Assembly (NCBI RefSeq): GCF_014852005.1
Contig: NZ_JACVAU010000001.1
Span: forward strand, 518,001 to 582,000
Source: Pseudoxanthomonas sp. PXM03
GTDB taxonomy: Bacteria; Pseudomonadota; Gammaproteobacteria; Xanthomonadales; Xanthomonadaceae
Reading direction: 5' to 3'
DNA: 64,000 nucleotides
A program made the translations under genes and the position numbers. The notes below the pieces were generated by a model that did not search any database, had not been told where the DNA came from, and saw only the letters and a program-made list of their open reading frames with translations. Of this stretch, positions 1-64,000 are shown piece by piece (the first letter of the stretch is position 1; each line of letters starts with the position of its first letter).

Positions 1-332
1 CTGTTGTTGCGGAAGATGTCGGCGATCTCGCTGCTGACGATGGCGCGCAGGCCGAGATCGGTGAGGGCCCACGGCGCATGCTCGCGCGAGGAGCCGCAGC
101 CGAAGTTCCGCCCGGCCAGCAGGATCTGCCTGCCGGCGTTCTCCGCCTGGTTGAACGGGAACGCCGGGTTCGGCGAACCATCGGCCTGCCAGCGCCAGTC
201 GTTGAAGGCGTTCTTGCCCAGGCCTGCACGTTCCGTCGTGGACAGGAAGCGTGCCGGGATGATCTGGTCGGTATCGATGTTGGTCTGCGCCAACACCACG
301 CTCTTGGAGCGCAGTTCGCGGAAGCCGGGCAT
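1..332 (-). CDS. leuD: 3-isopropylmalate dehydratase small subunit (partial)
   Basis: Small subunit of isopropylmalate isomerase, which with LeuC converts 2-isopropylmalate to 3-isopropylmalate in leucine synthesis in the cytoplasm. The visible N-terminal 110 residues open with [20 protein letters not shown] and carry the family blocks [10 protein letters not shown] (about 21-30) and [17 protein letters not shown] (about 74-90). The C-terminal half lies beyond the window edge. Its ATG overlaps the leuC stop (TGATG) and an AGGAGG sits inside the end of leuC at a good distance, so the two subunits are translationally coupled. It is the last visible gene of the ilvC-to-leuD unit; leuB is expected next but not seen. 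Confidence 0.95.
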
Positions 333-1753
333 CACGCCACCTCCTTGTGTGCGGCGAACAGGTCGCGTGGATCGCTGACGTGTCCGTTCACTGCCGCCCA
401 TGCGGCCGTCAGCGGCGACGCCAACAGCGTGCGCGCGCCGGGCCCCTGGCGGCCCTCAAAATTGCGGTTGCTGGTGCTGACGGCCAATTGGCCCGGCGCC
501 ACGAGGTCGCCGTTCATCGCGATGCACATCGAACAGCCGGGCTCCCGCCATTCGGCACCGGCAGCACGCACGATGACATCGATGCCCTCGGCCTCGGCCT
601 CGCGCTTGACGATCTCCGAGCCCGGCACGACCAGCATGCGCACGCCCGCGGCGACCTGGCGGCCGCGCAGTACCTGCGCCACTTCGCGCATGTCGCGCAG
701 GCGGCCGTTCGTGCACGAACCGACGAACACCACGTCCACCGGCGTGCCTTCCAGACGCTGGCCGGCGCTCAGGTGCATGTAGTCCAGCCCCTTCTGCGCG
801 GCCGCATCGGCGGGCGCGGGAATCGGTGCGTCCACCGCAATCGCGGTGCCGGGGTGCGTGCCCCAGGTCAGGGTCGGGCGGATATCGGCGGCCTCGATGC
901 GTACCTCGGCATCGAACGCGGCGCCGTCCTCGCTGCGCAACGTCTTCCAATAGGTGACCGCCGCATCGAAGGCTTCGCCCTTCGGCCCGCGCGGCGTGCG
1001 CGCCACCCAGTCGAACGTGGTCTGGTCGGGAGCCACCATGCCCGCGCGCGCGCCGGCTTCGATCGACATGTTGCACAGGGTCATGCGCTGCTCCATGTCC
1101 AGTGCCTCGATCGCGCTGCCGCGGAACTCGATCACATGGCCGGTGCCGCCATTGACGCCGATCACGCCGATCACGTGCAGCACGATGTCCTTGGCGCCCA
1201 CGCCCGGTGCCAGCGCACCGTCCACGGTGATCGCCATGGTCTTCGGCTTGCGCTGCAGCAGGCACTGCGTGGCCAGCACATGGCCCACTTCACTGGTGCC
1301 GATGCCGAAGGCCAGCGCGCCGAACGCGCCATGCGTGCTGGTGTGGCTGTCGCCGCAGACGATGGTCATGCCGGGCAGGGTGAAGCCCTGTTCGGGCGCG
1401 ATGACGTGGACGATGCCACGGTTCGGCGACGCCATGTCGAACAGCTCGATACCGTGCTGCGCGCAGTTGCGTGCCAGTGTGTCCACCTGCGTTTCGGCGG
1501 CCTGCGTGTAGTAAGGCAGCTTCCCGTCCGGGCCGGCCGGCAGGGTCGGCGTGGAGTGGTCCATCGTCGCCTTGGTGCGGTCCGGGCGGCGCGGCGACAG
1601 GCCACGCGCCGCGAGCTCGGTGAAAGCCTGCGGCGAGGTGACTTCGTGAATCAGGTGCAGGTCGATGTACAGCACGGCGGGCGCCGCGTCGGTCTCGGGG
1701 ACGACGACGTGGGCGTCCCACAGTTTGTCGAACAGGGTGCGTGGCGCGGTCAT
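332..1753 (-). CDS. leuC: 3-isopropylmalate dehydratase large subunit
   Basis: Large, [4Fe-4S]-bearing subunit of isopropylmalate isomerase (leucine pathway, cytoplasm). The 473-residue protein starts [17 protein letters not shown]. The aconitase-family cluster cysteines fall at C347 (GSCTNGR) and C407 and C410 (CSMC), the spacing known for E. coli Leu[17 protein letters not shown] (131-146) is another family block. The open frame extends about 100 codons upstream through a REP-type repeat, but that extension has no homology and the ATG at 1753 gives the usual family length. It is separated from leuA by 176 bases containing the repeat and overlaps leuD by one base. Confidence 0.96.
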
Positions 1754-1815
1754 GCAGAGGTTCCCGTCATGCTTTTCATGGTGTGTCGAACAAGGCGATC
1801 CAACCCGTTTCCCGT

Positions 1816-1918
1816 CGTCATCCCGGCGGAAGCCGGGATCCATGTTGCCGTTGCTGTTGTCCGACTCGCCGAGCAAGAACCAACAGCGCACTGGATTCCG
1901 GCATTCGCCGGAATGACG
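1816..1918. repeat. REP-type inverted repeat pair between leuA and leuC
   Basis: Two 28-base arms, 1816-1843 and 1891-1918, are imperfect inverted copies of each other (23 of 28 positions match) around a 47-base spacer. Each arm is itself a small palindrome built on CCCGGC..GCCGGG or TCCGGC..GCCGGA. This looks like a widespread bacterial repetitive extragenic palindrome in paired form. It sits inside an operon, so it may act as an mRNA-stabilising or folding element between leuA and leuC rather than a transcription end; no U-tract follows it on the minus strand. Confidence 0.8.
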
Positions 1919-1929
1919 GTGGGAGGTTC

Positions 1930-3483
1930 CTAGGCGGCCGCTGCTTCCTGCTTCTCGATGCGGCGCTGGCGCAGCAACCGGTTGGCCACGTCCAGCCAAG
2001 CCAGCGCGCTGGCTTCGATGATGTCCTTGCTGGTGCCGGTACCCTCGTACTCTTCGCCATTGCAACGCACCGACAGGCTGGCCTCACCCCGCGCATCGGC
2101 ACCGATGCCGACGCTGTGCACCTGGTAGCTCTCCAACTGCAGCTGCACGCCGGTAGCGGCGGCCAGCGCGCTGAACAGCGCATCGACCGGTCCGTTGCCC
2201 TGCGCGGTTTCGGATACGCGGTTGCCATCCGGATCCGACAGTTCGACCAGCGCGTTGGCGCGGCTTCCGACATCGCTGATCGTCATCGAGGCCAACCGGT
2301 AGCCGTCGCTGACGGCGGCATCCTGCATCAGCGCCTGCAGGTCGACATCGCCGACCACGCGCTGCTTCTCGCACAGCGCCTTGAACTGTTCGAATACCAG
2401 CTTCAGTTCGTCTTCCTCCAGCCAGTAGCCCAGTGCGCGCAGGCGCTGCTCGACGGCAGCGCGGCCGCTGTGACGGCCCAGCACCATCTGCGACGACGGC
2501 CAGCCCACGTCCTGCGGCTGCATGATCTCGTAGGTGCCGCGATGGCGCAGCATGCCGTGCTGGTGGATGCCGGATTCGTGCGCGAACGCGTTGGCGCCGA
2601 CGATGGCCTTGTTGCGCTGGACCGGCATGCCGACCAGGCGCGACAGCAGCTGCGACGTCGGCACGATGCGCCGCGTGTCGATGCGCGTGTCCAGGTTGTA
2701 GAAGGCATTGCGCACCTTCAGCGCCATCACAAGTTCCTCGATCGCACAGTTGCCCGCGCGTTCGCCGATGCCGTTGATCGAGCCTTCCACCTGACGCGCG
2801 CCGCCCTCGATGGCGGCCAGCGAGTTGGCTACGGCCAGGCCGAGGTCGTTGTGGCAGTGGGTACTGAAGATCACCCTGTCGGCGCCGGGTACGTTGGCGA
2901 TCGCGCGCTCGAACATGCCGCGGATCTCTTCCGGCGTGGTGAAGCCCACCGTGTCGGGCAGATTGATGGTGGTGGCACCAGCGGCGATGGCGGCGGCGAT
3001 GGCCTCGTGCAGGAAATCCTGCTCGGTGCGGGTGGCGTCTTCGGCCGAGAATTCGATCTCGTCGACGTGGCCGCGGGCGAGGCTGACGTGCTTGCGGATC
3101 GATTCCAGCACCTGTTCGCGGGTCATGCGCAGCTTGTGTTCGCGATGCAGGGGGCTGGTGGACAGGAACAGGTGCAGGCGTGGTTTCGCCGAGGCCGAGA
3201 GCGTGCGCAGCGAGGTTTCGATGTCGGCGGGCAGGCAGCGCGACAGCACCGCCAGCGTGGTCTCGCGCAGTTCGCGCGCGATCAGCGCATGCGCCTCGCG
3301 GTCGGACTGGGAACTGGCGGGGAAGCCGGTTTCGATGGCATCCACGCCCAGATCGGCGAGGCCGCGGGCCATCACCACCTTCTGCTGCGGCGTCATGCTG
3401 CATCCGGGCGACTGTTCGCCGTCACGCAGCGTGGTGTCGAAAATGCGGATCTGCGCGGAGGGGGACGTGGTTGGCGTATTCAC
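1930..3483 (-). CDS. leuA: 2-isopropylmalate synthase
   Basis: Condenses acetyl-CoA with 2-oxoisovalerate, the first committed step of leucine synthesis. The 517-residue length fits the family. The N-terminal HMGL-like TIM barrel opens with [16 protein letters not shown] and includes the metal-binding region [16 protein letters not shown]; the C-terminal part ([17 protein letters not shown] onward) is the LeuA dimer domain that carries leucine feedback control. I chose the GTG at 3483 because it overlaps the ilvA stop as GTGA and gives the N-terminus [18 protein letters not shown]; the longer open frame upstream overlaps ilvA. Expression would fall under the attenuator ahead of ilvC. Confidence 0.95.
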
Positions 3484-4616
3484 CAGATGGTTTCCTCGTG
3501 TACTTCTGTTTCCAGGGCGGCGGCCGGAATGCGGCGCACGCCGGTTTTGGCGGGAGATTTCGGGGTGGCCGCGCGCGCGGTGGCGCGGCCTTCGGCAAGC
3601 GCAGGCTCGCCCTCCACGGTGCGGCGGCGCGGCTTGCGCGGCGGCCGTGGGCGCACGTCGGACAGTAACTGGGCCAGCACGGTGGCGTCGATATTGCCGC
3701 CGGACACGACAGCGCACTTGCGCCTGCCCGCTACGCGTCGGCCCGCGGCCAGCGCCAGCGCGCCGGCGCCCTCGGCGATCAGGTTCTCTTCCAGCGCCAA
3801 CCGCACCAGCGTTTCGCGCAGCTCGGCTTCGCGCACGATGACCACGTCATCCAGCAGCTGCGTGCACAGGCGGCGGGTGATGAAGCCTGGCACCTTCACG
3901 CGCACGCCGTCGGCCAGCGACGCGACGGGATCGACGGGCGACACATCGCCCTTCATGGCGCGGATCATCGAATCCACGCCTTCGACCTGGGCGCCGACCA
4001 CGCGGACGCCCTGCGACTTCAGCGCGAGCGCGACGCCGGAGGCCAGGCCACCGCCGCCGATCGGCACGATCACCACGTCCGGTGCGTACGGTGCGATCTC
4101 GATGCCCACCGTGCCCTGGCCCGCGATCACGTCGGGATCGTCGAACGCGGACAGGAAGCGGTAGCCGTTCTGCTCGGCCAGGTCACGGGCGAAGGCGAAG
4201 GCCTCGTCGTAGCTGTTGCCGTGCTGGCGCACGGTGGCGCCCCAGTGGGCGACGCCGGCGATCTTGGTCGCCGGTGCCCCGTGCGGCATCACTGTGATGG
4301 CCTGCACGCCCAGGCGGTAGGCCGCCCACGCCAAGCCTTGCGCGTGATTGCCGGCGGAGGCGGCGATCACCGGGCGGTGGTCGCCCCGCTCGCGCGCCGC
4401 CAACAGGGCATTCAAGGCGCCGCGTACTTTGTAGGAACCGGTGCGTTGCAGGTTCTCCAGCTTCAGCATCACGCCGAAGCGCTCGGCGTGGTGCAGCGGC
4501 GTGGGCGGCAGGTACCGCCGCAGTCGCGCCTGCGCCGCCAGCACGTCGGCCACGGTGACGACGACGTCGCCTACGTCCGGTTCGTTGCTGGCGGAGGCGC
4601 GGCCGGCATCAGGCAT
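3480..4616 (-). CDS. ilvA: threonine dehydratase, short form without ACT-like domain
   Basis: PLP enzyme that deaminates threonine to 2-oxobutyrate, the entry to isoleucine synthesis. The catalytic lysine is K63 in [16 protein letters not shown] (87-94) and the phosphate-binding loop GGGG (187-190) are present. At 378 residues it lacks the two ACT-like regulatory domains of E. coli IlvA (514 residues). In their place is a C-terminal tail of about 55 residues (from 323) rich in Arg, Pro and Ala. Related xanthomonad genes in this operon are often named tdcB. Its place between ilvM and leuA argues for a biosynthetic role. Its stop overlaps the leuA start; a 72-base gap precedes it. Confidence 0.9.
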
Positions 4617-4688
4617 CGCGGCACGTGTGCGGCTGATGTTGAAGAAGACGCCTCCGGACCACTACTTCCGCGTTGGCGGGTGTGGCGT

Positions 4689-4961
4689 TCATGCGGCGCG
4701 ATCCTGGTGGCGACGATCCCTGCTCAGTTCCTGCACGGCACTGAAGGACAATTCCTCGACATCGTAGATCTTCAGCAGTTGCTGGCGCAGGGTCTCCGGC
4801 GCGCGGGTACTGTCGATCACCAGCGCCAGTGCCCAATAGCCTTCGCCGTCGTGGGTGGCATGCACCGCATGCGGCGGAAAGCCACGGCGCTCGATCATGC
4901 CCAGGACGCGCAGCAAGGCGCCCTCGGCAGGTTTGAGCTTGAGTTCAAGCCGGTAACGCAT
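4689..4961 (-). CDS. ilvM: acetolactate synthase small (regulatory) subunit, ACT domain
   Basis: Small subunit that pairs with IlvG to form acetohydroxyacid synthase II. The 90-residue protein [20 protein letters not shown]... is essentially one ACT domain (beta-alpha-beta-beta-alpha-beta), with GMIERRGFPPHAVHA as the first helix and turn. I start at the ATG at 4961, which overlaps the end of ilvG by 17 bases; the longer frame upstream lies inside ilvG and encodes an arginine- and proline-rich shadow. The overlap suggests coupled translation of the two subunits. Confidence 0.9.
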   Translation of the reverse strand: MRYRLELKLKPAEGALLRVLGMIERRGFPPHAVHATHDGEGYWALALVIDSTRAPETLRQQLLKIYDVEELSFSAVQELSRDRRHQDRAA

Positions 4962-6693
4962 TCTTCTTCTCCGGGCCGTCGGCCGTGACGGCAGGCTCGG
5001 CGGATTGTTTGGCGGGATTGGCATCCAGCATCGAGCTGTTGGCGTGGTTCGGCGGCACCAGCGGCCAGACGTTGGCCTTGATGTCGATGGTGACGTGCAG
5101 CAACGCGGGTCCGGGCTGGGCCAGCAGGTCGGTCAGGCCGTCCTCGACTTCGTCGCGCAGGCTGATGTGGCGTGCCGGGATGCCGAACACGCGCGCCAAG
5201 GCGGCGAAATCCGGGTTGTCGGACAGGTCGATCTCGCTGTAGCGCTCGGCGAAGAACAGCTCCTGCCATTGCCGCACCATGCCCAATGCACTGTTGTCGA
5301 TCAGCACGATCTTCACCGGCAGCTTGCAGCGGGCGATGGTCGCCAGCTCCTGCACGTTCATCATGAAGCCGCCGTCGCCATTGACCAGGATCACGGTGCG
5401 GTCGGGACAGGCGAACTGCGCGCCCATCGCCGCCGGCAGGCCGAAGCCCATCGTGCCCAGTGCGCCGCTGGTCAGATGGTTGCGCGGATGGGTGAACCCG
5501 CAATGCTGCGCCACCCACATCTGGTGCTGCCCCACGTCGCACGCGATGATCGCGTCCGCCGGCGCCACTTCGCTCAGCCGCTTCAACAGGCCGGGCGCAT
5601 AGATGTCGGTGCCCGGCGCGTCGTAGCGGAAGCCGAAACGCTCGCGGTTGCCCGCGCAGCGTTTGCGCCATTCGTCGCACGTGCTGCGTGCCGCCGTCAG
5701 CGTCTTCAGACTGGTAGCCACGTCGCCGGGAACGGCGATGTCGGCCGTGCGCAGCTTGCCGATCTCGTAAGCGTCGGCGTCCACGTGCAGCACGCGGGCG
5801 AACGGAGCGAACTCGGCCAGCTTGCCAGTGGCGCGGTCGTCGAAGCGCGCGCCGACCACGATCAGCAGGTCGCACTCCTGCACCGCCATGTTGGCGGCGC
5901 GCGTGCCGTGCATGCCCAGCATGCCCAGGTAATGCGGATGGCCGGCGGGCAGGGCGCCCAGGCCGCGCAGGGTCAGCACGGTGGGGATCTTCGTCGCATC
6001 GACGAACTGGCGGAATACGTCCACCGCATCGGCAATGCCGATGCCGCCGCCGCCGTAGATGACCGGCTTTTCAGCGCTGGCGATCGCGGCCAGGGCTTCG
6101 GCCAGCTTCGCGTCCTCGGGAGCCGGCAGTGGATCGACGCTGGCCGGCACATGGTCGGGCAGGTGCGATGCATCGGACATCTGCACGTCCTTGGGCAGGT
6201 CGATCAGGACCGGGCCCGGACGCCCTTCGCGCGCGATGCGGAAGGCTTCGCGCACCATCTCCGGCAGGTCGTCCACGCGCCGGGCGATGAAGCTGTGCTT
6301 CACGATCGGCAGCGTCAGTCCGAACACGTCCAGTTCCTGGAACGCATCGGTGCCCATCAGCGTGGTGGCGACCTGGCCGGTCAGGCACACCATCGGCACC
6401 GAATCCAGCATCGCATCGGCGATGCCGGTGACCAGGTTGGATGCACCGGGGCCGGAGGTGGCCACGCACACGCCCACCTTGCCGCTGGCGCGGGCGTACC
6501 CGTTCGCGGCCAGCGCCGCGCCCTGCTCGTGGCGCACCAGGATGTGCTTGAGGTTGGAATCCACCAGCGCGTCGTAGAACGGCATGATGGTGCCGCCGGG
6601 ATAGCCGAACAGCGTATCCACGCCCTCGGCTTCCAGGGCGTGGGCCAGCCAGCGGGCGCCATTGCGTGGGGCAGTGGCCGCGGCGGCGTTCAT
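4945..6693 (-). CDS. ilvG: acetolactate synthase large (catalytic) subunit
   Basis: Thiamine-diphosphate enzyme that makes acetolactate or acetohydroxybutyrate for valine, leucine and isoleucine. The 582-residue protein has the three TPP-enzyme domains: the N-terminal pyrimidine domain with catalytic glutamate E56 ([17 protein letters not shown]), a central FAD-binding-type domain, and a C-terminal domain with the [14 protein letters not shown]...NNSALG-like TPP motif (GDG followed about 28 residues on by DNSALG). Its ATG overlaps the ilvC stop as ATGA and its end overlaps ilvM. The continuous frame means there is no frameshift of the kind known in E. coli K-12 ilvG. Confidence 0.95.
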
Positions 6694-7697
6694 GCGGCGG
6701 CCTGCTCGTCTGTATCGGGTTGCGAGGCGTTGGCCTGCAGCCACACCATCTTCGCGCGCAGTTCCTTGCCGACCTTCTCGATCGGGTGGTCCTTGTCCGC
6801 CTGCTGGAACTTCTTGTAGTTCGGCAGGCCCGCGTCGTACTCGGCCTGCCAGTTGCGGGTGAAGGTGCCGTTCTGGATGTCGGTCAGCACGTCCTTCATG
6901 CGCGCCTTGACCGAGGCGTCGATGACGCGCGGGCCGCTGACGAAATCGCCGTACTGCGCGGTCTCGGAGATGAACTCCAGCATGCGGGTGATGCCGCCTT
7001 CGTAGAAGAGGTCGACGATCAGCTTCAGCTCGTGCAGTACTTCGTAATAGGCGATCTCCGGCTGGTAGCCGGCTTCCACCAGCGTCTCGAAGCCGGCCTG
7101 CACCAGCGACGAGGCGCCGCCGCACAGCACGGCCTGCTCGCCGAACAGGTCGGTCTCGGTCTCTTCCTTGAAGGTGGTCTTGATGATGTTGGCGCGCGCA
7201 CCGCCCAGGCCGCCTGCGTAGGCCAGCGCGAACTGCTCGGCCTTGCCGCTCTTGTCCTGGTGCACGGCGTAGATGCACGGCACGCCACGGCCGATCTCGT
7301 ACTCGCGGCGCACCAGCGCACCCGGGCCCTTCGGCGCGACCAGTACCACGTCCAGGTCGGCGCGCGGTTCGATCATGCCGAAGTGGACATTCAGGCCGTG
7401 CGCGAACAGCAGCACGGCGCCTTGCTTCATGTTCGGCGCCAGCACGTCGGCGTAAAGCTTCTTCTGCACCATGTCCGGGGTCAGCACGGCGACCAGGTCG
7501 GCGTCCTTCACCGCGTCGGCCGGCGCCTTCACCACGAAGCCATCGGCCTCCGCCTTCGCTTCGGTCGGGCCGCCCGGGCGCAGGCCGACGACGACGTCGA
7601 AGCCGGAATCGCGAAGGTTCAGCGCATGTGCGCGGCCCTGGCTGCCGTAGCCGACGACGGCGATCTTGGGATGCGGGAGAGCGTTGGCGGTGGTCAT
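6690..7697 (-). CDS. ilvC: ketol-acid reductoisomerase, class I
   Basis: Isomerises and reduces acetolactate with NADPH in the valine/isoleucine pathway. The 335-residue length marks the short class I form. The Rossmann motif [17 protein letters not shown] lies at about 16-32 and the cofactor-specificity loop reads GLRPGG. The KARI C-terminal knotted domain follows, with EQAVLCGG and [18 protein letters not shown] place the start at the ATG at 7697 ([15 protein letters not shown]) with an AGGA upstream; the 20-codon extension runs into the attenuator hairpin. First structural gene of the operon, controlled by the leader at 7741-7888. Confidence 0.96.
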
Positions 7698-7740
7698 GGA
7701 GCTGGATTCCTGGAGGTTGAGGTGAAGGGAAAGGCTCTTA

Positions 7741-7771
7741 AACAAAAAACCCCGCACTTCTCAGTGCGGGG
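7741..7771 (-). terminator. ilv operon transcription attenuator
   Basis: On the minus strand a 9-bp perfect stem (CCCCGCACT / AGTGCGGGG, loop GAGA) is followed at once by TTTTTTGTT, a textbook intrinsic terminator. It lies between the leader peptide and ilvC, 44 bases before the ilvC start, where a simple gene-end terminator would make no sense. The upstream sequence TGCGGG (minus strand, 7820-7815), just past the leader's regulatory codons, can pair with CCCGCA of the terminator's first arm, giving a possible antiterminator. This is the arrangement of classical amino-acid attenuation. Confidence 0.9.
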
Positions 7772-7798
7772 TTTTGCGAATCTGGCGTTGCTTGTTGC

Positions 7799-7888
7799 TT
7801 ACGCGCCGGTCCGTCCCGCAGTTGTGGGCGAGGTAATAAGGACGAGTACGAGGACGGAGGCCGCAGCGGGTGCGGTCGGGTCGGTCAT
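7799..7888 (-). CDS. ilvL: ilv operon leader peptide
   Basis: A 29-codon reading frame, MTDPTAPAAA then SVLVLVLIT then SPTTAGRTGA and TAA. Seven successive codons (GTC CTC GTA CTC GTC CTT ATT) call for Val, Leu or Ile, exactly the end products of the downstream operon. It ends 28 bases before the attenuator hairpin. E. coli ilvL has the same design with different residues. Scarcity of charged Val-, Leu- or Ile-tRNA should stall the ribosome here and let the downstream RNA form the antiterminator. An in-frame upstream ATG at 7912 would add eight codons; the internal ATG is preferred because of its distance from the probable promoter. Confidence 0.9.
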   Translation of the reverse strand: MTDPTAPAAASVLVLVLITSPTTAGRTGA

Positions 7889-7910
7889 CGTGGGCGTGTG
7901 GCGTTGCAAC

Positions 7911-7948
7911 ATGCGGCAAGGGAAACATGCCGCTCCGAAGCGTGTCAA
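7911..7948 (-). promoter_or_regulatory. candidate promoter for the ilv leader transcript
   Basis: A perfect TTGACA -35 box is read on the minus strand at 7948-7943. The sequence 17 bases further on (TTTCCC, with CATGTT nearby) is only a poor -10 match. The position would start transcription some 20 to 30 bases ahead of the leader ATG at 7888, as expected for a short attenuated leader. The -35 is seen; promoter activity is inferred. Confidence 0.45.
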
Positions 7949-8064
7949 GCAGTTTTCCCGCCTTTGCGACGATCGGATGATTTCACTCGATATGGTTGCA
8001 ACTGAAACCGTGGAAACGCAGCAGAATCAGGGCTTCCCACGTCATCGCCGCACTGCTGGTTTTC

Positions 8065-9906
8065 ATGCCCGAGTACCGCTCCAAGACCTCCACCCACGGC
8101 CGCAACATGGCCGGTGCCCGTGCGCTGTGGCGCGCCACCGGCATGAAGGACGCCGACTTCCACAAGCCCATCATCGCGGTCGCCAATTCCTTCACCCAGT
8201 TCGTCCCGGGTCACGTGCACCTCAAGGACCTCGGCCAGCTGGTGGCGCGCGAGATCGAGCGGGTCGGCGGCGTGGCGAAGGAGTTCGACACCATCGCCGT
8301 CGACGACGGCATCGCGATGGGCCACGACGGCATGCTGTATTCATTGCCCAGCCGCGAAGTCATTGCCGACTCGGTCGAGTACATGGTCAACGCGCATTGC
8401 GCCGATGCGCTGGTGTGCATCTCCAACTGCGACAAGATCACGCCGGGCATGCTGATGGCGGCGTTGCGGCTCAACATCCCCACCGTATTCGTGTCGGGTG
8501 GGCCGATGGAAGCCGGCAAGACCAAGCTGGCCGATCACAAGCTGGACCTGGTCGACGCGATGGTGATGGCGGCGGACCCCAACGTGTCCGACGAAGAAGT
8601 CGCGGCCGTGGAGCGCAGCGCCTGCCCGACCTGCGGCTCGTGCAGCGGCATGTTCACCGCGAACTCGATGAACTGCCTGACCGAAGCGCTGGGCCTGTCG
8701 CTGCCGGGCAACGGCACCGTGGTCGCGACCCATGCCGATCGCGAAAAGCTGTTCAAGCGTGCCGGCGTGGTGGCGGTGGAACTGTGCCACCGCTGGTACG
8801 GCGGTGAAGACGAAACGGCGCTCCCGCGCGGCATCGCGACGTTCAAGGCCTTCGAGAACGCGATGACGTTGGACATCGCGATGGGCGGTTCCACCAACAC
8901 CATCCTGCACCTGCTCGCGGCGGCGCAGGAAGGGGAGGTGCCGTTCGACATGCGCGACATCGACCGCCTGTCGCGACGCGTGCCGCAGTTGTGCAAGGTG
9001 GCGCCGAACACGCAGAAGTACCACATCGAGGACGTGCACCGCGCCGGCGGCATCATGGCGATCCTCGGCGAGCTGGCGCGCGGCGGCCTGCTGCACACGG
9101 AGGTCGCCACCGTGCATGCGAAGACACTGGGCGAGGCGATCGCGAAGTGGGATGTCGCGACCAATGATGACGACGCCGTGACCACCTTCTACAAGGCCGG
9201 GCCGGCGGGCATCCCGACGCAGGTCGCCTTCAGCCAGGACACCCGTTGGCCGTCGCTGGACACCGATCGCGCGGAAGGCTGCATCCGCAGCGTTGAGCAC
9301 GCGTTCTCGCAAGAAGGTGGATTGGCGGTGCTGTACGGCAACATCGCGGTGGATGGCTGCGTGGTGAAGACAGCGGGCGTGGACGAATCGATCCACGTGT
9401 TCGAAGGGACGGCGCGGGTGTTCGAGAGCCAGGATGCGGCGGTGGCCGGCATCCTCGGCGATGAGGTGAAGTCCGGCGACGTCGTCGTGATCCGCTATGA
9501 AGGCCCCAAGGGCGGGCCTGGCATGCAGGAAATGCTGTACCCGACCAGCTACCTGAAATCGAAAGGACTCGGGAAGCAGTGCGCGCTGCTGACCGACGGG
9601 CGTTTCTCCGGCGGCACCTCCGGCCTGTCGATCGGCCATGCGTCGCCGGAAGCGGCGGCCGGCGGGACCATCGGTCTGGTGCGCGACGGCGACCGCATCC
9701 GCATCGACATTCCGCAGCGCTCGATCGCGCTGCTCGTCGCGGACGACGAATTGGCGTTGCGGCGCGCGGCGCAGGATGCGCGCGGATGGAAGCCCGCGTT
9801 GCCGCGCACGCGCAAGGTGACCACCGCGCTGAAGGCCTATGCCTTGCTGGCGACCAGTGCCGACAAGGGTGCGGTGCGCGACAAGGCGCTGCTGGATGCG
9901 TTCTGA
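8065..9906 (+). CDS. ilvD: dihydroxy-acid dehydratase
   Basis: Iron-sulfur dehydratase that makes the 2-oxo acids for valine and isoleucine. The 613-residue length matches E. coli IlvD (616). Cluster-region cysteines are visible at C122 (NCDKITPG) and in [15 protein letters not shown] (187-201). The ATG at 8065 ([20 protein letters not shown]) is the conserved family start; the 23 codons before it are an unsupported extension. The gene is divergent from the ilvC operon, so it escapes the attenuator but shares the 170-base region between them. An orphan binding-protein gene follows after 7 bases. Confidence 0.96.
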
Positions 9907-9913
9907 TACACCG

Positions 9914-10762
9914 ATGGTCCTGCGCTGCCTTCTTGTCCTCTTGCTCGCCTTCTTTGTCCTGCCCGCTATGGCGCATGACGAAGAGAGGAAACCCTGGGTC
10001 GTCGCCACCTATGCGTATCCCCAGCGCGACCGCATCGCCGCGATCCAGCCCTTGGCCGACTACCTCGCCAAGCGTGGCGGCCATCCGGTACAGGTGAGAC
10101 TGTTCCCGTCGCCGACGGCATTGGTCGAAGCCCTGCGCGACGGTCAGGTGGATGTCGCGGTGCCCAACCTGCACGCCTATCTGCAGACGCGCCGCTGGCA
10201 TCAGCACGTGACCACCCTGCCGGTGCCGCAAGTGCCCCTGGCGCAGGCGGATCGTTACCGCGCGGTGCTGGTTGCGCGCGGCGTGTCCTCACTCGATGCG
10301 CTGGAGCGCGATGCGGCCCGTCTGCGGCTGGTCCTGGTCGGGCGCGATTCGGCCTCCGGCGGATTCGTGCCGGTACACCATCTTCGCGCGCTGGGACTGG
10401 AGGCGGAGGCGGCGTTCGCATCCTTGCGCTACGCGGGTTCGCATGCGGCTGCGCTGCAGGCCGTGGTTGAAGGCGAGGCGGACGTTGCCGCGCTTGCGGC
10501 CGACGTCTATGACGCATCGCCGAAGCAGCCGGCCATCATGGAACTGTGGCGCTCCGATCCCATCCCGCCGGGACCGCTGCTGTGCCGCCCCGGCCCCGGC
10601 GTGCCTTGCCAGGCGATCACGGCGTGGCTGCTGGAAGTGCACCTGAGGGACCCGGCCGTGATGGCGGCCCTTCGCGCAGGCTGGCCGGAATTCGGCGATG
10701 CGGAGCGCCTGGTGCCTGCCGATATCGCCCGACTGTCGTCGCAGGCGACGCGCATTGATTGA
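9914..10762 (+). CDS. PhnD-like periplasmic substrate-binding protein, orphan
   Basis: A 282-residue secreted binding protein of the phosphonate/phosphite (PhnD, type 2 periplasmic) fold. A signal peptide is clear (about 1-20, ending VLPAMA). Family-like features are VVATYAYPQRDRIAAIQPLADYLA near the start, LVEALRDGQVDVAVPN (about 68-83) and the hinge region GRDSASGGFVPVHHLRALG. No ABC permease or ATPase gene is nearby. The gene starts 7 bases after ilvD and is followed, 95 bases later, by a chemoreceptor gene. Such orphan PhnD-like proteins often serve as sensors; the ligand cannot be told from sequence. Not a reliable case for phosphonate use. Confidence 0.75.
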   Translation: MVLRCLLVLLLAFFVLPAMAHDEERKPWVVATYAYPQRDRIAAIQPLADYLAKRGGHPVQVRLFPSPTALVEALRDGQVDVAVPNLHAYLQTRRWHQHVTTLPVPQVPLAQADRYRAVLVARGVSSLDALERDAARLRLVLVGRDSASGGFVPVHHLRALGLEAEAAFASLRYAGSHAAALQAVVEGEADVAALAADVYDASPKQPAIMELWRSDPIPPGPLLCRPGPGVPCQAITAWLLEVHLRDPAVMAALRAGWPEFGDAERLVPADIARLSSQATRID

Positions 10763-10857
10763 CCGGCGCGCGGCGCGGACCGTGCCTGCCGCCGGACGGC
10801 ACCCTTAATTCGGCGCCTCCCCTGCCGCTAGAAGGAATGATCAGGGGAGGTGTGTCC

Positions 10858-12696
10858 ATGTCAGTCACAGCGGACGCGGCAACAGCCGGCGTCGATACCC
10901 GCCATCGTTTGCCGGACGCCCCCGTCGGCCTGCTGAGGCTGGCGGCCGATGCGCGCGTGCTGGACGCCAACCGCGCGGCGCTGGACCTGCTGGATGTGTC
11001 GGCCGAACACCTGCTGGGGCAGGACGGTGCGCATGTGTGGGGCCTGTCACCGGACGCACTGACCGGCGAGGAGGGCGTCTGGCAGGCACCGGGCGGCGAC
11101 CCGGCGCGGCGCGTCCGGTACCAGCGCGACCGCGACGGTGATGGCTGGATGCTCTCCCTGCCGCACCCCGAAACGGCCACGCTGCTGCGCGAAGCGGCGG
11201 GTCTGTCAGCAGAATCTGCCGCGGTGGCGGCATCGCCGGCCTTGCAGCCGCTGGCGCAGCGCCTGTGTGAAGCGCAGGCGGATCGTGCTCTGCTCGAACG
11301 CATCGGCCTGCTGCTCGGTGCCTGCGACCTGGACCTGGTTCCCGCCGAGGGACAGGCCGCCGATCCCCTGTTCCGGCAGATCGCAGCGGGTTTCGGCAAC
11401 CTGGCCGAAGCGATCCGGCAGGCAGTGGCGCTGTCGCATCAGGTGGCCGGCGACGTGCCGCACCTCGTGCACGAGAACGAAGACCTGCTGCGGCAATCCC
11501 AGTCCCAGGTGTCCGCACTGGAGGAGGTGCTGGTCGCGACGCGCCGCCTGTTGCAGGGGCTGCAGGGTGCCGGCGAGGAACTGCGGGCAGTGGTCAGCAT
11601 CGCGGCACAGGCCGATGCCAGCGCACGCGAGGGTGTATCTGCCGCGCGCCAGCTGGGCGAAGCAATGCGTGAAGTGGAACGGCGTTCGGCCCGGGCGGGC
11701 GATGTCATCGCGGTGATCGACGCGGTCGCGTTCCAGACCAACATCCTGTCGATCAACGCCGGCATCGAAGCCGCGCGCGCGGGCGAAGCCGGGCGCGGCT
11801 TCGGCGTGGTCGCCAGCGAAATACGGCGACTCGCCGGACAGGCCTCCGCTGCCGCGCGCGACGTGCGCACCATGCTGGAAGAGAGCGGCCAGGCGTTGGC
11901 GGAAAGCGCGCTCTCCGCGCAGGCCACCGAGCAGGTATTGGGCAGCATCGGCGATCTGCTGGGCCGTGCGAGCCGGGCGATGGAGTCCGCAGGCGGCCGG
12001 GTGGCCGCCCAGGGTGACGAGATCGCTGCGATCGACCGTGCCGTGGAACAGGTGGTCGACCTGAGTCGCAGCAACCTGGAGCATGCCGGCCAGGTCGCGG
12101 CGCGGGGCGCGGCACTGGCACAGGGCGCGGACACGCTGCACGACTGCGTGGGTCTGTTCCGGCTGCCACCCGATCCGCTGCGCGTGCGACGGCACGCACG
12201 CGTGCACGACCTCGCCTGCGCGGGCGCGGCGAGGATCGGAGCGGCGTTCGAGCACGCGCTGTCCACCGGACGGTTGGGGGAAGACGACCTGTTCGCGCGC
12301 GACTACACACCGATACCCGGCATCGAGCCGGCCAAGTTCACCACGGCCTTCGACACCCTGTGCGATGAGCTACTGCCACCGCTCCAGGAGCCCCTCGCCA
12401 CCCGGCATCCATGGATCGTGTTCGCCATCAGCGCCAATCCCGACGGCTACGTGCCCACCCACAACCTGCGTTTCAGCCAGCCGCTCACCGGCGATCGCGA
12501 GAAAGACCTGGTCGGCAACCGGACCAAGCGCCTGTTCACCGATCGCGTCGGCCGCAGTGTCGGCGCGCATACCGATCCATACCGGTTGCAGGTGTATCGC
12601 CGCGACACCGGACAGATCATGTTCGACCTGTCGGTGCCGATCCACGTCCATGGCCGTCACTGGGGAGGCTTCCGCATCGGCTACACGCTGGGCTGA
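10858..12696 (+). CDS. soluble PAS-containing methyl-accepting chemotaxis protein
   Basis: A 612-residue chemoreceptor with no transmembrane helix. Residues about 20-105 resemble a PAS domain (APVGLLRLAADARVLDANRA). Residues about 215-435 form the antiparallel coiled-coil MCP signalling domain; its tip, IDAVAFQTNILSINAGIEAA continuing to about 327, is the canonical CheA/CheW contact. Residues about 440-612 form a further domain (FARDYTPIPG, VGNRTKRLFTDRVG, HGRHWGGFRIGYTLG) that I know from other MCP C-termini and that resembles a Cache-type sensor fold. The start is the ATG at 10858, behind GGGGAGG. It should signal from the cytoplasm to a Che pathway encoded elsewhere. Confidence 0.85.
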   Translation: MSVTADAATAGVDTRHRLPDAPVGLLRLAADARVLDANRAALDLLDVSAEHLLGQDGAHVWGLSPDALTGEEGVWQAPGGDPARRVRYQRDRDGDGWMLSLPHPETATLLREAAGLSAESAAVAASPALQPLAQRLCEAQADRALLERIGLLLGACDLDLVPAEGQAADPLFRQIAAGFGNLAEAIRQAVALSHQVAGDVPHLVHENEDLLRQSQSQVSALEEVLVATRRLLQGLQGAGEELRAVVSIAAQADASAREGVSAARQLGEAMREVERRSARAGDVIAVIDAVAFQTNILSINAGIEAARAGEAGRGFGVVASEIRRLAGQASAAARDVRTMLEESGQALAESALSAQATEQVLGSIGDLLGRASRAMESAGGRVAAQGDEIAAIDRAVEQVVDLSRSNLEHAGQVAARGAALAQGADTLHDCVGLFRLPPDPLRVRRHARVHDLACAGAARIGAAFEHALSTGRLGEDDLFARDYTPIPGIEPAKFTTAFDTLCDELLPPLQEPLATRHPWIVFAISANPDGYVPTHNLRFSQPLTGDREKDLVGNRTKRLFTDRVGRSVGAHTDPYRLQVYRRDTGQIMFDLSVPIHVHGRHWGGFRIGYTLG

Positions 12697-12731
12697 ACAC
12701 GGCCACCTGGCCGATGTGTTCTAATTCGCCC

Positions 12732-14863
<2,132 letters not shown>

Positions 14864-14956
14864 CCGGTCCGGGTGCCAGGCATCCATCCGGCGTACTCAT
14901 GCGTAATGTTCACCGGGCGTCCGCCATCCTGGCGGCGTCCCGACAGGAGAACGATC

Positions 14957-15556
14957 ATGGCCCGTTTCGCCCGTAATGCCGGCCGCTGGATGATGGCAGC
15001 GTGCGTCCTGCTGCTTGCGGCCTGCGCCACCGGCCCGCGCGTCACCAGTGACGTGGACCCGTCCGCGAACTTCGCGCAGTACCGCAGCTTCGCCTTCTAT
15101 TCGCCGCTGGCGATCGAGGCGCAAGGCTACGCGACCCTGACCAGCGGGCGTATCAAGAATGCGGCGCGGGCACAGATGGAAGCGCGCGGCTACGTCTACG
15201 ATGAGACTTCGCCCGACCTGCGGGTGAACCTCAATGCCTACATGCAGGAAAAGACCGATGTCGTGTCGATGCCGGAAGTCGACTACGACTACTACTACAG
15301 CTACCGCGCCCGTCGTTATGTATCGGTGCCCTATTGGCGCGACCGCACCGAGGTCTACCAGTACACCGAGGGCACGATGAACGTGGATCTGGTGGACGCG
15401 GCGCAGAACCGGCTGGTGTGGACGGGCGTGGCGGTCGGCCGCGTGGGCCGTGCCACGCCGGAAGAGCGGGCCGCGAAGATCGATGCCGCCGTGGCCGACA
15501 TCTTCCTGCGCTACCCCTACCGCGCGGGCAGCGGCACGCCTGCGGTGTCGCCGTGA
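14957..15556 (+). CDS. DUF4136-type lipoprotein
   Basis: A 199-residue predicted lipoprotein: a basic start, a hydrophobic stretch and the lipobox LAAC with C23 as the lipid-modified residue. The body begins with DVDPSANFAQYRSFAF and ends with RATPEERAAKIDAAVADIFLRYP, the pattern of the DUF4136 family of envelope proteins of unknown function. A tyrosine-rich stretch (DYDYYYSYRARRYVSVPYW) lies mid-protein. An AGGAGA precedes the ATG. Its stop overlaps the GTG of the next small gene, so the two are probably co-translated. Confidence 0.8.
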   Translation: MARFARNAGRWMMAACVLLLAACATGPRVTSDVDPSANFAQYRSFAFYSPLAIEAQGYATLTSGRIKNAARAQMEARGYVYDETSPDLRVNLNAYMQEKTDVVSMPEVDYDYYYSYRARRYVSVPYWRDRTEVYQYTEGTMNVDLVDAAQNRLVWTGVAVGRVGRATPEERAAKIDAAVADIFLRYPYRAGSGTPAVSP

Positions 15557-15720
15557 AGGGGAATGGTGCGGGCATCGCAAGGGCGGGCATAGGTTTCGGC
15601 ACCGCGCTGGCCATCACCATCTCGTGGAGCGCCAACAAATCGCTGTTGTGGGCCGTGATCCATGGCGTGCTGTCATGGATCTACGTGGTGTATTACGCCC
15701 TGGTGTACCACTTCAAATGA
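15553..15720 (+). CDS. small membrane protein
   Basis: A 55-residue product starting at a GTG that overlaps the previous stop (GTGA). Two hydrophobic segments, GFGTALAITISW and LLWAVIHGVLSWIYVVYYALVY, suggest an inner-membrane protein with a short C-terminal tail. No named family can be assigned. The overlap with the lipoprotein gene and the following channel-like gene 10 bases later suggest one transcription unit. Confidence 0.65.
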   Translation: MKGNGAGIARAGIGFGTALAITISWSANKSLLWAVIHGVLSWIYVVYYALVYHFK

Positions 15721-15730
15721 GTCTCGCCGC

Positions 15731-16423
15731 GTGACGAAGCCCTTGCTCTGGTTGCGCTGGCTGGTGACGGCGCGACGGCATCCCTGCGCCTTCCTGCTGA
15801 TCGTCCAACTGGCGGGCATCCTGCTGTATCCGGTGATGGAAGACACCCAGGCAGGCCGGGCCCTGTTCGGCGCGTTCGGCATCCTGGTGCTCGCGCTTGC
15901 GCTGTGGGTGGTCAACCGCAGCGCGGCGGTGAACTGGATCGCATGGTCGCTCGCGGTGCCCGCCGTGCTGCTGTCGGTGTCGTCGGCCATCTTCGACCAG
16001 CCTGCGCTGGGCATCTACGCCCACCTGCTGGAGAGCGGACTGTACTTCTACACGGCGGGCAGCCTGATCGCCTACATGCTGCAGGACCACTCGGTCACCA
16101 GCGACGAACTGTTCGCCGCAGGCGCCACGTTCACGCTGCTCGCATGGGCCTTCGCCTTTTCGTTCTCGGTCTGCCAGCAGTGGTATCCGGGCAGCTTCAC
16201 CGCTGCGGTGGATCCGCAGTCGCCGCGCAGCTGGATGGAACTGCTGTTCCTGAGCTTCAGCCTGCTGTCGGGCGTGGGCCTGAGCGATGTCGTCCCCATC
16301 CAGCCCCAGGCACGCGCGCTGGTGATGCTGGAGCAGTTCGCGGGCGTGATGTACATCGCCGTGGTCGTATCGCGGCTGATCGGCCTGACGATCCTCAAGC
16401 ACCCGGTGCGCAAGGAAGGCTGA
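15731..16423 (+). CDS. ion-channel-like membrane protein with degenerate filter
   Basis: A 230-residue protein with about six hydrophobic segments. Its last third (MELLFLSFSLLSGVGLSDVV then ARALVMLEQFAGVMYIAVVVSRL) has the pore-helix, filter, inner-helix pattern of two-TM potassium channels (Ion_trans_2). The filter, however, reads SGVGLSD where potassium channels have TVGYGD or TTGFGD, so potassium selectivity is doubtful. I start at the GTG at 15731 (MTKPLLWLRWLVTARRHP); no strong ribosome-binding site is seen, and a frame extending upstream overlaps the preceding gene. Role unknown. Confidence 0.65.
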   Translation: MTKPLLWLRWLVTARRHPCAFLLIVQLAGILLYPVMEDTQAGRALFGAFGILVLALALWVVNRSAAVNWIAWSLAVPAVLLSVSSAIFDQPALGIYAHLLESGLYFYTAGSLIAYMLQDHSVTSDELFAAGATFTLLAWAFAFSFSVCQQWYPGSFTAAVDPQSPRSWMELLFLSFSLLSGVGLSDVVPIQPQARALVMLEQFAGVMYIAVVVSRLIGLTILKHPVRKEG

Positions 16424-16443
16424 GCGTTTCAGGCAGGCAAAAA

Positions 16444-16465
16444 ATTCGCGCCCGGGGGCGCGAAT
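16444..16465 (-). terminator. hairpin with a minus-strand U-tract
   Basis: A 9-bp perfect stem ATTCGCGCC / GGCGCGAAT with a CGGG loop. Read on the minus strand it runs into TTTTTT, as in an intrinsic terminator; on the plus strand it has no U-tract. No minus-strand gene precedes it, so its purpose is unclear. The rest of 16424-16645 shows no gene. Confidence 0.4.
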
Positions 16466-16645
16466 ACTGGAGCAGGTTGTAATAGGACGTCGGCGAGAGA
16501 GAGGTTGCCTGTGATGTTCCCGTTCAGGGGGAACACGGCGGTCACTGTAAAATGCACCGCGACGGTGCGCTTTCCCCATGCTGTTCCTGCACTTTGCCGA
16601 ATCTGCCGGATTGAACGATCCGGCCGGTGACAGGTATTCAGGCAC

Positions 16646-19030
16646 ATGACGGGACAAGGGCACCGGCGCAGCATCCGCCCCCACATGCCCCGACCTGCCG
16701 AGCCCCCCATCGTGCCCCCTGCCGAACACCTGAAGGTGGGCGAGTGCTTCGTCGACATCTCCCTGCGCGAGATCCGCGCGCCGGGTGCCCGCAAGCCTGC
16801 GCGCATCACGCCCAAGTCGATGGGCGTGCTGCTGGCGCTGGCCGACGCGCCTGGAAGGGTCGTCACACGCGACACGCTGCTGGCCGTGGTCTGGCCCGAC
16901 ACGCTACCGACCAACGATGTGGTCACCCAGGCCATCACCCAGTTGCGCAAGGCATTCGGTGAGCGTGGCGATGGTCCGCGCTATATCGAGACCATCGCCA
17001 AGAGCGGGTATCGCCTGCTGGCGTCGGTGGAGTGGTTGCCGGCGGCAGGCGACGATGCTTCGCCGCTTGCCGCCGATGAACCTGTTTCTGCTTCGTCCAC
17101 GCCAGCTGCCGCCCCCGTCGTCGTGCCGGTCGACGATGCATCCCGACACCCGGCGGCGCCGGTTCCGGTGATGGTCGGCGCAGGGCAGGCGCCAGACCCC
17201 CGCTTGTTCCGTCGCTGGGCCTGGGGCATCGGCCTGGGCGTACTGGCGTTGGGTATCGCAGCGTGGGGACTTTGGATGATGGGCGCGCGCAGCGGTCCCG
17301 TTCCAGCCGGGTCCGGCGTGCAGACGCTGGTACCTGCACCGCGTCCGTATCGCCTGATCACCTCGGCACCCGGATTCGAGCTGTCACCGACGCTGTCGCC
17401 GGACGGTTCGCAGGTCGCCTATCTGTCCAGCCTGACGGAAGAACTGGCGGGTACCGCGGTCATGGTGCAGACCACCGAGCCGGCCCAGCCGCGCACCCTG
17501 ACCGTGCCCCCGGAGGGCGCATGGGACAGCAATCCGGAGTGGTCGCCCAGTGGCCGTGAAATCGCGTTCCTGCGCCGCTTCCCGGGCAAGGACTGCCGGA
17601 TCATGGCGGTCCAGGCCAGTGGCGGGGAACCGCGCACGCTCGGGATCTGCGATCCGAACAACCGGCCCAGTTTCGACTGGATGCCCGGCGGCGATGGACT
17701 GGTGTTCAGCAGTCCGCTGACGGGTGCGGGCGAACCGGGCCTGCGCCTGCTGGATCTCGCCACGGGGCGCTGGCGTGCGCTGGACTACGGCGCGAGCGAC
17801 GAAGATGTCGATACCGCGCCGCGCTATTCGCCGGACGGCAAATGGATCGCCTTTGTCCGCAACACGCCGCTGGGCGATCTATGGCGCATTCCCGCAGAAG
17901 GGGGGCGTGCGGAACGCCTCACCCATCAGCGTGCGGAACTGCGCGGCTGGGACTGGACCCCGGACGGCAAGGCCATCGTGTTCGGGCGCCGCGTCGACAG
18001 TCACACGCGTCTGTATCGCCTGACCTTGCAGGATGGGCGCATCGAGGATCTCGGCATCGAGGATGCACAGACGCCGGCCATTGCAGCGCGTGCCGACCAG
18101 CTGGCGTTCGTGCAGCGCAAGCCGCAGTTCGGCGTGTACCGCATCAGCAGTGCGCCGGCGATGGACGGAAAGTTGCCCGTACCGGAACGGCTGTTCCCTT
18201 CCACCGGGCGTGACACGCTGCCGTCGGTGGCGCCGGATGGCCGCCAGATCGTGTTCACCTCCGACCGCTCCGGCGACTACGCCCTGTGGTGGGCCGACAT
18301 GGAACGCCCCGCGTCGTTGCGCCTGATCGAGGGCATCCATCCCGAGTCCCGCCACCTGCCTGTGTGGTCGCCGGACGGCAAGCGGGTGCTCGTCGTCGGG
18401 ACGGACGGCACCGGGCGCTATGGCCTGCACGAACTGGTCCCCGCCAGCGGCCAGTTGCAGTCGCTGGCGGTGCCGGTGGCGCTGGAGGACCTGCTGTTCG
18501 CGGCCTATTCGCCGGACCCGGCGCGGATCTTCGTGGTTGCGGGGCGCGGGGACAGCCAGCAACTGGTGCTGTTCGACCGGAACAGCACGCCGTGGCGGCA
18601 GGTCGCCACCATCGAGGGTGTGTCGTTCGCGCGCCCTGACGGCGCACAGGGACGGGTGTTGTTCACCCGGCTGGGCCACGACGGGCTGTGGCAGGCAGAC
18701 CTGTCCCTGTCTCCCGGCAGCATTCGCCAGATCGACGGCAATCACCCTGTGAGCCAGCGATACCGCACCTGGACGGTCACCGAGGACGGCCAGGTCGAGT
18801 ACCTCGAACAGCGGGCCGGGTGCTATGTCAGCCTGCGCCACATCGGGGCGGGACGCTCGCATCCGCCTCCCCGATGCCTTGAGCCGAACCATCTCTCCAC
18901 GATCAATGGCTTCAGCGCACATGCGCGCACGCGTGTGGCGTACGTCTCAATGGCGATCAACGACGGGTCCGACATCGGCCTGCTGTCGTTGCGGCGAACG
19001 GCGGCGACGCCGCCGGTGCGATTCTGGTAA
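16646..19030 (+). CDS. CadC-like winged-helix regulator with membrane helix and WD40/TolB-like propeller
   Basis: A 794-residue one-component regulator. Residues about 30-128 form an OmpR/PhoB-type winged helix (RKPARITPKSMGVLLALADA, TNDVVTQAITQLRKAFGE, YIETIAKSGYRLLA). A proline- and alanine-rich linker leads to one transmembrane helix at about 191-211. The rest (about 225-790) is a periplasmic beta-propeller with repeated SPDG blocks (LSPTLSPDGSQVAYLSS, PRYSPDGKWIAFVR, PVWSPDGKRVLVVG). This is the CadC/ToxR layout. The start could be 16646 or the ATG at 16685. It lies upstream of an AraC gene and a TonB receptor on the same strand and may control them; that is inference. Confidence 0.82.
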   Translation: MTGQGHRRSIRPHMPRPAEPPIVPPAEHLKVGECFVDISLREIRAPGARKPARITPKSMGVLLALADAPGRVVTRDTLLAVVWPDTLPTNDVVTQAITQLRKAFGERGDGPRYIETIAKSGYRLLASVEWLPAAGDDASPLAADEPVSASSTPAAAPVVVPVDDASRHPAAPVPVMVGAGQAPDPRLFRRWAWGIGLGVLALGIAAWGLWMMGARSGPVPAGSGVQTLVPAPRPYRLITSAPGFELSPTLSPDGSQVAYLSSLTEELAGTAVMVQTTEPAQPRTLTVPPEGAWDSNPEWSPSGREIAFLRRFPGKDCRIMAVQASGGEPRTLGICDPNNRPSFDWMPGGDGLVFSSPLTGAGEPGLRLLDLATGRWRALDYGASDEDVDTAPRYSPDGKWIAFVRNTPLGDLWRIPAEGGRAERLTHQRAELRGWDWTPDGKAIVFGRRVDSHTRLYRLTLQDGRIEDLGIEDAQTPAIAARADQLAFVQRKPQFGVYRISSAPAMDGKLPVPERLFPSTGRDTLPSVAPDGRQIVFTSDRSGDYALWWADMERPASLRLIEGIHPESRHLPVWSPDGKRVLVVGTDGTGRYGLHELVPASGQLQSLAVPVALEDLLFAAYSPDPARIFVVAGRGDSQQLVLFDRNSTPWRQVATIEGVSFARPDGAQGRVLFTRLGHDGLWQADLSLSPGSIRQIDGNHPVSQRYRTWTVTEDGQVEYLEQRAGCYVSLRHIGAGRSHPPPRCLEPNHLSTINGFSAHARTRVAYVSMAINDGSDIGLLSLRRTAATPPVRFW

Positions 19031-19177
19031 GTCACTGATCCAGAAAAAGAAAACACTTTCGCAAGTTCTTCGGAAGTGGATTCGTGGAGATTTCGGCGGG
19101 TTTTCCGCGCAATTTCCTGCGCCGCCCGCCATGTTCCGGCACATCCACTGCTCCTGTTGCGCAAAGTGGAATGACCG

Positions 19178-20086
19178 ATGGAGCAAACCTTGTGGGGGGA
19201 CCGCGGACAAGTGGTCCGCGCCGATGCGGCCGACGGCCAGGATCCGAACGGTTGCATCGCGGTCTCGCGGTTGGGTGCCGTGCAGGCGGGTGCCGACGTG
19301 TTCACCGTGTGGGTGCAACTGCGCGGTACCTCGTGGGTGGAGGCCAAGGAAGGACGCTTCCGGCTGCGCCGGGGGCACTGGATCGCACTGGAGCGCGACT
19401 CCAAGCCGCTGGTGCAGAGCGACCGCTACGGCCTGTGCCTGGGGGTGGCGCTGAGCGCGGATGCCCTGCGCGCGATGGCGCGATTCGCCGACAGCCCCCT
19501 GTATGCCGGTCGTGGGCGTTTGTCCCGACGCGATGCGCTGACGCTGCTGCGCCTGTGGCGCGCGGTCTCCCGGCACGCCCCGCAAGGCCCGGATTTCCTC
19601 GCACTGCGCCCCTTGCTGCTGCATATGGTGGCCGTCCAGCAGGAGTTCTCCGACTACATCCAGCGTTGCCCGGGGCGTTCACGCAGCCGCAAGCGCCAGG
19701 TGTTCGGCCGCCTGCAGCGCGCGCGCCTCTATCTGGAGGGCAATTGCGACCGCGTGGTGCGGATCAGTGAACTGGCCGAACTGACCAGTTTCTCCAGCTG
19801 GTACTTCTCGCGCACCTTCTACAGTCTGTATGACGAAAGTCCGCAGGCGGCCGCGGCACGGATGCGGCTGGAGCATGCGGCCGAACTGCTGCGCAACACC
19901 TCGATGATGGTGGGCGAAGTCGCCGCGGCATCGGGTTTCGACAATTGCTGCAGCTTCGCGCGTGCTTTCCGTGCGCGCTTCGGAACCTCGGCCAGTCGCT
20001 ATCGCATGGCATCGACCGCGTCGAGGACAGACTCGGCAAAGTCATCGGCCCTCGTGCGCAAAGCGGCCGTGAAGACTGGAACGTAA
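19178..20086 (+). CDS. AraC-family transcriptional regulator
   Basis: A 302-residue regulator. The C-terminal third (about 180-280) carries the two helix-turn-helix units of AraC/XylS proteins: ARLYLEGNCDRVVRISELAE with FSSWYFSRTFYSLYDESPQA, then MMVGEVAAASGFDNCCSFAR with AFRARFGTSASRYR. The N-terminal portion is a ligand-sensing region of unassigned type. The gene ends 58 bases before the TonB receptor start and reads the same way, so it is a candidate activator of that receptor. Nothing notable lies in the 147 bases before it. Confidence 0.88.
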   Translation: MEQTLWGDRGQVVRADAADGQDPNGCIAVSRLGAVQAGADVFTVWVQLRGTSWVEAKEGRFRLRRGHWIALERDSKPLVQSDRYGLCLGVALSADALRAMARFADSPLYAGRGRLSRRDALTLLRLWRAVSRHAPQGPDFLALRPLLLHMVAVQQEFSDYIQRCPGRSRSRKRQVFGRLQRARLYLEGNCDRVVRISELAELTSFSSWYFSRTFYSLYDESPQAAAARMRLEHAAELLRNTSMMVGEVAAASGFDNCCSFARAFRARFGTSASRYRMASTASRTDSAKSSALVRKAAVKTGT

Positions 20087-20144
20087 GTTTGCAAGGCGTT
20101 TTAACACGCCCATAACGCAACACGTTCCCCTGAGGAGAGATTCA

Positions 20145-23039
20145 ATGAACCATCGTAGTCCGCGTCGCGCGATGCGGGTCGGCTTGCTGCCGGCCGGCAT
20201 TGCCATCGCACTGGTCCCGGCGTTCGCCATGGCGCAGGAAACCACCGATGCGCCCTCGAGCACCACCACGCTCGATCGCCTCGAAGTCACCGGCTCCCGC
20301 ATCCGCGGCGCCGACATGGAAACGCAGCAGCCGATCATCACCATCGCGCGTGAGGACATCGAGAAGCAGGGCTTCACCTCGGTGGCCGACGTGCTGCAGA
20401 ACCTGACCTCCGCCGGTTCCCCCGCGATCGCGCGTTCCGAAGCGCTGGCCTCGGGCGAGAACGTGGGTGGTTACTACGTCGACATCCGCAACCTGGGCGC
20501 GACCCGTACCCTGGTGCTGGTCAACGGCCGTCGCCTGGGCGCCACCACCGGTGGTTACCAGGATCTGAGCCAGATCCCGATGTCGGCCATCGACCGCATC
20601 GAAGTACTGAAGGACGGCGCGTCCGCCATCTACGGTTCCGACGCGATCGCCGGCGTGGTCAACGTCATCACGCGCAAGCGCTTCGAAGGCGCCGAGGCTT
20701 CGGCGTACATCGGCCAGACCGGTGAAGGCGACGGCGACACCAAGCAGTACTCCTTCACCGTGGGCTCGGCCAGCGACCGTGGCGGCGTCACCCTGTCGGT
20801 CGAGTACTCGAAGGAAGACCCGATCTCCGCCGCCGACCGCTGGTTCTCCAAGGACGGCAACGCCGGTCCGAACTATCCGGGTTCGGGCTGGAGCCCGATC
20901 AGCCAGAACGGCTCGTTCTGCGATCCGTGCCAGACGCCCGGCCTGCGACCGGGTCAGCCCGGCTACGTCGCTCCGGCGGACGAGCTCTGGTATACGCTGC
21001 GTGACGGCGGTACTCCTGGAGTGCGTGGCGACTATGTGCTGCACACGGCAGCAGACAATGCCAATGCCAACCAGCAGATGTTCCTGTCCACGGGCATCGA
21101 GCGCCGTTCGGTGTTCGTCAATGCGAACTACGACCTGACCGACAACGTCACGTTCAACGCCGACGTGCTGTACAACCATCGCTCCACCCAGTCGCAGATC
21201 GCCGGCTATCCGTACCAGTCGGCCGCGTTCGGCACGCCGCTGTCCGCCGACAGTGCGTTCAACCCGATGCCGGGCGACACCACGTTCCGTCGTCGCCTGT
21301 GGGAAATGCCGCGCACCACCGACAGCGAGCTGGAAACCTACCGCTTCGCGGGCGGCTTCGCCGGCTTCTTCGACCTGGGCGGCAAGACCTGGGACTGGGA
21401 TGTCGGTGCGCTGATCAACCGCAACCAGTCGACCAAGCGTGCGCGCGGCGACATGAGCCTGATCGCCTCGCGCCAGGCGCTGGGTCCGTCGTTCATCAAC
21501 GCCGACGGTGTCGCCCAGTGCGGCAGCGCGGCCGATCCGACCCCGCTGTCCGATTGCCGTCCGTGGAACCCGCTGCTGCCTTACGGCGTCGCCGGCCCGG
21601 GCTCGCTGTCCGATCCTGAGCTGCAGAAGTTCCTGTTCCCGTGGTTCACCGATACCGGCCTGACCCGTACCACCAGCTACACCGCCAACCTGGCGGGCAC
21701 GCTGTTTGAATTGCCGGCCGGCGATCTGGGCATCGCGGTGGGCGTGGAGCACCGCAAGGAGCAGGGTCGCTTCGTGCCGGACGCGTTCGCGCAGTCGGGC
21801 CAGAGCACCGGCCTGGGCGCAACCACCACCGAGGGTGACTATTCGGTCGACGAGTTCTACGTCGAGCTGAACATCCCGGTGTTGGCCGACATGGCGTTCG
21901 CGAAGGAACTGACCTTCAACGTCGCCAGCCGCTACTCCGACTACAGCAACTTCGGCGACACGATCAACAGCAAGTTCGGCTTCACCTGGCGTCCGATCGA
22001 CGAGCTGCTGGTCCGCGGCACCTACGCCGAGGGCTTCCGCGCCCCGACGATCGACAACCTGTACGGCGGCATCGGCACCAGCTTCGAGAACTACACCGAC
22101 CCCTGCGGCGTCGGCGCTGTGAACAGCGTCAACGGCAACGCGGCCTGCACCGGCGCGGGCGTTCCGCTCGGCTACGTGCAGCTGGGCCAGGGCCTGGTGC
22201 CCTGCACGACCTATCCGTGCGCCACCCCGGACCAGTTCATCACCGGCTCCAACCCCACGCTGGTCCCGGAAACGTCCAAGAGCAAGACCATGGGCCTGGT
22301 GTGGTCGCCGCGCTGGGTGGAAGGTCTGGACATCTCGCTGGACTGGTACCGCTACGAGCTGAAGAACATGATCATCGAGGATAGCGTGGACCGCATCCTG
22401 CGTGACTGCTATGTGCTCGGCAACAGTGCCCGCTGCGAAGGTATCGTGCGTGCCAGCGACGGCCACATCACCGATCTGTTCTACGGCCTGGCCAACCTCG
22501 GCGCAATGGAGACCGAGGGCTTCGACCTGGGTGTGAAGTACGCCCTGCCGGAGCAGTCGTTCGGCAAGATAGCGTTCGACTGGACCTCGTCCTACACCAG
22601 CGTCTACGACGAAGAAGCCGAGAACTCGGCCGGCGAGAAGATCATCGTGGGCAACGTGGGCAACTCCGGCATCTTCCGCGTGCGCTCGAACCTGGGCGTG
22701 GACTGGTCGCTGGGTGCGTTCGCGGTCAACTGGACGGCCCGTTACTACTCGGGCATGAAGGAAAGCTGCGTGCCGAACCGTCCCTGCACCGAGCCGGACC
22801 ACATCGCCAATGGTGAAGAGGATGCGATCCGCCGCGTCGGTTCCAACACGTTCCATGACCTGCAGGTCAGCTACAAGGCGCCGTGGGATGCCACGATCGC
22901 CATTGGCGCCAACAACGTGTTCGACCACAAGGGTCCGCTGATGTTCTCGAACTCCGAGTACCGCCACAGCGACTTCGCGTACTACGGTGGCTTCGACTTC
23001 GATCGTTACCTGTACGTCAAGTACACCCAGCGCTTCTGA
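20145..23039 (+). CDS. TonB-dependent outer-membrane receptor
   Basis: A 964-residue receptor. A signal peptide (about 1-31, ending AFAMAQ) is followed by a TonB-box/plug region (LDRLEVTGSRIRGADMETQQ, then the plug motifs LVLVNGRRLG and IDRIEVLKDGASAIYGSDAI) and a 22-strand-type barrel ending in aromatic KYTQRF. The GSRI-type N-terminus and the cysteine pairs in the loops (FCDPCQTPG, PCTTYPCATP) are typical of the large xanthomonad receptors, possibly for peptides or sugars; the ligand is not evident. GAGGAGA precedes the ATG. An intrinsic terminator follows, then a hydroxylase-sulfotransferase gene on the same strand. Confidence 0.92.
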   Translation: MNHRSPRRAMRVGLLPAGIAIALVPAFAMAQETTDAPSSTTTLDRLEVTGSRIRGADMETQQPIITIAREDIEKQGFTSVADVLQNLTSAGSPAIARSEALASGENVGGYYVDIRNLGATRTLVLVNGRRLGATTGGYQDLSQIPMSAIDRIEVLKDGASAIYGSDAIAGVVNVITRKRFEGAEASAYIGQTGEGDGDTKQYSFTVGSASDRGGVTLSVEYSKEDPISAADRWFSKDGNAGPNYPGSGWSPISQNGSFCDPCQTPGLRPGQPGYVAPADELWYTLRDGGTPGVRGDYVLHTAADNANANQQMFLSTGIERRSVFVNANYDLTDNVTFNADVLYNHRSTQSQIAGYPYQSAAFGTPLSADSAFNPMPGDTTFRRRLWEMPRTTDSELETYRFAGGFAGFFDLGGKTWDWDVGALINRNQSTKRARGDMSLIASRQALGPSFINADGVAQCGSAADPTPLSDCRPWNPLLPYGVAGPGSLSDPELQKFLFPWFTDTGLTRTTSYTANLAGTLFELPAGDLGIAVGVEHRKEQGRFVPDAFAQSGQSTGLGATTTEGDYSVDEFYVELNIPVLADMAFAKELTFNVASRYSDYSNFGDTINSKFGFTWRPIDELLVRGTYAEGFRAPTIDNLYGGIGTSFENYTDPCGVGAVNSVNGNAACTGAGVPLGYVQLGQGLVPCTTYPCATPDQFITGSNPTLVPETSKSKTMGLVWSPRWVEGLDISLDWYRYELKNMIIEDSVDRILRDCYVLGNSARCEGIVRASDGHITDLFYGLANLGAMETEGFDLGVKYALPEQSFGKIAFDWTSSYTSVYDEEAENSAGEKIIVGNVGNSGIFRVRSNLGVDWSLGAFAVNWTARYYSGMKESCVPNRPCTEPDHIANGEEDAIRRVGSNTFHDLQVSYKAPWDATIAIGANNVFDHKGPLMFSNSEYRHSDFAYYGGFDFDRYLYVKYTQRF

Positions 23040-23066
23040 TCTCCGGATCGACGCGTCTGCTGCACC

Positions 23067-23098
23067 ACGACGGCCCCGCAAGGGGCCGTCGTTCTTTG
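23067..23098 (+). terminator. intrinsic terminator after the TonB receptor
   Basis: An 11-bp stem ACGACGGCCCC / GGGGCCGTCGT with a GCAA tetraloop, followed by TCTTTG. It lies 27 bases past the receptor stop. Confidence 0.85.
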
Positions 23099-23184
23099 TG
23101 GGCACGGCGGCATTGCGGCGGTTGGTATCATCCGGCCGATGTACCGTCCCGTCCCCGGGGCCTTGCCGAGATCCGCACGACCCC

Positions 23185-25035
23185 ATGAAGCTGCCCGCCC
23201 CCTTCATCCAGCTGCCCGTTGCCTTCGACGCCGAGGCGTTGGCGCGCGAAGTGCGGACGATCGACGAGGCATGCTGGCGGTCCCATCCGGGCGGGATCCC
23301 CGGCAACAGCGCGCTCGCGCTGATCACCACGGAAGGCGATCCCGACAGCGACCAGGTCACGGGACGGATGCGGCCTACGCCTTCGCTGGAGCGGCTGCCA
23401 TACCTCATGCAGGTGCTGGAATCCCTTGGCGCCACGTGGGGGCGTTCCCGCCTGATGCGTCTTTCGGGACAGTCCGAGGTCACCGGGCACGTCGACATCA
23501 ATTACTACTGGCGTGACCACATGCGGGTTCACGTCCCGATCATCACCACGCCCTCGGTGCGCTTCCAGTGCGGCGACAGCGAAGTGAACATGGCGGCGGG
23601 CGAGTGCTGGATCTTCGACACCTGGCGCCACCACCGGGTCCTGAACGAAGGCAGCGAAACGCGCATCCACCTGGTGGCCGATACGGTGGGCGGCGTCGCG
23701 TTCTGGGACCTGCTGGAGCAGGGCAGGACCCCGGAGCGGCGCGAGCCGGGTTGGGCGCCACGACGGATCGCACCGATGCAGGGCCACCGGGCGACGCTGG
23801 ACTACGAATCGTTCAACGCGTCCGACGTGATGACACCGTGGGAGCTGCGCGAGTGCATCGGCTTCCTGGTCAACGACGCCGAACGGACCCCGCAGCTGCC
23901 CGCGATCCATGCGTTGCTGACGCGTTTTGCGCGCCACTGGCACGGCGTGTGGGCCTGCCATGGCAACCAGGCATCGGGACTGCCGCATTTCAGGACGCTG
24001 CTGAAGGACACCCAGGAAAAACTCGCGCAGGCGGGTGTCGCGCAAGTCCGTCTGCAGAACGGGCTCGGCCTGCTGGCAGCATTGAAGGCGCATATCTTCA
24101 GCATGGCCCTGGCCGCCGACGTGGATGAGTCCGCGCGTCGCGATCCGCATGGCGCCAGGCCGGCCATCGCCGGGGGGCAGGCGCGCAAGAGTGCCCCAGC
24201 GAAAGTCCCCGTTTGGAGGCAACCCGTCTTCATCGTCAGTCCGCCGCGTTCGGGCTCCACGCTGTTGTTCGAGACGCTGTCCGGTGCGCCTGGCGTGCAC
24301 ACGATCGGCGATGAAAGCCATCAGCTGATCGAGGGCGTCGAGGGCCTTGCTCCGGCCCAGCGCGCGTTCCACTCCAATCAGTTGGGGCTTGCCGATGCCA
24401 CGCCGGCTGTCGTGCAGGCGCTGCGCTCCCGGTTCTTCGATGCGCTGCGTGATCGCGAGGGCAATATGCCCGACGCGGATGCGACGCTCCGGATGCTGGA
24501 GAAGACGCCAAAGAACGCGTTGCGCATTCCGTTCCTGAAGGCGGTGTTCCCCGACGCGAAGTTCATCTACCTGCATCGCGATCCCCGTCAGGTCTGGGGC
24601 AGCATGATCGACGGGTGGCAGTCCGGCCGGTTCCGCATGTACAACCTGCCTGGCTGGCAGGGACCGGCGTGGTCGTTCCTGCTGACACCGGGTTGGCAGG
24701 CTTTGAACGGGAAGGACCTCGGGGAGATCGTGGCGAGCCAGTGGGAAACCGCCACGCGCCTCATGCTGGACGATCTGGATGCGTTGTCGCCTGCTGACCG
24801 AGCGTCGGTCGACTACGGACGCTTCGTGCAGGACCCTCAAGGGGAGGCACGGCGCCTGAGCGAATGGGCAGGGTGGTCCTGGGACCGCGAACTCAGTGGG
24901 CAGCTTCCCCTGTCGCGCTACACGCTGTCGAAGCCCGATCCCGACAAGTGGCGGCGGCATGCGGCCGACATCGAGCCGCGTCTCGTGCAGTGGAAGGCCA
25001 CGATCGAACGCGCGGCACGCGCCGCTGGTCTCTGA
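23185..25035 (+). CDS. aspartyl/asparaginyl beta-hydroxylase fused to a sulfotransferase
   Basis: A 616-residue two-domain protein. Residues about 60-175 match the Asp/Asn beta-hydroxylase family, 2-oxoglutarate/Fe(II) enzymes: GHVDINYYWRDHMRVHVPI carries candidate iron ligands H102 and D104, and HHRVLNEGSETRIHLV supplies a distal histidine and the co-substrate arginine (R160, H162). Residues about 347-600 are a sulfotransferase domain with the PAPS phosphate loop PPRSGSTLL (353-361) and FIYLHRDPRQVWGSMIDGW as the 3'-phosphate region. A helical linker joins them. No signal peptide is seen, so it should act in the cytoplasm. The substrate is unknown; a peptide or small molecule linked to the neighbouring TonB receptor is possible. 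Confidence 0.85.
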   Translation: MKLPAPFIQLPVAFDAEALAREVRTIDEACWRSHPGGIPGNSALALITTEGDPDSDQVTGRMRPTPSLERLPYLMQVLESLGATWGRSRLMRLSGQSEVTGHVDINYYWRDHMRVHVPIITTPSVRFQCGDSEVNMAAGECWIFDTWRHHRVLNEGSETRIHLVADTVGGVAFWDLLEQGRTPERREPGWAPRRIAPMQGHRATLDYESFNASDVMTPWELRECIGFLVNDAERTPQLPAIHALLTRFARHWHGVWACHGNQASGLPHFRTLLKDTQEKLAQAGVAQVRLQNGLGLLAALKAHIFSMALAADVDESARRDPHGARPAIAGGQARKSAPAKVPVWRQPVFIVSPPRSGSTLLFETLSGAPGVHTIGDESHQLIEGVEGLAPAQRAFHSNQLGLADATPAVVQALRSRFFDALRDREGNMPDADATLRMLEKTPKNALRIPFLKAVFPDAKFIYLHRDPRQVWGSMIDGWQSGRFRMYNLPGWQGPAWSFLLTPGWQALNGKDLGEIVASQWETATRLMLDDLDALSPADRASVDYGRFVQDPQGEARRLSEWAGWSWDRELSGQLPLSRYTLSKPDPDKWRRHAADIEPRLVQWKATIERAARAAGL

Positions 25036-25044
25036 TCGCAGGAA

Positions 25045-25077
25045 GAAAAAAGGCCGCCCTGGGGGCGGCCTTTCTTG
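25045..25077. terminator. bidirectional terminator between convergent genes
   Basis: A 9-bp stem AGGCCGCCC / GGGCGGCCT. On the plus strand it is followed by TTCTTG, on the minus strand by TTTTTTCTTCC. It serves the hydroxylase-sulfotransferase gene and the convergent ppa. Confidence 0.88.
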
Positions 25078-25096
25078 TTGATGCGCGCGGGCGCAA

Positions 25097-25651
25097 TCAG
25101 AACTTGTGTTTCTCGTCTTCCGGCTGCGCGGCCTGGCGGGCGATGGCGTCCACCAGCACGGCCTTGGCTTCGGCGGCATTGCCCCAGCCATCCAGCTTGA
25201 CCCACTTGCCCTTCTCCAGATCCTTGTAGTGCTCGAAGAAGTGGCCGATGCGCTCCAGCCAGTGCGGGCTGACCTGGTCGATGTCGTTGATGTGGCTGTA
25301 ACCGGCGAACACCTTGTCCACCGGCACGGCCAGCAGCTTCTCGTCGCTGCCGGCTTCGTCGCTCATGCGCAGCACGCCGACCGGGCGGCAACGGATCACC
25401 GAGCCGGGGATCAGCGGCAGCGGCAGGACCACCAGCACGTCGGCCGGGTCGCCGTCGCCGCACAGGGTGTGCGGCACGTAGCCGTAGTTGCAGGGGTAGC
25501 GCATGGGCGTGGAGAGGATGCGGTCGACGAAGATCGCGCCGCTGGCCTTGTCCACCTCGTACTTCACCGGCTCGGCGTCCTTGGGGATCTCGATGATGAC
25601 GTTGATTTCGTCCGGCGGGTTCTTGCCGGCGCTGACCAGATCCAGGCCCAT
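25097..25651 (-). CDS. ppa: inorganic pyrophosphatase, family I
   Basis: Hydrolyses pyrophosphate in the cytoplasm, driving biosynthetic reactions. The 184-residue protein carries the family I active-site block DGDPADVLVV and the metal- and phosphate-binding residues in EVDKASGAIFVDR and YPCNYGYVPHT; the lysine-rich end KDLEKGKWVKLDGW is also typical. Length fits the bacterial hexameric enzyme. It stands alone on the minus strand between a terminator and the divergent transglycosylase gene; the 153 bases between them must hold both promoters. Confidence 0.96.
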   Translation of the reverse strand: MGLDLVSAGKNPPDEINVIIEIPKDAEPVKYEVDKASGAIFVDRILSTPMRYPCNYGYVPHTLCGDGDPADVLVVLPLPLIPGSVIRCRPVGVLRMSDEAGSDEKLLAVPVDKVFAGYSHINDIDQVSPHWLERIGHFFEHYKDLEKGKWVKLDGWGNAAEAKAVLVDAIARQAAQPEDEKHKF

Positions 25652-25804
25652 TGCGTGCTCCGAGGGGGTGCGGTGAAAGAGGCCGGCATTTTACGCGCTT
25701 GGCTGCTGCGGCGCAGCAGGGACCGGGCCAGACTGGCCGGCCGTCGGCGCGGGAAGCGTGATTCAGGGTGCCCTTCAGCTTGCCGGGCCTAGAATCCGCC
25801 GCCC

Positions 25805-26590
25805 ATGCACCCTCTCCGACGCGCCGCCGGCTTCCTGCTGACGGTGCTGGCCCTGGCCAGCACCGAAGCGGGCGCGCGTACGGTGTACCGGTGCGTGCAG
25901 GCCGGCACCGTCAGCCTGGCCACGGCGCCGGAACCCGGATCCAAGTGCGCGGCCAGGGAGATCGACGACAACGCCGTCAGCACGCCGAACCTGTGGGGCT
26001 CCATGGGCGTATTCAGCGGCACGCTGTACGAGCGCGAGCAGGACGGGCAGAAGGTGTATTCCACCCGCAACCTGCCGGGCTCCACGCCCTACCTGAAGTT
26101 CACCGTGCAGACCCCGCCGGGTGAGCCCGCCCACCCGGGCTTGGGCAGGGTGGGTAAACCTCGACTGGACCGCTATCCCGCCGAGTTCAAGGCGGCGGCG
26201 CGCCAGACCGGCGTCGACGACGCCTGGCTGCGTGCCGTCGCGCATGCCGAGAGCGACTTCGACGCGAAGGCGCTGTCGCCGAAGGGCGCGATGGGCGTGA
26301 TGCAGCTGATGCCGGACGTGGCGAAGGAGTACGGCGTCGCCGACCCGTATTCCTCCACCGAATCGATCAACGCAGGAGCGCGCCACCTGCGTGGGCTGAT
26401 GCGCCGTTACAAAGGCGACCTGACGCTGGTCGCGGCCGCCTACAACGCCGGCATCGGTACCGTGTCGCGCTACGGCGGCGTGCCACCCTACGCGGAAACG
26501 CAGGAATACGTATCTAAGGTCACCGCGTTGTACGAGCTTTATCTGCGCGCGCTGGGACGCAAGCAGGCACCGGAGCGTCCCGCGCTCTGA
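25805..26590 (+). CDS. lytic transglycosylase (SLT domain)
   Basis: A 261-residue secreted muramidase-like enzyme that cleaves peptidoglycan in the periplasm. A signal peptide (about 1-24) precedes a region starting TVYRCVQAGTVSL that resembles the DUF4124 domain often found on such proteins. The SLT domain (about 120-250) has the catalytic glutamate E149 in AHAESDFDAKALSPKGAMG, followed by VMQLMPDVAKEYGV and AAAYNAGIGTV, the family blocks. It is divergent from ppa. Confidence 0.9.
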   Translation: MHPLRRAAGFLLTVLALASTEAGARTVYRCVQAGTVSLATAPEPGSKCAAREIDDNAVSTPNLWGSMGVFSGTLYEREQDGQKVYSTRNLPGSTPYLKFTVQTPPGEPAHPGLGRVGKPRLDRYPAEFKAAARQTGVDDAWLRAVAHAESDFDAKALSPKGAMGVMQLMPDVAKEYGVADPYSSTESINAGARHLRGLMRRYKGDLTLVAAAYNAGIGTVSRYGGVPPYAETQEYVSKVTALYELYLRALGRKQAPERPAL

Positions 26591-26715
26591 ATCCGCCGCG
26601 TGCCCGCCGTGTGTCGGCGCGTCAGCCACGGTTGGATTTTTTCACTCGCCGCTTCCCCATCGCGGTCTAGCGTGGTCCTCACGGCCGACCCTCCCGCGCC
26701 GGCCAGGAGATCGCC

Positions 26716-27219
26716 ATGAAGACGCGACGCGTGTTCAGCGCCCCCGACATCGACACCGCCGAGGCGGCCCTGCATGTGGCCCTGCATCTGGGCATCCGTC
26801 CCGATCATGCGTCCCTGGTCGGGCGTCCGGACATCGAGATGACGCAGATGCCCGATGCCGACAAGGAAGGCTCCCCCACCGACTTCATGCCGGCGGCGGC
26901 GCGCGGGTTGGTGGGCGGCGGTGTCGTGGGCCTGGTCATCGGCTTGCTCGCGATGGCCATCCCTGCGGTGGGCATCCCGTGGGCGGCGGTGCTGCTTTGC
27001 ACGGTGGTTGGCGCGACGGTCGGCGGCTGGGCGGCGGCGCTGGCAGGTTCCTCCGTGCCCAGCGAAGTGCGCCGCGACTATCGCACCGAGATCGCCGCAG
27101 GCAAGGTGCTGGTGGTGATCGATGAGGAGGACGAACGCCTGCTCGAACGCGCCAGCCAGGCCATCACCGCGACGGGTACACAACGCCTGCAGCTCGTGCA
27201 CCACGGCCTCCTGCACTGA
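26716..27219 (+). CDS. glycine-rich two-helix membrane protein, unknown function
   Basis: A 167-residue protein. A soluble N-terminal part (about 1-60) is followed by two glycine- and alanine-rich hydrophobic segments (about 63-86 and 88-112) of glycine-zipper character, then a soluble C-terminal part of about 50 residues. The pattern resembles bacterial stress-related DUF1269-like membrane proteins, but I do not recognise a specific family. A GGAG-type site precedes the ATG. It stands between the transglycosylase and the DUF4920 gene with no clear functional link. Confidence 0.65.
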   Translation: MKTRRVFSAPDIDTAEAALHVALHLGIRPDHASLVGRPDIEMTQMPDADKEGSPTDFMPAAARGLVGGGVVGLVIGLLAMAIPAVGIPWAAVLLCTVVGATVGGWAAALAGSSVPSEVRRDYRTEIAAGKVLVVIDEEDERLLERASQAITATGTQRLQLVHHGLLH

Positions 27220-27271
27220 ACTGTGGACCGGGGCGCAGGTAAGATGCCTCCATTCCCCCGGAGGCAAGGCC

Positions 27272-27721
27272 ATGCAACGTTGGTTGGCGATGATCTGTTC
27301 TGTGGTGGTCGCAGCGCCCGTGATGGCGTCCGACACTGCCTGGGACAAGTACGGTGCCGACATTCCCGTCGGGGCGGTGGTGCCGTTGGCACAGGCGCTC
27401 GCGCAGCCGTCAGCGCATGAAGGCCAAGCGCGCGTCTTCAGCGGACGCGTCGTCGACGTCTGCCAGAAGAAGGGCTGCTGGGTGATGCTCGAGGACGACG
27501 GGCAGGGCGCGCGCGTGCTGCTGGGCGATCATGATTTCTACGTGCCCAAGGACGTGCGGGGCGATGCGCAGGTGCACGGTGTGCTGTCGCGGGTGACATT
27601 GTCGCCGGCGGCGCGCGACCACACCGCTGAAGAAACCAGTACGGGAGCTGCGGTAGCCGAGGTCGAGTACCGCATCGTCGCCGACGGCGTACAGGTACGC
27701 GTGGACGAGCCCGACGCATGA
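27272..27721 (+). CDS. DUF4920-type periplasmic protein
   Basis: A 149-residue secreted protein with a signal peptide of about 20 residues (ending PVMAS). The central block VFSGRVVDVCQKKGCWVMLE, with its two cysteines, is the mark of the DUF4920 family, found in Gram-negative envelopes and thought to be OB-fold-like; function unknown. The ATG at 27272 follows GGAGGC at a suitable distance. Ten bases separate its stop from the end of the convergent Rossmann gene. Confidence 0.8.
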   Translation: MQRWLAMICSVVVAAPVMASDTAWDKYGADIPVGAVVPLAQALAQPSAHEGQARVFSGRVVDVCQKKGCWVMLEDDGQGARVLLGDHDFYVPKDVRGDAQVHGVLSRVTLSPAARDHTAEETSTGAAVAEVEYRIVADGVQVRVDEPDA

Positions 27722-27731
27722 CCCAAGGGCA

Positions 27732-28367
27732 TCAGCCCAGCAAATACTCCGATGGAATGACGTGCCGCCCCGGCACCGCATCCATGGCCGCATCCAGCAA
27801 CGCCTGCGCCACGCGTTCCGCGGGCACGATCCTGTAGCGCTTCGGCAGGACCGGATCCAGCGCACCCAGCACGCGCAGCGCCCAACGTTCGCCGCCCCGG
27901 TGCTGCACGCGTTCGCCGCCCAGCAGGCCCGGGCGCAGCAAGGTGAGCGATGTGAAGCCGATCGCGGCGAGTGCGTCTTCGACCTCGCCCTTCGTGCGCG
28001 AATAGAAGATCCGCGAACCTGCATCGGCGCCCATCGCCGACACCAGCGCGAAGGCCTGCGTGCCGTGTGCATGGGCGTGGCGTGCGATCGCAAGCGGATA
28101 GTCGTGGTCCACGCGCCGGAATGCGTCCTGCGAACCTGCATCGCGGATTGTCGTGCCCAGTGCGCAGGCCACGGCATCCACTCGCCACCACTCCGCATCG
28201 GGGGGCAGCGCCTCGAAATTCACGACCGGGTTCAGCAGTTTGGGATGGGGGGCGAGGGGTTTGCGCGTGGGCGCGACCACCTGGCGCACCCGTGCGGATG
28301 CCAGTGCGCGCCGCAGCGTCGCCTGTCCTACCAGGCCGGTCGCACCGGCCAGCAAAAGACGACTCAT
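27732..28367 (-). CDS. NAD(P)-binding Rossmann oxidoreductase-like protein
   Basis: A 211-residue short protein of the atypical short-chain dehydrogenase (NmrA / HTATIP2-like) group. The N-terminal dinucleotide motif GATGLVG (about 8-14) is clear. A candidate catalytic pair is SAMGAD followed by YSRTKGEVE (Y..K). The substrate is unknown. I choose the ATG at 28367 (MSRLLLAGATGLVGQATL); the eleven codons before it would displace the Rossmann strand from the N-terminus. It is monocistronic and convergent with the DUF4920 gene. Confidence 0.8.
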   Translation of the reverse strand: MSRLLLAGATGLVGQATLRRALASARVRQVVAPTRKPLAPHPKLLNPVVNFEALPPDAEWWRVDAVACALGTTIRDAGSQDAFRRVDHDYPLAIARHAHAHGTQAFALVSAMGADAGSRIFYSRTKGEVEDALAAIGFTSLTLLRPGLLGGERVQHRGGERWALRVLGALDPVLPKRYRIVPAERVAQALLDAAMDAVPGRHVIPSEYLLG

Positions 28368-28535
28368 GCGATGCTCCCCTTGCGGCAATGGCGCCATCAT
28401 GCCAGCCCTGCACGGGGGCGGGAGCGCATCGGTTAACCTGTGGCATCACGCGCGGTCCCGCGCCGGGGAATGCCTGTCCATGCACGGCTACACGAATCCA
28501 CACAGCGCAGCGTGCGTCTTGGAAGGGTGCGCGCG

Positions 28536-28895
28536 ATGAACCTGCCCCTGCACTACGGCGTGCTCGGTGCCATCGAAGCGGGCCTGATCGCTTTCGTGCT
28601 GGGCGTGCTCTGCTTCCTGTTCTGGAACTGGGTGAGCGCCAGGATGCGCTGGTCGATGGGGCATGCCGTCGGTTGGGCCTGTGTCTCGGCCGTGATCATC
28701 GGTGCCGGGGTGGACACCTGGAACATGTTCTACCTGGGCATTTCGAAACTGGAGTCTCCGTTGTATGCGCGGCTGGCATTGCAGGGTATCCACGATCCCG
28801 ATTCGCTCGGCTCGCGCGTGGTGCTGGAAATCGCCGGCGCGTTGAGCGGTGTCGCCCTTGGTTGGCAATGGTTCAGCAAGAAAACGCCGGATTGA
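28536..28895 (+). CDS. hypothetical membrane protein
   Basis: A 119-residue product with three hydrophobic stretches: about 8-32 (GVLGAIEAGLIAFVLGVLCF), about 43-63 (AVGWACVSAVIIGAGVDTW) and about 96-112. No family is recognised. A GGAAGGG lies ahead of the ATG. The 240 bases that follow, up to the EF-hand gene, show no gene and no obvious structure. Confidence 0.6.
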   Translation: MNLPLHYGVLGAIEAGLIAFVLGVLCFLFWNWVSARMRWSMGHAVGWACVSAVIIGAGVDTWNMFYLGISKLESPLYARLALQGIHDPDSLGSRVVLEIAGALSGVALGWQWFSKKTPD

Positions 28896-29135
28896 ATGCC
28901 GTCGAAAAGCGCGCAAGAAACGAATACCTAACGGCAAACGATGCGCGGCATCACGCATTCCACGCGCACCTGACGACACGCTCACGACGCCCTAACACGG
29001 GGCTAGCCGATGCGAATCCGCTTGTGGTTAAGCGTGCGTGCACGTTCATTTCAGCGCGCCAGTTTCGTTCAGAAGCGACGTTGCAAGGTGGGGCCGTGCG
29101 CAATCGGACGCACTCCCACAGAACGGAGCACTAAC

Positions 29136-29510
29136 ATGACGAAGAACAACCGCAAGCCGCTGATCGCCCTGGTCGCCCTGAGCGCCGCGCTGGCCATGCC
29201 GCTGGCGTTCGCACAGGAAAAGACAGAAGACGCGGCGACGCAGCAGAGCCAGACCGAGCCGACGGCCGAACAGGCGACCGGCGCGGCGACTCAGGATCCC
29301 ACCCAGAGCACACAGTCCGCGACGCAGGCCAAGCAGGGGTGGGCTGACGTGGATACCGATGGCGATGGCGCCATCAGCAAGCAGGAAGCCTCCGCCAACG
29401 CCGGCCTCAGCCAGGTCTTCGACCAGGCCGACGCCGACACCGATGGCAAGCTCACCGCCGACGAATACAAGGCCTTCGTGAGCAAGAACTACGGTGACCA
29501 GCAGAAGTAA
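29136..29510 (+). CDS. secreted EF-hand calcium-binding protein
   Basis: A 124-residue protein with a signal peptide (about 1-26, ending LAFAQ), a Gln-, Thr- and Ala-rich linker (27-66), and two EF-hand loops: DTDGDGAISKQE at 73-84 and DADTDGKLTADE at 99-110. Both have the full set of D/D/D/E ligands at loop positions 1, 3, 5 and 12, so calcium binding is likely. It would sit in the periplasm. A smaller protein of the same design follows after a terminator, suggesting duplication. Confidence 0.82.
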   Translation: MTKNNRKPLIALVALSAALAMPLAFAQEKTEDAATQQSQTEPTAEQATGAATQDPTQSTQSATQAKQGWADVDTDGDGAISKQEASANAGLSQVFDQADADTDGKLTADEYKAFVSKNYGDQQK

Positions 29511-29568
29511 TCCGGCCCGTCGCACCGGGTCGATCGCGGCGCCATGACGCCAGCGCGTGACCCGCCGG

Positions 29569-29600
29569 AAAGGGCGGCCTGTCGTGCCGCCCTTTCTCTT
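29569..29600 (+). terminator. intrinsic terminator between the two EF-hand genes
   Basis: A 10-bp stem AAAGGGCGGC / GCCGCCCTTT with a seven-base loop, followed by CTCTT. The two EF-hand genes therefore look like separate transcription units or a partly attenuated one. Confidence 0.75.
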
Positions 29601-29631
29601 CCGGAGAGAACTCGATGACGAGGAGGGATCC

Positions 29632-29949
29632 ATGAACACGAGGATGCTGTCCTGCCTGAGTGCGCTGGCCACTGTCATCGCTCTCACCACTGCGCCGCTG
29701 GCACATGCGCAGCAGGTGCCGCAGCGCGGTGAGGAACGAGCGTCGCCGCAGGCGAGCCCGACACCTCCCACGACCCCCGTACCGCGCCCGTTCCAGGACC
29801 TGGACCAGAATGCAGATGGCGCGATCAGCAAGGACGAAGCGGCTGTTGACCCGCCGCTGGCGCAGGTATTCGGCACGCTCGACAAGGACGCCGACGGTCG
29901 CCTGACACCGGAGGAGTACGCGGTGCATGCGCGGCAGGACAACCCCTGA
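29632..29949 (+). CDS. secreted EF-hand calcium-binding protein, paralogue
   Basis: A 105-residue protein with a signal peptide (about 1-26, ending LAHAQ), a proline-rich linker (41-53) and two EF-hand loops at 58-69 (DQNADGAISKDE) and 84-95 (DKDADGRLTPEE). The layout matches the preceding gene, with a different linker. The start follows AGGAGGGA. In the periplasm it may buffer or sense calcium; no partner is evident. Confidence 0.8.
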   Translation: MNTRMLSCLSALATVIALTTAPLAHAQQVPQRGEERASPQASPTPPTTPVPRPFQDLDQNADGAISKDEAAVDPPLAQVFGTLDKDADGRLTPEEYAVHARQDNP

Positions 29950-29997
29950 AGTCACTGCACATCCATTCCCAATGAACCATGCTGCATGGAGGAACCG

Positions 29998-30288
29998 ATG
30001 AAGAATCCCACCCGTACCTTGACGCTGGGCCTCGGCCTTGCGCTGCTCAGCGCGGGCTTGATGACGGCGTGCGGTCCCAAGCCGGAAGACACCCCGCCGC
30101 CGAGTGCGCCGGAGCCGGTGGAAACCACGCCGCCCACCGACAACGTGGTGCCGCCATCACCCACCCCGACCGATCCGGCCGTACCGCCGACCGATCCGAA
30201 CCTCCCGCCGCCGGCCAATCCCAACGCGCCGGAAACCACGCCGCCGGCCACCGACGGCAGCACACCGCCGCCCAGCAGCGGGGGCTAG
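29998..30288 (+). CDS. small proline-rich lipoprotein
   Basis: A 96-residue product. A hydrophobic N-terminus (LTLGLGLALLSAGLMTACG) ends in a lipobox-like MTAC with cysteine at 25, followed by about 70 residues dominated by Pro, Thr, Asn and Glu with repeated PP pairs. This suggests an extended envelope lipoprotein. The lipobox has Met at -3, which is acceptable but not ideal. GGAGGA precedes the ATG at 29998. Low complexity makes it hard to assign to any family. Confidence 0.65.
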   Translation: MKNPTRTLTLGLGLALLSAGLMTACGPKPEDTPPPSAPEPVETTPPTDNVVPPSPTPTDPAVPPTDPNLPPPANPNAPETTPPATDGSTPPPSSGG

Positions 30289-30320
30289 CGCACGACGCAG
30301 AGGCATCCCGCAATGTCACC

Positions 30321-30347
30321 ACGGCCGCCATGTTGCATGGCGGCCGT
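30321..30347 (+). terminator. strong hairpin after the proline-rich lipoprotein gene
   Basis: A 12-bp perfect stem ACGGCCGCCATG / CATGGCGGCCGT with a TTG loop, followed by ATTCATT. It lies 33 bases after the stop and before the HAD gene. The weak U-tract makes termination likely but not certain. Confidence 0.6.
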
Positions 30348-30414
30348 ATTCATTGATGGCGAGGCTGGCTGCTATCCTTCGCGGCCTTCGTGAAGAATGC
30401 AGGGCAGGGATCAG

Positions 30415-31137
30415 ATGGCGCGCATCCGATGGGTCGGCTTCGACGGTGACGACACGCTCTGGAAGAGCGAGGATTACTACCGCCAGGCCGAGGCCGACTT
30501 CGAGGCCATCCTCGGCACCTACGTGGACCTCGCCGACGCACGCACGCACCAGCACCTGCTGGACGTCGAGCGCCGCAACCTGAAGATCTTCGGCTACGGC
30601 GTGAAGGGCATGACGCTGTCGATGCTGGAGACCGCCATCCAGCTGACCGACGAACGCATCAGCGCGCGCGACCTGCACCGCGTGATCGAGATCGGGCGCA
30701 ACACGCTGCTGCATCCGGTGGATCTGCTGCCGGGCATCCGCGAGGCCGTCGAGCGCATCGCCGCCGACCACGAGATCGTGCTGATCACCAAGGGCGACCT
30801 GTTCCACCAGGAGGCCAAGATCGCGCAATCGGGCCTGGCGGATCTCTTCCACCGCATCGAGGTGGTGTCCGAGAAGGACGAGCCCACCTATGCGCGTGTG
30901 CTGCGCGAACTCGAGGTCGAGCCGTCACGGTTCGCGATGGTCGGCAACTCGCTGCGGTCGGACATCGAACCCGTCCTGGGTCTCGGCGGCTGGGGCATCC
31001 ACATGCCATACCACGTGACGTGGGCGCTCGAGGCCGAGCATGGCGTGGCCCACGATGCGCCGCGCCTGCGGGTGGTGGAGAACGCAGGGCAGCTGTCGGA
31101 TGCGCTTGCGACGATCGAATCCGTACCGGATGCCTGA
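30415..31137 (+). CDS. HAD-family hydrolase
   Basis: A 240-residue haloacid dehalogenase-superfamily phosphatase-like enzyme. Motif I is VGFDGDDTLW (DxDxT, nucleophile Asp in the first ten residues), motif II is IVLITKG (Thr), motif III a lysine in FHRIEVVSEKDEPTYARVL, and motif IV is VGNSLRSDIEPVLGLGGWGI. A helical cap lies between motifs I and II. Substrate unknown. The ATG at 30415 follows AGGGCAGGGA. The next gene starts directly at its stop codon. Confidence 0.88.
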   Translation: MARIRWVGFDGDDTLWKSEDYYRQAEADFEAILGTYVDLADARTHQHLLDVERRNLKIFGYGVKGMTLSMLETAIQLTDERISARDLHRVIEIGRNTLLHPVDLLPGIREAVERIAADHEIVLITKGDLFHQEAKIAQSGLADLFHRIEVVSEKDEPTYARVLRELEVEPSRFAMVGNSLRSDIEPVLGLGGWGIHMPYHVTWALEAEHGVAHDAPRLRVVENAGQLSDALATIESVPDA

Positions 31138-31647
31138 ATGCACCCAGCGAAGGCGATGGCCGTGGGGCACAATGGCGCCGTGAAGCGCGCGCTGCCCACC
31201 TTTGCCTTGCTGGCCTGCCTGTCGGTCGCGCTGTGCGCGCCCGTCGCCGCGCAGGACGCGACGGCGGCGTATGCGCCCGCCACCGGCGACGCTTCGGTGG
31301 ATCGCCACCTGGCGGACATCAACGACTACGCAAGCCGCTACCCCGCGTCCTTTGCCGACGAGATGGCGCGCTACTACACCGTGCCACGTGCCTACGTGGA
31401 AGCGATGCAGCAGCAACCGGACTGGACCGCGGGTGACATCTTCATGGCGTGTGCGCTGGCGCAGATCGTGGGACAGCCGTGCCGCGCCGTCGTGCGCGAG
31501 TGGTCGCGCGACCATGAAGGCGGGTGGAAGGCGGTCGCCGGTCGCCTGCAGGCCGAACCCGGCACCGCGCAGTACCGGCGTCTGCGCAGTGCGCTCCAGG
31601 CGACCTACCGTCGCTGGGACCGGCCGCCGCCTGCTGGCGAGAAGTGA
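31138..31647 (+). CDS. secreted protein of unknown function
   Basis: Up to 169 residues. The signal peptide starts at residue 15 (a GTG at 31180: VKRALPTFALLACLSVALCA, cleavage near APVAAQ), so translation may begin there rather than at the ATG at 31138 that abuts the HAD stop. The mature part contains DRHLADINDYASRYPASFAD and YTVPRAYVEAMQQQPDW, a pattern I have seen in uncharacterised xanthomonad proteins but cannot name. It is probably periplasmic. Confidence 0.65.
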   Translation: MHPAKAMAVGHNGAVKRALPTFALLACLSVALCAPVAAQDATAAYAPATGDASVDRHLADINDYASRYPASFADEMARYYTVPRAYVEAMQQQPDWTAGDIFMACALAQIVGQPCRAVVREWSRDHEGGWKAVAGRLQAEPGTAQYRRLRSALQATYRRWDRPPPAGEK

Positions 31648-31652
31648 GGGAA

Positions 31653-31701
31653 GAGAAGTGGGGAGTGAGCAAAGGATGCTTTCACTCACTCCTCACTTCT
31701 C
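31653..31701. terminator. bidirectional hairpin between convergent genes
   Basis: Arms 31653-31669 and 31685-31701 are inverted copies with 16 of 17 bases paired, separated by 15 bases. It lies exactly between the stops of the secreted-protein gene (plus) and the rhamnogalacturonan acetylesterase gene (minus). No clean U-tract follows, so it may act through stem strength. The GAGAAGTGAGG motif also occurs just before it, hinting at a repeat family. Confidence 0.6.
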
Positions 31702-31706
31702 TCCGC

Positions 31707-32831
31707 TCACTCCTGTTTCTTCCCGTACATGATCAGCAGCACCAGGTCCGCGTCGCCGTGCTGGCGGATCGCATGCGTGCTGCCGGGGCGTGTCAGCATC
31801 GCGTCGCCGGCGTGGACCTCGCGCGCAACGCCGTCCAGTTCGTAGATGCCGCTTCCACCCAGCACGTAGTAGACCTCGTCCTTGTGGTGCTGGTGCAGGC
31901 CGATGCCGGCGCCCCGGCGCAACACGCGCTTGCGGAACTCGAAGCCGAGCGCGGGTGCGTCGCGGAAGAACGGATGGGCAACGGTGACGCCGGCGCCACC
32001 GTGCGGCCCCGGCTGCTCCACTGCGATGTCGCGTTCGTGCACGATCAGGGACGGATTCGCCTGGGCCTTCCGATCCGCGAGTGCAGTCGCGGGTGCGCCG
32101 CAGTCCGTGTCGCGTTTCACGTGGGCCGCAAACGAGGGGTCGAGCTGTTTCCAGCCCGCCACCACCAGGCAGGCCACCATCACCGCGCCACGCTGCTGGA
32201 AATGGGTGTCGTCCCGCTGGTCCTGTTCCGGCACGTGCATGTAGTAGGCCTTGCTGGCCTCGTCGCCGGCTGCGCGCAACCAGTCCATGCTGGCAGCGGA
32301 CAGGTCGATCAGGGCCACGTTCTCCCGCGACGCAAGATCGCGCACCGCCTGCGCGTACAGTCCGTGCGTGTCGAGCAGTTGCCCATGGTCGAACTTGCGG
32401 CGCGCGACCGGCGTCACCAGGATCGGCGTGGCACCCTTCTGTCGCGCCAACGCCAGGTAGCGCCCCAGCCATTCGGGGAATGCCTGCCGGGGTTCGTTGT
32501 AGCGCGTGGGGTCTTCGATCTTCTCGTCGTTGTGGCCGAACTGGATCAGCAGCACGTCGCCGGCACGCATCTCCTTCGCCATGCCATCGAACCAGCCTTC
32601 GGCGATGAAGCTGCGCGAACTCCGCCCGCTCTGCGCGTGGTTGCGGACCACGTAGGTGTCATCGAGGAACCCCTGCAGCTGCTGCCCCCATCCTTCGCGC
32701 GGTGCGCGTTCCGGCCCGTAGTGGCTGGCGGTGGAGTCGCCGGCGATGAAGACCTGGCGGGGGGGCTGCACCTGCGCGCTGGCCTGTGCAGCGCAGGCAC
32801 AGAGCGCGATCATCAGAAAAGAGCGAAGCAT
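31707..32831 (-). CDS. rhamnogalacturonan acetylesterase (CE12-like) fused to a cupin domain
   Basis: A 374-residue secreted protein. After a signal peptide (1-20) comes an SGNH/GDSL esterase domain: FIAGDSTAS with nucleophile S33, IQFGHND (about 97-102) and RDDTHF with the Asp-His pair at about 207-210. This set fits rhamnogalacturonan acetylesterases, which remove acetyl groups from pectin side regions. Residues about 296-370 form a cupin barrel (GLHQHHKDEVYYVLGGSG, RPGSTHAI) with likely metal ligands H313, H315, E319 and H353. The fusion is unusual. It ends the kduI-kduD unit, separated from kduD by 216 bases containing a REP pair. Confidence 0.85.
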   Translation of the reverse strand: MLRSFLMIALCACAAQASAQVQPPRQVFIAGDSTASHYGPERAPREGWGQQLQGFLDDTYVVRNHAQSGRSSRSFIAEGWFDGMAKEMRAGDVLLIQFGHNDEKIEDPTRYNEPRQAFPEWLGRYLALARQKGATPILVTPVARRKFDHGQLLDTHGLYAQAVRDLASRENVALIDLSAASMDWLRAAGDEASKAYYMHVPEQDQRDDTHFQQRGAVMVACLVVAGWKQLDPSFAAHVKRDTDCGAPATALADRKAQANPSLIVHERDIAVEQPGPHGGAGVTVAHPFFRDAPALGFEFRKRVLRRGAGIGLHQHHKDEVYYVLGGSGIYELDGVAREVHAGDAMLTRPGSTHAIRQHGDADLVLLIMYGKKQE

Positions 32832-32871
32832 TGCCAGTCTCCGGTATTCGCCAGCACGCGTGCAGAAGCCC

Positions 32872-33025
32872 CTGTAGGAGCGACGTAAGTCGCGACCGCC
32901 AAGCCAGAAGACGTTCCGGCAAGGATCGAAGCCGCTCCAGGCGAAGGCGCCATCCACTTTTTCCGTATAGATCCGTGTCCACTGCTTTCCTGGTTCTGTG
33001 GTCGCGACTTACGTCGCTCCTACAG
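32872..33025. repeat. REP-type perfect inverted repeat pair
   Basis: Two 26-base arms, 32872-32897 and 33000-33025, are exact reverse complements (each starting from CTGTAGGAGCGACGTAAGTC). Sequences of the form CTGTAGGAGCG...CGCGAC are widespread dispersed palindromes in Pseudomonas and Xanthomonadaceae. The pair fills most of the 216-base gap between kduD and the acetylesterase gene, which otherwise shows no gene. Confidence 0.85.
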
Positions 33026-33047
33026 AGAGGCACAGCAACTGCACGCG

Positions 33048-33806
33048 TCAGCGCGCCAGCCAGCCGCCGTCGACGGGGATGATGGCGCCGTTGATGTAGT
33101 CCGACGCGCGCGAGGACAGGAACACGGCGGCTCCGCCCAAGTCCGACGGCTCGCCCCAGCGACCGGCCGGGATGCGGTCCAGGATGGCCTTGTTGCGGTC
33201 TTCATCGGCGCGCAGTTGCGCGGTGTTGTCGGTGGCCATGTAACCGGGCGCGATGGCGTTGATGTTGACGCCCTTGTTGCCCCACTCGTTGGCCAGCAGG
33301 CGGGTGATGCCGGCGATGCCGGACTTGCTGGCGGTATACGACGGCACGCGGATGCCGCCCTGGAACGACAGCATCGACGCGATGTTGATGATCTTGCCGC
33401 TGCCCTGCGCGATGAAATGGCGTCCAGCCGCCTGCGACATGAAGAACGCCGACTTGATGTTGACGTTCATCACATCGTCCCAGTCCTTCTCGCTGAAATC
33501 CACCGCGTCGGCGCGACGGATCAGGCCGGCGTTGTTGACCAGGATGTCCAGCCCGCCGAGACCCTCGACGGTCTCTTTCACCAGGCGCTCGACCGGCTCG
33601 ATGCTGATCAGGTTCGCGTCCAGGTTGAGAAAGCGGCGGCCCAGGGCGCGCACCTTCTCTCCTGTTTCGGTGGCTTCGACGATGCCGGCGGCTGCGATGT
33701 CGGCACCGGCTTCGGCGAGCGCCAGCGCGACGCCCTGGCCCAGGCCGGTGTTGGCGCCGGTCACCAGCGCGACCTTGCCTTCGAGACTGAATGGATTGCT
33801 TGCCAT
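33048..33806 (-). CDS. kduD: 2-dehydro-3-deoxy-D-gluconate 5-dehydrogenase
   Basis: Short-chain dehydrogenase that reduces 2,5-diketo-3-deoxygluconate (DKII) to 2-keto-3-deoxygluconate (KDG) in pectin breakdown. The 252-residue protein has the NAD(P) motif TGANTGLGQG (16-25), NNAG (91-94), and the catalytic triad S144, Y157, K161. It ends in DGGWLAR, as KduD proteins do. It lies 122 bases after kduI on the same strand; a small palindrome (AGCGGAGC/GCTCCGCT, 33846-33863) lies between them. Probably transcribed from the kduI promoter with its operator at 34853. Confidence 0.95.
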   Translation of the reverse strand: MASNPFSLEGKVALVTGANTGLGQGVALALAEAGADIAAAGIVEATETGEKVRALGRRFLNLDANLISIEPVERLVKETVEGLGGLDILVNNAGLIRRADAVDFSEKDWDDVMNVNIKSAFFMSQAAGRHFIAQGSGKIINIASMLSFQGGIRVPSYTASKSGIAGITRLLANEWGNKGVNINAIAPGYMATDNTAQLRADEDRNKAILDRIPAGRWGEPSDLGGAAVFLSSRASDYINGAIIPVDGGWLAR

Positions 33807-33928
33807 CGGGATGCCCCTCGGTATGTGTTGCTGCAGGTTGGATGGAGCGGAGCTTGCTCCGCTGCGTTCTTGATCGCGTGCTTCGGTCCGTCGTGCAGCC
33901 GAGCAAGCCCGGTGCTACGTGCGAAGGG

Positions 33929-34777
33929 TCATTTCAGCTGGCAGATGTCCAGCACGTGCATGTCGGTGTAGTCCAGGTTTTCGCCGCCCATCGCCCAGAT
34001 GAAGGCGTAGTTGCTGGTGCCGGAGCCCATGTGGATCGACCACGGCGGCGACACCACGGCTTCGTCGTTCTGCACGACGATATGGCGCTGCGCTTCCGGT
34101 TCGCCCATGAAGTGGTAGACGCGATCGTTCTCGGCCAGGTCGAAGTAGAAGTACACCTCGCTGCGGCGGTCGTGCAGGTGCGGCGGCATGGTGTTCCACA
34201 CGCTGCCGGTCTTCAGCACCGTCAGGCCCAGCAGCAGCTGCGAGGACTGGCAGGTCGCCGGCACGATGAACTGGTAGATCGTGCGCTCGTTGCTGGTTTC
34301 CAGCGCGCCGCGCTCCAGCGCGACGGCATCCTTGATCGAGAGCTGCTTGGTTTCGAAGCGCGCGTGCGCCGGCGTGGAGGTGAGGTAGAACTTGGCGGGG
34401 TTCGACGCGTCATCGGATTCGAACGCCACGTCGGCGCTGCCCATCGCCACGTACAGGCCGTCCTTCGGGCCAAGCGCATACGTCGTGCCATCCACCGTGA
34501 CCTTGCCGGCGCCACCGCCCACGTTGATGACGCCCAGTTCGCGGCGCTCCAGGAACGGCTTGCCGGCGGCCGAGGCGGGTTCGGTCTGGCGGGGCAGGTC
34601 GACCTTCTTCGACACCGGGGCGGCACCGCCGATCACGAAGCGCTCGTTGTGCGAGTAGTTCAGTTGCACCGTGTCCGCAGCGAACAGGGTGCCGATCAGG
34701 TAACGGTCGCGCAGCTGGTCGTTGCTGGCCCCGTCCATCATGTCCGGATGGGTGGCGTGGTAGGTCTTGCAGAACAT
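33929..34777 (-). CDS. kduI: 5-dehydro-4-deoxy-D-glucuronate isomerase
   Basis: Converts 5-keto-4-deoxyuronate (DKI), formed from unsaturated galacturonate, to DKII. The 282-residue length fits KduI. The zinc site is visible as H200, H202 and E207 ([15 protein letters not shown]) and H249 ([15 protein letters not shown]). I start at the ATG at 34777 ([16 protein letters not shown]); the frame extends 35 codons upstream, but through the intergenic operator. First gene of kduI-kduD-acetylesterase, with a regulator-like site 76 to 89 bases upstream of the start. Confidence 0.95.
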
Positions 34778-34852
34778 GGGCGGGGCTCCGTGGATGCGGA
34801 CGCCCGTGGAGCGGGGCGTCGGGTTAGGTCGTGGGGCGATTCTACGGGCTTT

Positions 34853-34866
34853 GGTAACCGGTGTCA
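34853..34866 (-). promoter_or_regulatory. candidate operator upstream of kduI
   Basis: GGTAACCGGTGTCA, flanked by TT and TTT, centred on ACCGGT as LacI-family operators are centred on CG. The first 13 bases recur exactly at 47069-47081 and 50183-50195, and a close relative lies at 42487-42504. All lie at the start of pectin-locus transcription units. The LacI-type gene next door is the obvious candidate to bind it. Confidence 0.65.
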
Positions 34867-34916
34867 TTTTGCGGTGCGGCACCGGACGGACGTGCTGCGC
34901 CTGGTGTCGTCACGTG

Positions 34917-35972
34917 TTACTCGGGGGGCTGCGAGGAGTCGCGGATGATCAGGTGCGGGCGGATGCTGGCCGCGGCCAGCACCGGCGTGCCTTCCGGCTG
35001 GATCAGCATGGCGGCCGCCGTGCGTCCGGTGTCGCGGGTGTTGCGGCGAACGGAGGTCAGCGAGGGCCACAGGCGCGAGGCAAGCGGACTGTCGTCGAAC
35101 CCGACTACCGACAGTTGGCGCGGGATGTTGATGCCGGCGCGCATGGCGACCTTGTAGACGCCCGCCGCCATTTCGTCGTTGCCGGTGAAGATGGCGGTGG
35201 GCCGGTTCTTGCCGGACAGCAGCTTCTCGGCCGCGACCACGCCGGACTCGAAGGTGTAGCCGGCTTCGATGATGCGCGACTTCGGGAGTTCCAGCCCGCG
35301 TTTGGCCAACGCCTGCAGGAAACCGTCGGTGCGCTCGATCGACGACCGGTACGCCGCAGGGCCGGTGATCAACGCGATATCGGTGTGGCCGAGCGAAAGC
35401 AGGTATTCGGCGGCTTCGGCGGCACCGTCGCGGTCGTGCGTGACCACCATGCGCGAAGGCTCATCCATCGATACCGACGCGATGCGCGAGTAGCGACAGC
35501 CGATTTCGGCCAGCATGTCGGCCAGGGCCTGGTCTTCCGAGGCGCGCGGTACCAGCATCACGCCGTGCAGTTTCTGCTGCTGAACGAAGCGGCGCACGCC
35601 GTCGATGTAGCCCGGGCTGCGGCTGTCGCACGGATGCACCACCAGTTCGAAGCCCGAATCGCGCAACGCGTCCAGCGCGCCGTATTGCATGTTCACGATG
35701 TACTGCGCGGTCGGGTTGTCGTAGACCATGCCGATCAGGAACGACCGGCGGAACGCCAGGCCGCGCGCCATCGGATCGGGCACGTAACCGACTTCCCGCA
35801 TCAAGGTCTCCACTTTCTCGCGGGTGTCCTTACGGACCAGGGGAGAGTGGTTGATGATGCGCGAGACGGTCTTCTTCGAGACGCCGGAAAGCCGCGCGAT
35901 GTCGTTGATGGTCGCGGCCTTGCCGCCGATGGGCAGGGAGGCGGGGCTTTCGGGCTTCTTGCGCGCGGGCAT
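34917..35972 (-). CDS. LacI-family transcriptional regulator of the pectin locus
   Basis: A 351-residue regulator. The N-terminal LacI helix-turn-helix and hinge are ATINDIARLSGVSKKTVSRI and onward to VGYVPDPMARGLA (about 20-72). The rest is a periplasmic-binding-protein-like effector domain (FLIGMVYDNPTAQYIVNMQ, GYIDGVRRFVQ, FTGNDEMAAGVYKVAMRAG, VVGFDDSPLA). It is embedded among pectin genes and likely acts as a KdgR-type repressor that responds to a KDG-like metabolite; that name is used for LacI-type proteins in other xanthomonads, and I assign the role by context only. It ends 139 bases before the kduI start and begins 51 bases after the GH43 stop. Confidence 0.9.
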   Translation of the reverse strand: MPARKKPESPASLPIGGKAATINDIARLSGVSKKTVSRIINHSPLVRKDTREKVETLMREVGYVPDPMARGLAFRRSFLIGMVYDNPTAQYIVNMQYGALDALRDSGFELVVHPCDSRSPGYIDGVRRFVQQQKLHGVMLVPRASEDQALADMLAEIGCRYSRIASVSMDEPSRMVVTHDRDGAAEAAEYLLSLGHTDIALITGPAAYRSSIERTDGFLQALAKRGLELPKSRIIEAGYTFESGVVAAEKLLSGKNRPTAIFTGNDEMAAGVYKVAMRAGINIPRQLSVVGFDDSPLASRLWPSLTSVRRNTRDTGRTAAAMLIQPEGTPVLAAASIRPHLIIRDSSQPPE

Positions 35973-36023
35973 GGAGTGGGTACGGGTCCGTTCGTCTGTC
36001 TGAGGGATTCTAGCGGTTGGGGG

Positions 36024-37613
36024 TCAGTCCAGCGCGCGGTAGCGGAAATTACGGAAGTGCACCTTGCCCTGGCCCGCGGCGTACAGCGAGGGCTTCAGCG
36101 CCAGGAAGCCGCCCGCCACGTTGTGGTGGTAGCCCGAGACTTCCATCTGCACCGGATACTTGATCCAGGTCTTGCCGTCGGTGCTGGTATGGATCGTGAC
36201 GATGTGGCGGTTGTGCGTGACCCGCAGCCAGAGCTTTCCCCCTTTGGCGCTGGGCGCCAGCCTGCCTGGGCGCTCCAGACCGTAGCGGTGCATGACGAAC
36301 TGCTCGCCGTTGCTGCCCACGCCGGCATACAGGCGGTCGTTGTAGAACAGTACCGCACCGCCCTGGGCGCCGGGTTCCACCTCCATTTCGACCTCGAACT
36401 GGTAGGCCAGGTCGCCGGCGATGATGCCCAGGGGCGAGCTGTCCCGCGGCGAAGTGCCCTTGCCCTGCAGCGTCATCACCCCGTCGCCGAAACCGAGGCG
36501 GGCGAATTCGCCAGGCGCGGGGTCGTAGAACGCCCATTGCGGCCCCAGCTTCCCGCTGCGGAAATCATCCGACAGCGCCATCCCATGTGATGCCAGCGCC
36601 GTGCCCGCCGGCTTGCGCAACGGCGTGCTCAAGTCGCCGCCCTTGGCGACGAACCAGCCGTCATCGGTCCATTCGATCGGGTCCAGCAGCGCCTGCCGCC
36701 CCAGCGTCCAGAAGTCGCGCTCGTAACCGTGGTAGATCATCCACCACTGCCCGCCGGCATCCTCCACCAGCGTGGCGTGGCCGCGCGACCACCAGTACTG
36801 CTCGCGCGAGGTGGTGCGTACCACCGGATTGTTGGGCGCGTTCTGCCACGGTCCATGAATGGAGCGCGAGCGCGCGACGATCACCATGTGCCCGGTCGGC
36901 GGGCCGGCGGTGCCGCCGACGGCGGTGATCATGTAGTACCAGTCATTGCGGAAGGTGATCTTCGGGCCTTCCTGCGCGTAGCCCTCCACGTCCCACGATT
37001 CCGGATAGCGCCAGCCGTCGTAGACGTGCTTCACCTCGCCCACGGTGCTCAGGCCGTCGTCGGCGAGCTGAACGTAGTCGCCCGCACTGAGGAACAGGTA
37101 GCGCTTGCCGTCTTCGCCCACGGCATGGCCGGGGTCGATGTGGCCCGGCAGCCCGATGTCGATGGGCTCGCTCCAGGGGCCGCGGATGTCGTCGGCCCAC
37201 ACGACGAAGTTGCTCCGTCGCGGCGACTCGGTACCGCCGACGCGTGCGGGGAAATAGATGTAATAGCGGCCCTTGTGCTTGATCAGGTCCGGTGCCCAGA
37301 TCGAGCCGACGTTCTTCGTGATCGCATGGCCGACCGGCTGCCAGTTGATCAGGTCGCGCGAATGCCACAGTGGCAGACCGGGATAGGCGGTGAAGGATGA
37401 CAGGGTGAGGTAGTAGTCCTCGCCATCCTTCAGTACCGACGGGTCGGGGCGGTCGCCTGCGAGCACGGGATTGAGAAACGTGCCGTCGCCCAGGTCCGCC
37501 TGGCGCTGGTGTTCGATGCCGCGCTTCCACGCTGGTTCGCGGTGGCCATCACCCGCCAGCGCTGCCAGCGGTGCGAACAGGCACAGGGCGATCATCCACG
37601 ACTTCATTGCCAT
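36024..37613 (-). CDS. glycoside hydrolase family 43 with C-terminal lectin-like domain
   Basis: A 529-residue secreted five-bladed propeller hydrolase, probably an arabinofuranosidase, xylosidase or galactosidase acting on pectin side chains. Signal peptide about 1-20. The general base lies in AGDRPDPSVLKDGEDYYL (Asp of PDP), the pKa-modulating Asp in GHIDPG, and the acid glutamate probably in YAQEGPKI. From about residue 345 a second, concanavalin-like domain (LSDDFRSGKLGPQWAFYDP to FRNFRYRAL) follows, as in many GH43 proteins. It begins 10 bases after the PL10 stop and closes the operon that starts with the FAH gene. Confidence 0.87.
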   Translation of the reverse strand: MAMKSWMIALCLFAPLAALAGDGHREPAWKRGIEHQRQADLGDGTFLNPVLAGDRPDPSVLKDGEDYYLTLSSFTAYPGLPLWHSRDLINWQPVGHAITKNVGSIWAPDLIKHKGRYYIYFPARVGGTESPRRSNFVVWADDIRGPWSEPIDIGLPGHIDPGHAVGEDGKRYLFLSAGDYVQLADDGLSTVGEVKHVYDGWRYPESWDVEGYAQEGPKITFRNDWYYMITAVGGTAGPPTGHMVIVARSRSIHGPWQNAPNNPVVRTTSREQYWWSRGHATLVEDAGGQWWMIYHGYERDFWTLGRQALLDPIEWTDDGWFVAKGGDLSTPLRKPAGTALASHGMALSDDFRSGKLGPQWAFYDPAPGEFARLGFGDGVMTLQGKGTSPRDSSPLGIIAGDLAYQFEVEMEVEPGAQGGAVLFYNDRLYAGVGSNGEQFVMHRYGLERPGRLAPSAKGGKLWLRVTHNRHIVTIHTSTDGKTWIKYPVQMEVSGYHHNVAGGFLALKPSLYAAGQGKVHFRNFRYRALD

Positions 37614-37623
37614 CAGGAGTCCT

Positions 37624-38760
37624 CTACTTCGACGACGTGTGCTGCGATTTCCACTGCGGGTATTCCTTCGACAGCAGCCGCTTCGGCCAGCTGCCGTACC
37701 ACTCGTAGCCCGTGCGGCGCTCGCGCGGAATGTCTTCGTAGCGCGCGACCCGCTGGCTGTCGCGTGTCGCGAGCACCACGCTGCTGTCCTTCACGTCGTA
37801 GAAGCGCGCCCACAGCCCGGTGGCCGATGGATCGGCGACCAGGCGGCGATCCTTGGCACTGCTGTGGTACTGGAACTGCTCGGCCGGCGCCTCGAAGGTC
37901 TCGATGCGCCAACCGGTGATCTCCACCTTGCGTAGCCAGTCCACCGCACCGTCCACGGCCGCCACGACGGCGGGCGACGGGTCGGGGATCGACATCAGGT
38001 AGCGGACCACGCCGACGGTTTCCTGTCCCGCGATGGACGGCAGTTCGAACTTGCGCCCCTGTGCGGGCAGCAACGTCCGCGCGTCGTACTGGCCTGCCCA
38101 GCCGGCCAGCGTACCGCCCTGCCGTACCTGCAACGTCAGCAGGCAGGCGTCGCCCTTGTCGATGGCGGACTGCACGCGTGCGCGCAACGCGGCATCGACG
38201 AAGGCATAACGGCGCGTGTCCGAGACGACCTTGCGCAACGTGCCCAGCACGCCTGCGGTGACATCGTCGGCGATGGTGATGTGCGGATGGTAGGGCTGCG
38301 TGGCCGGCACCGTGTGCGGCCAGCCGCCGCATCCGGGAATCTGTTGTTCTAGCGTGAATGCGAGGCCCTTCAGGCTGCCGTCGCGGTAGCGCGCATCGCC
38401 CGTGATGGCGTAGGCCGTGGCCAGGTAGTCCAGCTGTGTGTAGATGTTGCGATTGTCGAAGCTGCCGCCGGACGTGCGTGCCTCCTGGTCGAAGCGCACC
38501 TTCTCCGCGTCGTCCAGGATCCGCGCAGGGTCCTGGTTCTCCACCCAGCCGCCGTCCATGCGCTGGTAGCGCAGGATGTTGTCGGCGATCTTCGCGACTT
38601 CGTCCGGTGCATGGCGCGGGTACTTGTCCCCGTGCACGTTGCGCCAGTGGTGGATCGCGTCCTCGAAGCCGGCCAGCGAGGGTAGTGGTGTCGATGGCGC
38701 GGCGGCCACCGATGGCGGCGCAAGCAGTAGCGCGATGGCCAGGGCGCGCGCGGACATCAT
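37624..38760 (-). CDS. pelA: pectate lyase, polysaccharide lyase family 10
   Basis: Cleaves polygalacturonate by beta-elimination to unsaturated oligogalacturonides. The 378-residue protein has a signal peptide (about 1-22) and the all-helical PL10 pattern: DNILRYQRMDGGWVENQD, then WPHTVPATQPYHPHITIADD, then YDARTLLPAQGRKFELPSIA and GWRIETFEAP. The start is the ATG at 38760 or the next codon at 38757; it overlaps the dctM stop. Periplasmic or outer-membrane location is likely. It belongs to the six-gene operon with the TRAP transporter. Confidence 0.9.
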   Translation of the reverse strand: MMSARALAIALLLAPPSVAAAPSTPLPSLAGFEDAIHHWRNVHGDKYPRHAPDEVAKIADNILRYQRMDGGWVENQDPARILDDAEKVRFDQEARTSGGSFDNRNIYTQLDYLATAYAITGDARYRDGSLKGLAFTLEQQIPGCGGWPHTVPATQPYHPHITIADDVTAGVLGTLRKVVSDTRRYAFVDAALRARVQSAIDKGDACLLTLQVRQGGTLAGWAGQYDARTLLPAQGRKFELPSIAGQETVGVVRYLMSIPDPSPAVVAAVDGAVDWLRKVEITGWRIETFEAPAEQFQYHSSAKDRRLVADPSATGLWARFYDVKDSSVVLATRDSQRVARYEDIPRERRTGYEWYGSWPKRLLSKEYPQWKSQHTSSK

Positions 38761-40040
38761 CCCCTCAGCGCCCGCGGCAGCCACAGCGACAGCTCGGGGA
38801 AGAACGCCACGATCAACAACACCGCCAGCGCCGCCAGCCAGAACGGCCAGATCGTGCGCATGCTCTGTGCCACGGTGATCTTGCCGATCGAGGTTCCGAT
38901 GAACAGCACCGAGCCCACCGGTGGCGTGACCAGGCCGATGCCGCCGGCCAGCACCATCACCAGGCCGAAGTGGATCGGGTCGATGCCGTAGGCCTTCACG
39001 ACCGGCAGGAAGATCGGCGTGCAGATCAGGATCTTCGGTGCGAGGTCCATGAACATGCCCAGCACCAGCAGGATCACCACGATCATCAGCAGCACGGTGC
39101 GCTGGCTGTCGGCGATCGATTGCAGGAACTCCACGGCGGCCGCAGGAACCTGCAGGTAGGCCAGCAGCCAACCGAACACGGCGGCGGTGGCGATCACGAA
39201 CAGGATCACGCCGGTCGTGCGCGCCGCATGCACCACGGCGCCGCGGAATTCGGCCCAGTGCAACTGGCGGTACAGCAGTGCGGTGACCAGCAGTGCGTAG
39301 ACCACGGCGATGGCGGCCGATTCCACCGCCGTGAAGATGCCGGCGCGGATGCCGACGAAGATCAGCGTGACCAGACCCAGCCCGGGCAGCGCCCCGACGA
39401 GGCGCATCGCCACCGCGCGCCAGCCCGGGAACGGCTCGGTGCCATAGCCGCGGTGACGCGCCACCACGTAGCCGGTGATCATCATGGCGGCTGTCATCAG
39501 CAGGGCCGGCACGATGCCCGCGGCGAACAGGTCGGCGATCGAGATGCCGCCGCCGGCCGCCGCTGAGAACAGGATCAGGTTGTGCGAGGGCGGCACCAGC
39601 AAGGCGACCAGCGCCGCCGTCATGCAGACGTTCACCGCGTAGTCGACGTCATAACCGCGCTTGACCATCTGCGGGATCATCGTGCCGCCGACGGCGGACA
39701 CATCGGCCAGCGCCGAGCCTGATACGCCGCCGAAGAACAGCGACGACAGCACGCTGACCTGGCCCAGGCCGCCGCGCATGCGGCCGACCAGCGACGACGC
39801 CAAGGCAATCAATCGTTCGGAGATGCCGCCGCGCAGCATCAGTTCGCCGGCGAAGATGAAGAGAGGGATGGCGATCAGCGAGACCGAGCCGGAGCCCGCC
39901 GAGATCTGCTGCACCAGCACGATCGACGGCACATCGAGGTAGAGCAGGGTGGCGAGCGCGGCGACCGCCAGCGCGAACGCCACCGGGACACCCAGCAACA
40001 GCAGCACGACGAACGCGCCCAACAGGATTGCGATGGCCAC
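38757..40040 (-). CDS. dctM: TRAP transporter large permease
   Basis: Twelve-helix subunit of a tripartite ATP-independent periplasmic transporter, which uses the sodium gradient to import organic acids. The 427-residue protein is almost entirely hydrophobic and contains the family blocks FIFAGELMLRGGISERLIALA, SGSALADVSAVGGTMIPQM, PPSHNLILFSAAAGG and GGIGLVTPPVGSVLF. It lies 3 bases after dctQ. In this locus the substrate is probably an unsaturated uronate monomer or dimer, or its DKI product. Confidence 0.93.
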   Translation of the reverse strand: MAIAILLGAFVVLLLLGVPVAFALAVAALATLLYLDVPSIVLVQQISAGSGSVSLIAIPLFIFAGELMLRGGISERLIALASSLVGRMRGGLGQVSVLSSLFFGGVSGSALADVSAVGGTMIPQMVKRGYDVDYAVNVCMTAALVALLVPPSHNLILFSAAAGGGISIADLFAAGIVPALLMTAAMMITGYVVARHRGYGTEPFPGWRAVAMRLVGALPGLGLVTLIFVGIRAGIFTAVESAAIAVVYALLVTALLYRQLHWAEFRGAVVHAARTTGVILFVIATAAVFGWLLAYLQVPAAAVEFLQSIADSQRTVLLMIVVILLVLGMFMDLAPKILICTPIFLPVVKAYGIDPIHFGLVMVLAGGIGLVTPPVGSVLFIGTSIGKITVAQSMRTIWPFWLAALAVLLIVAFFPELSLWLPRALRG

Positions 40041-40043
40041 GGG

Positions 40044-40559
40044 TCAGACTCCTTCTTCGCGAGCGGGGCGTACGGCCTGCCACGCCTTGTTCAGCCCGAA
40101 CACGCAGATCAGCGCGCCGCTGACCGACAGGGGCAGGTAGTTGATGCTCTGCGGCATCGAGGCACCCGCGAGCTTGATGTCCAGGCCATCCATCAGGAGT
40201 ACGCCGCCCCAGCCGGCGATCATCGCGCCCACGGCGGCGATCAGCAGCGGTCGCACGATCGACAGCACGAGGCGCGCAGCGGGCGGGAGATTCTCGGCCA
40301 GCAGGTGGAAGCTGAAATGACGGTTCGTGTGCACGCCTGCGGCGGCGCCCAGGCTCATGGCGGTGCTCAGCAGCAGCAGGGTCACCGGCTCGGTCCAGCT
40401 GGGCGAGTCGTTGAGCACGTAGCGCGTGAACACCTGCCAGCCCTGCACCACCACCAGGCCGATCAGGGCGGTTGCGGCGATCGCGATGGCGACATCGGAA
40501 AGACGGTCAAGTGCGCGCTGGAACGAGCCGGCGGGAACGGGAGAAGCGGTCTCGGTCAT
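40044..40559 (-). CDS. dctQ: TRAP transporter small permease
   Basis: The 171-residue, four-helix DctQ subunit that joins DctM in the inner membrane. Visible helices are about 22-44, 56-74, 92-113 and 135-155. The family motif region WQVFTRYVLNDSPSWTEPVT is present. I start at the ATG at 40559 (MTETASPVPAGS); the upstream extension overlaps dctP and is a shadow. It is 13 bases after dctP and 3 bases before dctM. Confidence 0.9.
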   Translation of the reverse strand: MTETASPVPAGSFQRALDRLSDVAIAIAATALIGLVVVQGWQVFTRYVLNDSPSWTEPVTLLLLSTAMSLGAAAGVHTNRHFSFHLLAENLPPAARLVLSIVRPLLIAAVGAMIAGWGGVLLMDGLDIKLAGASMPQSINYLPLSVSGALICVFGLNKAWQAVRPAREEGV

Positions 40560-40572
40560 CGGGTTGTTCTCG

Positions 40573-41568
40573 TCAGGCCAGGTCGCGGATGCGACGGTAC
40601 AGGGCTTCGATCTCGGGCTGGCGGTGGTAGGCGTCCAGCAGCGGCTGCGCGGCCGCGCGGAAGGCGTCGAGGTCAACCTCATTGCTCCTGATGCCGTGCT
40701 CCAGCACCGCCTTGCGCGCTGCGTCCTCGGAGGCGTCCCACTTGGCGCGCATCACCGGCACCGATTCGCGCGCCAGCTTGACCAGCAATTCACGGTCCTT
40801 GGCCTGCAGGGACTCGAAGCTGGCGCGTGACATCACCAGCACATCGGGGGCATAAGAATGGCGCGTCTCGGACCAGTACTTGGCTGCCTCGAAGTGGCGG
40901 CTGGAGTGGAAGCTGCGCATGTTGTTCTCTGCGCCGTCGATCATGTGCGTCTCCATCGCCGAGAAGGTCTCGCCCAGCGACATCGGGGTGGGATTCGCGC
41001 CCAGCAGGCGGATCAGCCGGATGAAGATGTCCGACGCCGCCACGCGCATCTTCATGCCGTGCAGATCCGCAGGCGAGGTGATCGGATGCTTGTTGTTGTA
41101 GAAACAGCGAGCGCCGGAGTCGTAGATCGCCAGCCCCACAAGATCACGGGCCCCGAAGCTGTCCAGGACAGCTTGGCCAACCCCGCCGTCGATCACGCGG
41201 CGCAGGTGCGCCACCGAGTCGAACACGTACGGCAGGCACAGCGCCTGCGTCAGCGGCAGTGCATTGTTGAGCGCACCGGAGAACACACGGGTGATGTCGA
41301 TCACACCGAAGCGTGCCATGTCGATGGCTTCCGCCTCGCGACCCAATTGACCGGAGTGGTACTGGCGCAGGGTGAGGCGCCCGCCCGTCTCGCGCGCCAT
41401 CGCGTCGCCTATCCAGCGCACGGCTTCGACGGTGGGATAGTCCTTCACGTGCACATCGCTCGCGGTCAGCACGCGCCGGCCTTCATCGGCGAGCGCGCGG
41501 CTGCCGGCGAGCGGCGCGACGACGGCGGCGCCGAGGCCGACACCCAGGAAACGACGACGGTTCATCAT
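40573..41568 (-). CDS. dctP: TRAP transporter substrate-binding protein
   Basis: The 331-residue periplasmic binding protein of the TRAP system. The N-terminus MMNRRRFLGVGLGAAVVAPL has a twin-arginine-like signal (RRRFLG), suggesting Tat export. The family fold shows ITRVFSGALNNALPL, FDSVAHLRRVIDGG, and GMKMRVAASDIFIRLIRLLG with the arginine (MKMRV) that usually binds a carboxylate, so an acidic sugar is a sensible ligand. The first ATG at 41568 overlaps the stop of the FAH gene. Confidence 0.92.
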   Translation of the reverse strand: MMNRRRFLGVGLGAAVVAPLAGSRALADEGRRVLTASDVHVKDYPTVEAVRWIGDAMARETGGRLTLRQYHSGQLGREAEAIDMARFGVIDITRVFSGALNNALPLTQALCLPYVFDSVAHLRRVIDGGVGQAVLDSFGARDLVGLAIYDSGARCFYNNKHPITSPADLHGMKMRVAASDIFIRLIRLLGANPTPMSLGETFSAMETHMIDGAENNMRSFHSSRHFEAAKYWSETRHSYAPDVLVMSRASFESLQAKDRELLVKLARESVPVMRAKWDASEDAARKAVLEHGIRSNEVDLDAFRAAAQPLLDAYHRQPEIEALYRRIRDLA

Positions 41569-42422
41569 GCGCGCCAATCCCCTTCGTCCTTCGGTGTTGC
41601 GGCAGTCGCGACACACGCGATGCTGCCATGGCCATCGAAGTCGATGCGTGCCCGCTGGCCCGGCAGGATGTCGTGGATGCCGGTGGCGTTACCCGTGGCG
41701 ATCAGGTCGCCGGCCTTGAGCGGCCGGCCACGCCGGGCCGAGCGTGCGAGCGCGAAGGCGAAGGCCGCGCGCAGGCCACCAGGCAGCGTTGTCGCGCCCC
41801 CCTGACCAACCTGCTGACCCTCGATCCAGGTCGTGCACGTCAGCGACGCATCGCTGCGGTCGGCCCAGCCGGGAATCTCGGCACCCATCACGAGTCCGTT
41901 GTTGTTGCCGAAGTCGGATACGACGACGCGGGGACCCAACTGGTTGATCGTGGCCAACGGGCTGCTGGCCACTTCCATGCCGATGAACAGCGTGGAGGCG
42001 ACGGTAGCGACCTCTTCCGGTGTCCAGTGGGTCTTGTCGGCCGGGGCATCCGCGTCCAGGCGCAACACGTACTCCGCTTCCACCGCGCCGAAGCCGCCAG
42101 CGAACACTTCGAAGCTCTCTTGGCCACCGGTGGTCAACTTGAGCTGACGGGTGAAGATCGGTCCCAGCAGGCGCTCATCGCCGGACACGTCGCGCCGCTC
42201 GGGCGCGATGAAGCCGACCTTCCACCCGACGACCCGATCCGGCCACTGCGCGATCGCAAGATCCTGCACGCGGTATGCCGTGACCAGATCATCCGGGATA
42301 TTCCCGGGGAAGCCGGGCAATGCGCGTCCCTGACGCCGTGCGCTGACGAAGCTGTCCGCGATGGCGGCCAGTTCTGGGGCTTCCGTGCGACCGTTGGACG
42401 GCGCGCTGTGGTCAGTACTCAA
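41565..42422 (-). CDS. FAH-family 2-oxo-acid hydratase (MhpD/HpaH-like)
   Basis: A 285-residue enzyme of the fumarylacetoacetate hydrolase superfamily, closest in layout to 2-oxo-4-pentenoate or 2-oxo-hept-4-ene-dioate hydratases. The metal ligands are expected in GAVEAEYVLRLD (ExE) and near WTPEEVATV; GNATGIHDILPGQRARIDF is the typical C-terminus. No ATG gives a sensible length. The TTG at 42422 follows GGGGAG and gives MSTDHSAPSNGRTEAPEL; frames further upstream run through the operator. It is the first gene of the operon that continues with dctP, dctQ, dctM, PL10 and GH43. The exact substrate is unknown. Confidence 0.8.
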   Translation of the reverse strand: MSTDHSAPSNGRTEAPELAAIADSFVSARRQGRALPGFPGNIPDDLVTAYRVQDLAIAQWPDRVVGWKVGFIAPERRDVSGDERLLGPIFTRQLKLTTGGQESFEVFAGGFGAVEAEYVLRLDADAPADKTHWTPEEVATVASTLFIGMEVASSPLATINQLGPRVVVSDFGNNNGLVMGAEIPGWADRSDASLTCTTWIEGQQVGQGGATTLPGGLRAAFAFALARSARRGRPLKAGDLIATGNATGIHDILPGQRARIDFDGHGSIACVATAATPKDEGDWRA

Positions 42423-42486
42423 GAGGGTTCTCCCCGCTGCGTTTTGTTGCACTGCCGAGTGACAGTGCAGGTTGATGGCCTGTATA

Positions 42487-42504
42487 TGGTAAACCGGTGT
42501 CATT
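42487..42504. promoter_or_regulatory. candidate operator between the FAH/TRAP operon and the PL1 lyase gene
   Basis: TGGTAAACCGGTGTCATT, closely related to the kduI site (one extra A in the left half). It lies in the 151-base divergent region, 65 bases upstream of the FAH start and 70 bases upstream of the lyase start, so one bound repressor could control both directions. Confidence 0.6.
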
Positions 42505-42573
42505 GACAATGTGCACTGCCGCAAAACCCATCCCGATGCCACGATGCGTCGATCCACTCCTGGGAGGGAGCCA

Positions 42574-43920
42574 ATGTTTCATATCCGTTTTCCCGCGCGG
42601 GCCCGCGGACTGACCTGCGGCCTGGCCGCCCTGCTGATGGCGCTGGCGATGACGCCGGTCCTCGCCGCCGAGGCGCCCGTGCTTGCATTCCCCGGCGCGC
42701 AGGGCGCGGCCGCGCACACGCCCGGCGGGCGTGGCGGCAAGATCATCCGCGTCACCAGCCTGGCCGCTGACGGTCCCGGCTCGTTCAAGGAAGCGGTGAC
42801 GGGCAAGGGCCCGCGCATCGTGGTGTTCGAAGTCGGTGGCGTGATCGACCTCGGCATGAAGGAGCTGCGCATCACCGAGCCGTTCCTGACCATCGCCGGC
42901 CAGACTGCACCGCACCCTGGCGTGACCATCATCAAGGGCGGCCTGACCATCGCCACCCACGATGTGGTCATCCGCCACATCCGCATCCGGCCCGGCGATG
43001 GCGGGTTGCCCAAGCGTTCGGGCGACATCGATGCCATCACCACCGTGCGCGGCGCGCATGACGTCATCGTCGACCACTGCTCGCTCACGTGGGCCACGGA
43101 TGAGAACCTCAGCGCATCCAGCACGCGCTTCCATGGCGAAAATGAAGCCGAGTGGATGGCCAACGCGTCGCGCCGCATCACCTACAGCAACAACATCGTC
43201 GGTGAGGGACTGGCGAATTCGATCCATGCCAAGGGCGAACACTCCAAGGGCTCGCTGATCCACGACCACGTCAACGAGGTCCTGATCATCGGCAACCTGT
43301 ACGCGCACAACTACGAGCGCAGCCCGCTGTTCAAGGGCGGCGCGCGCGGGCAGGTGATCAATAACCTGATCTACAACCCCGGCCAGCGCGCCATCCACTA
43401 CAACCTGATCGCAGAAGAGTGGATGGGCCATCCGTACTCGCGTGGCGAGATGATCGTGCGTGGCAACGTCATGCGTGCGGGCCGGTCCACCGAGCCGCTG
43501 GCGTTCCTGATGATCGGTGGCTCCGGGGATCTCGACCTGTACGCGCAGGACAACCTCATCGTCGATCGCGTGGGCAACAAGAGCATCCAGGAGACCGGCA
43601 GCTACACGACCGCGCCGGTGAAGCTCAACCGCGTCAAGCAGGCGCCCGCGTTGCCCTTCGGCGTCACCCTCCGGGGCTCCGGTGAAGTCCAGGATGCCGT
43701 CATAGAAACTGCGGGCGCAACGCCCTGGAACCGCGATCTGGTCGACCGCCGCATCGTCGCCGACGTCATCGAAGGCCGTGGCGAAATCATCGACAGCCAG
43801 GAGCAGGTGGGTGGCTACCCGCAGTACAAGGAAGCCCGCAAGCCGTTCATCGAAAGCGAATGGAATCTCGACGTGATGGAGCCCATCAGTGGTTACCCGA
43901 AGGGCGAACCGTTGCGCTGA
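42574..43920 (+). CDS. pectate lyase, polysaccharide lyase family 1-like
   Basis: A 448-residue secreted right-handed beta-helix lyase. Signal peptide about 1-33 (ending VLAAEA). The N-terminal part reads AFPGAQGAAAHTPGGRGGKI, then FLTIAGQTAPHPGVTIIKGG and HDVIVDHCSLTWATDENLS, where DHC and the nearby acidic residues mark the calcium- and substrate-binding cleft of PL1-type lyases. GGGAGGG precedes the ATG at 42574. It is divergent from the FAH operon and probably shares its operator. It provides unsaturated oligogalacturonides for uptake. Confidence 0.88.
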   Translation: MFHIRFPARARGLTCGLAALLMALAMTPVLAAEAPVLAFPGAQGAAAHTPGGRGGKIIRVTSLAADGPGSFKEAVTGKGPRIVVFEVGGVIDLGMKELRITEPFLTIAGQTAPHPGVTIIKGGLTIATHDVVIRHIRIRPGDGGLPKRSGDIDAITTVRGAHDVIVDHCSLTWATDENLSASSTRFHGENEAEWMANASRRITYSNNIVGEGLANSIHAKGEHSKGSLIHDHVNEVLIIGNLYAHNYERSPLFKGGARGQVINNLIYNPGQRAIHYNLIAEEWMGHPYSRGEMIVRGNVMRAGRSTEPLAFLMIGGSGDLDLYAQDNLIVDRVGNKSIQETGSYTTAPVKLNRVKQAPALPFGVTLRGSGEVQDAVIETAGATPWNRDLVDRRIVADVIEGRGEIIDSQEQVGGYPQYKEARKPFIESEWNLDVMEPISGYPKGEPLR

Positions 43921-43964
43921 AGAGCAACGCCGCTGCCGTACCGCGCGCGCAAGGTGACGAAGAC

Positions 43965-43988
43965 GACCCGCCGAAAGGCGGGTCTTCC
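43965..43988 (+). terminator. intrinsic terminator of the PL1 lyase gene
   Basis: An 8-bp stem GACCCGCC / GGCGGGTC with a GAAA tetraloop, followed by TTCC, 45 bases after the stop. The rest of 43921-44191 shows no gene. Confidence 0.75.
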
Positions 43989-44155
43989 ATGTGCCCAGCT
44001 TACGACGCGTGCGTGCGATCCGGATCATGCGCGCCGGGATTTCAAGACGTGGATTTCCTGTGCCTTCAAGCATCAACCGAACACCCGTCGGTCACGGGGC
44101 ATCAATGCCGTGCGGATCATGCCGGCGCCCGTGACGTTGCAGCAGCGGAGGGGAA

Positions 44156-44183
44156 GGCGGGCGCCCGTGCAGGCGCGCCCGCC
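44156..44183 (-). terminator. terminator-like hairpin after the first pectin TonB gene
   Basis: On the minus strand GGCGGGCGC-type arms (44156-44164 with 44175-44183) pair over 9 bp and are followed by TTCCCC. It lies eight bases past the TonB gene stop. The U-tract is weak. Confidence 0.55.
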
Positions 44184-44191
44184 CGCAGCGC

Positions 44192-47107
44192 TCAGAAGTT
44201 GAACCGCGCGCCGACGTAGTACTGGCGTCCCGTATGGTGGTACACGGAGGCGCGATCGCCGACCGAATCCACGTACTGGTCGTTGAACTCGTCTGTCAGG
44301 TTGATCCCCTCGAAGGTGAGGGTGAAGTGCTTGTCCCACTTGTACGACATGGAGAAGTCCACGCTGCGTGCACTGCGCTTTCCTTCCACGTCGTTGTTGT
44401 TCTGTCCCGGGACGCGCTGCAGGTAGTCGTCGCGGAACGACGTGGAGATGCGTGCGCTGAACTTGTTGTTGTCGTAGTAGAGCGTGGCGTTGTACGACTT
44501 CGGCGACAGATTGACCAGCTCATCGGCGATGTAGGTCACGGGGAAGCTGCCCGGCACCGCATAGTCGATATCCGATTTCACGTGCGTGTAGTTGAGCAGC
44601 ACGCCGAAATGACGGAAACCACCCGGCAGGAACGAGAACGGCTGCTGGTAGTTCAGCTCGAAACCCTTCAGCGGACCGCCAGGAGTGTTGATGGGCGTGC
44701 GGACATCGAACGGCACGTCCCAGAACGTGGACGGCACCCATTCCAGCGGAAGGCCGGTGTCGCGGTAGGCGATGTTCTCGCGCAGTTCCTGGATGTAGGT
44801 CTCGATGTCCTTGTAGAACAGCGCCAGCGACAGCACCGAGTCTTCGGCGAAGTACCATTCCGCACTGAAATCATAGGTCTTGGCACGGAACGGATCGAGA
44901 TACGGGTTGCCCACGCGGATGTTGGGCGACCCGGTGGTGGTGATGCCGGCACCGGGCGACAGGTTGCCCAGTTGCGGCCTTGCCATGACCTTGGCGGCAC
45001 CGAAGCGCAGCACCAGGTCGTCGGTGACGTCCCATGCGAGGTTCAACGACGGCAGCCAGTCCTTGTAGTCGTTGCTGACCGTGACCGGGCTGCCGCCACC
45101 GACCGACGTATAGCCGCTGGCATCGACATCGGTGGTCGCGTAGCGGACGCCCACGTTGCCGCGCATCGGGCGGCCCGCCAGATCCGCGTTGAAATCCAGT
45201 TGCAGGTAGCCTCCCCAATCCTCTTCGCTGATGCTGCGGTTGTTGCCGCGCGCATTGCCGTTGGTGATGCTGCTCAAGGTGAAGTCGCCTCCTGGCACGC
45301 CGGTGTTGCAATTGCAGTAGATGTTGAAGAGGCTGGCGATCGCATCGAGGTCCGGGATCAGCCATGAGCCGGGCGCCCGCCCGTCCAGGCCGCGGCCGAA
45401 GCCGGTGACCAGCGAGGACAGGTCGCCGAGCGTCGTGCCGGTGGGCAGGGCGGGGACCGACGTTTCGCTGCTGCGGCGGAACTCCCACGTGTCCATGCCG
45501 AACTTCTTGTACGACATCCCCCCGCGCAGCGTGAATGTCTCGTTGATGACGAAATCCAGGTCCAGCTTGCCGGTGTCGAAGGTGTTGTCGACGCCCTGCG
45601 GGCGGATGCGAATCTCGGAGCCGGTGGTGTTCGCCGCCGGGCTGCTGATCCAGCGCCAGGACGACGGGCTGTTCACATCGAGGCTGCCGTAGGTGATCAC
45701 CGGCAGGCGGCTGTTGCCGCGATAGTCCCAGCTGTAGCCGTCGAGGTTCTGGATGTCGAACGTCACCGTGGTCTGCACGGGATTTTTGAACTCCGACGTG
45801 GACGTGCCGACCATCGCGTTGAGCTTCAGGCGATCGGTGATGTCCTGCTCCAGGCTCAGGCTGTACTGGCTGAACTCCGTGGACAGCTCGTCGAAACGGG
45901 ATTCCGAACGCACGTCGACATTGTCGAACACGCCGTAGACCAGGTTGCCGCGATCATCCACTTCAGCCTGGAGCACATGCGTCTCGTACTTGCCACCCTG
46001 CGTGTTCGAGCGGCTGAAGGAGATCGTCTCCAGGAAATCCTCCTGGCGGGTCGCATCCAGCTTCGAGTACATCGCATCGAAGCTCAGCAGCGTGCGGTCG
46101 CTGGGCTTGAACTGCAGCGCGGCAGTCACGCCCAGCCGTTCCTGTTCGTGGGTCAGGCGGCCGTAGCGCGGCAGGCGCGGATGGAAGGTGGTCGTAGCCG
46201 ATGCCAGGCGGTACGCATCGTTGTTGGCCTGCGTGTTGGCCGGGCGCGGATTGCCGGTGGAGCAGTTCAAGGCCGTCGTACCGCGCCCGCCGTTGTTGGC
46301 GTTGTTCTGCGGTGTGTAGCCGACCGGACTGCAGAAGCCGTTGGAGGAGGGGCCGTTGTCCCAGCGCACCGCGCTGTAGCCTTCCTCCAGCAGGTTCCGC
46401 TCACTGTAGGCCGCCGACAGCAATGCCCCGAACTTGCCGTCCGCCCAGGTATTGCTGATCAGCGCGGAAAAGCGCGGATCCCATTGCTTCGACAGGTCGT
46501 TGTAGCCCATCTGGCTGGTCACCGTGCTGGTGAAGCCGTCGTAGTCGAAAGGACGCGCTGCGCGCAGATCGACGGTGGCACCGAGCGAGCCTTCGTCGAT
46601 CTGGGCCGATTGCGTCTTGCGCACCGTCAGCTTGCTGAAGAGCTCTGCGGCGAAGACGTTGAAGTCGAAGCCACGTCCCCGGTTCGCACCGCCCGAGCTG
46701 TCCGTGCCGCCCGTCGTGGCCAGCGCCTCCAGTCCGTTGATGCGTACGCGAGTGAAGTCCTGCCCCAGGCCGCGGACGGTGATCGAGCGGCCTTCGCCGG
46801 CATCGCGATCGATCGCCACGCCAGGAATGCGCTGGAGCGCTTCGGCAAGATTGAGATCAGGGAACTTGCCGATGTCCTCGGCAACGACAGCGTCGATCTG
46901 TTCGGCGCTGTAGCGTTTCTCTTCCAGCGCTTTCTCGAGGCTTGCACGGAACGTGCCGACCACCTCGACGCGATCAAGATCCGTGGCGACGGGCGGCGTT
47001 GGTGAAGTCTCCTGCGATTGCGCGAAAGCTGGCACGTGCAGTGCAACGGCGATCGAGAATGCGAGTGCGGTAACCGGTGTCTTCCGATGCTTCAGAGTGC
47101 GCTTCAT
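44192..47107 (-). CDS. TonB-dependent receptor, pectin locus (first paralogue)
   Basis: A 971-residue outer-membrane receptor. Signal peptide about 1-29 (RKTPVTALAFSIAVALHVPA). The plug starts after LDRVEVVGTFRASLEKALEE and contains VVAEDIGKFPDLNLAEALQRIPG, ITVRGLGQDFTRVRINGLEA and NVFAAELFSKLTVRKT, hallmarks of the carbohydrate-linked receptors of Xanthomonas and Caulobacter. The barrel ends YYVGARFNF. About half its features are shared with the next gene, so the two are paralogues, probably for different oligogalacturonides. Regulation: an operator-like sequence at 47206 upstream and another at 47069 inside codons 9-13. Confidence 0.93.
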   Translation of the reverse strand: MKRTLKHRKTPVTALAFSIAVALHVPAFAQSQETSPTPPVATDLDRVEVVGTFRASLEKALEEKRYSAEQIDAVVAEDIGKFPDLNLAEALQRIPGVAIDRDAGEGRSITVRGLGQDFTRVRINGLEALATTGGTDSSGGANRGRGFDFNVFAAELFSKLTVRKTQSAQIDEGSLGATVDLRAARPFDYDGFTSTVTSQMGYNDLSKQWDPRFSALISNTWADGKFGALLSAAYSERNLLEEGYSAVRWDNGPSSNGFCSPVGYTPQNNANNGGRGTTALNCSTGNPRPANTQANNDAYRLASATTTFHPRLPRYGRLTHEQERLGVTAALQFKPSDRTLLSFDAMYSKLDATRQEDFLETISFSRSNTQGGKYETHVLQAEVDDRGNLVYGVFDNVDVRSESRFDELSTEFSQYSLSLEQDITDRLKLNAMVGTSTSEFKNPVQTTVTFDIQNLDGYSWDYRGNSRLPVITYGSLDVNSPSSWRWISSPAANTTGSEIRIRPQGVDNTFDTGKLDLDFVINETFTLRGGMSYKKFGMDTWEFRRSSETSVPALPTGTTLGDLSSLVTGFGRGLDGRAPGSWLIPDLDAIASLFNIYCNCNTGVPGGDFTLSSITNGNARGNNRSISEEDWGGYLQLDFNADLAGRPMRGNVGVRYATTDVDASGYTSVGGGSPVTVSNDYKDWLPSLNLAWDVTDDLVLRFGAAKVMARPQLGNLSPGAGITTTGSPNIRVGNPYLDPFRAKTYDFSAEWYFAEDSVLSLALFYKDIETYIQELRENIAYRDTGLPLEWVPSTFWDVPFDVRTPINTPGGPLKGFELNYQQPFSFLPGGFRHFGVLLNYTHVKSDIDYAVPGSFPVTYIADELVNLSPKSYNATLYYDNNKFSARISTSFRDDYLQRVPGQNNNDVEGKRSARSVDFSMSYKWDKHFTLTFEGINLTDEFNDQYVDSVGDRASVYHHTGRQYYVGARFNF
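47069..47081 (-). promoter_or_regulatory. intragenic operator-like 13-mer in the first TonB gene
   Basis: GGTAACCGGTGTC, identical to the core of the kduI site, lies inside the coding sequence at the codons for Lys-Thr-Pro-Val-Thr (about codons 9-13). It starts 137 bases from the upstream site at 47206. The same arrangement occurs in the second TonB gene. Confidence 0.5.
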
Positions 47108-47205
47108 GACATCCCCCTCCCAAGGGCGGCCAACCGTTTTTGTGTGTCAGCGAGCGCCGACGACGACGTGATTTCCCCAGTGGATCGATTGCGATGCAGT
47201 TGTGA

Positions 47206-47288
47206 TGACACCGCTGGTCAAAGACGCTATCAGAGTGTGCGGTGCAACAACAACTGATTGATTCGAAACAGAAAATGTCCCGTGGACA
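47206..47288 (-). promoter_or_regulatory. conserved control region of the first pectin TonB gene
   Basis: Three blocks match the region ahead of the second TonB gene: TGACACCGCTGGTCA (47206-47220), a 32-base block at 47225-47256 (30 of 32 identical; on the minus strand it begins CAGTTGTTGTTGCA and ends in WTAGCG, and may hold the core promoter), and the palindrome TGTCCCGTGGACA (47276-47288). The rest of the 306-base gap 47108-47413 holds only the terminator at 47339-47371. Confidence 0.6.
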
Positions 47289-47338
47289 GCGAGGGGCGAT
47301 GTAATCGCTTTCCCGGCCGGGACGTTGGTCCCGGACGA

Positions 47339-47371
47339 TAAAAAAGCCCGGCCGAGAGAGGCGGCCGGGCT
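47339..47371 (-). terminator. intrinsic terminator of the second pectin TonB gene
   Basis: On the minus strand a 9-bp stem GCCCGGCCG / CGGCCGGGC is followed by TTTTTTATC. It lies 43 bases past the stop. A second small hairpin (CACCTCC / GGAGGTG) lies just before it. Confidence 0.92.
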
Positions 47372-47413
47372 TCGGGTGCACCTCCACCAGGGAGGTGCGG
47401 GACGGTCAACGCA

Positions 47414-50221
47414 TCAGAACTTGTAGCGCAGGCCCAGCAGGTACTGACGGCCAGTCTCGCTGTAGTCCAGCGGCAGGGTGACGCTGGGGTTCGACACCCA
47501 GGATTCCTGCGGTTCGTCGGTGAGGTTGATACCTTCCAGGCTCAGCTCAAGCTTGTCGTTGATCTTCCAGCGCACCGAGGCATCGACCGTCGTGGTGCCG
47601 GTCTGGCCATGCACGCCGTCCAGGTTGAACCCTTGTTCCGCACCCGGTGCCTGGATGAGGTAGTCGTCGCGGTTGGTGGCCGAGACGCGGCCGGAGAAGC
47701 GCTCGCCTTCATAGAACAGCGTGGCGTTCCAGGCGGTCTTGGACAGGCCAAGCAGGTCGGTCTTCAGCACATTGGTGCCGCCGCTGTTGACGTACTGGAT
47801 CTTCGAATCGACATACGTGTAGTTCAACTGCACGCCGAGGTTGGCCCACTTGCCCGGCAGGAAGGTGAACGGCTGGACGTAGTTCGCCTCGAAGCCCGTC
47901 AGCTCACCACCCGGCGTATTGAGCGGAATGGTGAAGGTGAAGTCATCGGTGACCGAAGCGCCCGTGCCTTCCAGCAGGCTGGCCGGGAGTCCGCTTGACT
48001 CGTAGCTGCGGATCTCGCGCGTGGTCTGCACGAAGCTGTCGATGTCCTTGTAGAACAGGCCAACGCCGAGCATCGCGCCTTCGTTGAAGTACCACTCCAG
48101 GCCCAGGTCGACGGTCTTGGCGCGAATGGGGTCGAGGTTGGGGTTACCCCCCGACACCGTGCGCGCGCCACCAGCGACGGCGACGGTAACGCCGGGCGTC
48201 AGTGAACCCAGGCCCGGGCGCGACATCACCTTGGCGGCGCCGAGGCGCAGCAGCAGGTCGGGGCTGAGTTCCGCCACCAGGTTCATCGACGGCAGGGTGT
48301 CGCTGTACTCGCGCGTTACGGTCGCCGCGACCGGCGTGCCACTGGTGGTGGCAATGCCGGTCGACGTCTGCTTGGTCCGTACATAGCGCACGCCGACGTT
48401 GCCCGACAGCGGGATCGGGCCGAGGTCCGTGGAGAACTCGCCCATCAGGTAGACGCCACGGTCTTCCTCTTCCACGCTGCGCGTGTTGACCGCACGCTCG
48501 GTCACCGCGAAGGTGCCGCTGTTGCTGTAGATGTCGAACAGGTCGGCCACGGCCTGGTAGTCGGGGATGACCCAGGTGCCCGGCGACCCGCTCACGCCAC
48601 TCAGACGGGCCAGTTCGGTCAGGTCGGCCGGCACGATGCGTGTTCCACCCGTGAAGGTCGGTACCGAAAGCTCGTTGCCGCGACGCAGTTCACGCGTATC
48701 GAACGAGTAGTCCTTCGCCTGCACGCCGCCCTTCAGGCGGAAGCCCGGGCTGATGTTCCAGTTGAAATCAAGCTGTGCGTTGTCGAACTTGTTGGTCACG
48801 TACTGCGGGCGGATGCGGATCTCGGCCAGCGTCCAGCCATTGGGGTCCGTCGGGTCGATGCCGTAGTTCAGCACCGGCTTGTACCAGTCGCCACGATAGT
48901 CGTAGCTGTAGTTGTCGACGTTGTACTTGTCCATGATGATCGTCGTCTGGATCGGATTCTCATGCTCCGACTTGGACGTGCCGATCTTGCCGCTGATCTT
49001 GAAGTTGTCGGTGAACTCGTGCTCACCCTCGAAGTTCAGCTGGGTGTAGACCGTGTTCCATTCGTCGTGACGGCTCTCCGAGCGGATATCCACATCGTCG
49101 AACAGGCCATAGACAAGGGCGCCGTCCTGGATCACGCCATCGCGCACGATCGTATGCGGTTTGCCCGACAGGGGATTGGTCGTCGGATTCGGATTGGCGA
49201 CGTTTCGACTGAACGAAATCGCCTCGATGTACTTCTCGTCGCGGACCGCATCGATCTTCGAATACAGCGCGTCCAGCGCGAACTGGGTGCGGTCGCTGGG
49301 CTTGAACTGGAACGACGCGGTCACGCCGGTGCGCTTCTGGTCGTGCTCCATCAGTGTGTAGCGCGGGAAGCGCGGATGGTAGACGTCGGCGGCGCGCGCT
49401 GCCGCGAACGGCGACGTTGCGCTGAATCCGCCATTGCTGGGGCCGTTCGCCCAACGTCCGCTGCCGCTACCTTCCTCGAGCAACTGGCGCTCGGAGTAGG
49501 CGACGGACAGCAGGGCGCCGAACGTGCCATCGGCCCAGGTGTTGGCGATCAACGCGGCCACGCGTGGATCGGTTTCGCTGGCCATGTCGTTGTGGCTGAG
49601 CTGGCCGCTGGCGACGAAGGTAAAGCCGTCGTAATCGAACGGGCGTGCCGTGCGCAGATCGACGGTCGCGCCCAGCGAGCCTTCTTCCACGTCAGCCTGC
49701 GCGGTCTTGCGCACGATCAGCTGCGAGAACAGATCCGACGCGAACACGTTGAAGTCGAAGCCACGGCCACGGTTGGAGCCGCCGGACTGGTCGGTGGCGC
49801 CCACCGTGGTCAGTGCCTCCATGCCGTTGATGCGCACGCGGGTGAAATCCGGGCCCAGGCCGCGCACCGAGATGTTGCGGCCTTCGCCGGCATCGCGCGT
49901 GATCACCACGCCCGGGATGCGTTGCAGGGATTCGGCCAGGTTGAGGTCCGGGAACTTGCCGATGTCCTCGGCCACGATGGCATCGACCACGCCGGCTTCG
50001 CCGCGCTTGATGTCGAGCGCCTTTTCCACGCTGGCGCGGTAGCCGGTGACACTGACGGTATCCAGGGTGGAGACATCAGCCTGCGCCGGCGCGGCCTCAC
50101 TCGATTCGGTGGATTGCGCTGCTTCCTGGGCGTGTGCGGCTGCACTCATCTGCAGCGCCAGGCCGATCGAGACAGCAAGCAAGGTAACCGGTGTCTTCCG
50201 GCTGTTGTGACTGACTGGCAT
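47414..50221 (-). CDS. TonB-dependent receptor, pectin locus (second paralogue)
   Basis: A 935-residue outer-membrane receptor. Signal peptide about 1-32 (RKTPVTLLAVSIGLALQMSA). The TonB-box region is LDTVSVTGYRASVEKALDIK; the plug shows EDIGKFPDLNLAESLQRIPG, ISVRGLGPDFTRVRINGMEA and RGRGFDFNVFASDLFSQLIV; the barrel ends YLLGLRYKF. It is a paralogue of the neighbouring receptor, with conserved signal peptide, plug and upstream region. GGAGGGGA precedes the ATG. It is divergent from kdgK and shares the control region at 50319-50405. Confidence 0.94.
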   Translation of the reverse strand: MPVSHNSRKTPVTLLAVSIGLALQMSAAAHAQEAAQSTESSEAAPAQADVSTLDTVSVTGYRASVEKALDIKRGEAGVVDAIVAEDIGKFPDLNLAESLQRIPGVVITRDAGEGRNISVRGLGPDFTRVRINGMEALTTVGATDQSGGSNRGRGFDFNVFASDLFSQLIVRKTAQADVEEGSLGATVDLRTARPFDYDGFTFVASGQLSHNDMASETDPRVAALIANTWADGTFGALLSVAYSERQLLEEGSGSGRWANGPSNGGFSATSPFAAARAADVYHPRFPRYTLMEHDQKRTGVTASFQFKPSDRTQFALDALYSKIDAVRDEKYIEAISFSRNVANPNPTTNPLSGKPHTIVRDGVIQDGALVYGLFDDVDIRSESRHDEWNTVYTQLNFEGEHEFTDNFKISGKIGTSKSEHENPIQTTIIMDKYNVDNYSYDYRGDWYKPVLNYGIDPTDPNGWTLAEIRIRPQYVTNKFDNAQLDFNWNISPGFRLKGGVQAKDYSFDTRELRRGNELSVPTFTGGTRIVPADLTELARLSGVSGSPGTWVIPDYQAVADLFDIYSNSGTFAVTERAVNTRSVEEEDRGVYLMGEFSTDLGPIPLSGNVGVRYVRTKQTSTGIATTSGTPVAATVTREYSDTLPSMNLVAELSPDLLLRLGAAKVMSRPGLGSLTPGVTVAVAGGARTVSGGNPNLDPIRAKTVDLGLEWYFNEGAMLGVGLFYKDIDSFVQTTREIRSYESSGLPASLLEGTGASVTDDFTFTIPLNTPGGELTGFEANYVQPFTFLPGKWANLGVQLNYTYVDSKIQYVNSGGTNVLKTDLLGLSKTAWNATLFYEGERFSGRVSATNRDDYLIQAPGAEQGFNLDGVHGQTGTTTVDASVRWKINDKLELSLEGINLTDEPQESWVSNPSVTLPLDYSETGRQYLLGLRYKF
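50183..50195 (-). promoter_or_regulatory. intragenic operator-like 13-mer in the second TonB gene
   Basis: GGTAACCGGTGTC again, within the codons for Lys-Thr-Pro-Val-Thr of the signal peptide. It starts 136 bases from the upstream site at 50319, nearly the same spacing as in the first TonB gene. Confidence 0.5.
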
Positions 50222-50318
50222 GTTCTCCCCTCCTCAAGGGACCATGGCCGCGTGTAGCGACTGTTTTGATCGAAAATAAAGCGGTTTATTCCCTTACAGA
50301 TCCTGCCAGCTGATAAAA

Positions 50319-50405
50319 TGACACCGCTGGTCAAAACGAACGCTAACAGAGTGTGCGCTGCAACAACAACTGGCGACCGACCCGGATTATCTTGTCCCGA
50401 GGACA
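50319..50405. promoter_or_regulatory. conserved control region between the second TonB gene and kdgK
   Basis: Holds TGACACCGCTGGTCA (50319-50333), the 32-base block 50341-50372 and the palindrome TGTCCCGAGGACA (50393-50405), the same three blocks in the same order as ahead of the first TonB gene. As the region is divergent it may serve kdgK as well. Confidence 0.6.
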
Positions 50406-50461
50406 AGCCGGAACAGGTTGTCGATGAGGTGGCGCATGTCGTCGCAACGGGAGAAAGGGTG

Positions 50462-51478
50462 ATGGGGAAGATCGTCTGTTTCGGAGAATTGCTGTTGCGG
50501 CTGGGCGCACCGGGTCGCCAGGTATTGCTGCAATCGCCTGTGCTCGACGTGCATGTCGGTGGCGCGGAGGCGAACGTGGCCGTGTCGCTGTCGAGGTTCG
50601 GCCATGAGGCGGCGATGGTGGGGCTGGTTGCCGACAATGCGCTCGGCGAAGCCGCACTGGGCGAACTGCGCAGGCATCGCGTCGATACCTCCGCCGTGCA
50701 GCGGGCACCGGGCCGGATGGGCCTGTACTTCCTAACCTCCGGCGCCATCCATCGGCCGAGCGAGGTGCTCTATGACAGGGCCGACTCGGCGTTCGCGCGC
50801 GTCGGCGGTGGCCGGCACGACTGGACGACACTGCTCGATGGAGCGGACTGGCTGCATGTGTCGGGCGTGACACCGGCCCTCGGCCAGCAGGCCGCCGATG
50901 GCGTCCTCGAGGCAGTGAAGGCAGCACGCGCGGCGGGCGTGAAGGTCTCGTTCGACGGCAACTTCAGGCCGAAGCTGTGGGAAGCGTGGGGCGGTGATGC
51001 GCCGACGATCCTGCGTGGACTGATGGCCGAAGCGGACATCCTGTTCGCCAGCCACCGCGACCTGCAGGTCGTGCTGGGCCTGGATTTCCCGCAGGCGACA
51101 CCGCAGGAACGCTTCGCGGCCGGCGCCGCCGCCGCATTCAAGGCGTTCCCCCATCTGGGCCAGATGGCCGCGACGGTCCGCGTGCAGCGCAGTGTCGACA
51201 ACCACGCGCTGTCGGCCATCACCGCGTTGCGCGATGGCGCGTTGCATACCACGCCGGCCTACGAGGTCTCGCCGATCGTGGATCGCATCGGGACCGGCGA
51301 TGCATTCGCTGCCGGGGTGCTCCATGGCAGTCTGGCCGGCATGTCGAGCGGCGATGCGTTGCATTTCGGCGTGGCGGCGGCCTGTCTGAAACACTCGTTG
51401 CCGGGCGACTTCAATCTTGTGGGCGCCGCCGATGTACAGGCGTTCCTTGGCGAGAACAGTCTCGACGTAAAGCGTTGA
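50462..51478 (+). CDS. kdgK: 2-dehydro-3-deoxygluconokinase
   Basis: PfkB-family kinase that phosphorylates KDG to 2-keto-3-deoxy-6-phosphogluconate, the step after KduD. The 338-residue protein opens with MGKIVCFGELLLRLGAPGRQ and has the substrate motif VGGAEANVAVSLSRFG and the ATP/anion-hole motif DRIGTGDAFAAG with catalytic base D280. The ATG at 50462 has GGAGAAAGG upstream; the longer frame runs back through the operator. It is divergent from the second TonB gene and followed after 133 bases by the lyase-symporter pair. Confidence 0.92.
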   Translation: MGKIVCFGELLLRLGAPGRQVLLQSPVLDVHVGGAEANVAVSLSRFGHEAAMVGLVADNALGEAALGELRRHRVDTSAVQRAPGRMGLYFLTSGAIHRPSEVLYDRADSAFARVGGGRHDWTTLLDGADWLHVSGVTPALGQQAADGVLEAVKAARAAGVKVSFDGNFRPKLWEAWGGDAPTILRGLMAEADILFASHRDLQVVLGLDFPQATPQERFAAGAAAAFKAFPHLGQMAATVRVQRSVDNHALSAITALRDGALHTTPAYEVSPIVDRIGTGDAFAAGVLHGSLAGMSSGDALHFGVAAACLKHSLPGDFNLVGAADVQAFLGENSLDVKR

Positions 51479-51611
51479 GCATCTGACAGCGACAGGGAAT
51501 GTTGCGTTGCGACATTTCCGGACGCAGGAAAATCTATCGTTTGAAGATGCCGGTGCGGGCTTTGCCTCTCGCCTGTTTCCCGCAGACTGCGCGCCATGAT
51601 GAGCGCCATCC

Positions 51612-52469
51612 ATGCGTAGCAAACTGTTCGTCCCAGGAAGCCGTCCCGCCCTGTTCGCCAAGGCGTTGGCGAGCGATGCCGACATGCTGTCGCTCGACCT
51701 CGAAGATGCGGTGGCCGAGGCCGACAAGCAGACAGCGCGTGCGCAGGTTGTAACGCTGCTCAGCGGTGCACCGCATCGTGCGGCGGGCAAGCAGATGGTG
51801 GTCCGCGTGAATGCGTGGAGCACGGCGGCGTGGGAAGCCGACCTGCGCGCGATCCTGCCGCTGGACATCGATCTGCTCAATCTTCCGAAAATCGAGTCGG
51901 CGGAGCAGCTCAGGCAAGCGGTCGCCGAGATCGAAGCGATCGAGGTGCGCCTGCCTTCGCGCAGGGCGATCGGGCTGCTGGTCAATATCGAGACGCCGCG
52001 CGCGCTCCGGCATGCGGTCGCCATCGCGAAGGCGCATCCTCGCGTGCGCGGCCTGCAACTGGGGCTGGGCGACCTGTTCGAGCCCCACGGCGTCCGCCGT
52101 GATGATTTGCGCAACGTGCACGCCACCCAGTACGCGCTGCGCCTCGCCGCCGCAGAGGCGGGCGTGTTCGCCTACGACGCCGCTTTCCCGGGATTGGACG
52201 ACGAGGCGGGCTTCCGTGCCGAGGCGGAGTCGGCGCGGGCGCTTGGTTATCTGGGCAAGAGTTGCGTGCATCCACGCCAGGTGGCGTGGGCCAATCGGGT
52301 ATTCACGCCGTCGATGGACGAGATCGAAGCGGCACGTCGCACCGTCGATGCCGCAGCACGGGCAGGCGATGGCGCTTTCGCGATCGATGGCCGGATGGTG
52401 GATGCGCCGTTCCTGGAAAGGGCAAGAAACGTATTGGCACTGGCAGGCCGGGAAGAGGGAACACCATGA
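51612..52469 (+). CDS. HpcH/HpaI aldolase-citrate lyase family protein (CitE-like)
   Basis: A 285-residue TIM-barrel carbon-carbon lyase. The N-terminus MRSKLFVPGSRPALFAKALA and LSLDLEDAVAEADK (about 27-40), then VRVNAWST with the substrate arginine and LVNIETPRALRHA with the metal glutamate, are typical of CitE/malyl-CoA lyase-like members. LGDLF (about 153-157) supplies the metal aspartate. The substrate is uncertain. Coupling by ATGA overlap to the symporter and placement after kdgK suggest it cleaves an intermediate of uronate breakdown, possibly together with the FAH-family hydratase; that is inference. Confidence 0.82.
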   Translation: MRSKLFVPGSRPALFAKALASDADMLSLDLEDAVAEADKQTARAQVVTLLSGAPHRAAGKQMVVRVNAWSTAAWEADLRAILPLDIDLLNLPKIESAEQLRQAVAEIEAIEVRLPSRRAIGLLVNIETPRALRHAVAIAKAHPRVRGLQLGLGDLFEPHGVRRDDLRNVHATQYALRLAAAEAGVFAYDAAFPGLDDEAGFRAEAESARALGYLGKSCVHPRQVAWANRVFTPSMDEIEAARRTVDAAARAGDGAFAIDGRMVDAPFLERARNVLALAGREEGTP

Positions 52470-54907
52470 CGCAGCAGGCGACGCCATCCACGGCGGCCCG
52501 GGTCCGACGCGTTGTCCGCTGTGTCCTGGTTGCCATCGTCGTGTTTGGCGTGTCATGGCCGTCGATGGCGCGGGCCGAGAGCCTCACGACGATCCGCCAG
52601 GAGGCGCTGCCCGCTGTCCCCGGCGACAAGGTGGACAGCCTGCATGCCGTGGGTACGTCGCTGGTGGCGTTGCAGGCGGGCAAGGCATGGCAGCTCCCGG
52701 CCGGCGCCAAGGCATGGACGTCACTGGCCCTGCCCTCCGGTATCCCGGCCGATGCAGCCTGGATCACCGCTGCGAAGGGCACGCTCTACCTCGTGCGGCC
52801 GGCGCACGACGCTGCTTCGCCCGTTGGACTGTCCGCAGTCGCACTTGAGCGGGACCGGATGGCGCTGCGCGCCTTGCCGACATGGCCGGTGCCGCTGCGC
52901 GAGGTGAAGCTGGCCGAGGGTGGTGGTGCCCTGCATGCCACGGGCCTGGATGCCGAAGGGGTACCCCGCCTTTTCAGGCTGGCGCTGGATACCGCGTCGG
53001 CGCGCTGGACCGCAATGCCGGCATGGCCGGGCAAGGGCGCAGCATCCAGCCTGCTGGCGCAGCGGGGCGATCTGTACGCCACCGTGCCATCGTCCGACGG
53101 AACCATGCTGTGGCGGTGGCACCGCGAAACCGGCTGGTCGAGCATGCCTCCGGCACCCGGGTCGCTGGTGGGAGATGGCGCGCGCGCACTCGGGCAGGCG
53201 CACCTGCTGTATCTGGTGTCCGCCGCCGAGCGCGCAGGCAAGGCGACACCCCGCATGCTCACCTTCCACACCATCACCAAGGCGTGGGCAACGCTGCCCG
53301 CCGATCTTCCGGCGGACATCGGCGATGTCACCGGCTGGGCAGACGGGCTGGCATGGCGCAACACCGCAGGTACGCTCCACAGCGTGCAGCTGCAATCCGG
53401 CAAGCACCTGCTGACGTGGCTCGACTGGTTGGTGATCGTCGTGTACCTGGCGGCGATGATCGGCATAGGCCTGTACTTCTACCTGCGCGAGAAGCGCAAC
53501 TCGACCGAGAACTTCTTCGTCGGCAGTCGCACCATCCCGTTCTGGGCGGCGGGCCTCAGCCTGTACGCGGTCAACACCAGCTCGATCAGCTTCATCGCGA
53601 TCCCGGCCAAGGCATTCGAGACCAACTGGCAGTATCTGACCAACAACCTGATTGCGGTCCTGGGTCTCATGTTCGTGGCCGTATGGATCGTGCCGCTGCT
53701 GCGCCGGCTGGACCTGATGTCCACGTTCTCCTACCTGGAGACGCGTTTCCATCCCTCCATCCGCATGCTCGCCAGCGCGCTCGCCATCTTCATGCAGATC
53801 GGCAGCCGCATGAGCGTGATCCTGTTCCTGCCCGCGCTCGCCATCTCCACCATCACCGGCATCGACGTGATCTGGAGCGTATTGCTGATGGGCGGCTTCA
53901 CCATCATCTACACCGCGATGGGCGGCATGAAAGCGGTCATCTGGACCGACGTGGTGCAGGTGATCGTGAAGATGGGGGGCGCGATCTTCGCGATCCTCTT
54001 CATCATCTGGACGCTGCGCGGAGGCTTCGGCGAGTTCACCCAGATCGCGATGGCCGAAGAGAAGACCAAGTTGTTCGACTTCAGCTTCGACCTGACCAAG
54101 GCCACCGTATGGGGCTTCATCTTCCTGGTCCTGTTCGAAGTGGTGCTGACGTTCCCGAAGGACCAGGTGCTGATGCAGCGCGTGCTGTCGACCAAGTCGG
54201 ACAAGGAGGCCGGGCGGTCGATCTGGGCTTTCGCCGCGATCATGATCCCCGGCGGCTTCGTGTTCTACGGCATCGGTACCGCGCTGTTCGTCTACTACAA
54301 GAACAACCCGGAACGGATGAATCCGCTGCTCCCCGTCGACGCCACGTTCCCGCTCTTCATCGCGGCGGAACTGCCGATGGGCGTCACCGGCCTGATCATC
54401 GCCGGCATCTTCGCGGCTGCGATGGCGACCCTGTCCGGCATCATGAACTCGGTGGCCACGCTGATCACCGTGGACTTCTACGAGCGTTTCGCCAAGGACA
54501 AGTCGCAGAAGAAGGGCGTGTTCTTCGCCGAGATCATGACCGTGGTCGTGGGCCTGGTCGGCATCGGCGCGGCACTGGTGCTGTCGCGCTTCGACATCGG
54601 CTCGTTGTTCGACGTGTCGATCGAACTGGCCGGCCTGCTGGGCGGCGGTTTCGCCGGCGCCTACACGCTGGGGATGTTCACACGGCGCGCGAATTCGCAG
54701 GGTGTGGCGATCGGCATCGTCTCGGCCATCGTGCTGACGTTCGTCGCGTGGTGGTACGACCTGGTGCATCCGTACTTCTATCTGGCCATCTCGATCCTGG
54801 TCTGTGTCGTGGTCGGCTACCTGGCCAGCCTGTTCTTTCCCGCGCCGACCCGCTCGCTGCATGGCCTGACCATCCACCGCCAGGACGCCCCGGAAGCGAC
54901 GGGCTGA
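52466..54907 (+). CDS. fusion of a beta-propeller domain with a sodium:solute symporter
   Basis: An 813-residue protein. A signal sequence or first helix (about 15-38) is followed by a periplasmic domain (about 40-312) with repeated beta-strand units such as SLHAVGTSLVALQAGKAWQL, RLALDTASARWTAMPAW and MLWRWHRETGWSSMPP, in the style of kelch/NanM propellers. From about 318 it is a sodium/solute symporter (SSS family): WLDWLVIVVYLAAMIGIGLY, STENFFVGSRTIPFWAAGLS, YTAMGGMKAVIWTDVVQ, GIMNSVATLITVDFYE. The propeller may bind or mutarotate the sugar before transport, as proposed for NanM-type domains. Translation is coupled to the CitE-like gene by ATGA. Confidence 0.88.
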   Translation: MTQQATPSTAARVRRVVRCVLVAIVVFGVSWPSMARAESLTTIRQEALPAVPGDKVDSLHAVGTSLVALQAGKAWQLPAGAKAWTSLALPSGIPADAAWITAAKGTLYLVRPAHDAASPVGLSAVALERDRMALRALPTWPVPLREVKLAEGGGALHATGLDAEGVPRLFRLALDTASARWTAMPAWPGKGAASSLLAQRGDLYATVPSSDGTMLWRWHRETGWSSMPPAPGSLVGDGARALGQAHLLYLVSAAERAGKATPRMLTFHTITKAWATLPADLPADIGDVTGWADGLAWRNTAGTLHSVQLQSGKHLLTWLDWLVIVVYLAAMIGIGLYFYLREKRNSTENFFVGSRTIPFWAAGLSLYAVNTSSISFIAIPAKAFETNWQYLTNNLIAVLGLMFVAVWIVPLLRRLDLMSTFSYLETRFHPSIRMLASALAIFMQIGSRMSVILFLPALAISTITGIDVIWSVLLMGGFTIIYTAMGGMKAVIWTDVVQVIVKMGGAIFAILFIIWTLRGGFGEFTQIAMAEEKTKLFDFSFDLTKATVWGFIFLVLFEVVLTFPKDQVLMQRVLSTKSDKEAGRSIWAFAAIMIPGGFVFYGIGTALFVYYKNNPERMNPLLPVDATFPLFIAAELPMGVTGLIIAGIFAAAMATLSGIMNSVATLITVDFYERFAKDKSQKKGVFFAEIMTVVVGLVGIGAALVLSRFDIGSLFDVSIELAGLLGGGFAGAYTLGMFTRRANSQGVAIGIVSAIVLTFVAWWYDLVHPYFYLAISILVCVVVGYLASLFFPAPTRSLHGLTIHRQDAPEATG

Positions 54908-54978
54908 GCGCATGGGCCATATGTCCCATCGTTGTGCGGTCTGCCCTCGTGTAGCCTGAGGGCGACAAGGGGAGGCGC

Positions 54979-55854
54979 GTGGACACCCAGTTCCTGAATA
55001 CGTTCGTGGTGGTGGCCGACCGCGGCTCGATGGCCGCGGCAGCACGCGTGCTCAACATCACGCCGGCGGCCGTGGCGCAGCAGATCCGCACCCTCGAACG
55101 CGAACTCGGCGCGCCGCTCATCGCGCGTGCCGGCCGTACCGTCAGCCTGACCGAAGAGGGTTCGCGCATCCTGCAGCGGGCGCGCGACCTGCTGCGTGAC
55201 GTGGCCGACATGCGCAGCGTCGCCAACGACAGCGAAGTCTCCGGCGAATTGCGCCTGGGCGCATGCCCCACCGCGCTCGCGGGCATGCTGCCGGACATCC
55301 TGGCGCGGATGGTCGACAAGTTCCCGCAGATCAACGTCTACATCCGCCCGGGCTATTCGGCCGAGCTGTACCGCGCGGTGGAAACCGGCGAGCTCGATGC
55401 GGCGCTGGTGCTGCAGGCGCCGTACAACCTGCCCAAGACCTGCGACTGGCAGCTGTTGCGCGAAGAGCCGCTGGTGATGATCGCGCCTGCGCGCATGGCC
55501 GGCCGGGATCCGCACGACCTGCTGCGCGAAGAACCGTTGATCCGCTACGACCGCAACCAGTGGGGTGGGCGGGTTGCCGACGACTACCTGCGCCGCGCAG
55601 GCATCGTGCCGCGCGAGCGCTTCGAACTGAACGGCCTGAATGCCATCGCCGTGATGGTGGACCGCGGCCTGGGCGTATCGCTGGTGCCAGACTGGGCACG
55701 TCCGTGGCCGGAGGGCCTGGACCTGCTTCGCATCCCCCTGCCGCTGGCCAGCGAACCCAGGCGGATCGGCATGGTGTGGTCGCGTTCCACGGTGCGTATC
55801 CGCCTGGTCACCGTGCTGCTGCAGGAGAGCCGTGTCGCCACCGGGCAGGCCTGA
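54979..55854 (+). CDS. LysR-family transcriptional regulator
   Basis: A 291-residue regulator. The N-terminal winged helix reads NTFVVVADRGSMAAAARVLN, then ITPAAVAQQIRTLERELGAP and SLTEEGSRILQRARDLL (about 6-72). The C-terminal effector domain includes GELRLGACPTALAGMLPDI and ELDAALVLQAPYN. The start is a GTG at 54979 behind GGGGAGG. It lies 71 bases after the symporter gene and upstream of the TonB/GH127 cluster on the same strand, so it may control either locus. Confidence 0.9.
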   Translation: MDTQFLNTFVVVADRGSMAAAARVLNITPAAVAQQIRTLERELGAPLIARAGRTVSLTEEGSRILQRARDLLRDVADMRSVANDSEVSGELRLGACPTALAGMLPDILARMVDKFPQINVYIRPGYSAELYRAVETGELDAALVLQAPYNLPKTCDWQLLREEPLVMIAPARMAGRDPHDLLREEPLIRYDRNQWGGRVADDYLRRAGIVPRERFELNGLNAIAVMVDRGLGVSLVPDWARPWPEGLDLLRIPLPLASEPRRIGMVWSRSTVRIRLVTVLLQESRVATGQA

Positions 55855-55867
55855 TCGCCGTGCGATG

Positions 55868-55895
55868 TTGCAGTGCACGCTACAAAAACTAGCCT
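55868..55895 (+). promoter_or_regulatory. candidate promoter of the TonB/GH127 cluster
   Basis: TTGCAG as -35 and TAGCCT as -10 with a 16-base spacer, in the 236-base gap between the LysR gene and the TonB receptor. The match is fair. No other structure was noticed in this gap. Confidence 0.3.
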
Positions 55896-56090
55896 GTGAA
55901 CATATCCGCGGACGATTCTTCCGTGACGGCCGTCCACCTAGGCTTTGAGCATCGTCGGGTTCAAGCGTCTGGGAGGAACGCTGGGCACGCCGGCCGTCCC
56001 TTGCGGCCTTTCTTGCACGCACATCCCTGTCACGGAACGGTCGCCTGCTGTGCCGCCGTGCCGTCCACCGAAGCATTCCGAGAACTGACC

Positions 56091-58334
56091 ATGAAACAGG
56101 TACCCGCCGCGTTCGGCGTTTTCCTGCTGGCTGCCGCCGTCAGCGCCAGCGTCCAGGCCCAACAGAACACCCCGCTGCCGCAGGACGCGGCAGCCGAAGA
56201 AGAGCGGGCGAAGGATGCCGTCGACCTGGACCAGGTGATCGTGACGGGTGTGCGTACCCCGAAGGCCGTGGACAAGATTCCGGGTGCCATCACCCTCGTG
56301 TCGCGCGAAGAGATCCAGCACACCCTGCTGGTCACCGAGGACGCCACCGCCGTGCTCGCGCGCACGGTACCCGGATACGCGGAATCGTCGCAGGCGATGA
56401 GCAATACCGGCGAGACGTTGCGTGGCCGCATCGCGCTGCGCCTGTTCGATGGCGTGCCGCAGGGTTCGCCGCTGCGCGAGGGTGGACGCAACGCGACGTT
56501 CACCGACATGGGCATGGTCGGCCGCATCGAGGTCATCAACGGGCCGTCGGCGTCCGAAGGCATCGGCGCCGCTGGCGGCATCATCAACTACCTCTCCAAG
56601 GTGCCGGAGAAGGAAGGCCACGAGACCACGGTGGCGTCGCGATACTCCAGCCAGTTCGGCGACGACAGCGCCGGCTGGAAGCTGGGCGTCAATCACGCCT
56701 ACAAGCAGGACAACGTGGATTTCCTGGGCGGCGCGTCGGTCATCGACCGCGGTATTTCGTACGACGGAAACGGTCGCCGCATCGGCATGAACACCAGCGG
56801 TTCGGTGTCCGATTCCGAGGCCAAGAACCTGTTCCTGAAGGGAGGCATCAACTTCGGCGAAAGCGGCGAGCAGCGCCTGCAGGCGACCCTGAGCCACTTC
56901 AAGATCGAGGGCAAGGGCAACTACATCCAGGTTGAGGGTTGCCGCTATGTCGACGAAGACTGCCCGGTGCCGGTCACCAATACGTCCGAACGCGGGCAGA
57001 TCTTCGGCCAGAAGGCCGAGTTCAACGACTTCAAGCAGTACGCATTGAAGTACACGCATGGCAACTTCCTCGGCGGCACGCTGGGCGTGGATGCCTACTA
57101 CGCCGATCAGGCGATGCGCTACCTTCCCGAGAACGGCGACGACAAGCAGCTCGTGAAGGTGGACGACGACTTCGACGAAGCCGACCGCATCTTCGACCAG
57201 TCCGAGATCGTCACCGAGAAGAAGGGCTTCCGCATCGGCTGGACGCGTCCGGAACTGTTCAACGTATCCGGGCTGGAACTGCGGACCGGCATCGACCTGG
57301 TGAAGGACACCGCGGAGCAGCGCCTTGCGCTGACCAACCGCCTGTGGGTGCCGCCGATGGAATACGAAAGCAAGGCGCCGTACGCACAGTTGACCTGGGA
57401 CATCGGGCCGGTGACGTTGAGTGGCGGCTACCGTCGCGAAGATGGCGACCTGCACGTGGACAGCTACACCACCACCGCCTACCGCAACAGTGTGGACGTG
57501 CAGGGCGGCGGCGTGCAGTACAAGGAGAACCTGGTCAACTACGGCGCGATCTGGCGCATCACCGACGAGTGGTCGGTGTTCGGCTCGTATGGCGAGGGGT
57601 TCGGCCTGCCGAACATCGGCATTCCGCTGCGCAACATCAGCGTGCCGGGACAGTCGGTTGACCGTATCGCGGACATCGCGGCCATCGTGGTGGAAAACAC
57701 GGAGTTCGGCGTCAACTGGCGCGGGCAGCACGGCTCGTTCAGCGCGTCGCACTATGACTCGGAGACGCCGTTCGGCACATCGCTCGCCATCGATCCCAAC
57801 AACAACGATTTCATCCTCACCCGTGCCCCCACCCGCATCAAAGGCATCGAGGTAAGTGGCGACTGGCGTTTCAACGAGCAATGGAAGGTCAGTGCGCTGT
57901 ACTCGCGGATCCGCGGCAAGACCGCGTTCTGGGCTGCAGCGCCAAACGGCGACTACGGTGCCGGCGGGCTGAACAAGCCGATGGGCGTGCTGGACATCAA
58001 TCCGGACAAGATCTCGGCGTCGGTGACATGGAATTTCCTGCCCAACGGCAACGTGACGCTGGGCGCGACGCGACTGGCGGACCGTCATCTTTCGGGAAGC
58101 GACGTTCGGGATTTCGACGGGCGGGAATTCGAGTATGAAGAGAACACCTACGGCTACACCCTGTTCGACCTCGGCGTGAACTACGAGACCGAACGTTTCG
58201 GCAAGTTCTCGCTTGGCATCGAGAACCTGACCGACAAGCAGTACATCCTCAGCTGGTCGCAGTTGGAAGGCTTCCAGAACTACTGGGCGGGCCGTGGCAG
58301 GATGGTGTCCATCACCCACACCATCACGTTCTGA
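56091..58334 (+). CDS. TonB-dependent receptor, siderophore-type size
   Basis: A 747-residue outer-membrane receptor, smaller than the other three here. Signal peptide about 1-24 (ending SVQAQ). The TonB box and plug are LDQVIVTGVRTPKAVDKIPG, VEVINGPSASEGIGAAGGII-like IEVINGPSASEGIGAAGG, and LRGRIALRLFDGVPQG; the barrel ends MVSITHTITF. The size and plug resemble siderophore or small-ligand receptors. Yet the tightly linked genes downstream point to a glycan or glycoside ligand, so the substrate stays open. It heads a plus-strand cluster of five genes. Confidence 0.9.
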   Translation: MKQVPAAFGVFLLAAAVSASVQAQQNTPLPQDAAAEEERAKDAVDLDQVIVTGVRTPKAVDKIPGAITLVSREEIQHTLLVTEDATAVLARTVPGYAESSQAMSNTGETLRGRIALRLFDGVPQGSPLREGGRNATFTDMGMVGRIEVINGPSASEGIGAAGGIINYLSKVPEKEGHETTVASRYSSQFGDDSAGWKLGVNHAYKQDNVDFLGGASVIDRGISYDGNGRRIGMNTSGSVSDSEAKNLFLKGGINFGESGEQRLQATLSHFKIEGKGNYIQVEGCRYVDEDCPVPVTNTSERGQIFGQKAEFNDFKQYALKYTHGNFLGGTLGVDAYYADQAMRYLPENGDDKQLVKVDDDFDEADRIFDQSEIVTEKKGFRIGWTRPELFNVSGLELRTGIDLVKDTAEQRLALTNRLWVPPMEYESKAPYAQLTWDIGPVTLSGGYRREDGDLHVDSYTTTAYRNSVDVQGGGVQYKENLVNYGAIWRITDEWSVFGSYGEGFGLPNIGIPLRNISVPGQSVDRIADIAAIVVENTEFGVNWRGQHGSFSASHYDSETPFGTSLAIDPNNNDFILTRAPTRIKGIEVSGDWRFNEQWKVSALYSRIRGKTAFWAAAPNGDYGAGGLNKPMGVLDINPDKISASVTWNFLPNGNVTLGATRLADRHLSGSDVRDFDGREFEYEENTYGYTLFDLGVNYETERFGKFSLGIENLTDKQYILSWSQLEGFQNYWAGRGRMVSITHTITF

Positions 58335-58363
58335 TCTTGGACCCTTCGCTGTCCCCACGGCAG

Positions 58364-59641
58364 ATGCTGGCCAACCGTGTCGCCTCCGCGCCACCTGCAC
58401 ACGCAGGTGGCCGTCGGCGACCGTGGTGGGGTCTTGTGCTGCTCACGCTGCCGTGGTTCGCCGCGGCGCAGCCGGCGGCGTCCCTCGATCGCCTGGACGA
58501 ATACCTCCAGCGGGCGACGGGCGAAGCGGGATACCTGGGCGTGGTCGCCGACGTCTGGCAGAAGGACGCGCGGGTCTATCACCAGGCCATGGGCGAAGCC
58601 GACCTGGAAGGCGCGCCGCTGCGCGAAGACGCGATCTTCCGCATCTATTCCATGACCAAGCCCATCACCTCGGTGGCGGCGTTGATGTTGGTGGAGGAGG
58701 GCAGGTTGCGGCTGGATGATCCGGTCGCGCGTTATCTGCCCGGGTTCGCCGGGTTGCAGCGCGTGGCGGGCGGCGACAAGGCGGAGCCGCAGCTCATGGC
58801 GGTGCATCGTCCCCTCACCGTGCGCCATCTGTTGACCCACACGGCGGGCTTCGCCACTGGCGGCGACGATATCCGGGTGGCGTCGGCATTGCTTCAGCAA
58901 CAGGCGCCGGAAGACGCGGAAGATCTGGCGGACTACGCACGCCGTGTCGCACGCGCGCCGTTGGCCGATGAACCCGGTACCCGGTTCCGGTACGACGGCG
59001 TCAACAGCGAGGTACTGGCGCGGGTCATCGAGGTCGCCAGTGGAACGCCGTTCGATGTGTTCCTGCAGTCGCGGATCTTCGCGCCCCTCGGCATGCGCGA
59101 CACCGGCTTCCAGGTGCCGGCATCGCAGCGCGGGCGGATCATGGCGCTGACCACGCGCAACGCCGGGGGCCATCGCGTGCTGGCGGACACGCCTTCCGCG
59201 CGCGAACCGGGCATTCCGCTGCGTGCCTACCGCAGCGGCGCGGGCGGCCTGTACTCGACTGCCGCCGATTACCTGCGTTTTGCGCGCATGCTTGCCAACG
59301 GCGGGGAACTGGATGGTATCCGCCTGCTCCAGCCATCGACCGTCGACCAGATGATGCAGGACCAGCTCGTGCGTTTCGATCCGCCGGTCGCCTACCCGGA
59401 GGCGGGCGAAGGTTTTGGCCTGGGTGGCTACGTGGTCACCGATACCGCGAAGACCACGCGACCTGGCTCGCAGGGGCAGTTCGGTTGGTCCGGCGCAGCG
59501 TCCACGTGGTTCACCATCGACCGTAGCCGCAGGCTGGTGATCGTGCTCATGTCGCAGCACCTGCCGACGGACGGCGCCCCCGCGCTGCCGAAGATCGCGG
59601 CGCCGTTCTACCGGCAGGTCTATTCAACGGTGTCGCCATGA
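58364..59641 (+). CDS. serine hydrolase, class C beta-lactamase/esterase family
   Basis: A 425-residue secreted enzyme of the beta-lactamase/transpeptidase-like fold. A hydrophobic stretch (about 21-35, ending AAAQ) after a long basic segment is the signal peptide. The active-site motif SMTK gives nucleophile S96 and K99; YDGVN at 210-214 stands in for YxN; GWSGAASTWF near the C-terminus fits the KTG-equivalent region of EstB-like esterases. In a glycan locus it may be a carbohydrate esterase rather than a lactamase. The start may be the ATG at 58364 or the TTG at 58337. It lies directly after the TonB gene. Confidence 0.8.
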   Translation: MLANRVASAPPAHAGGRRRPWWGLVLLTLPWFAAAQPAASLDRLDEYLQRATGEAGYLGVVADVWQKDARVYHQAMGEADLEGAPLREDAIFRIYSMTKPITSVAALMLVEEGRLRLDDPVARYLPGFAGLQRVAGGDKAEPQLMAVHRPLTVRHLLTHTAGFATGGDDIRVASALLQQQAPEDAEDLADYARRVARAPLADEPGTRFRYDGVNSEVLARVIEVASGTPFDVFLQSRIFAPLGMRDTGFQVPASQRGRIMALTTRNAGGHRVLADTPSAREPGIPLRAYRSGAGGLYSTAADYLRFARMLANGGELDGIRLLQPSTVDQMMQDQLVRFDPPVAYPEAGEGFGLGGYVVTDTAKTTRPGSQGQFGWSGAASTWFTIDRSRRLVIVLMSQHLPTDGAPALPKIAAPFYRQVYSTVSP

Positions 59642-60582
59642 AGGCGCCGGTACTGGTGGCCGGTTCGGCCAACCTGGATTTCGTTGTCCGCGCGCCGCAT
59701 GTGCCCGCGCCGGGCGAAACCGTGCTCGGCCGCGACTTCGCCACCTTTCCCGGCGGCAAGGGCGCAAACCAGGCCGTGGCCTGTGCGCGCGCGGGTGGCG
59801 TGGCGACGCGCATGCTGCTGGCCCTGGGCGATGACCCCTACGCCACGGTGCTGGAAGCCGCACTGGCGGATGCCGGCGTGGCGACGCACATCGTCCGCGC
59901 GCCCGATGTCGCCAGCGGTACCGCCTTCATCTGCCTGTCCGACGACGCGGAAAATGCGATCACCGTGGCGCCGGGCGCAAATGCTGCCCTGCGCCCGCAC
60001 CACCTGCCTTCCCTCTTCGGCGTCACCCACTTGCTGCTACAACTTGAAACGCCACTGGATGCCGTGGCGAGCTTCGCACACGTGGCGCACGCCGCCGGCG
60101 TGCACGTGCTGCTGAACGCCGCGCCCGCCGCCGCGCTTCCGCCCTTGTTGCTGGAGGATGTCGACCTGCTGGTGGTCAACGAAGGCGAACTTGCCGCGCT
60201 CGCCGGTCCTGGCACGCTGGTCGCGCAAATGTCGCGCCTGCCGGTGCCGTGCGTGGTCGCCACGCTGGGCGCCCGCGGCTGTGTCGCCAGGCGCGGGGGC
60301 GAACTGTTCCTGCAGCCGGCGTTCCGCATCGATGCCGTGGATACCACGGCTGCGGGCGATACATTCTGCGGTGCGCTCGCCGCCCGGCTGGCGCAGCATG
60401 CACCGCTGGCGGACGCGTTACGCTTCGCCAGTGCGGCATCGGCCCTGGCATGCACGCGCCTGGGTGCGCAGGCCAGCATCCCGGCGCGCGACGAGGTCGA
60501 TGCATGGCTGGCCGCGCAGGTCGATGCGCCCGATCACAAGGCTGCCCTCGCCGCGTACTGCGGTATTCCCGGTTCCGATTGA
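59638..60582 (+). CDS. rbsK: ribokinase-type sugar kinase
   Basis: A 314-residue PfkB-family kinase. Signatures are GSANLDFVVRAPHVPAPGET and FPGGKGANQAVACARAGG (about 37-54) near the N-terminus, LLQLETPL, and DTTAAGDTFCGAL with catalytic base D241, the ribokinase form of the motif. It phosphorylates a sugar in the cytoplasm; ribose is the family substrate, but next to GH127 a pentose such as an arabinose derivative is possible. The gene symbol is given by homology only. Its ATG overlaps the preceding stop (ATGA). Confidence 0.82.
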   Translation: MKAPVLVAGSANLDFVVRAPHVPAPGETVLGRDFATFPGGKGANQAVACARAGGVATRMLLALGDDPYATVLEAALADAGVATHIVRAPDVASGTAFICLSDDAENAITVAPGANAALRPHHLPSLFGVTHLLLQLETPLDAVASFAHVAHAAGVHVLLNAAPAAALPPLLLEDVDLLVVNEGELAALAGPGTLVAQMSRLPVPCVVATLGARGCVARRGGELFLQPAFRIDAVDTTAAGDTFCGALAARLAQHAPLADALRFASAASALACTRLGAQASIPARDEVDAWLAAQVDAPDHKAALAAYCGIPGSD

Positions 60583-60594
60583 AAGACCCATCCC

Positions 60595-62787
60595 ATGAAT
60601 TCCCCCACGCTCCCCGATCCTTCCGACACACCGGACGCCACCGACGCGCTGCCATCGCCGGTGAAGACCGAATACAAGTTCTCCCACGTCACCACCCAGC
60701 GCTACCTGCCCACGCCGGGCAAGGCGCCGGGCTGGCCGTTCGCCGACATCGGCCAATGGAAGATCGACGCCAACGCGTCGGCCGACGACTGGGTCGCCGA
60801 GCTGAAGGACTGGCGACGCGAACACCTCACCCGCATCGGCTACGACGATGCCAACTACCGCCGGCCCGAACTGCAGTGGGCGCAGCGCAACTTCGTGCAT
60901 GCGCAGGTGATGGTCGAGGACCGCTACCTCTACGACCCCGTCGCCGGCCGCTACACCGTCGATCGCTACCTCGATGACCTGGACGCGCGCTACGGCGGCC
61001 TGGACAGCGTGCTGCTGTGGTGCGTGTACCCCAACATCGGCGTGGACGACCGCAACCAGTTCGATTTCGCGCGCAGCCTGCCGGGCGGTCTTGAGGCGTT
61101 GCGCGGCGCGGTCGACGATTTCCACCGCCGTGGCGTGCGCGTGTTCCTCACCACCATGCCGTGGGACAACGGCACCCGCGACGAAGGCGAGCCGGACTGG
61201 CAGGCCATCGCGAAGATCGTCAAGGCGGTGGGTGCGGACGGCATCAACGGCGACACCTACAACGGCGTGCCGCGTGCGTTCTTCGACGCCTGCGATGCGC
61301 TGGGCCATCCGGTGGTGGTGCAGCCGGAATCCACGATCAGCGCCGAGGAGCACCTGATCTGGAACGTGCAGAGCTGGGGCAAGAAGGCGCCGAACGAAGT
61401 CGTGCCGCCGGTGGCGAAGTTCAAGTGGCTGGAACCGCGCCACATGATCAACTACGAGAACCGCTGGGGCCGCGACCGCAACCACGACCTGCAGTACATC
61501 TTCTTCAACGGCGTGGGCTACAACGCGTGGGAAAACGTATGGGGCCTGTGGAACCAGCTGACCCCGCGCGATGCCGAATCGCTGCGCCGCATCGCCAGCC
61601 TCTACCGCCGTTTCGCGCCGCTGCTGGTCAGCCTGGACTGGCGCCCGTACGAGCGCACGCTGCAGGCCGGCATCTTCGCCAGCCGCTTCCCGGGCGAGGG
61701 CCGCACGTTGTGGACCCTGGTCAACCGCCACGAATATCCGATTGAAGGCGAACAGCTTGCCGTGCCGCATGTGGACGGCACGCGTTATTTCGACCTGTGG
61801 AACGGTACCGCGCTGTCGCCGCGCATCATCGACGGCCAGGCGATCCTGGAGACGACGCTGGAAGGCCGGGGTTTCGGCGCGCTGCTGGCGCTGCGCGACG
61901 GCGTGCAGGAGGAAGGCCTCGACACGTTCCTGGCCCGGATGGCCGAACGCGCCGCTACGCCGCTGGCATCGCTGTCCGCGCAGTGGACCGCGTTGCCGCA
62001 GGTGCTGCAGCCGATCGCGCCGACCGCACCGCACGCCGCGGCGCCGGACGGCATGGTGACCATCCCGGCAAGCGAGTTCCTGTTCGCCGTGCAGGGTATC
62101 GAGATCGAAGGGCAGGTGTGGGAAGGCGTGGACGTGCAGTTTCCGTGGGAGCCGACCGCGCGCAGGCACCACCGCCGCCGCATGCAGATGAAGGCTTTCC
62201 ACATCGACCGCCACCCGGTGACCAACGCGCAGTACAAAGCCTTCATGGACGCGACCGGCTACGCGCCGCAGGACGCGCAGCACTTCCTGCGCGACTGGCG
62301 CGAGGGTGCGCCGCAGCCCGGGTGGGAGAACAAGCCTGTCACCTGGGTGTCGCTGGAGGATGCGCGCGCCTATGCCGCCTGGGCGGGCAAGCGTCTGCCG
62401 CACGGATGGGAGTGGCAGTACGCCGCGCAGGGCACGGACGGCCGCCTGTATCCGTGGGGCGATGCCTGGCGTGACGATGCCGCACCGCCGGTGTTCCGCG
62501 GCCGCACGTTGCCGCCGCCGGCCGATGTCGGTGCGTATCCTGCTGGCGCCAGTCCGTACGGCGTGATGGATCTGGTGGGTCATGTCTGGCAGTGGACCGA
62601 CGAGTTCCACGACGAGCACACGCGCGGCGCCATCGTGCGCGGTGGCAGCGACTACGAGCCGCGCACCTCGCACTGGTACTTCCCGCAAGCCAGACGGCTG
62701 GACCAGCACGGAAAACTCCTGCTGATGGCACCGGGCAAGGACCGCTCCGGCCGCATCGGCTTCCGTTGCGTGGTGGACGCAGGATGA
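60595..62787 (+). CDS. TIM-barrel-like domain fused to a formylglycine-generating-enzyme-like domain
   Basis: A 730-residue protein without an evident signal peptide. The N-terminal two thirds (about 25-460) resemble a glycoside-hydrolase-like TIM barrel: SVLLWCVYPNIGVDDRNQF, VRVFLTTMPWDNGTRDEG, GADGINGDTYNGVP, VVVQPESTIS and HMINYENRWGRDR offer candidate acidic residues. From about 480 a SUMF1/FGE-type domain follows (MVTIPASEFLFA, FHIDRHPVTNAQYKAFMDAT, PVTWVSLEDARAYAAWAGKR, GVMDLVGHVWQWTDEF, RGGSDYE, IGFRC). The two catalytic cysteines of true FGE, normally near RGGS, are absent here (RGGSDYEPRTSHWYFPQARR). A sulfatase-activating role is therefore unlikely. It is 12 bases after the kinase gene. 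Confidence 0.75.
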   Translation: MNSPTLPDPSDTPDATDALPSPVKTEYKFSHVTTQRYLPTPGKAPGWPFADIGQWKIDANASADDWVAELKDWRREHLTRIGYDDANYRRPELQWAQRNFVHAQVMVEDRYLYDPVAGRYTVDRYLDDLDARYGGLDSVLLWCVYPNIGVDDRNQFDFARSLPGGLEALRGAVDDFHRRGVRVFLTTMPWDNGTRDEGEPDWQAIAKIVKAVGADGINGDTYNGVPRAFFDACDALGHPVVVQPESTISAEEHLIWNVQSWGKKAPNEVVPPVAKFKWLEPRHMINYENRWGRDRNHDLQYIFFNGVGYNAWENVWGLWNQLTPRDAESLRRIASLYRRFAPLLVSLDWRPYERTLQAGIFASRFPGEGRTLWTLVNRHEYPIEGEQLAVPHVDGTRYFDLWNGTALSPRIIDGQAILETTLEGRGFGALLALRDGVQEEGLDTFLARMAERAATPLASLSAQWTALPQVLQPIAPTAPHAAAPDGMVTIPASEFLFAVQGIEIEGQVWEGVDVQFPWEPTARRHHRRRMQMKAFHIDRHPVTNAQYKAFMDATGYAPQDAQHFLRDWREGAPQPGWENKPVTWVSLEDARAYAAWAGKRLPHGWEWQYAAQGTDGRLYPWGDAWRDDAAPPVFRGRTLPPPADVGAYPAGASPYGVMDLVGHVWQWTDEFHDEHTRGAIVRGGSDYEPRTSHWYFPQARRLDQHGKLLLMAPGKDRSGRIGFRCVVDAG

Positions 62788-64000
62788 CCGCGACAACGCC
62801 CGACGAGGGGCTGCAGCTGCCGTCACCTGCGCAGGTCACGCTGGGTGGCGTGCTTGGCGCGGCGCTGGACGCGAACCGCGCCGGGCGCCTCCACCATTTC
62901 ATCGTGGATGAGCACAGTCCCGCGATCGCCCTGTTCGCGCCGCAGCATGTCGACCACAACGAAGAGGGCGACTGGTACGGCGAACACGCCGGCAAATGGC
63001 TGGTCGCCGCCGCGCGTGCCGCCGCGCGTGACGGTGATGCCGGCCTGCAGGCGAACGTGCGCCGTGTCGCCGATTACCTGGTCTCGCGGCAGCAGCCCGA
63101 CGGCTACCTGGGCAACTACGCGCCTGCGCGCCGTTTCATGCACCCGCAGCCCCCGAAGCCGCTGACGTGGGATGGCGCGCCCGCGCTGCGCACCTGGGAC
63201 ATCTGGACGCACAGCTACCTGATCCTCGGCCTGCTGGAAGTGCATCGCCACTTCCCGGACGCGGCCTACCTGGAGGCCGCACGCCGGATCGGCGACCTGT
63301 GCTGGCGGGTGCTGACGGAAGGCGGCATCGACATCACCACGCTGGGCAACCATCACGGCATGTCGGCGACCGTGTTGATGGATCCGGCGATGGAGCTGTA
63401 CTTCGCCACGGGCGAAGCGCGCTACCTGCAGCTGGCCGAACACGTGCTGGCGCAGGCCGACGCCCACGCACCGCTGGCGCTGCTGACGCGCGCGCTGGCC
63501 GGTGCGGATGCGGCGGAGATCGCCACCGGCAAGGCCTATCAGCTGGCCTGGAACCTGGTGGGACTGGCCAAGCTGGCGCGCGCCACGGGCGAGGCGCGCT
63601 ATCACGAGGCCGTGGATCGCGTGTGGCAGAGCATCCGCGAGCGCCATCTCACCCTCGGCGGTGGCCCGTGGGGGGGCGTGGCGCATCGCTCGCGCGAAGT
63701 GTTCAATGCGCCCGGCAGCTTCAGCCCCAACGCGTACGTGGAAACCTGTTCGCTGCTGGCCTGGATCCAGCTCAACCGCGAACTGCTGCGCCTGACCGGC
63801 GAAGCGCGCTACGCAGAGGAAATAGAGCGCACGGCCTACAACGATCTGCTCGGTGCCCACGCGCCCAATGGCGAGGACTGGTGCTACTACTCGTTCCCAA
63901 ACGGCCGTCGCGTGCACACCACGTATTGGCGTTGCTGCAAGTCCAGCGGCGCGATGGCGCTGGAGGAACTGCCCTCCATTGCGTACGCGCAGGCCGGCAA
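62784..64000 (+). CDS. GH127 beta-L-arabinofuranosidase (partial)
   Basis: Removes beta-L-arabinofuranose from glycans such as plant hydroxyproline-rich glycoproteins; retaining enzyme with a cysteine nucleophile and zinc. The first 405 residues are visible; the C-terminal part is beyond the window. The (alpha/alpha)6 barrel shows FAPQHVDHNEEGDWYGEHAG, RQQPDGYLGNY, THSYLILGLLEVHRH and GNHHGMSA. YVETCSLLAW gives E320 and C322, and YWRCCKSSGAMALEEL gives C384 and C385; these match the zinc/nucleophile pattern known for family member HypBA1. No signal peptide is seen, so it probably acts in the cytoplasm. The ATG overlaps the previous stop (ATGA). Confidence 0.88.
   Translation, partial: MTATTPDEGLQLPSPAQVTLGGVLGAALDANRAGRLHHFIVDEHSPAIALFAPQHVDHNEEGDWYGEHAGKWLVAAARAAARDGDAGLQANVRRVADYLVSRQQPDGYLGNYAPARRFMHPQPPKPLTWDGAPALRTWDIWTHSYLILGLLEVHRHFPDAAYLEAARRIGDLCWRVLTEGGIDITTLGNHHGMSATVLMDPAMELYFATGEARYLQLAEHVLAQADAHAPLALLTRALAGADAAEIATGKAYQLAWNLVGLAKLARATGEARYHEAVDRVWQSIRERHLTLGGGPWGGVAHRSREVFNAPGSFSPNAYVETCSLLAWIQLNRELLRLTGEARYAEEIERTAYNDLLGAHAPNGEDWCYYSFPNGRRVHTTYWRCCKSSGAMALEELPSIAYAQAG

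Follow-up and report, generated by a model that had tools for sequence, protein, structure and literature searches.

A pectin locus of Pseudoxanthomonas sp. PXM03 encoding a LacI-type regulator, and conserved operator-like sites within its two TonB-dependent receptor genes

Gene content and repeated sites of the locus

The window, a stretch of 64,000 nucleotides from Pseudoxanthomonas sp. PXM03, contains a locus composed of kduI, kduD, a TRAP transporter, pectate lyases, GH43, a PfkB kinase, a LacI-type regulator and two TonB-dependent receptors (Table 1). The sequence-only reading of a pectin regulon with a LacI-type regulator is supported, and so are its operator-like sites within both TonB coding sequences, which proved to be conserved. 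Receptor 2 shares 96% identity with that of Pseudoxanthomonas sp. PXM01, and 45 plug-domain matches are found in the genome. Two gene labels of the sequence-only reading hold only in part. The gene named FAH does reach PF01557, but with E = 0.048, which is below the Pfam cut-off; the gene named PL1 matches the PelZ model with 387 bits, but this is below the cut-off of 840 for that model, and no Pfam model was matched.

Table 1. Genes and putative regulatory features of the pectin locus (positions in the window).
Feature	Position	Strand	Basis or remark
kduD	33048..33806	-	TIGR01832 above cut-off
kduI, 5-dehydro-4-deoxy-D-glucuronate isomerase	33929..34777	-	NF002091 above cut-off
kduI operator (putative)	34852..34866	-	TGACACCGGTTACCA read towards kduI; 13-mer 34853-34865; same site precedes kduI in many relatives
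LacI-family regulator, 351 aa, proposed repressor of the pectin regulon	34917..35972	-	PF00356 and PF13377 above cut-off
Pectate lyase (Pec_lyase)	37624..38760	-	PF09492, TIGR02474
TRAP transporter DctM, DctQ, DctP	38757..41568	-	PF06808, PF04290, PF03480
Variant operator (putative), 16 bp, one extra base	42487..42502		between divergent FAH-like/TRAP operon and pectate-lyase-like gene
Pectate-lyase-like protein	42574..43920	+	NF041900 PelZ, below cut-off
TonB-dependent receptor 1	44192..47107	-	TIGR01782 above cut-off
O2 of receptor 1 (putative intragenic operator)	47068..47082		codons AAG ACA CCG GTT ACC; 13-mer 47069-47081
O1 of receptor 1 (putative operator adjoining presumed promoter)	47206..47220		sequence match
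-10-like TGATAG just upstream of receptor 1 O1	47227..47232	-	inferred from sequence
TonB-dependent receptor 2	47414..50221	-	TIGR01782 above cut-off
O2 of receptor 2 (putative intragenic operator)	50182..50196		13-mer 50183-50195
O1 of receptor 2 (putative operator adjoining presumed promoter)	50319..50333		sequence match
-10-like TGTTAG just upstream of receptor 2 O1	50343..50348	-	inferred from sequence
PfkB-family sugar kinase, divergent from receptor 2	50462..51478	+	PF00294

The 13-mer GGTAACCGGTGTC is present in three exact copies, one before kduI and one inside each receptor gene, at precisely the positions claimed from the sequence alone. These are the only copies in the whole genome (4,034,863 bases in 11 contigs; reversed-pattern control 0), so that the 13-mer, when tested, proved rare outside pectin genes. 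If up to two mismatches are allowed, the window contains 6 matches compared with a shuffle mean of 1.09, and none of 100 shuffles reaches 6. The near copy proposed for the divergent FAH/PL1 promoter is present as well: GTAAACCGGTGTC at 42489-42501 differs from the 13-mer at two positions and belongs to the full form TGGTAAACCGGTGTCA. Upstream of both receptor genes a second sequence, TGACACCGCTGGTCA, is located as claimed, and two or more matches to it occur in 1 of 100 shuffles. Read in one direction, the kduI site takes the form TGACACCGGTTACCA and the site upstream of each receptor the form TGACACCGCTGGTCA; inside the receptors the form is AGACACCGGTTACC with G or T as the next base. GACACCG is common to all three. 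The distance between the upstream site (O1) and the intragenic site (O2), previously given as 136-137 bases, amounts to 137 and 136 bp from start to start in receptors 1 and 2, respectively, and to 138 and 137 bp between the centres of the 15-bp sites. Both coding copies correspond to K-T-P-V-T of the signal peptides and use identical codons, which also agrees with the sequence-only reading.

Scans of the genome with up to three mismatches were rejected as too noisy for finding further regulon members: one operator gave 118 matches (reversed control 66), the other 245 (reversed control 188). Of the matches outside the locus, only L005 and L014 were examined. L014 sits within a reading frame. 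At L005 (L005:1501-1515; G000 C3:1675035-1675049), a carboxylesterase gene (PF00135) remote from the locus is directly preceded by TGACACCGGTTTCCA, an operator with one mismatch, and is a candidate for a further regulon member as judged from its sequence. Within the window, a copy of the 13-mer with two mismatches at 50038-50050, in the coding TonB-box region of receptor 2, is probably due to chance.

Codon usage at the intragenic site in relatives

Receptor orthologues were identified by protein search and not by DNA. In the family, 54 of 149 genomes contain a receptor at E <= 1e-100, and the regions of all 54 were examined; named loci were taken from the best 80 listed matches of the protein search, 21 of which counted as family members. 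The receptor N-terminus carries an in-frame T-P-V-T or T-P-V-S in 50 of the 54 receptor genomes, and in 49 of these 50 T-P-V is encoded by ACA CCG GTT. When named and unnamed loci are pooled, ACA CCG GTT is found in 79 of 80 distinct family receptor genes: 72 read AAG ACA CCG GTT ACC and three AAG ACA CCG GTT TCC, while the codon preceding ACA CCG GTT ACC is ACG in two genes, CCG in one and ATG in one. The single exception (L231, from G139) reads AAA ACA CCG GTA ACC and stems from a genome that has kept both LacI and the kduI site. Hence, the codons of K-T-P-V-T do not vary freely among orthologues. The preceding codon ends in G in 79 of 80 genes (AAG 75, ACG 2, CCG 1, ATG 1), so that this G has been kept through Lys, Thr, Pro and Met. 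Among the sampled family genomes that possess the coding site, it appears to be kept in genes of all 19 genus labels.

An alignment was made of 88 receptor genes with 850 or more codons each. In its Thr column, all 75 Thr are encoded by ACA, and in its Val column, 74 of 77 Val by GTT; elsewhere in the same genes, these codons account for 1.2% of Thr and 1.9% of Val, respectively. These two are the only ones among 122 conserved four-fold columns in which the dominant codon is used at less than 2% elsewhere. Parsimony on the protein tree gives no synonymous change for the Thr column and three for the Val column, compared with a median of 12; the Ala columns 3 and 9 codons beyond the site show 26 and 24. 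Since the sequences are related, the 80 genes do not represent 80 trials and the counts are not independent events, for which the parsimony counts allow in part. Most weight is placed on ACA, GTT and the preceding G, because CCG, ACC and AAG are common in the whole receptor genes (69.5%, 75.6% and 95.6%, respectively).

A codon bias at the start of genes was rejected as explanation on the basis of a control within the same region. In the signal-peptide regions outside the site, ACA makes up 5.9% of 152 Thr codons, GTT 14.6% of 89 Val codons and AAA 79.5% of 39 Lys codons, which is the preference opposite to that of the Lys within the site (AAG in 71 of 72). Chance or paralogy as source of the match was likewise rejected by the codon tests. 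The coding copies thus look like real sites, and the codon pattern indicates that a second operator-like site inside the receptor gene is kept by selection on DNA.

Operator layouts and co-occurrence with the LacI-type regulator

In all 80 distinct family genes, O1 is located within 200 bp upstream of the coding motif. A TGnTA-like -10 element stands just before O1 in 79 of 81 relatives, as judged by a loose pattern with no shuffle control. Five family receptor genes have clear operators yet no T-P-V-T. In four receptor genomes without the peptide (G022, G027, G040 and G103), two operators 32-35 bp apart are found in the leader, and one of the two receptors of L171 (G093) has O1 only. The leader pairs in genomes lacking a coding copy indicate that two operators per receptor promoter are usual. 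Seven further receptor-1 genes of the family have neither T-P-V-T nor a clear operator: three from Xanthomonas (L065, L073, L116), three from genus label g17 that closely resemble these (L245, L247, L248), and L257 from G043. A single half-site match occurs in L065 and L245. It is as if these seven copies had left the regulon or follow receptor 2 in one transcript.

Outside the family, the relevant stretch was examined for 68 receptor genes, of which 52 have no operator, 3 have one and 13 have two. All 13 genes with two operators are alphaproteobacterial, ten with sites 31-35 bp and three with sites 136-155 bp apart. A scan at the level of the order covered 200 genomes. Thirty loci, all from other families, were examined; beyond these, the scan listed 20 places, 10 of them in other families and 10 in genomes of the family not previously sampled. 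No site in a receptor N-terminus was found in the 30 loci (0/30), and 8 of them match kduI, kduD or lacI with at least 44% identity. Among the genomes examined, only members of this family were seen to carry the second site in coding sequence.

These layouts bear on the origin of the peptide itself. By a small margin over even odds, we favour the reading that the operator dictates the protein, i.e. that T-P-V-T exists because the reading frame captured a repressor site, with the amino acids as a by-product. This is suggested by the preceding residue, which may be Lys, Thr, Pro or Met provided that its codon ends in G, by the last residue, which is either Thr or Ser, and by the four family receptor genomes in which the second operator lies in the leader and T-P-V-T is missing. 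If true, a cis-regulatory site would fix both the codons and the peptide across a bacterial family.

Orthologues of the regulator were defined by at least 64% identity, below which follow second copies of 55% in two genomes and then paralogues of at most 43%. Such an orthologue is present in 59 of 149 family genomes, including all 54 with a receptor; the other five (G028, G071, G092, G124, G135) gave no receptor match. Exact 13-mer sites, tallied by eye, amount to 102 in 60 of the 149 family genomes, compared with 19 sites for the reversed-pattern control. Of the 102 sites, 93 fall in 52 of the 59 genomes with a LacI orthologue and 9 in 8 of the 90 genomes without. The same 13-mer precedes kduI, often beside lacI, in the genomes of many relatives. 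Automatic labelling placed 79 distinct sites at receptors, 35 by kduI, one by kduD and one by lacI and left 18 unlabelled; the 79 include the intergenic alphaproteobacterial sites of L104 and L105, about 200 bp upstream.

Other families of the same order and some alphaproteobacteria likewise have TGACACCGGTTACC beside kduI, kduD or lacI, and from this distribution it looks like an old operator of this regulon. The stretch SKKT(V/I)SR of the recognition helix is identical in all 43 distinct LacI orthologues listed, which range from 100% to 49% identity; four of them are alphaproteobacterial (49-56% identity) and stem from loci holding TGACACCGGTTACC. The shared helix may provide a weak link between LacI and the operators, as the orthologues were compared only with each other and not with paralogues. 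The second LacI copies, 55% identical and near the first, are encoded at G138 C1:1652774-1653787 and G090 C18:214687-215700 and perhaps represent a duplicated regulator.

A proposed model of repression from two operators

Taken together, we consider it likely, with a probability of about 0.8, that the LacI-type regulator represses the pectin regulon through 15-bp operators, two of which, the second frozen in its codons, would act jointly at each receptor gene. As read from the sequences, the repressor would probably be a dimer that acts through sites related to TGACACCGGTTACCA. O1 would overlap the likely transcription start directly after the TGnTA-like -10 element, and O2 would lie about 90-140 bp beyond it within the signal-peptide codons, where selection at the DNA level would have frozen ACA CCG GTT and the preceding G. 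The inducer would probably be a pectin breakdown product such as KDG. When it is absent, dimers on O1 and O2 would silence the receptor more tightly than a single site could, either by contact between the dimers, which forms a loop, by a block to polymerase at O2, or by both.

The sequence-only reading had proposed looping by a tetrameric LacI protein, which is not supported. The regulator aligns to residues 2-313 of the 360 residues of lac repressor with 20 query residues left, and the LacI orthologues listed terminate shortly behind VRDS or a comparable stretch. According to this alignment, the C-terminal lac-type tetramerization helix is absent; a tetramer loop is unsupported since the protein ends where the tetramerization tail would begin. 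Moreover, the spacing between O1 and O2 varies from 87 to 139 bp. The claim that the two sites are 13 helical turns apart is correct for this genus and one other gene, but elsewhere spacings of 95-98 and 124-128 bp with exceptions are observed.

A loop could also be formed by dimers on O1 and O2 that join as in gal, and we regard looping, in this manner or with a tetramer as in lac, as a tentative explanation with somewhat less than even odds. Two sites per gene are usual, and the centre spacings cluster at 95-98, 124-128 and 137 bp, i.e. at about 9, 12 and 13 turns. Over 30 genus-gene medians the phasing at 10.5 bp reaches R = 0.41 (Rayleigh and jitter p both about 0.006), and the tandem pairs in the leader, 31-35 bp apart, would correspond to about 3 turns. 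However, the medians are fitted equally well by periods of 12.5-15 (R 0.41-0.48), some spacings (87-89, 99-104 and 114-120 bp) fall outside the clusters, the genera are related, and the regulator has no lac-type tetramer tail. Because longer periods fit equally and exceptions occur, phasing was downgraded as proof of looping, and the helical phasing of O1 and O2 is suggestive, not proven.

Alternatively, a dimer at O2, about 90-140 bp into the transcript, might stop a polymerase that has escaped O1. This roadblock needs neither a tetramer nor a helical phase. Provided that transcription starts at O1, the promoter is followed by O2 both in the family genes and in the class with tandem operators in the leader. 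It is challenged by the alphaproteobacterial loci L086, L104 and L105, whose sites are 136-155 bp apart and both before the gene; if the nearer site were the promoter site, the other would be placed upstream, where a roadblock fails. The roadblock, too, falls a little short of an even chance, and a GalR-like loop between dimers and a roadblock appear about equally likely.

A reason at the level of RNA is far less plausible and is judged very unlikely. In the leader, CGGUGUC of O1 could pair with GACACCG of O2, a complement of seven bases between the sense strands, or the codons could be part of an RNA-bound element. However, the invariant GTTACC half has no partner in O1, so that pairing accounts for only 7 of the 13 bases; furthermore, kduI of the window is preceded by a single site, and lineages differ in how the second site is oriented. 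Least probable of all, close to negligible, is that shared ancestry or gene conversion alone explains the match between the signal peptides of the two receptors, which are paralogues with alignable signal peptides, as this is contradicted by the diverged neighbouring codons (the two Ala columns with 26 and 24 synonymous changes), by the G that survives amino-acid replacement and by the same 13-mer in the non-homologous kduI promoters.

The model of two jointly acting operators can be compared with classical systems. A few model operons are known to have operators inside genes. In E. coli lac, the repressor is tetrameric and the auxiliary operator O2 lies inside lacZ, about 400 bp in. The present arrangement resembles lac in combining a LacI-family repressor with one operator at the promoter and another within the first structural gene, but differs in that the regulator has no tetramer tail, O2 is situated in a signal peptide at a distance of about 90-140 bp from O1, and the codons are fixed across a family. 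In E. coli gal, the internal operator OI is located inside galE, about 114 bp from the external operator OE, which lies upstream of the gal promoters, and looping by GalR needs HU. Gal shares with the present locus a LacI/GalR-family protein without tetramer tail and the pair of an external and an internal operator; here, however, a TonB-dependent receptor is the target, and O1 is placed at the presumed start site.

In Xanthomonas campestris, the receptor genes or pseudogenes XCC0120, XCC1749 and XCC1750-1751 are induced by polygalacturonate according to the available part of PMC1790865, in which receptors are grouped with lyases and regulators as in the present locus and XCC0120-XCC0122 seems unique to Xcc. 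No LacI operator inside a receptor gene is described in that part. It does report that the coding region of XCC0767 contains a putative Fur box, which was assigned to the receptor gene XCC0768, i.e. a predicted site in a coding sequence near a TonB-receptor gene of the same family; the regulator is a different one, and the site lies in another gene and not in the receptor's own signal peptide. A codon-conservation test for this Fur box is not described in the same part of PMC1790865. The Fur box is the one near precedent found in the open-access literature, whose listed titles and abstracts and consulted passages gave no description of the present site or of a repressor operator in the signal peptide of a TonB receptor. 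The KdgR of Xanthomonas oryzae shares with the present regulator the bacterial family and a name from pectin catabolism; since the available text of PMC7831014 assigns it to the IclR family and not to LacI, it is a different protein. LacI-family control of uronate catabolism has been surveyed (PMC4052901), and the accessible part of the survey includes KdgR, UxuR, UxaR and ExuR but places UxaR, UxuR and KdgR in Bacteroides; its main text contains none of the terms Xanthomon, TonB, intragenic and loop. Intragenic operators being already known, the new aspect here, as far as the sequences tell, is a codon-locked site that is kept across a family and may dictate its peptide.

Synonymous-site conservation can expose bacterial operators that are missed by regulon scans restricted to upstream regions. 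For receptors of this type, recoding or swapping of the signal peptide would delete a control site. Since the second operator is located in the coding region in some relatives and in the leader in others, its value can be tested by means of natural layouts.

Additional elements can be observed around the receptor promoters. Many relatives possess a further upstream site on the side of the divergent gene, in forms such as TGACACCGATGGTCA. At many receptor loci (e.g. L065 and L250), a conserved block similar to GCGCTGCAAGATG or GCACCGCAGCATG is positioned some 17 bp upstream of the -10-like element and may represent a -35 element or an activator site. Finally, the same operators accompany a Stenotrophomonas-like receptor on a contig titled Bacillus subtilis (JAHREJ010000056.1, L068), which probably reflects a contaminated assembly.
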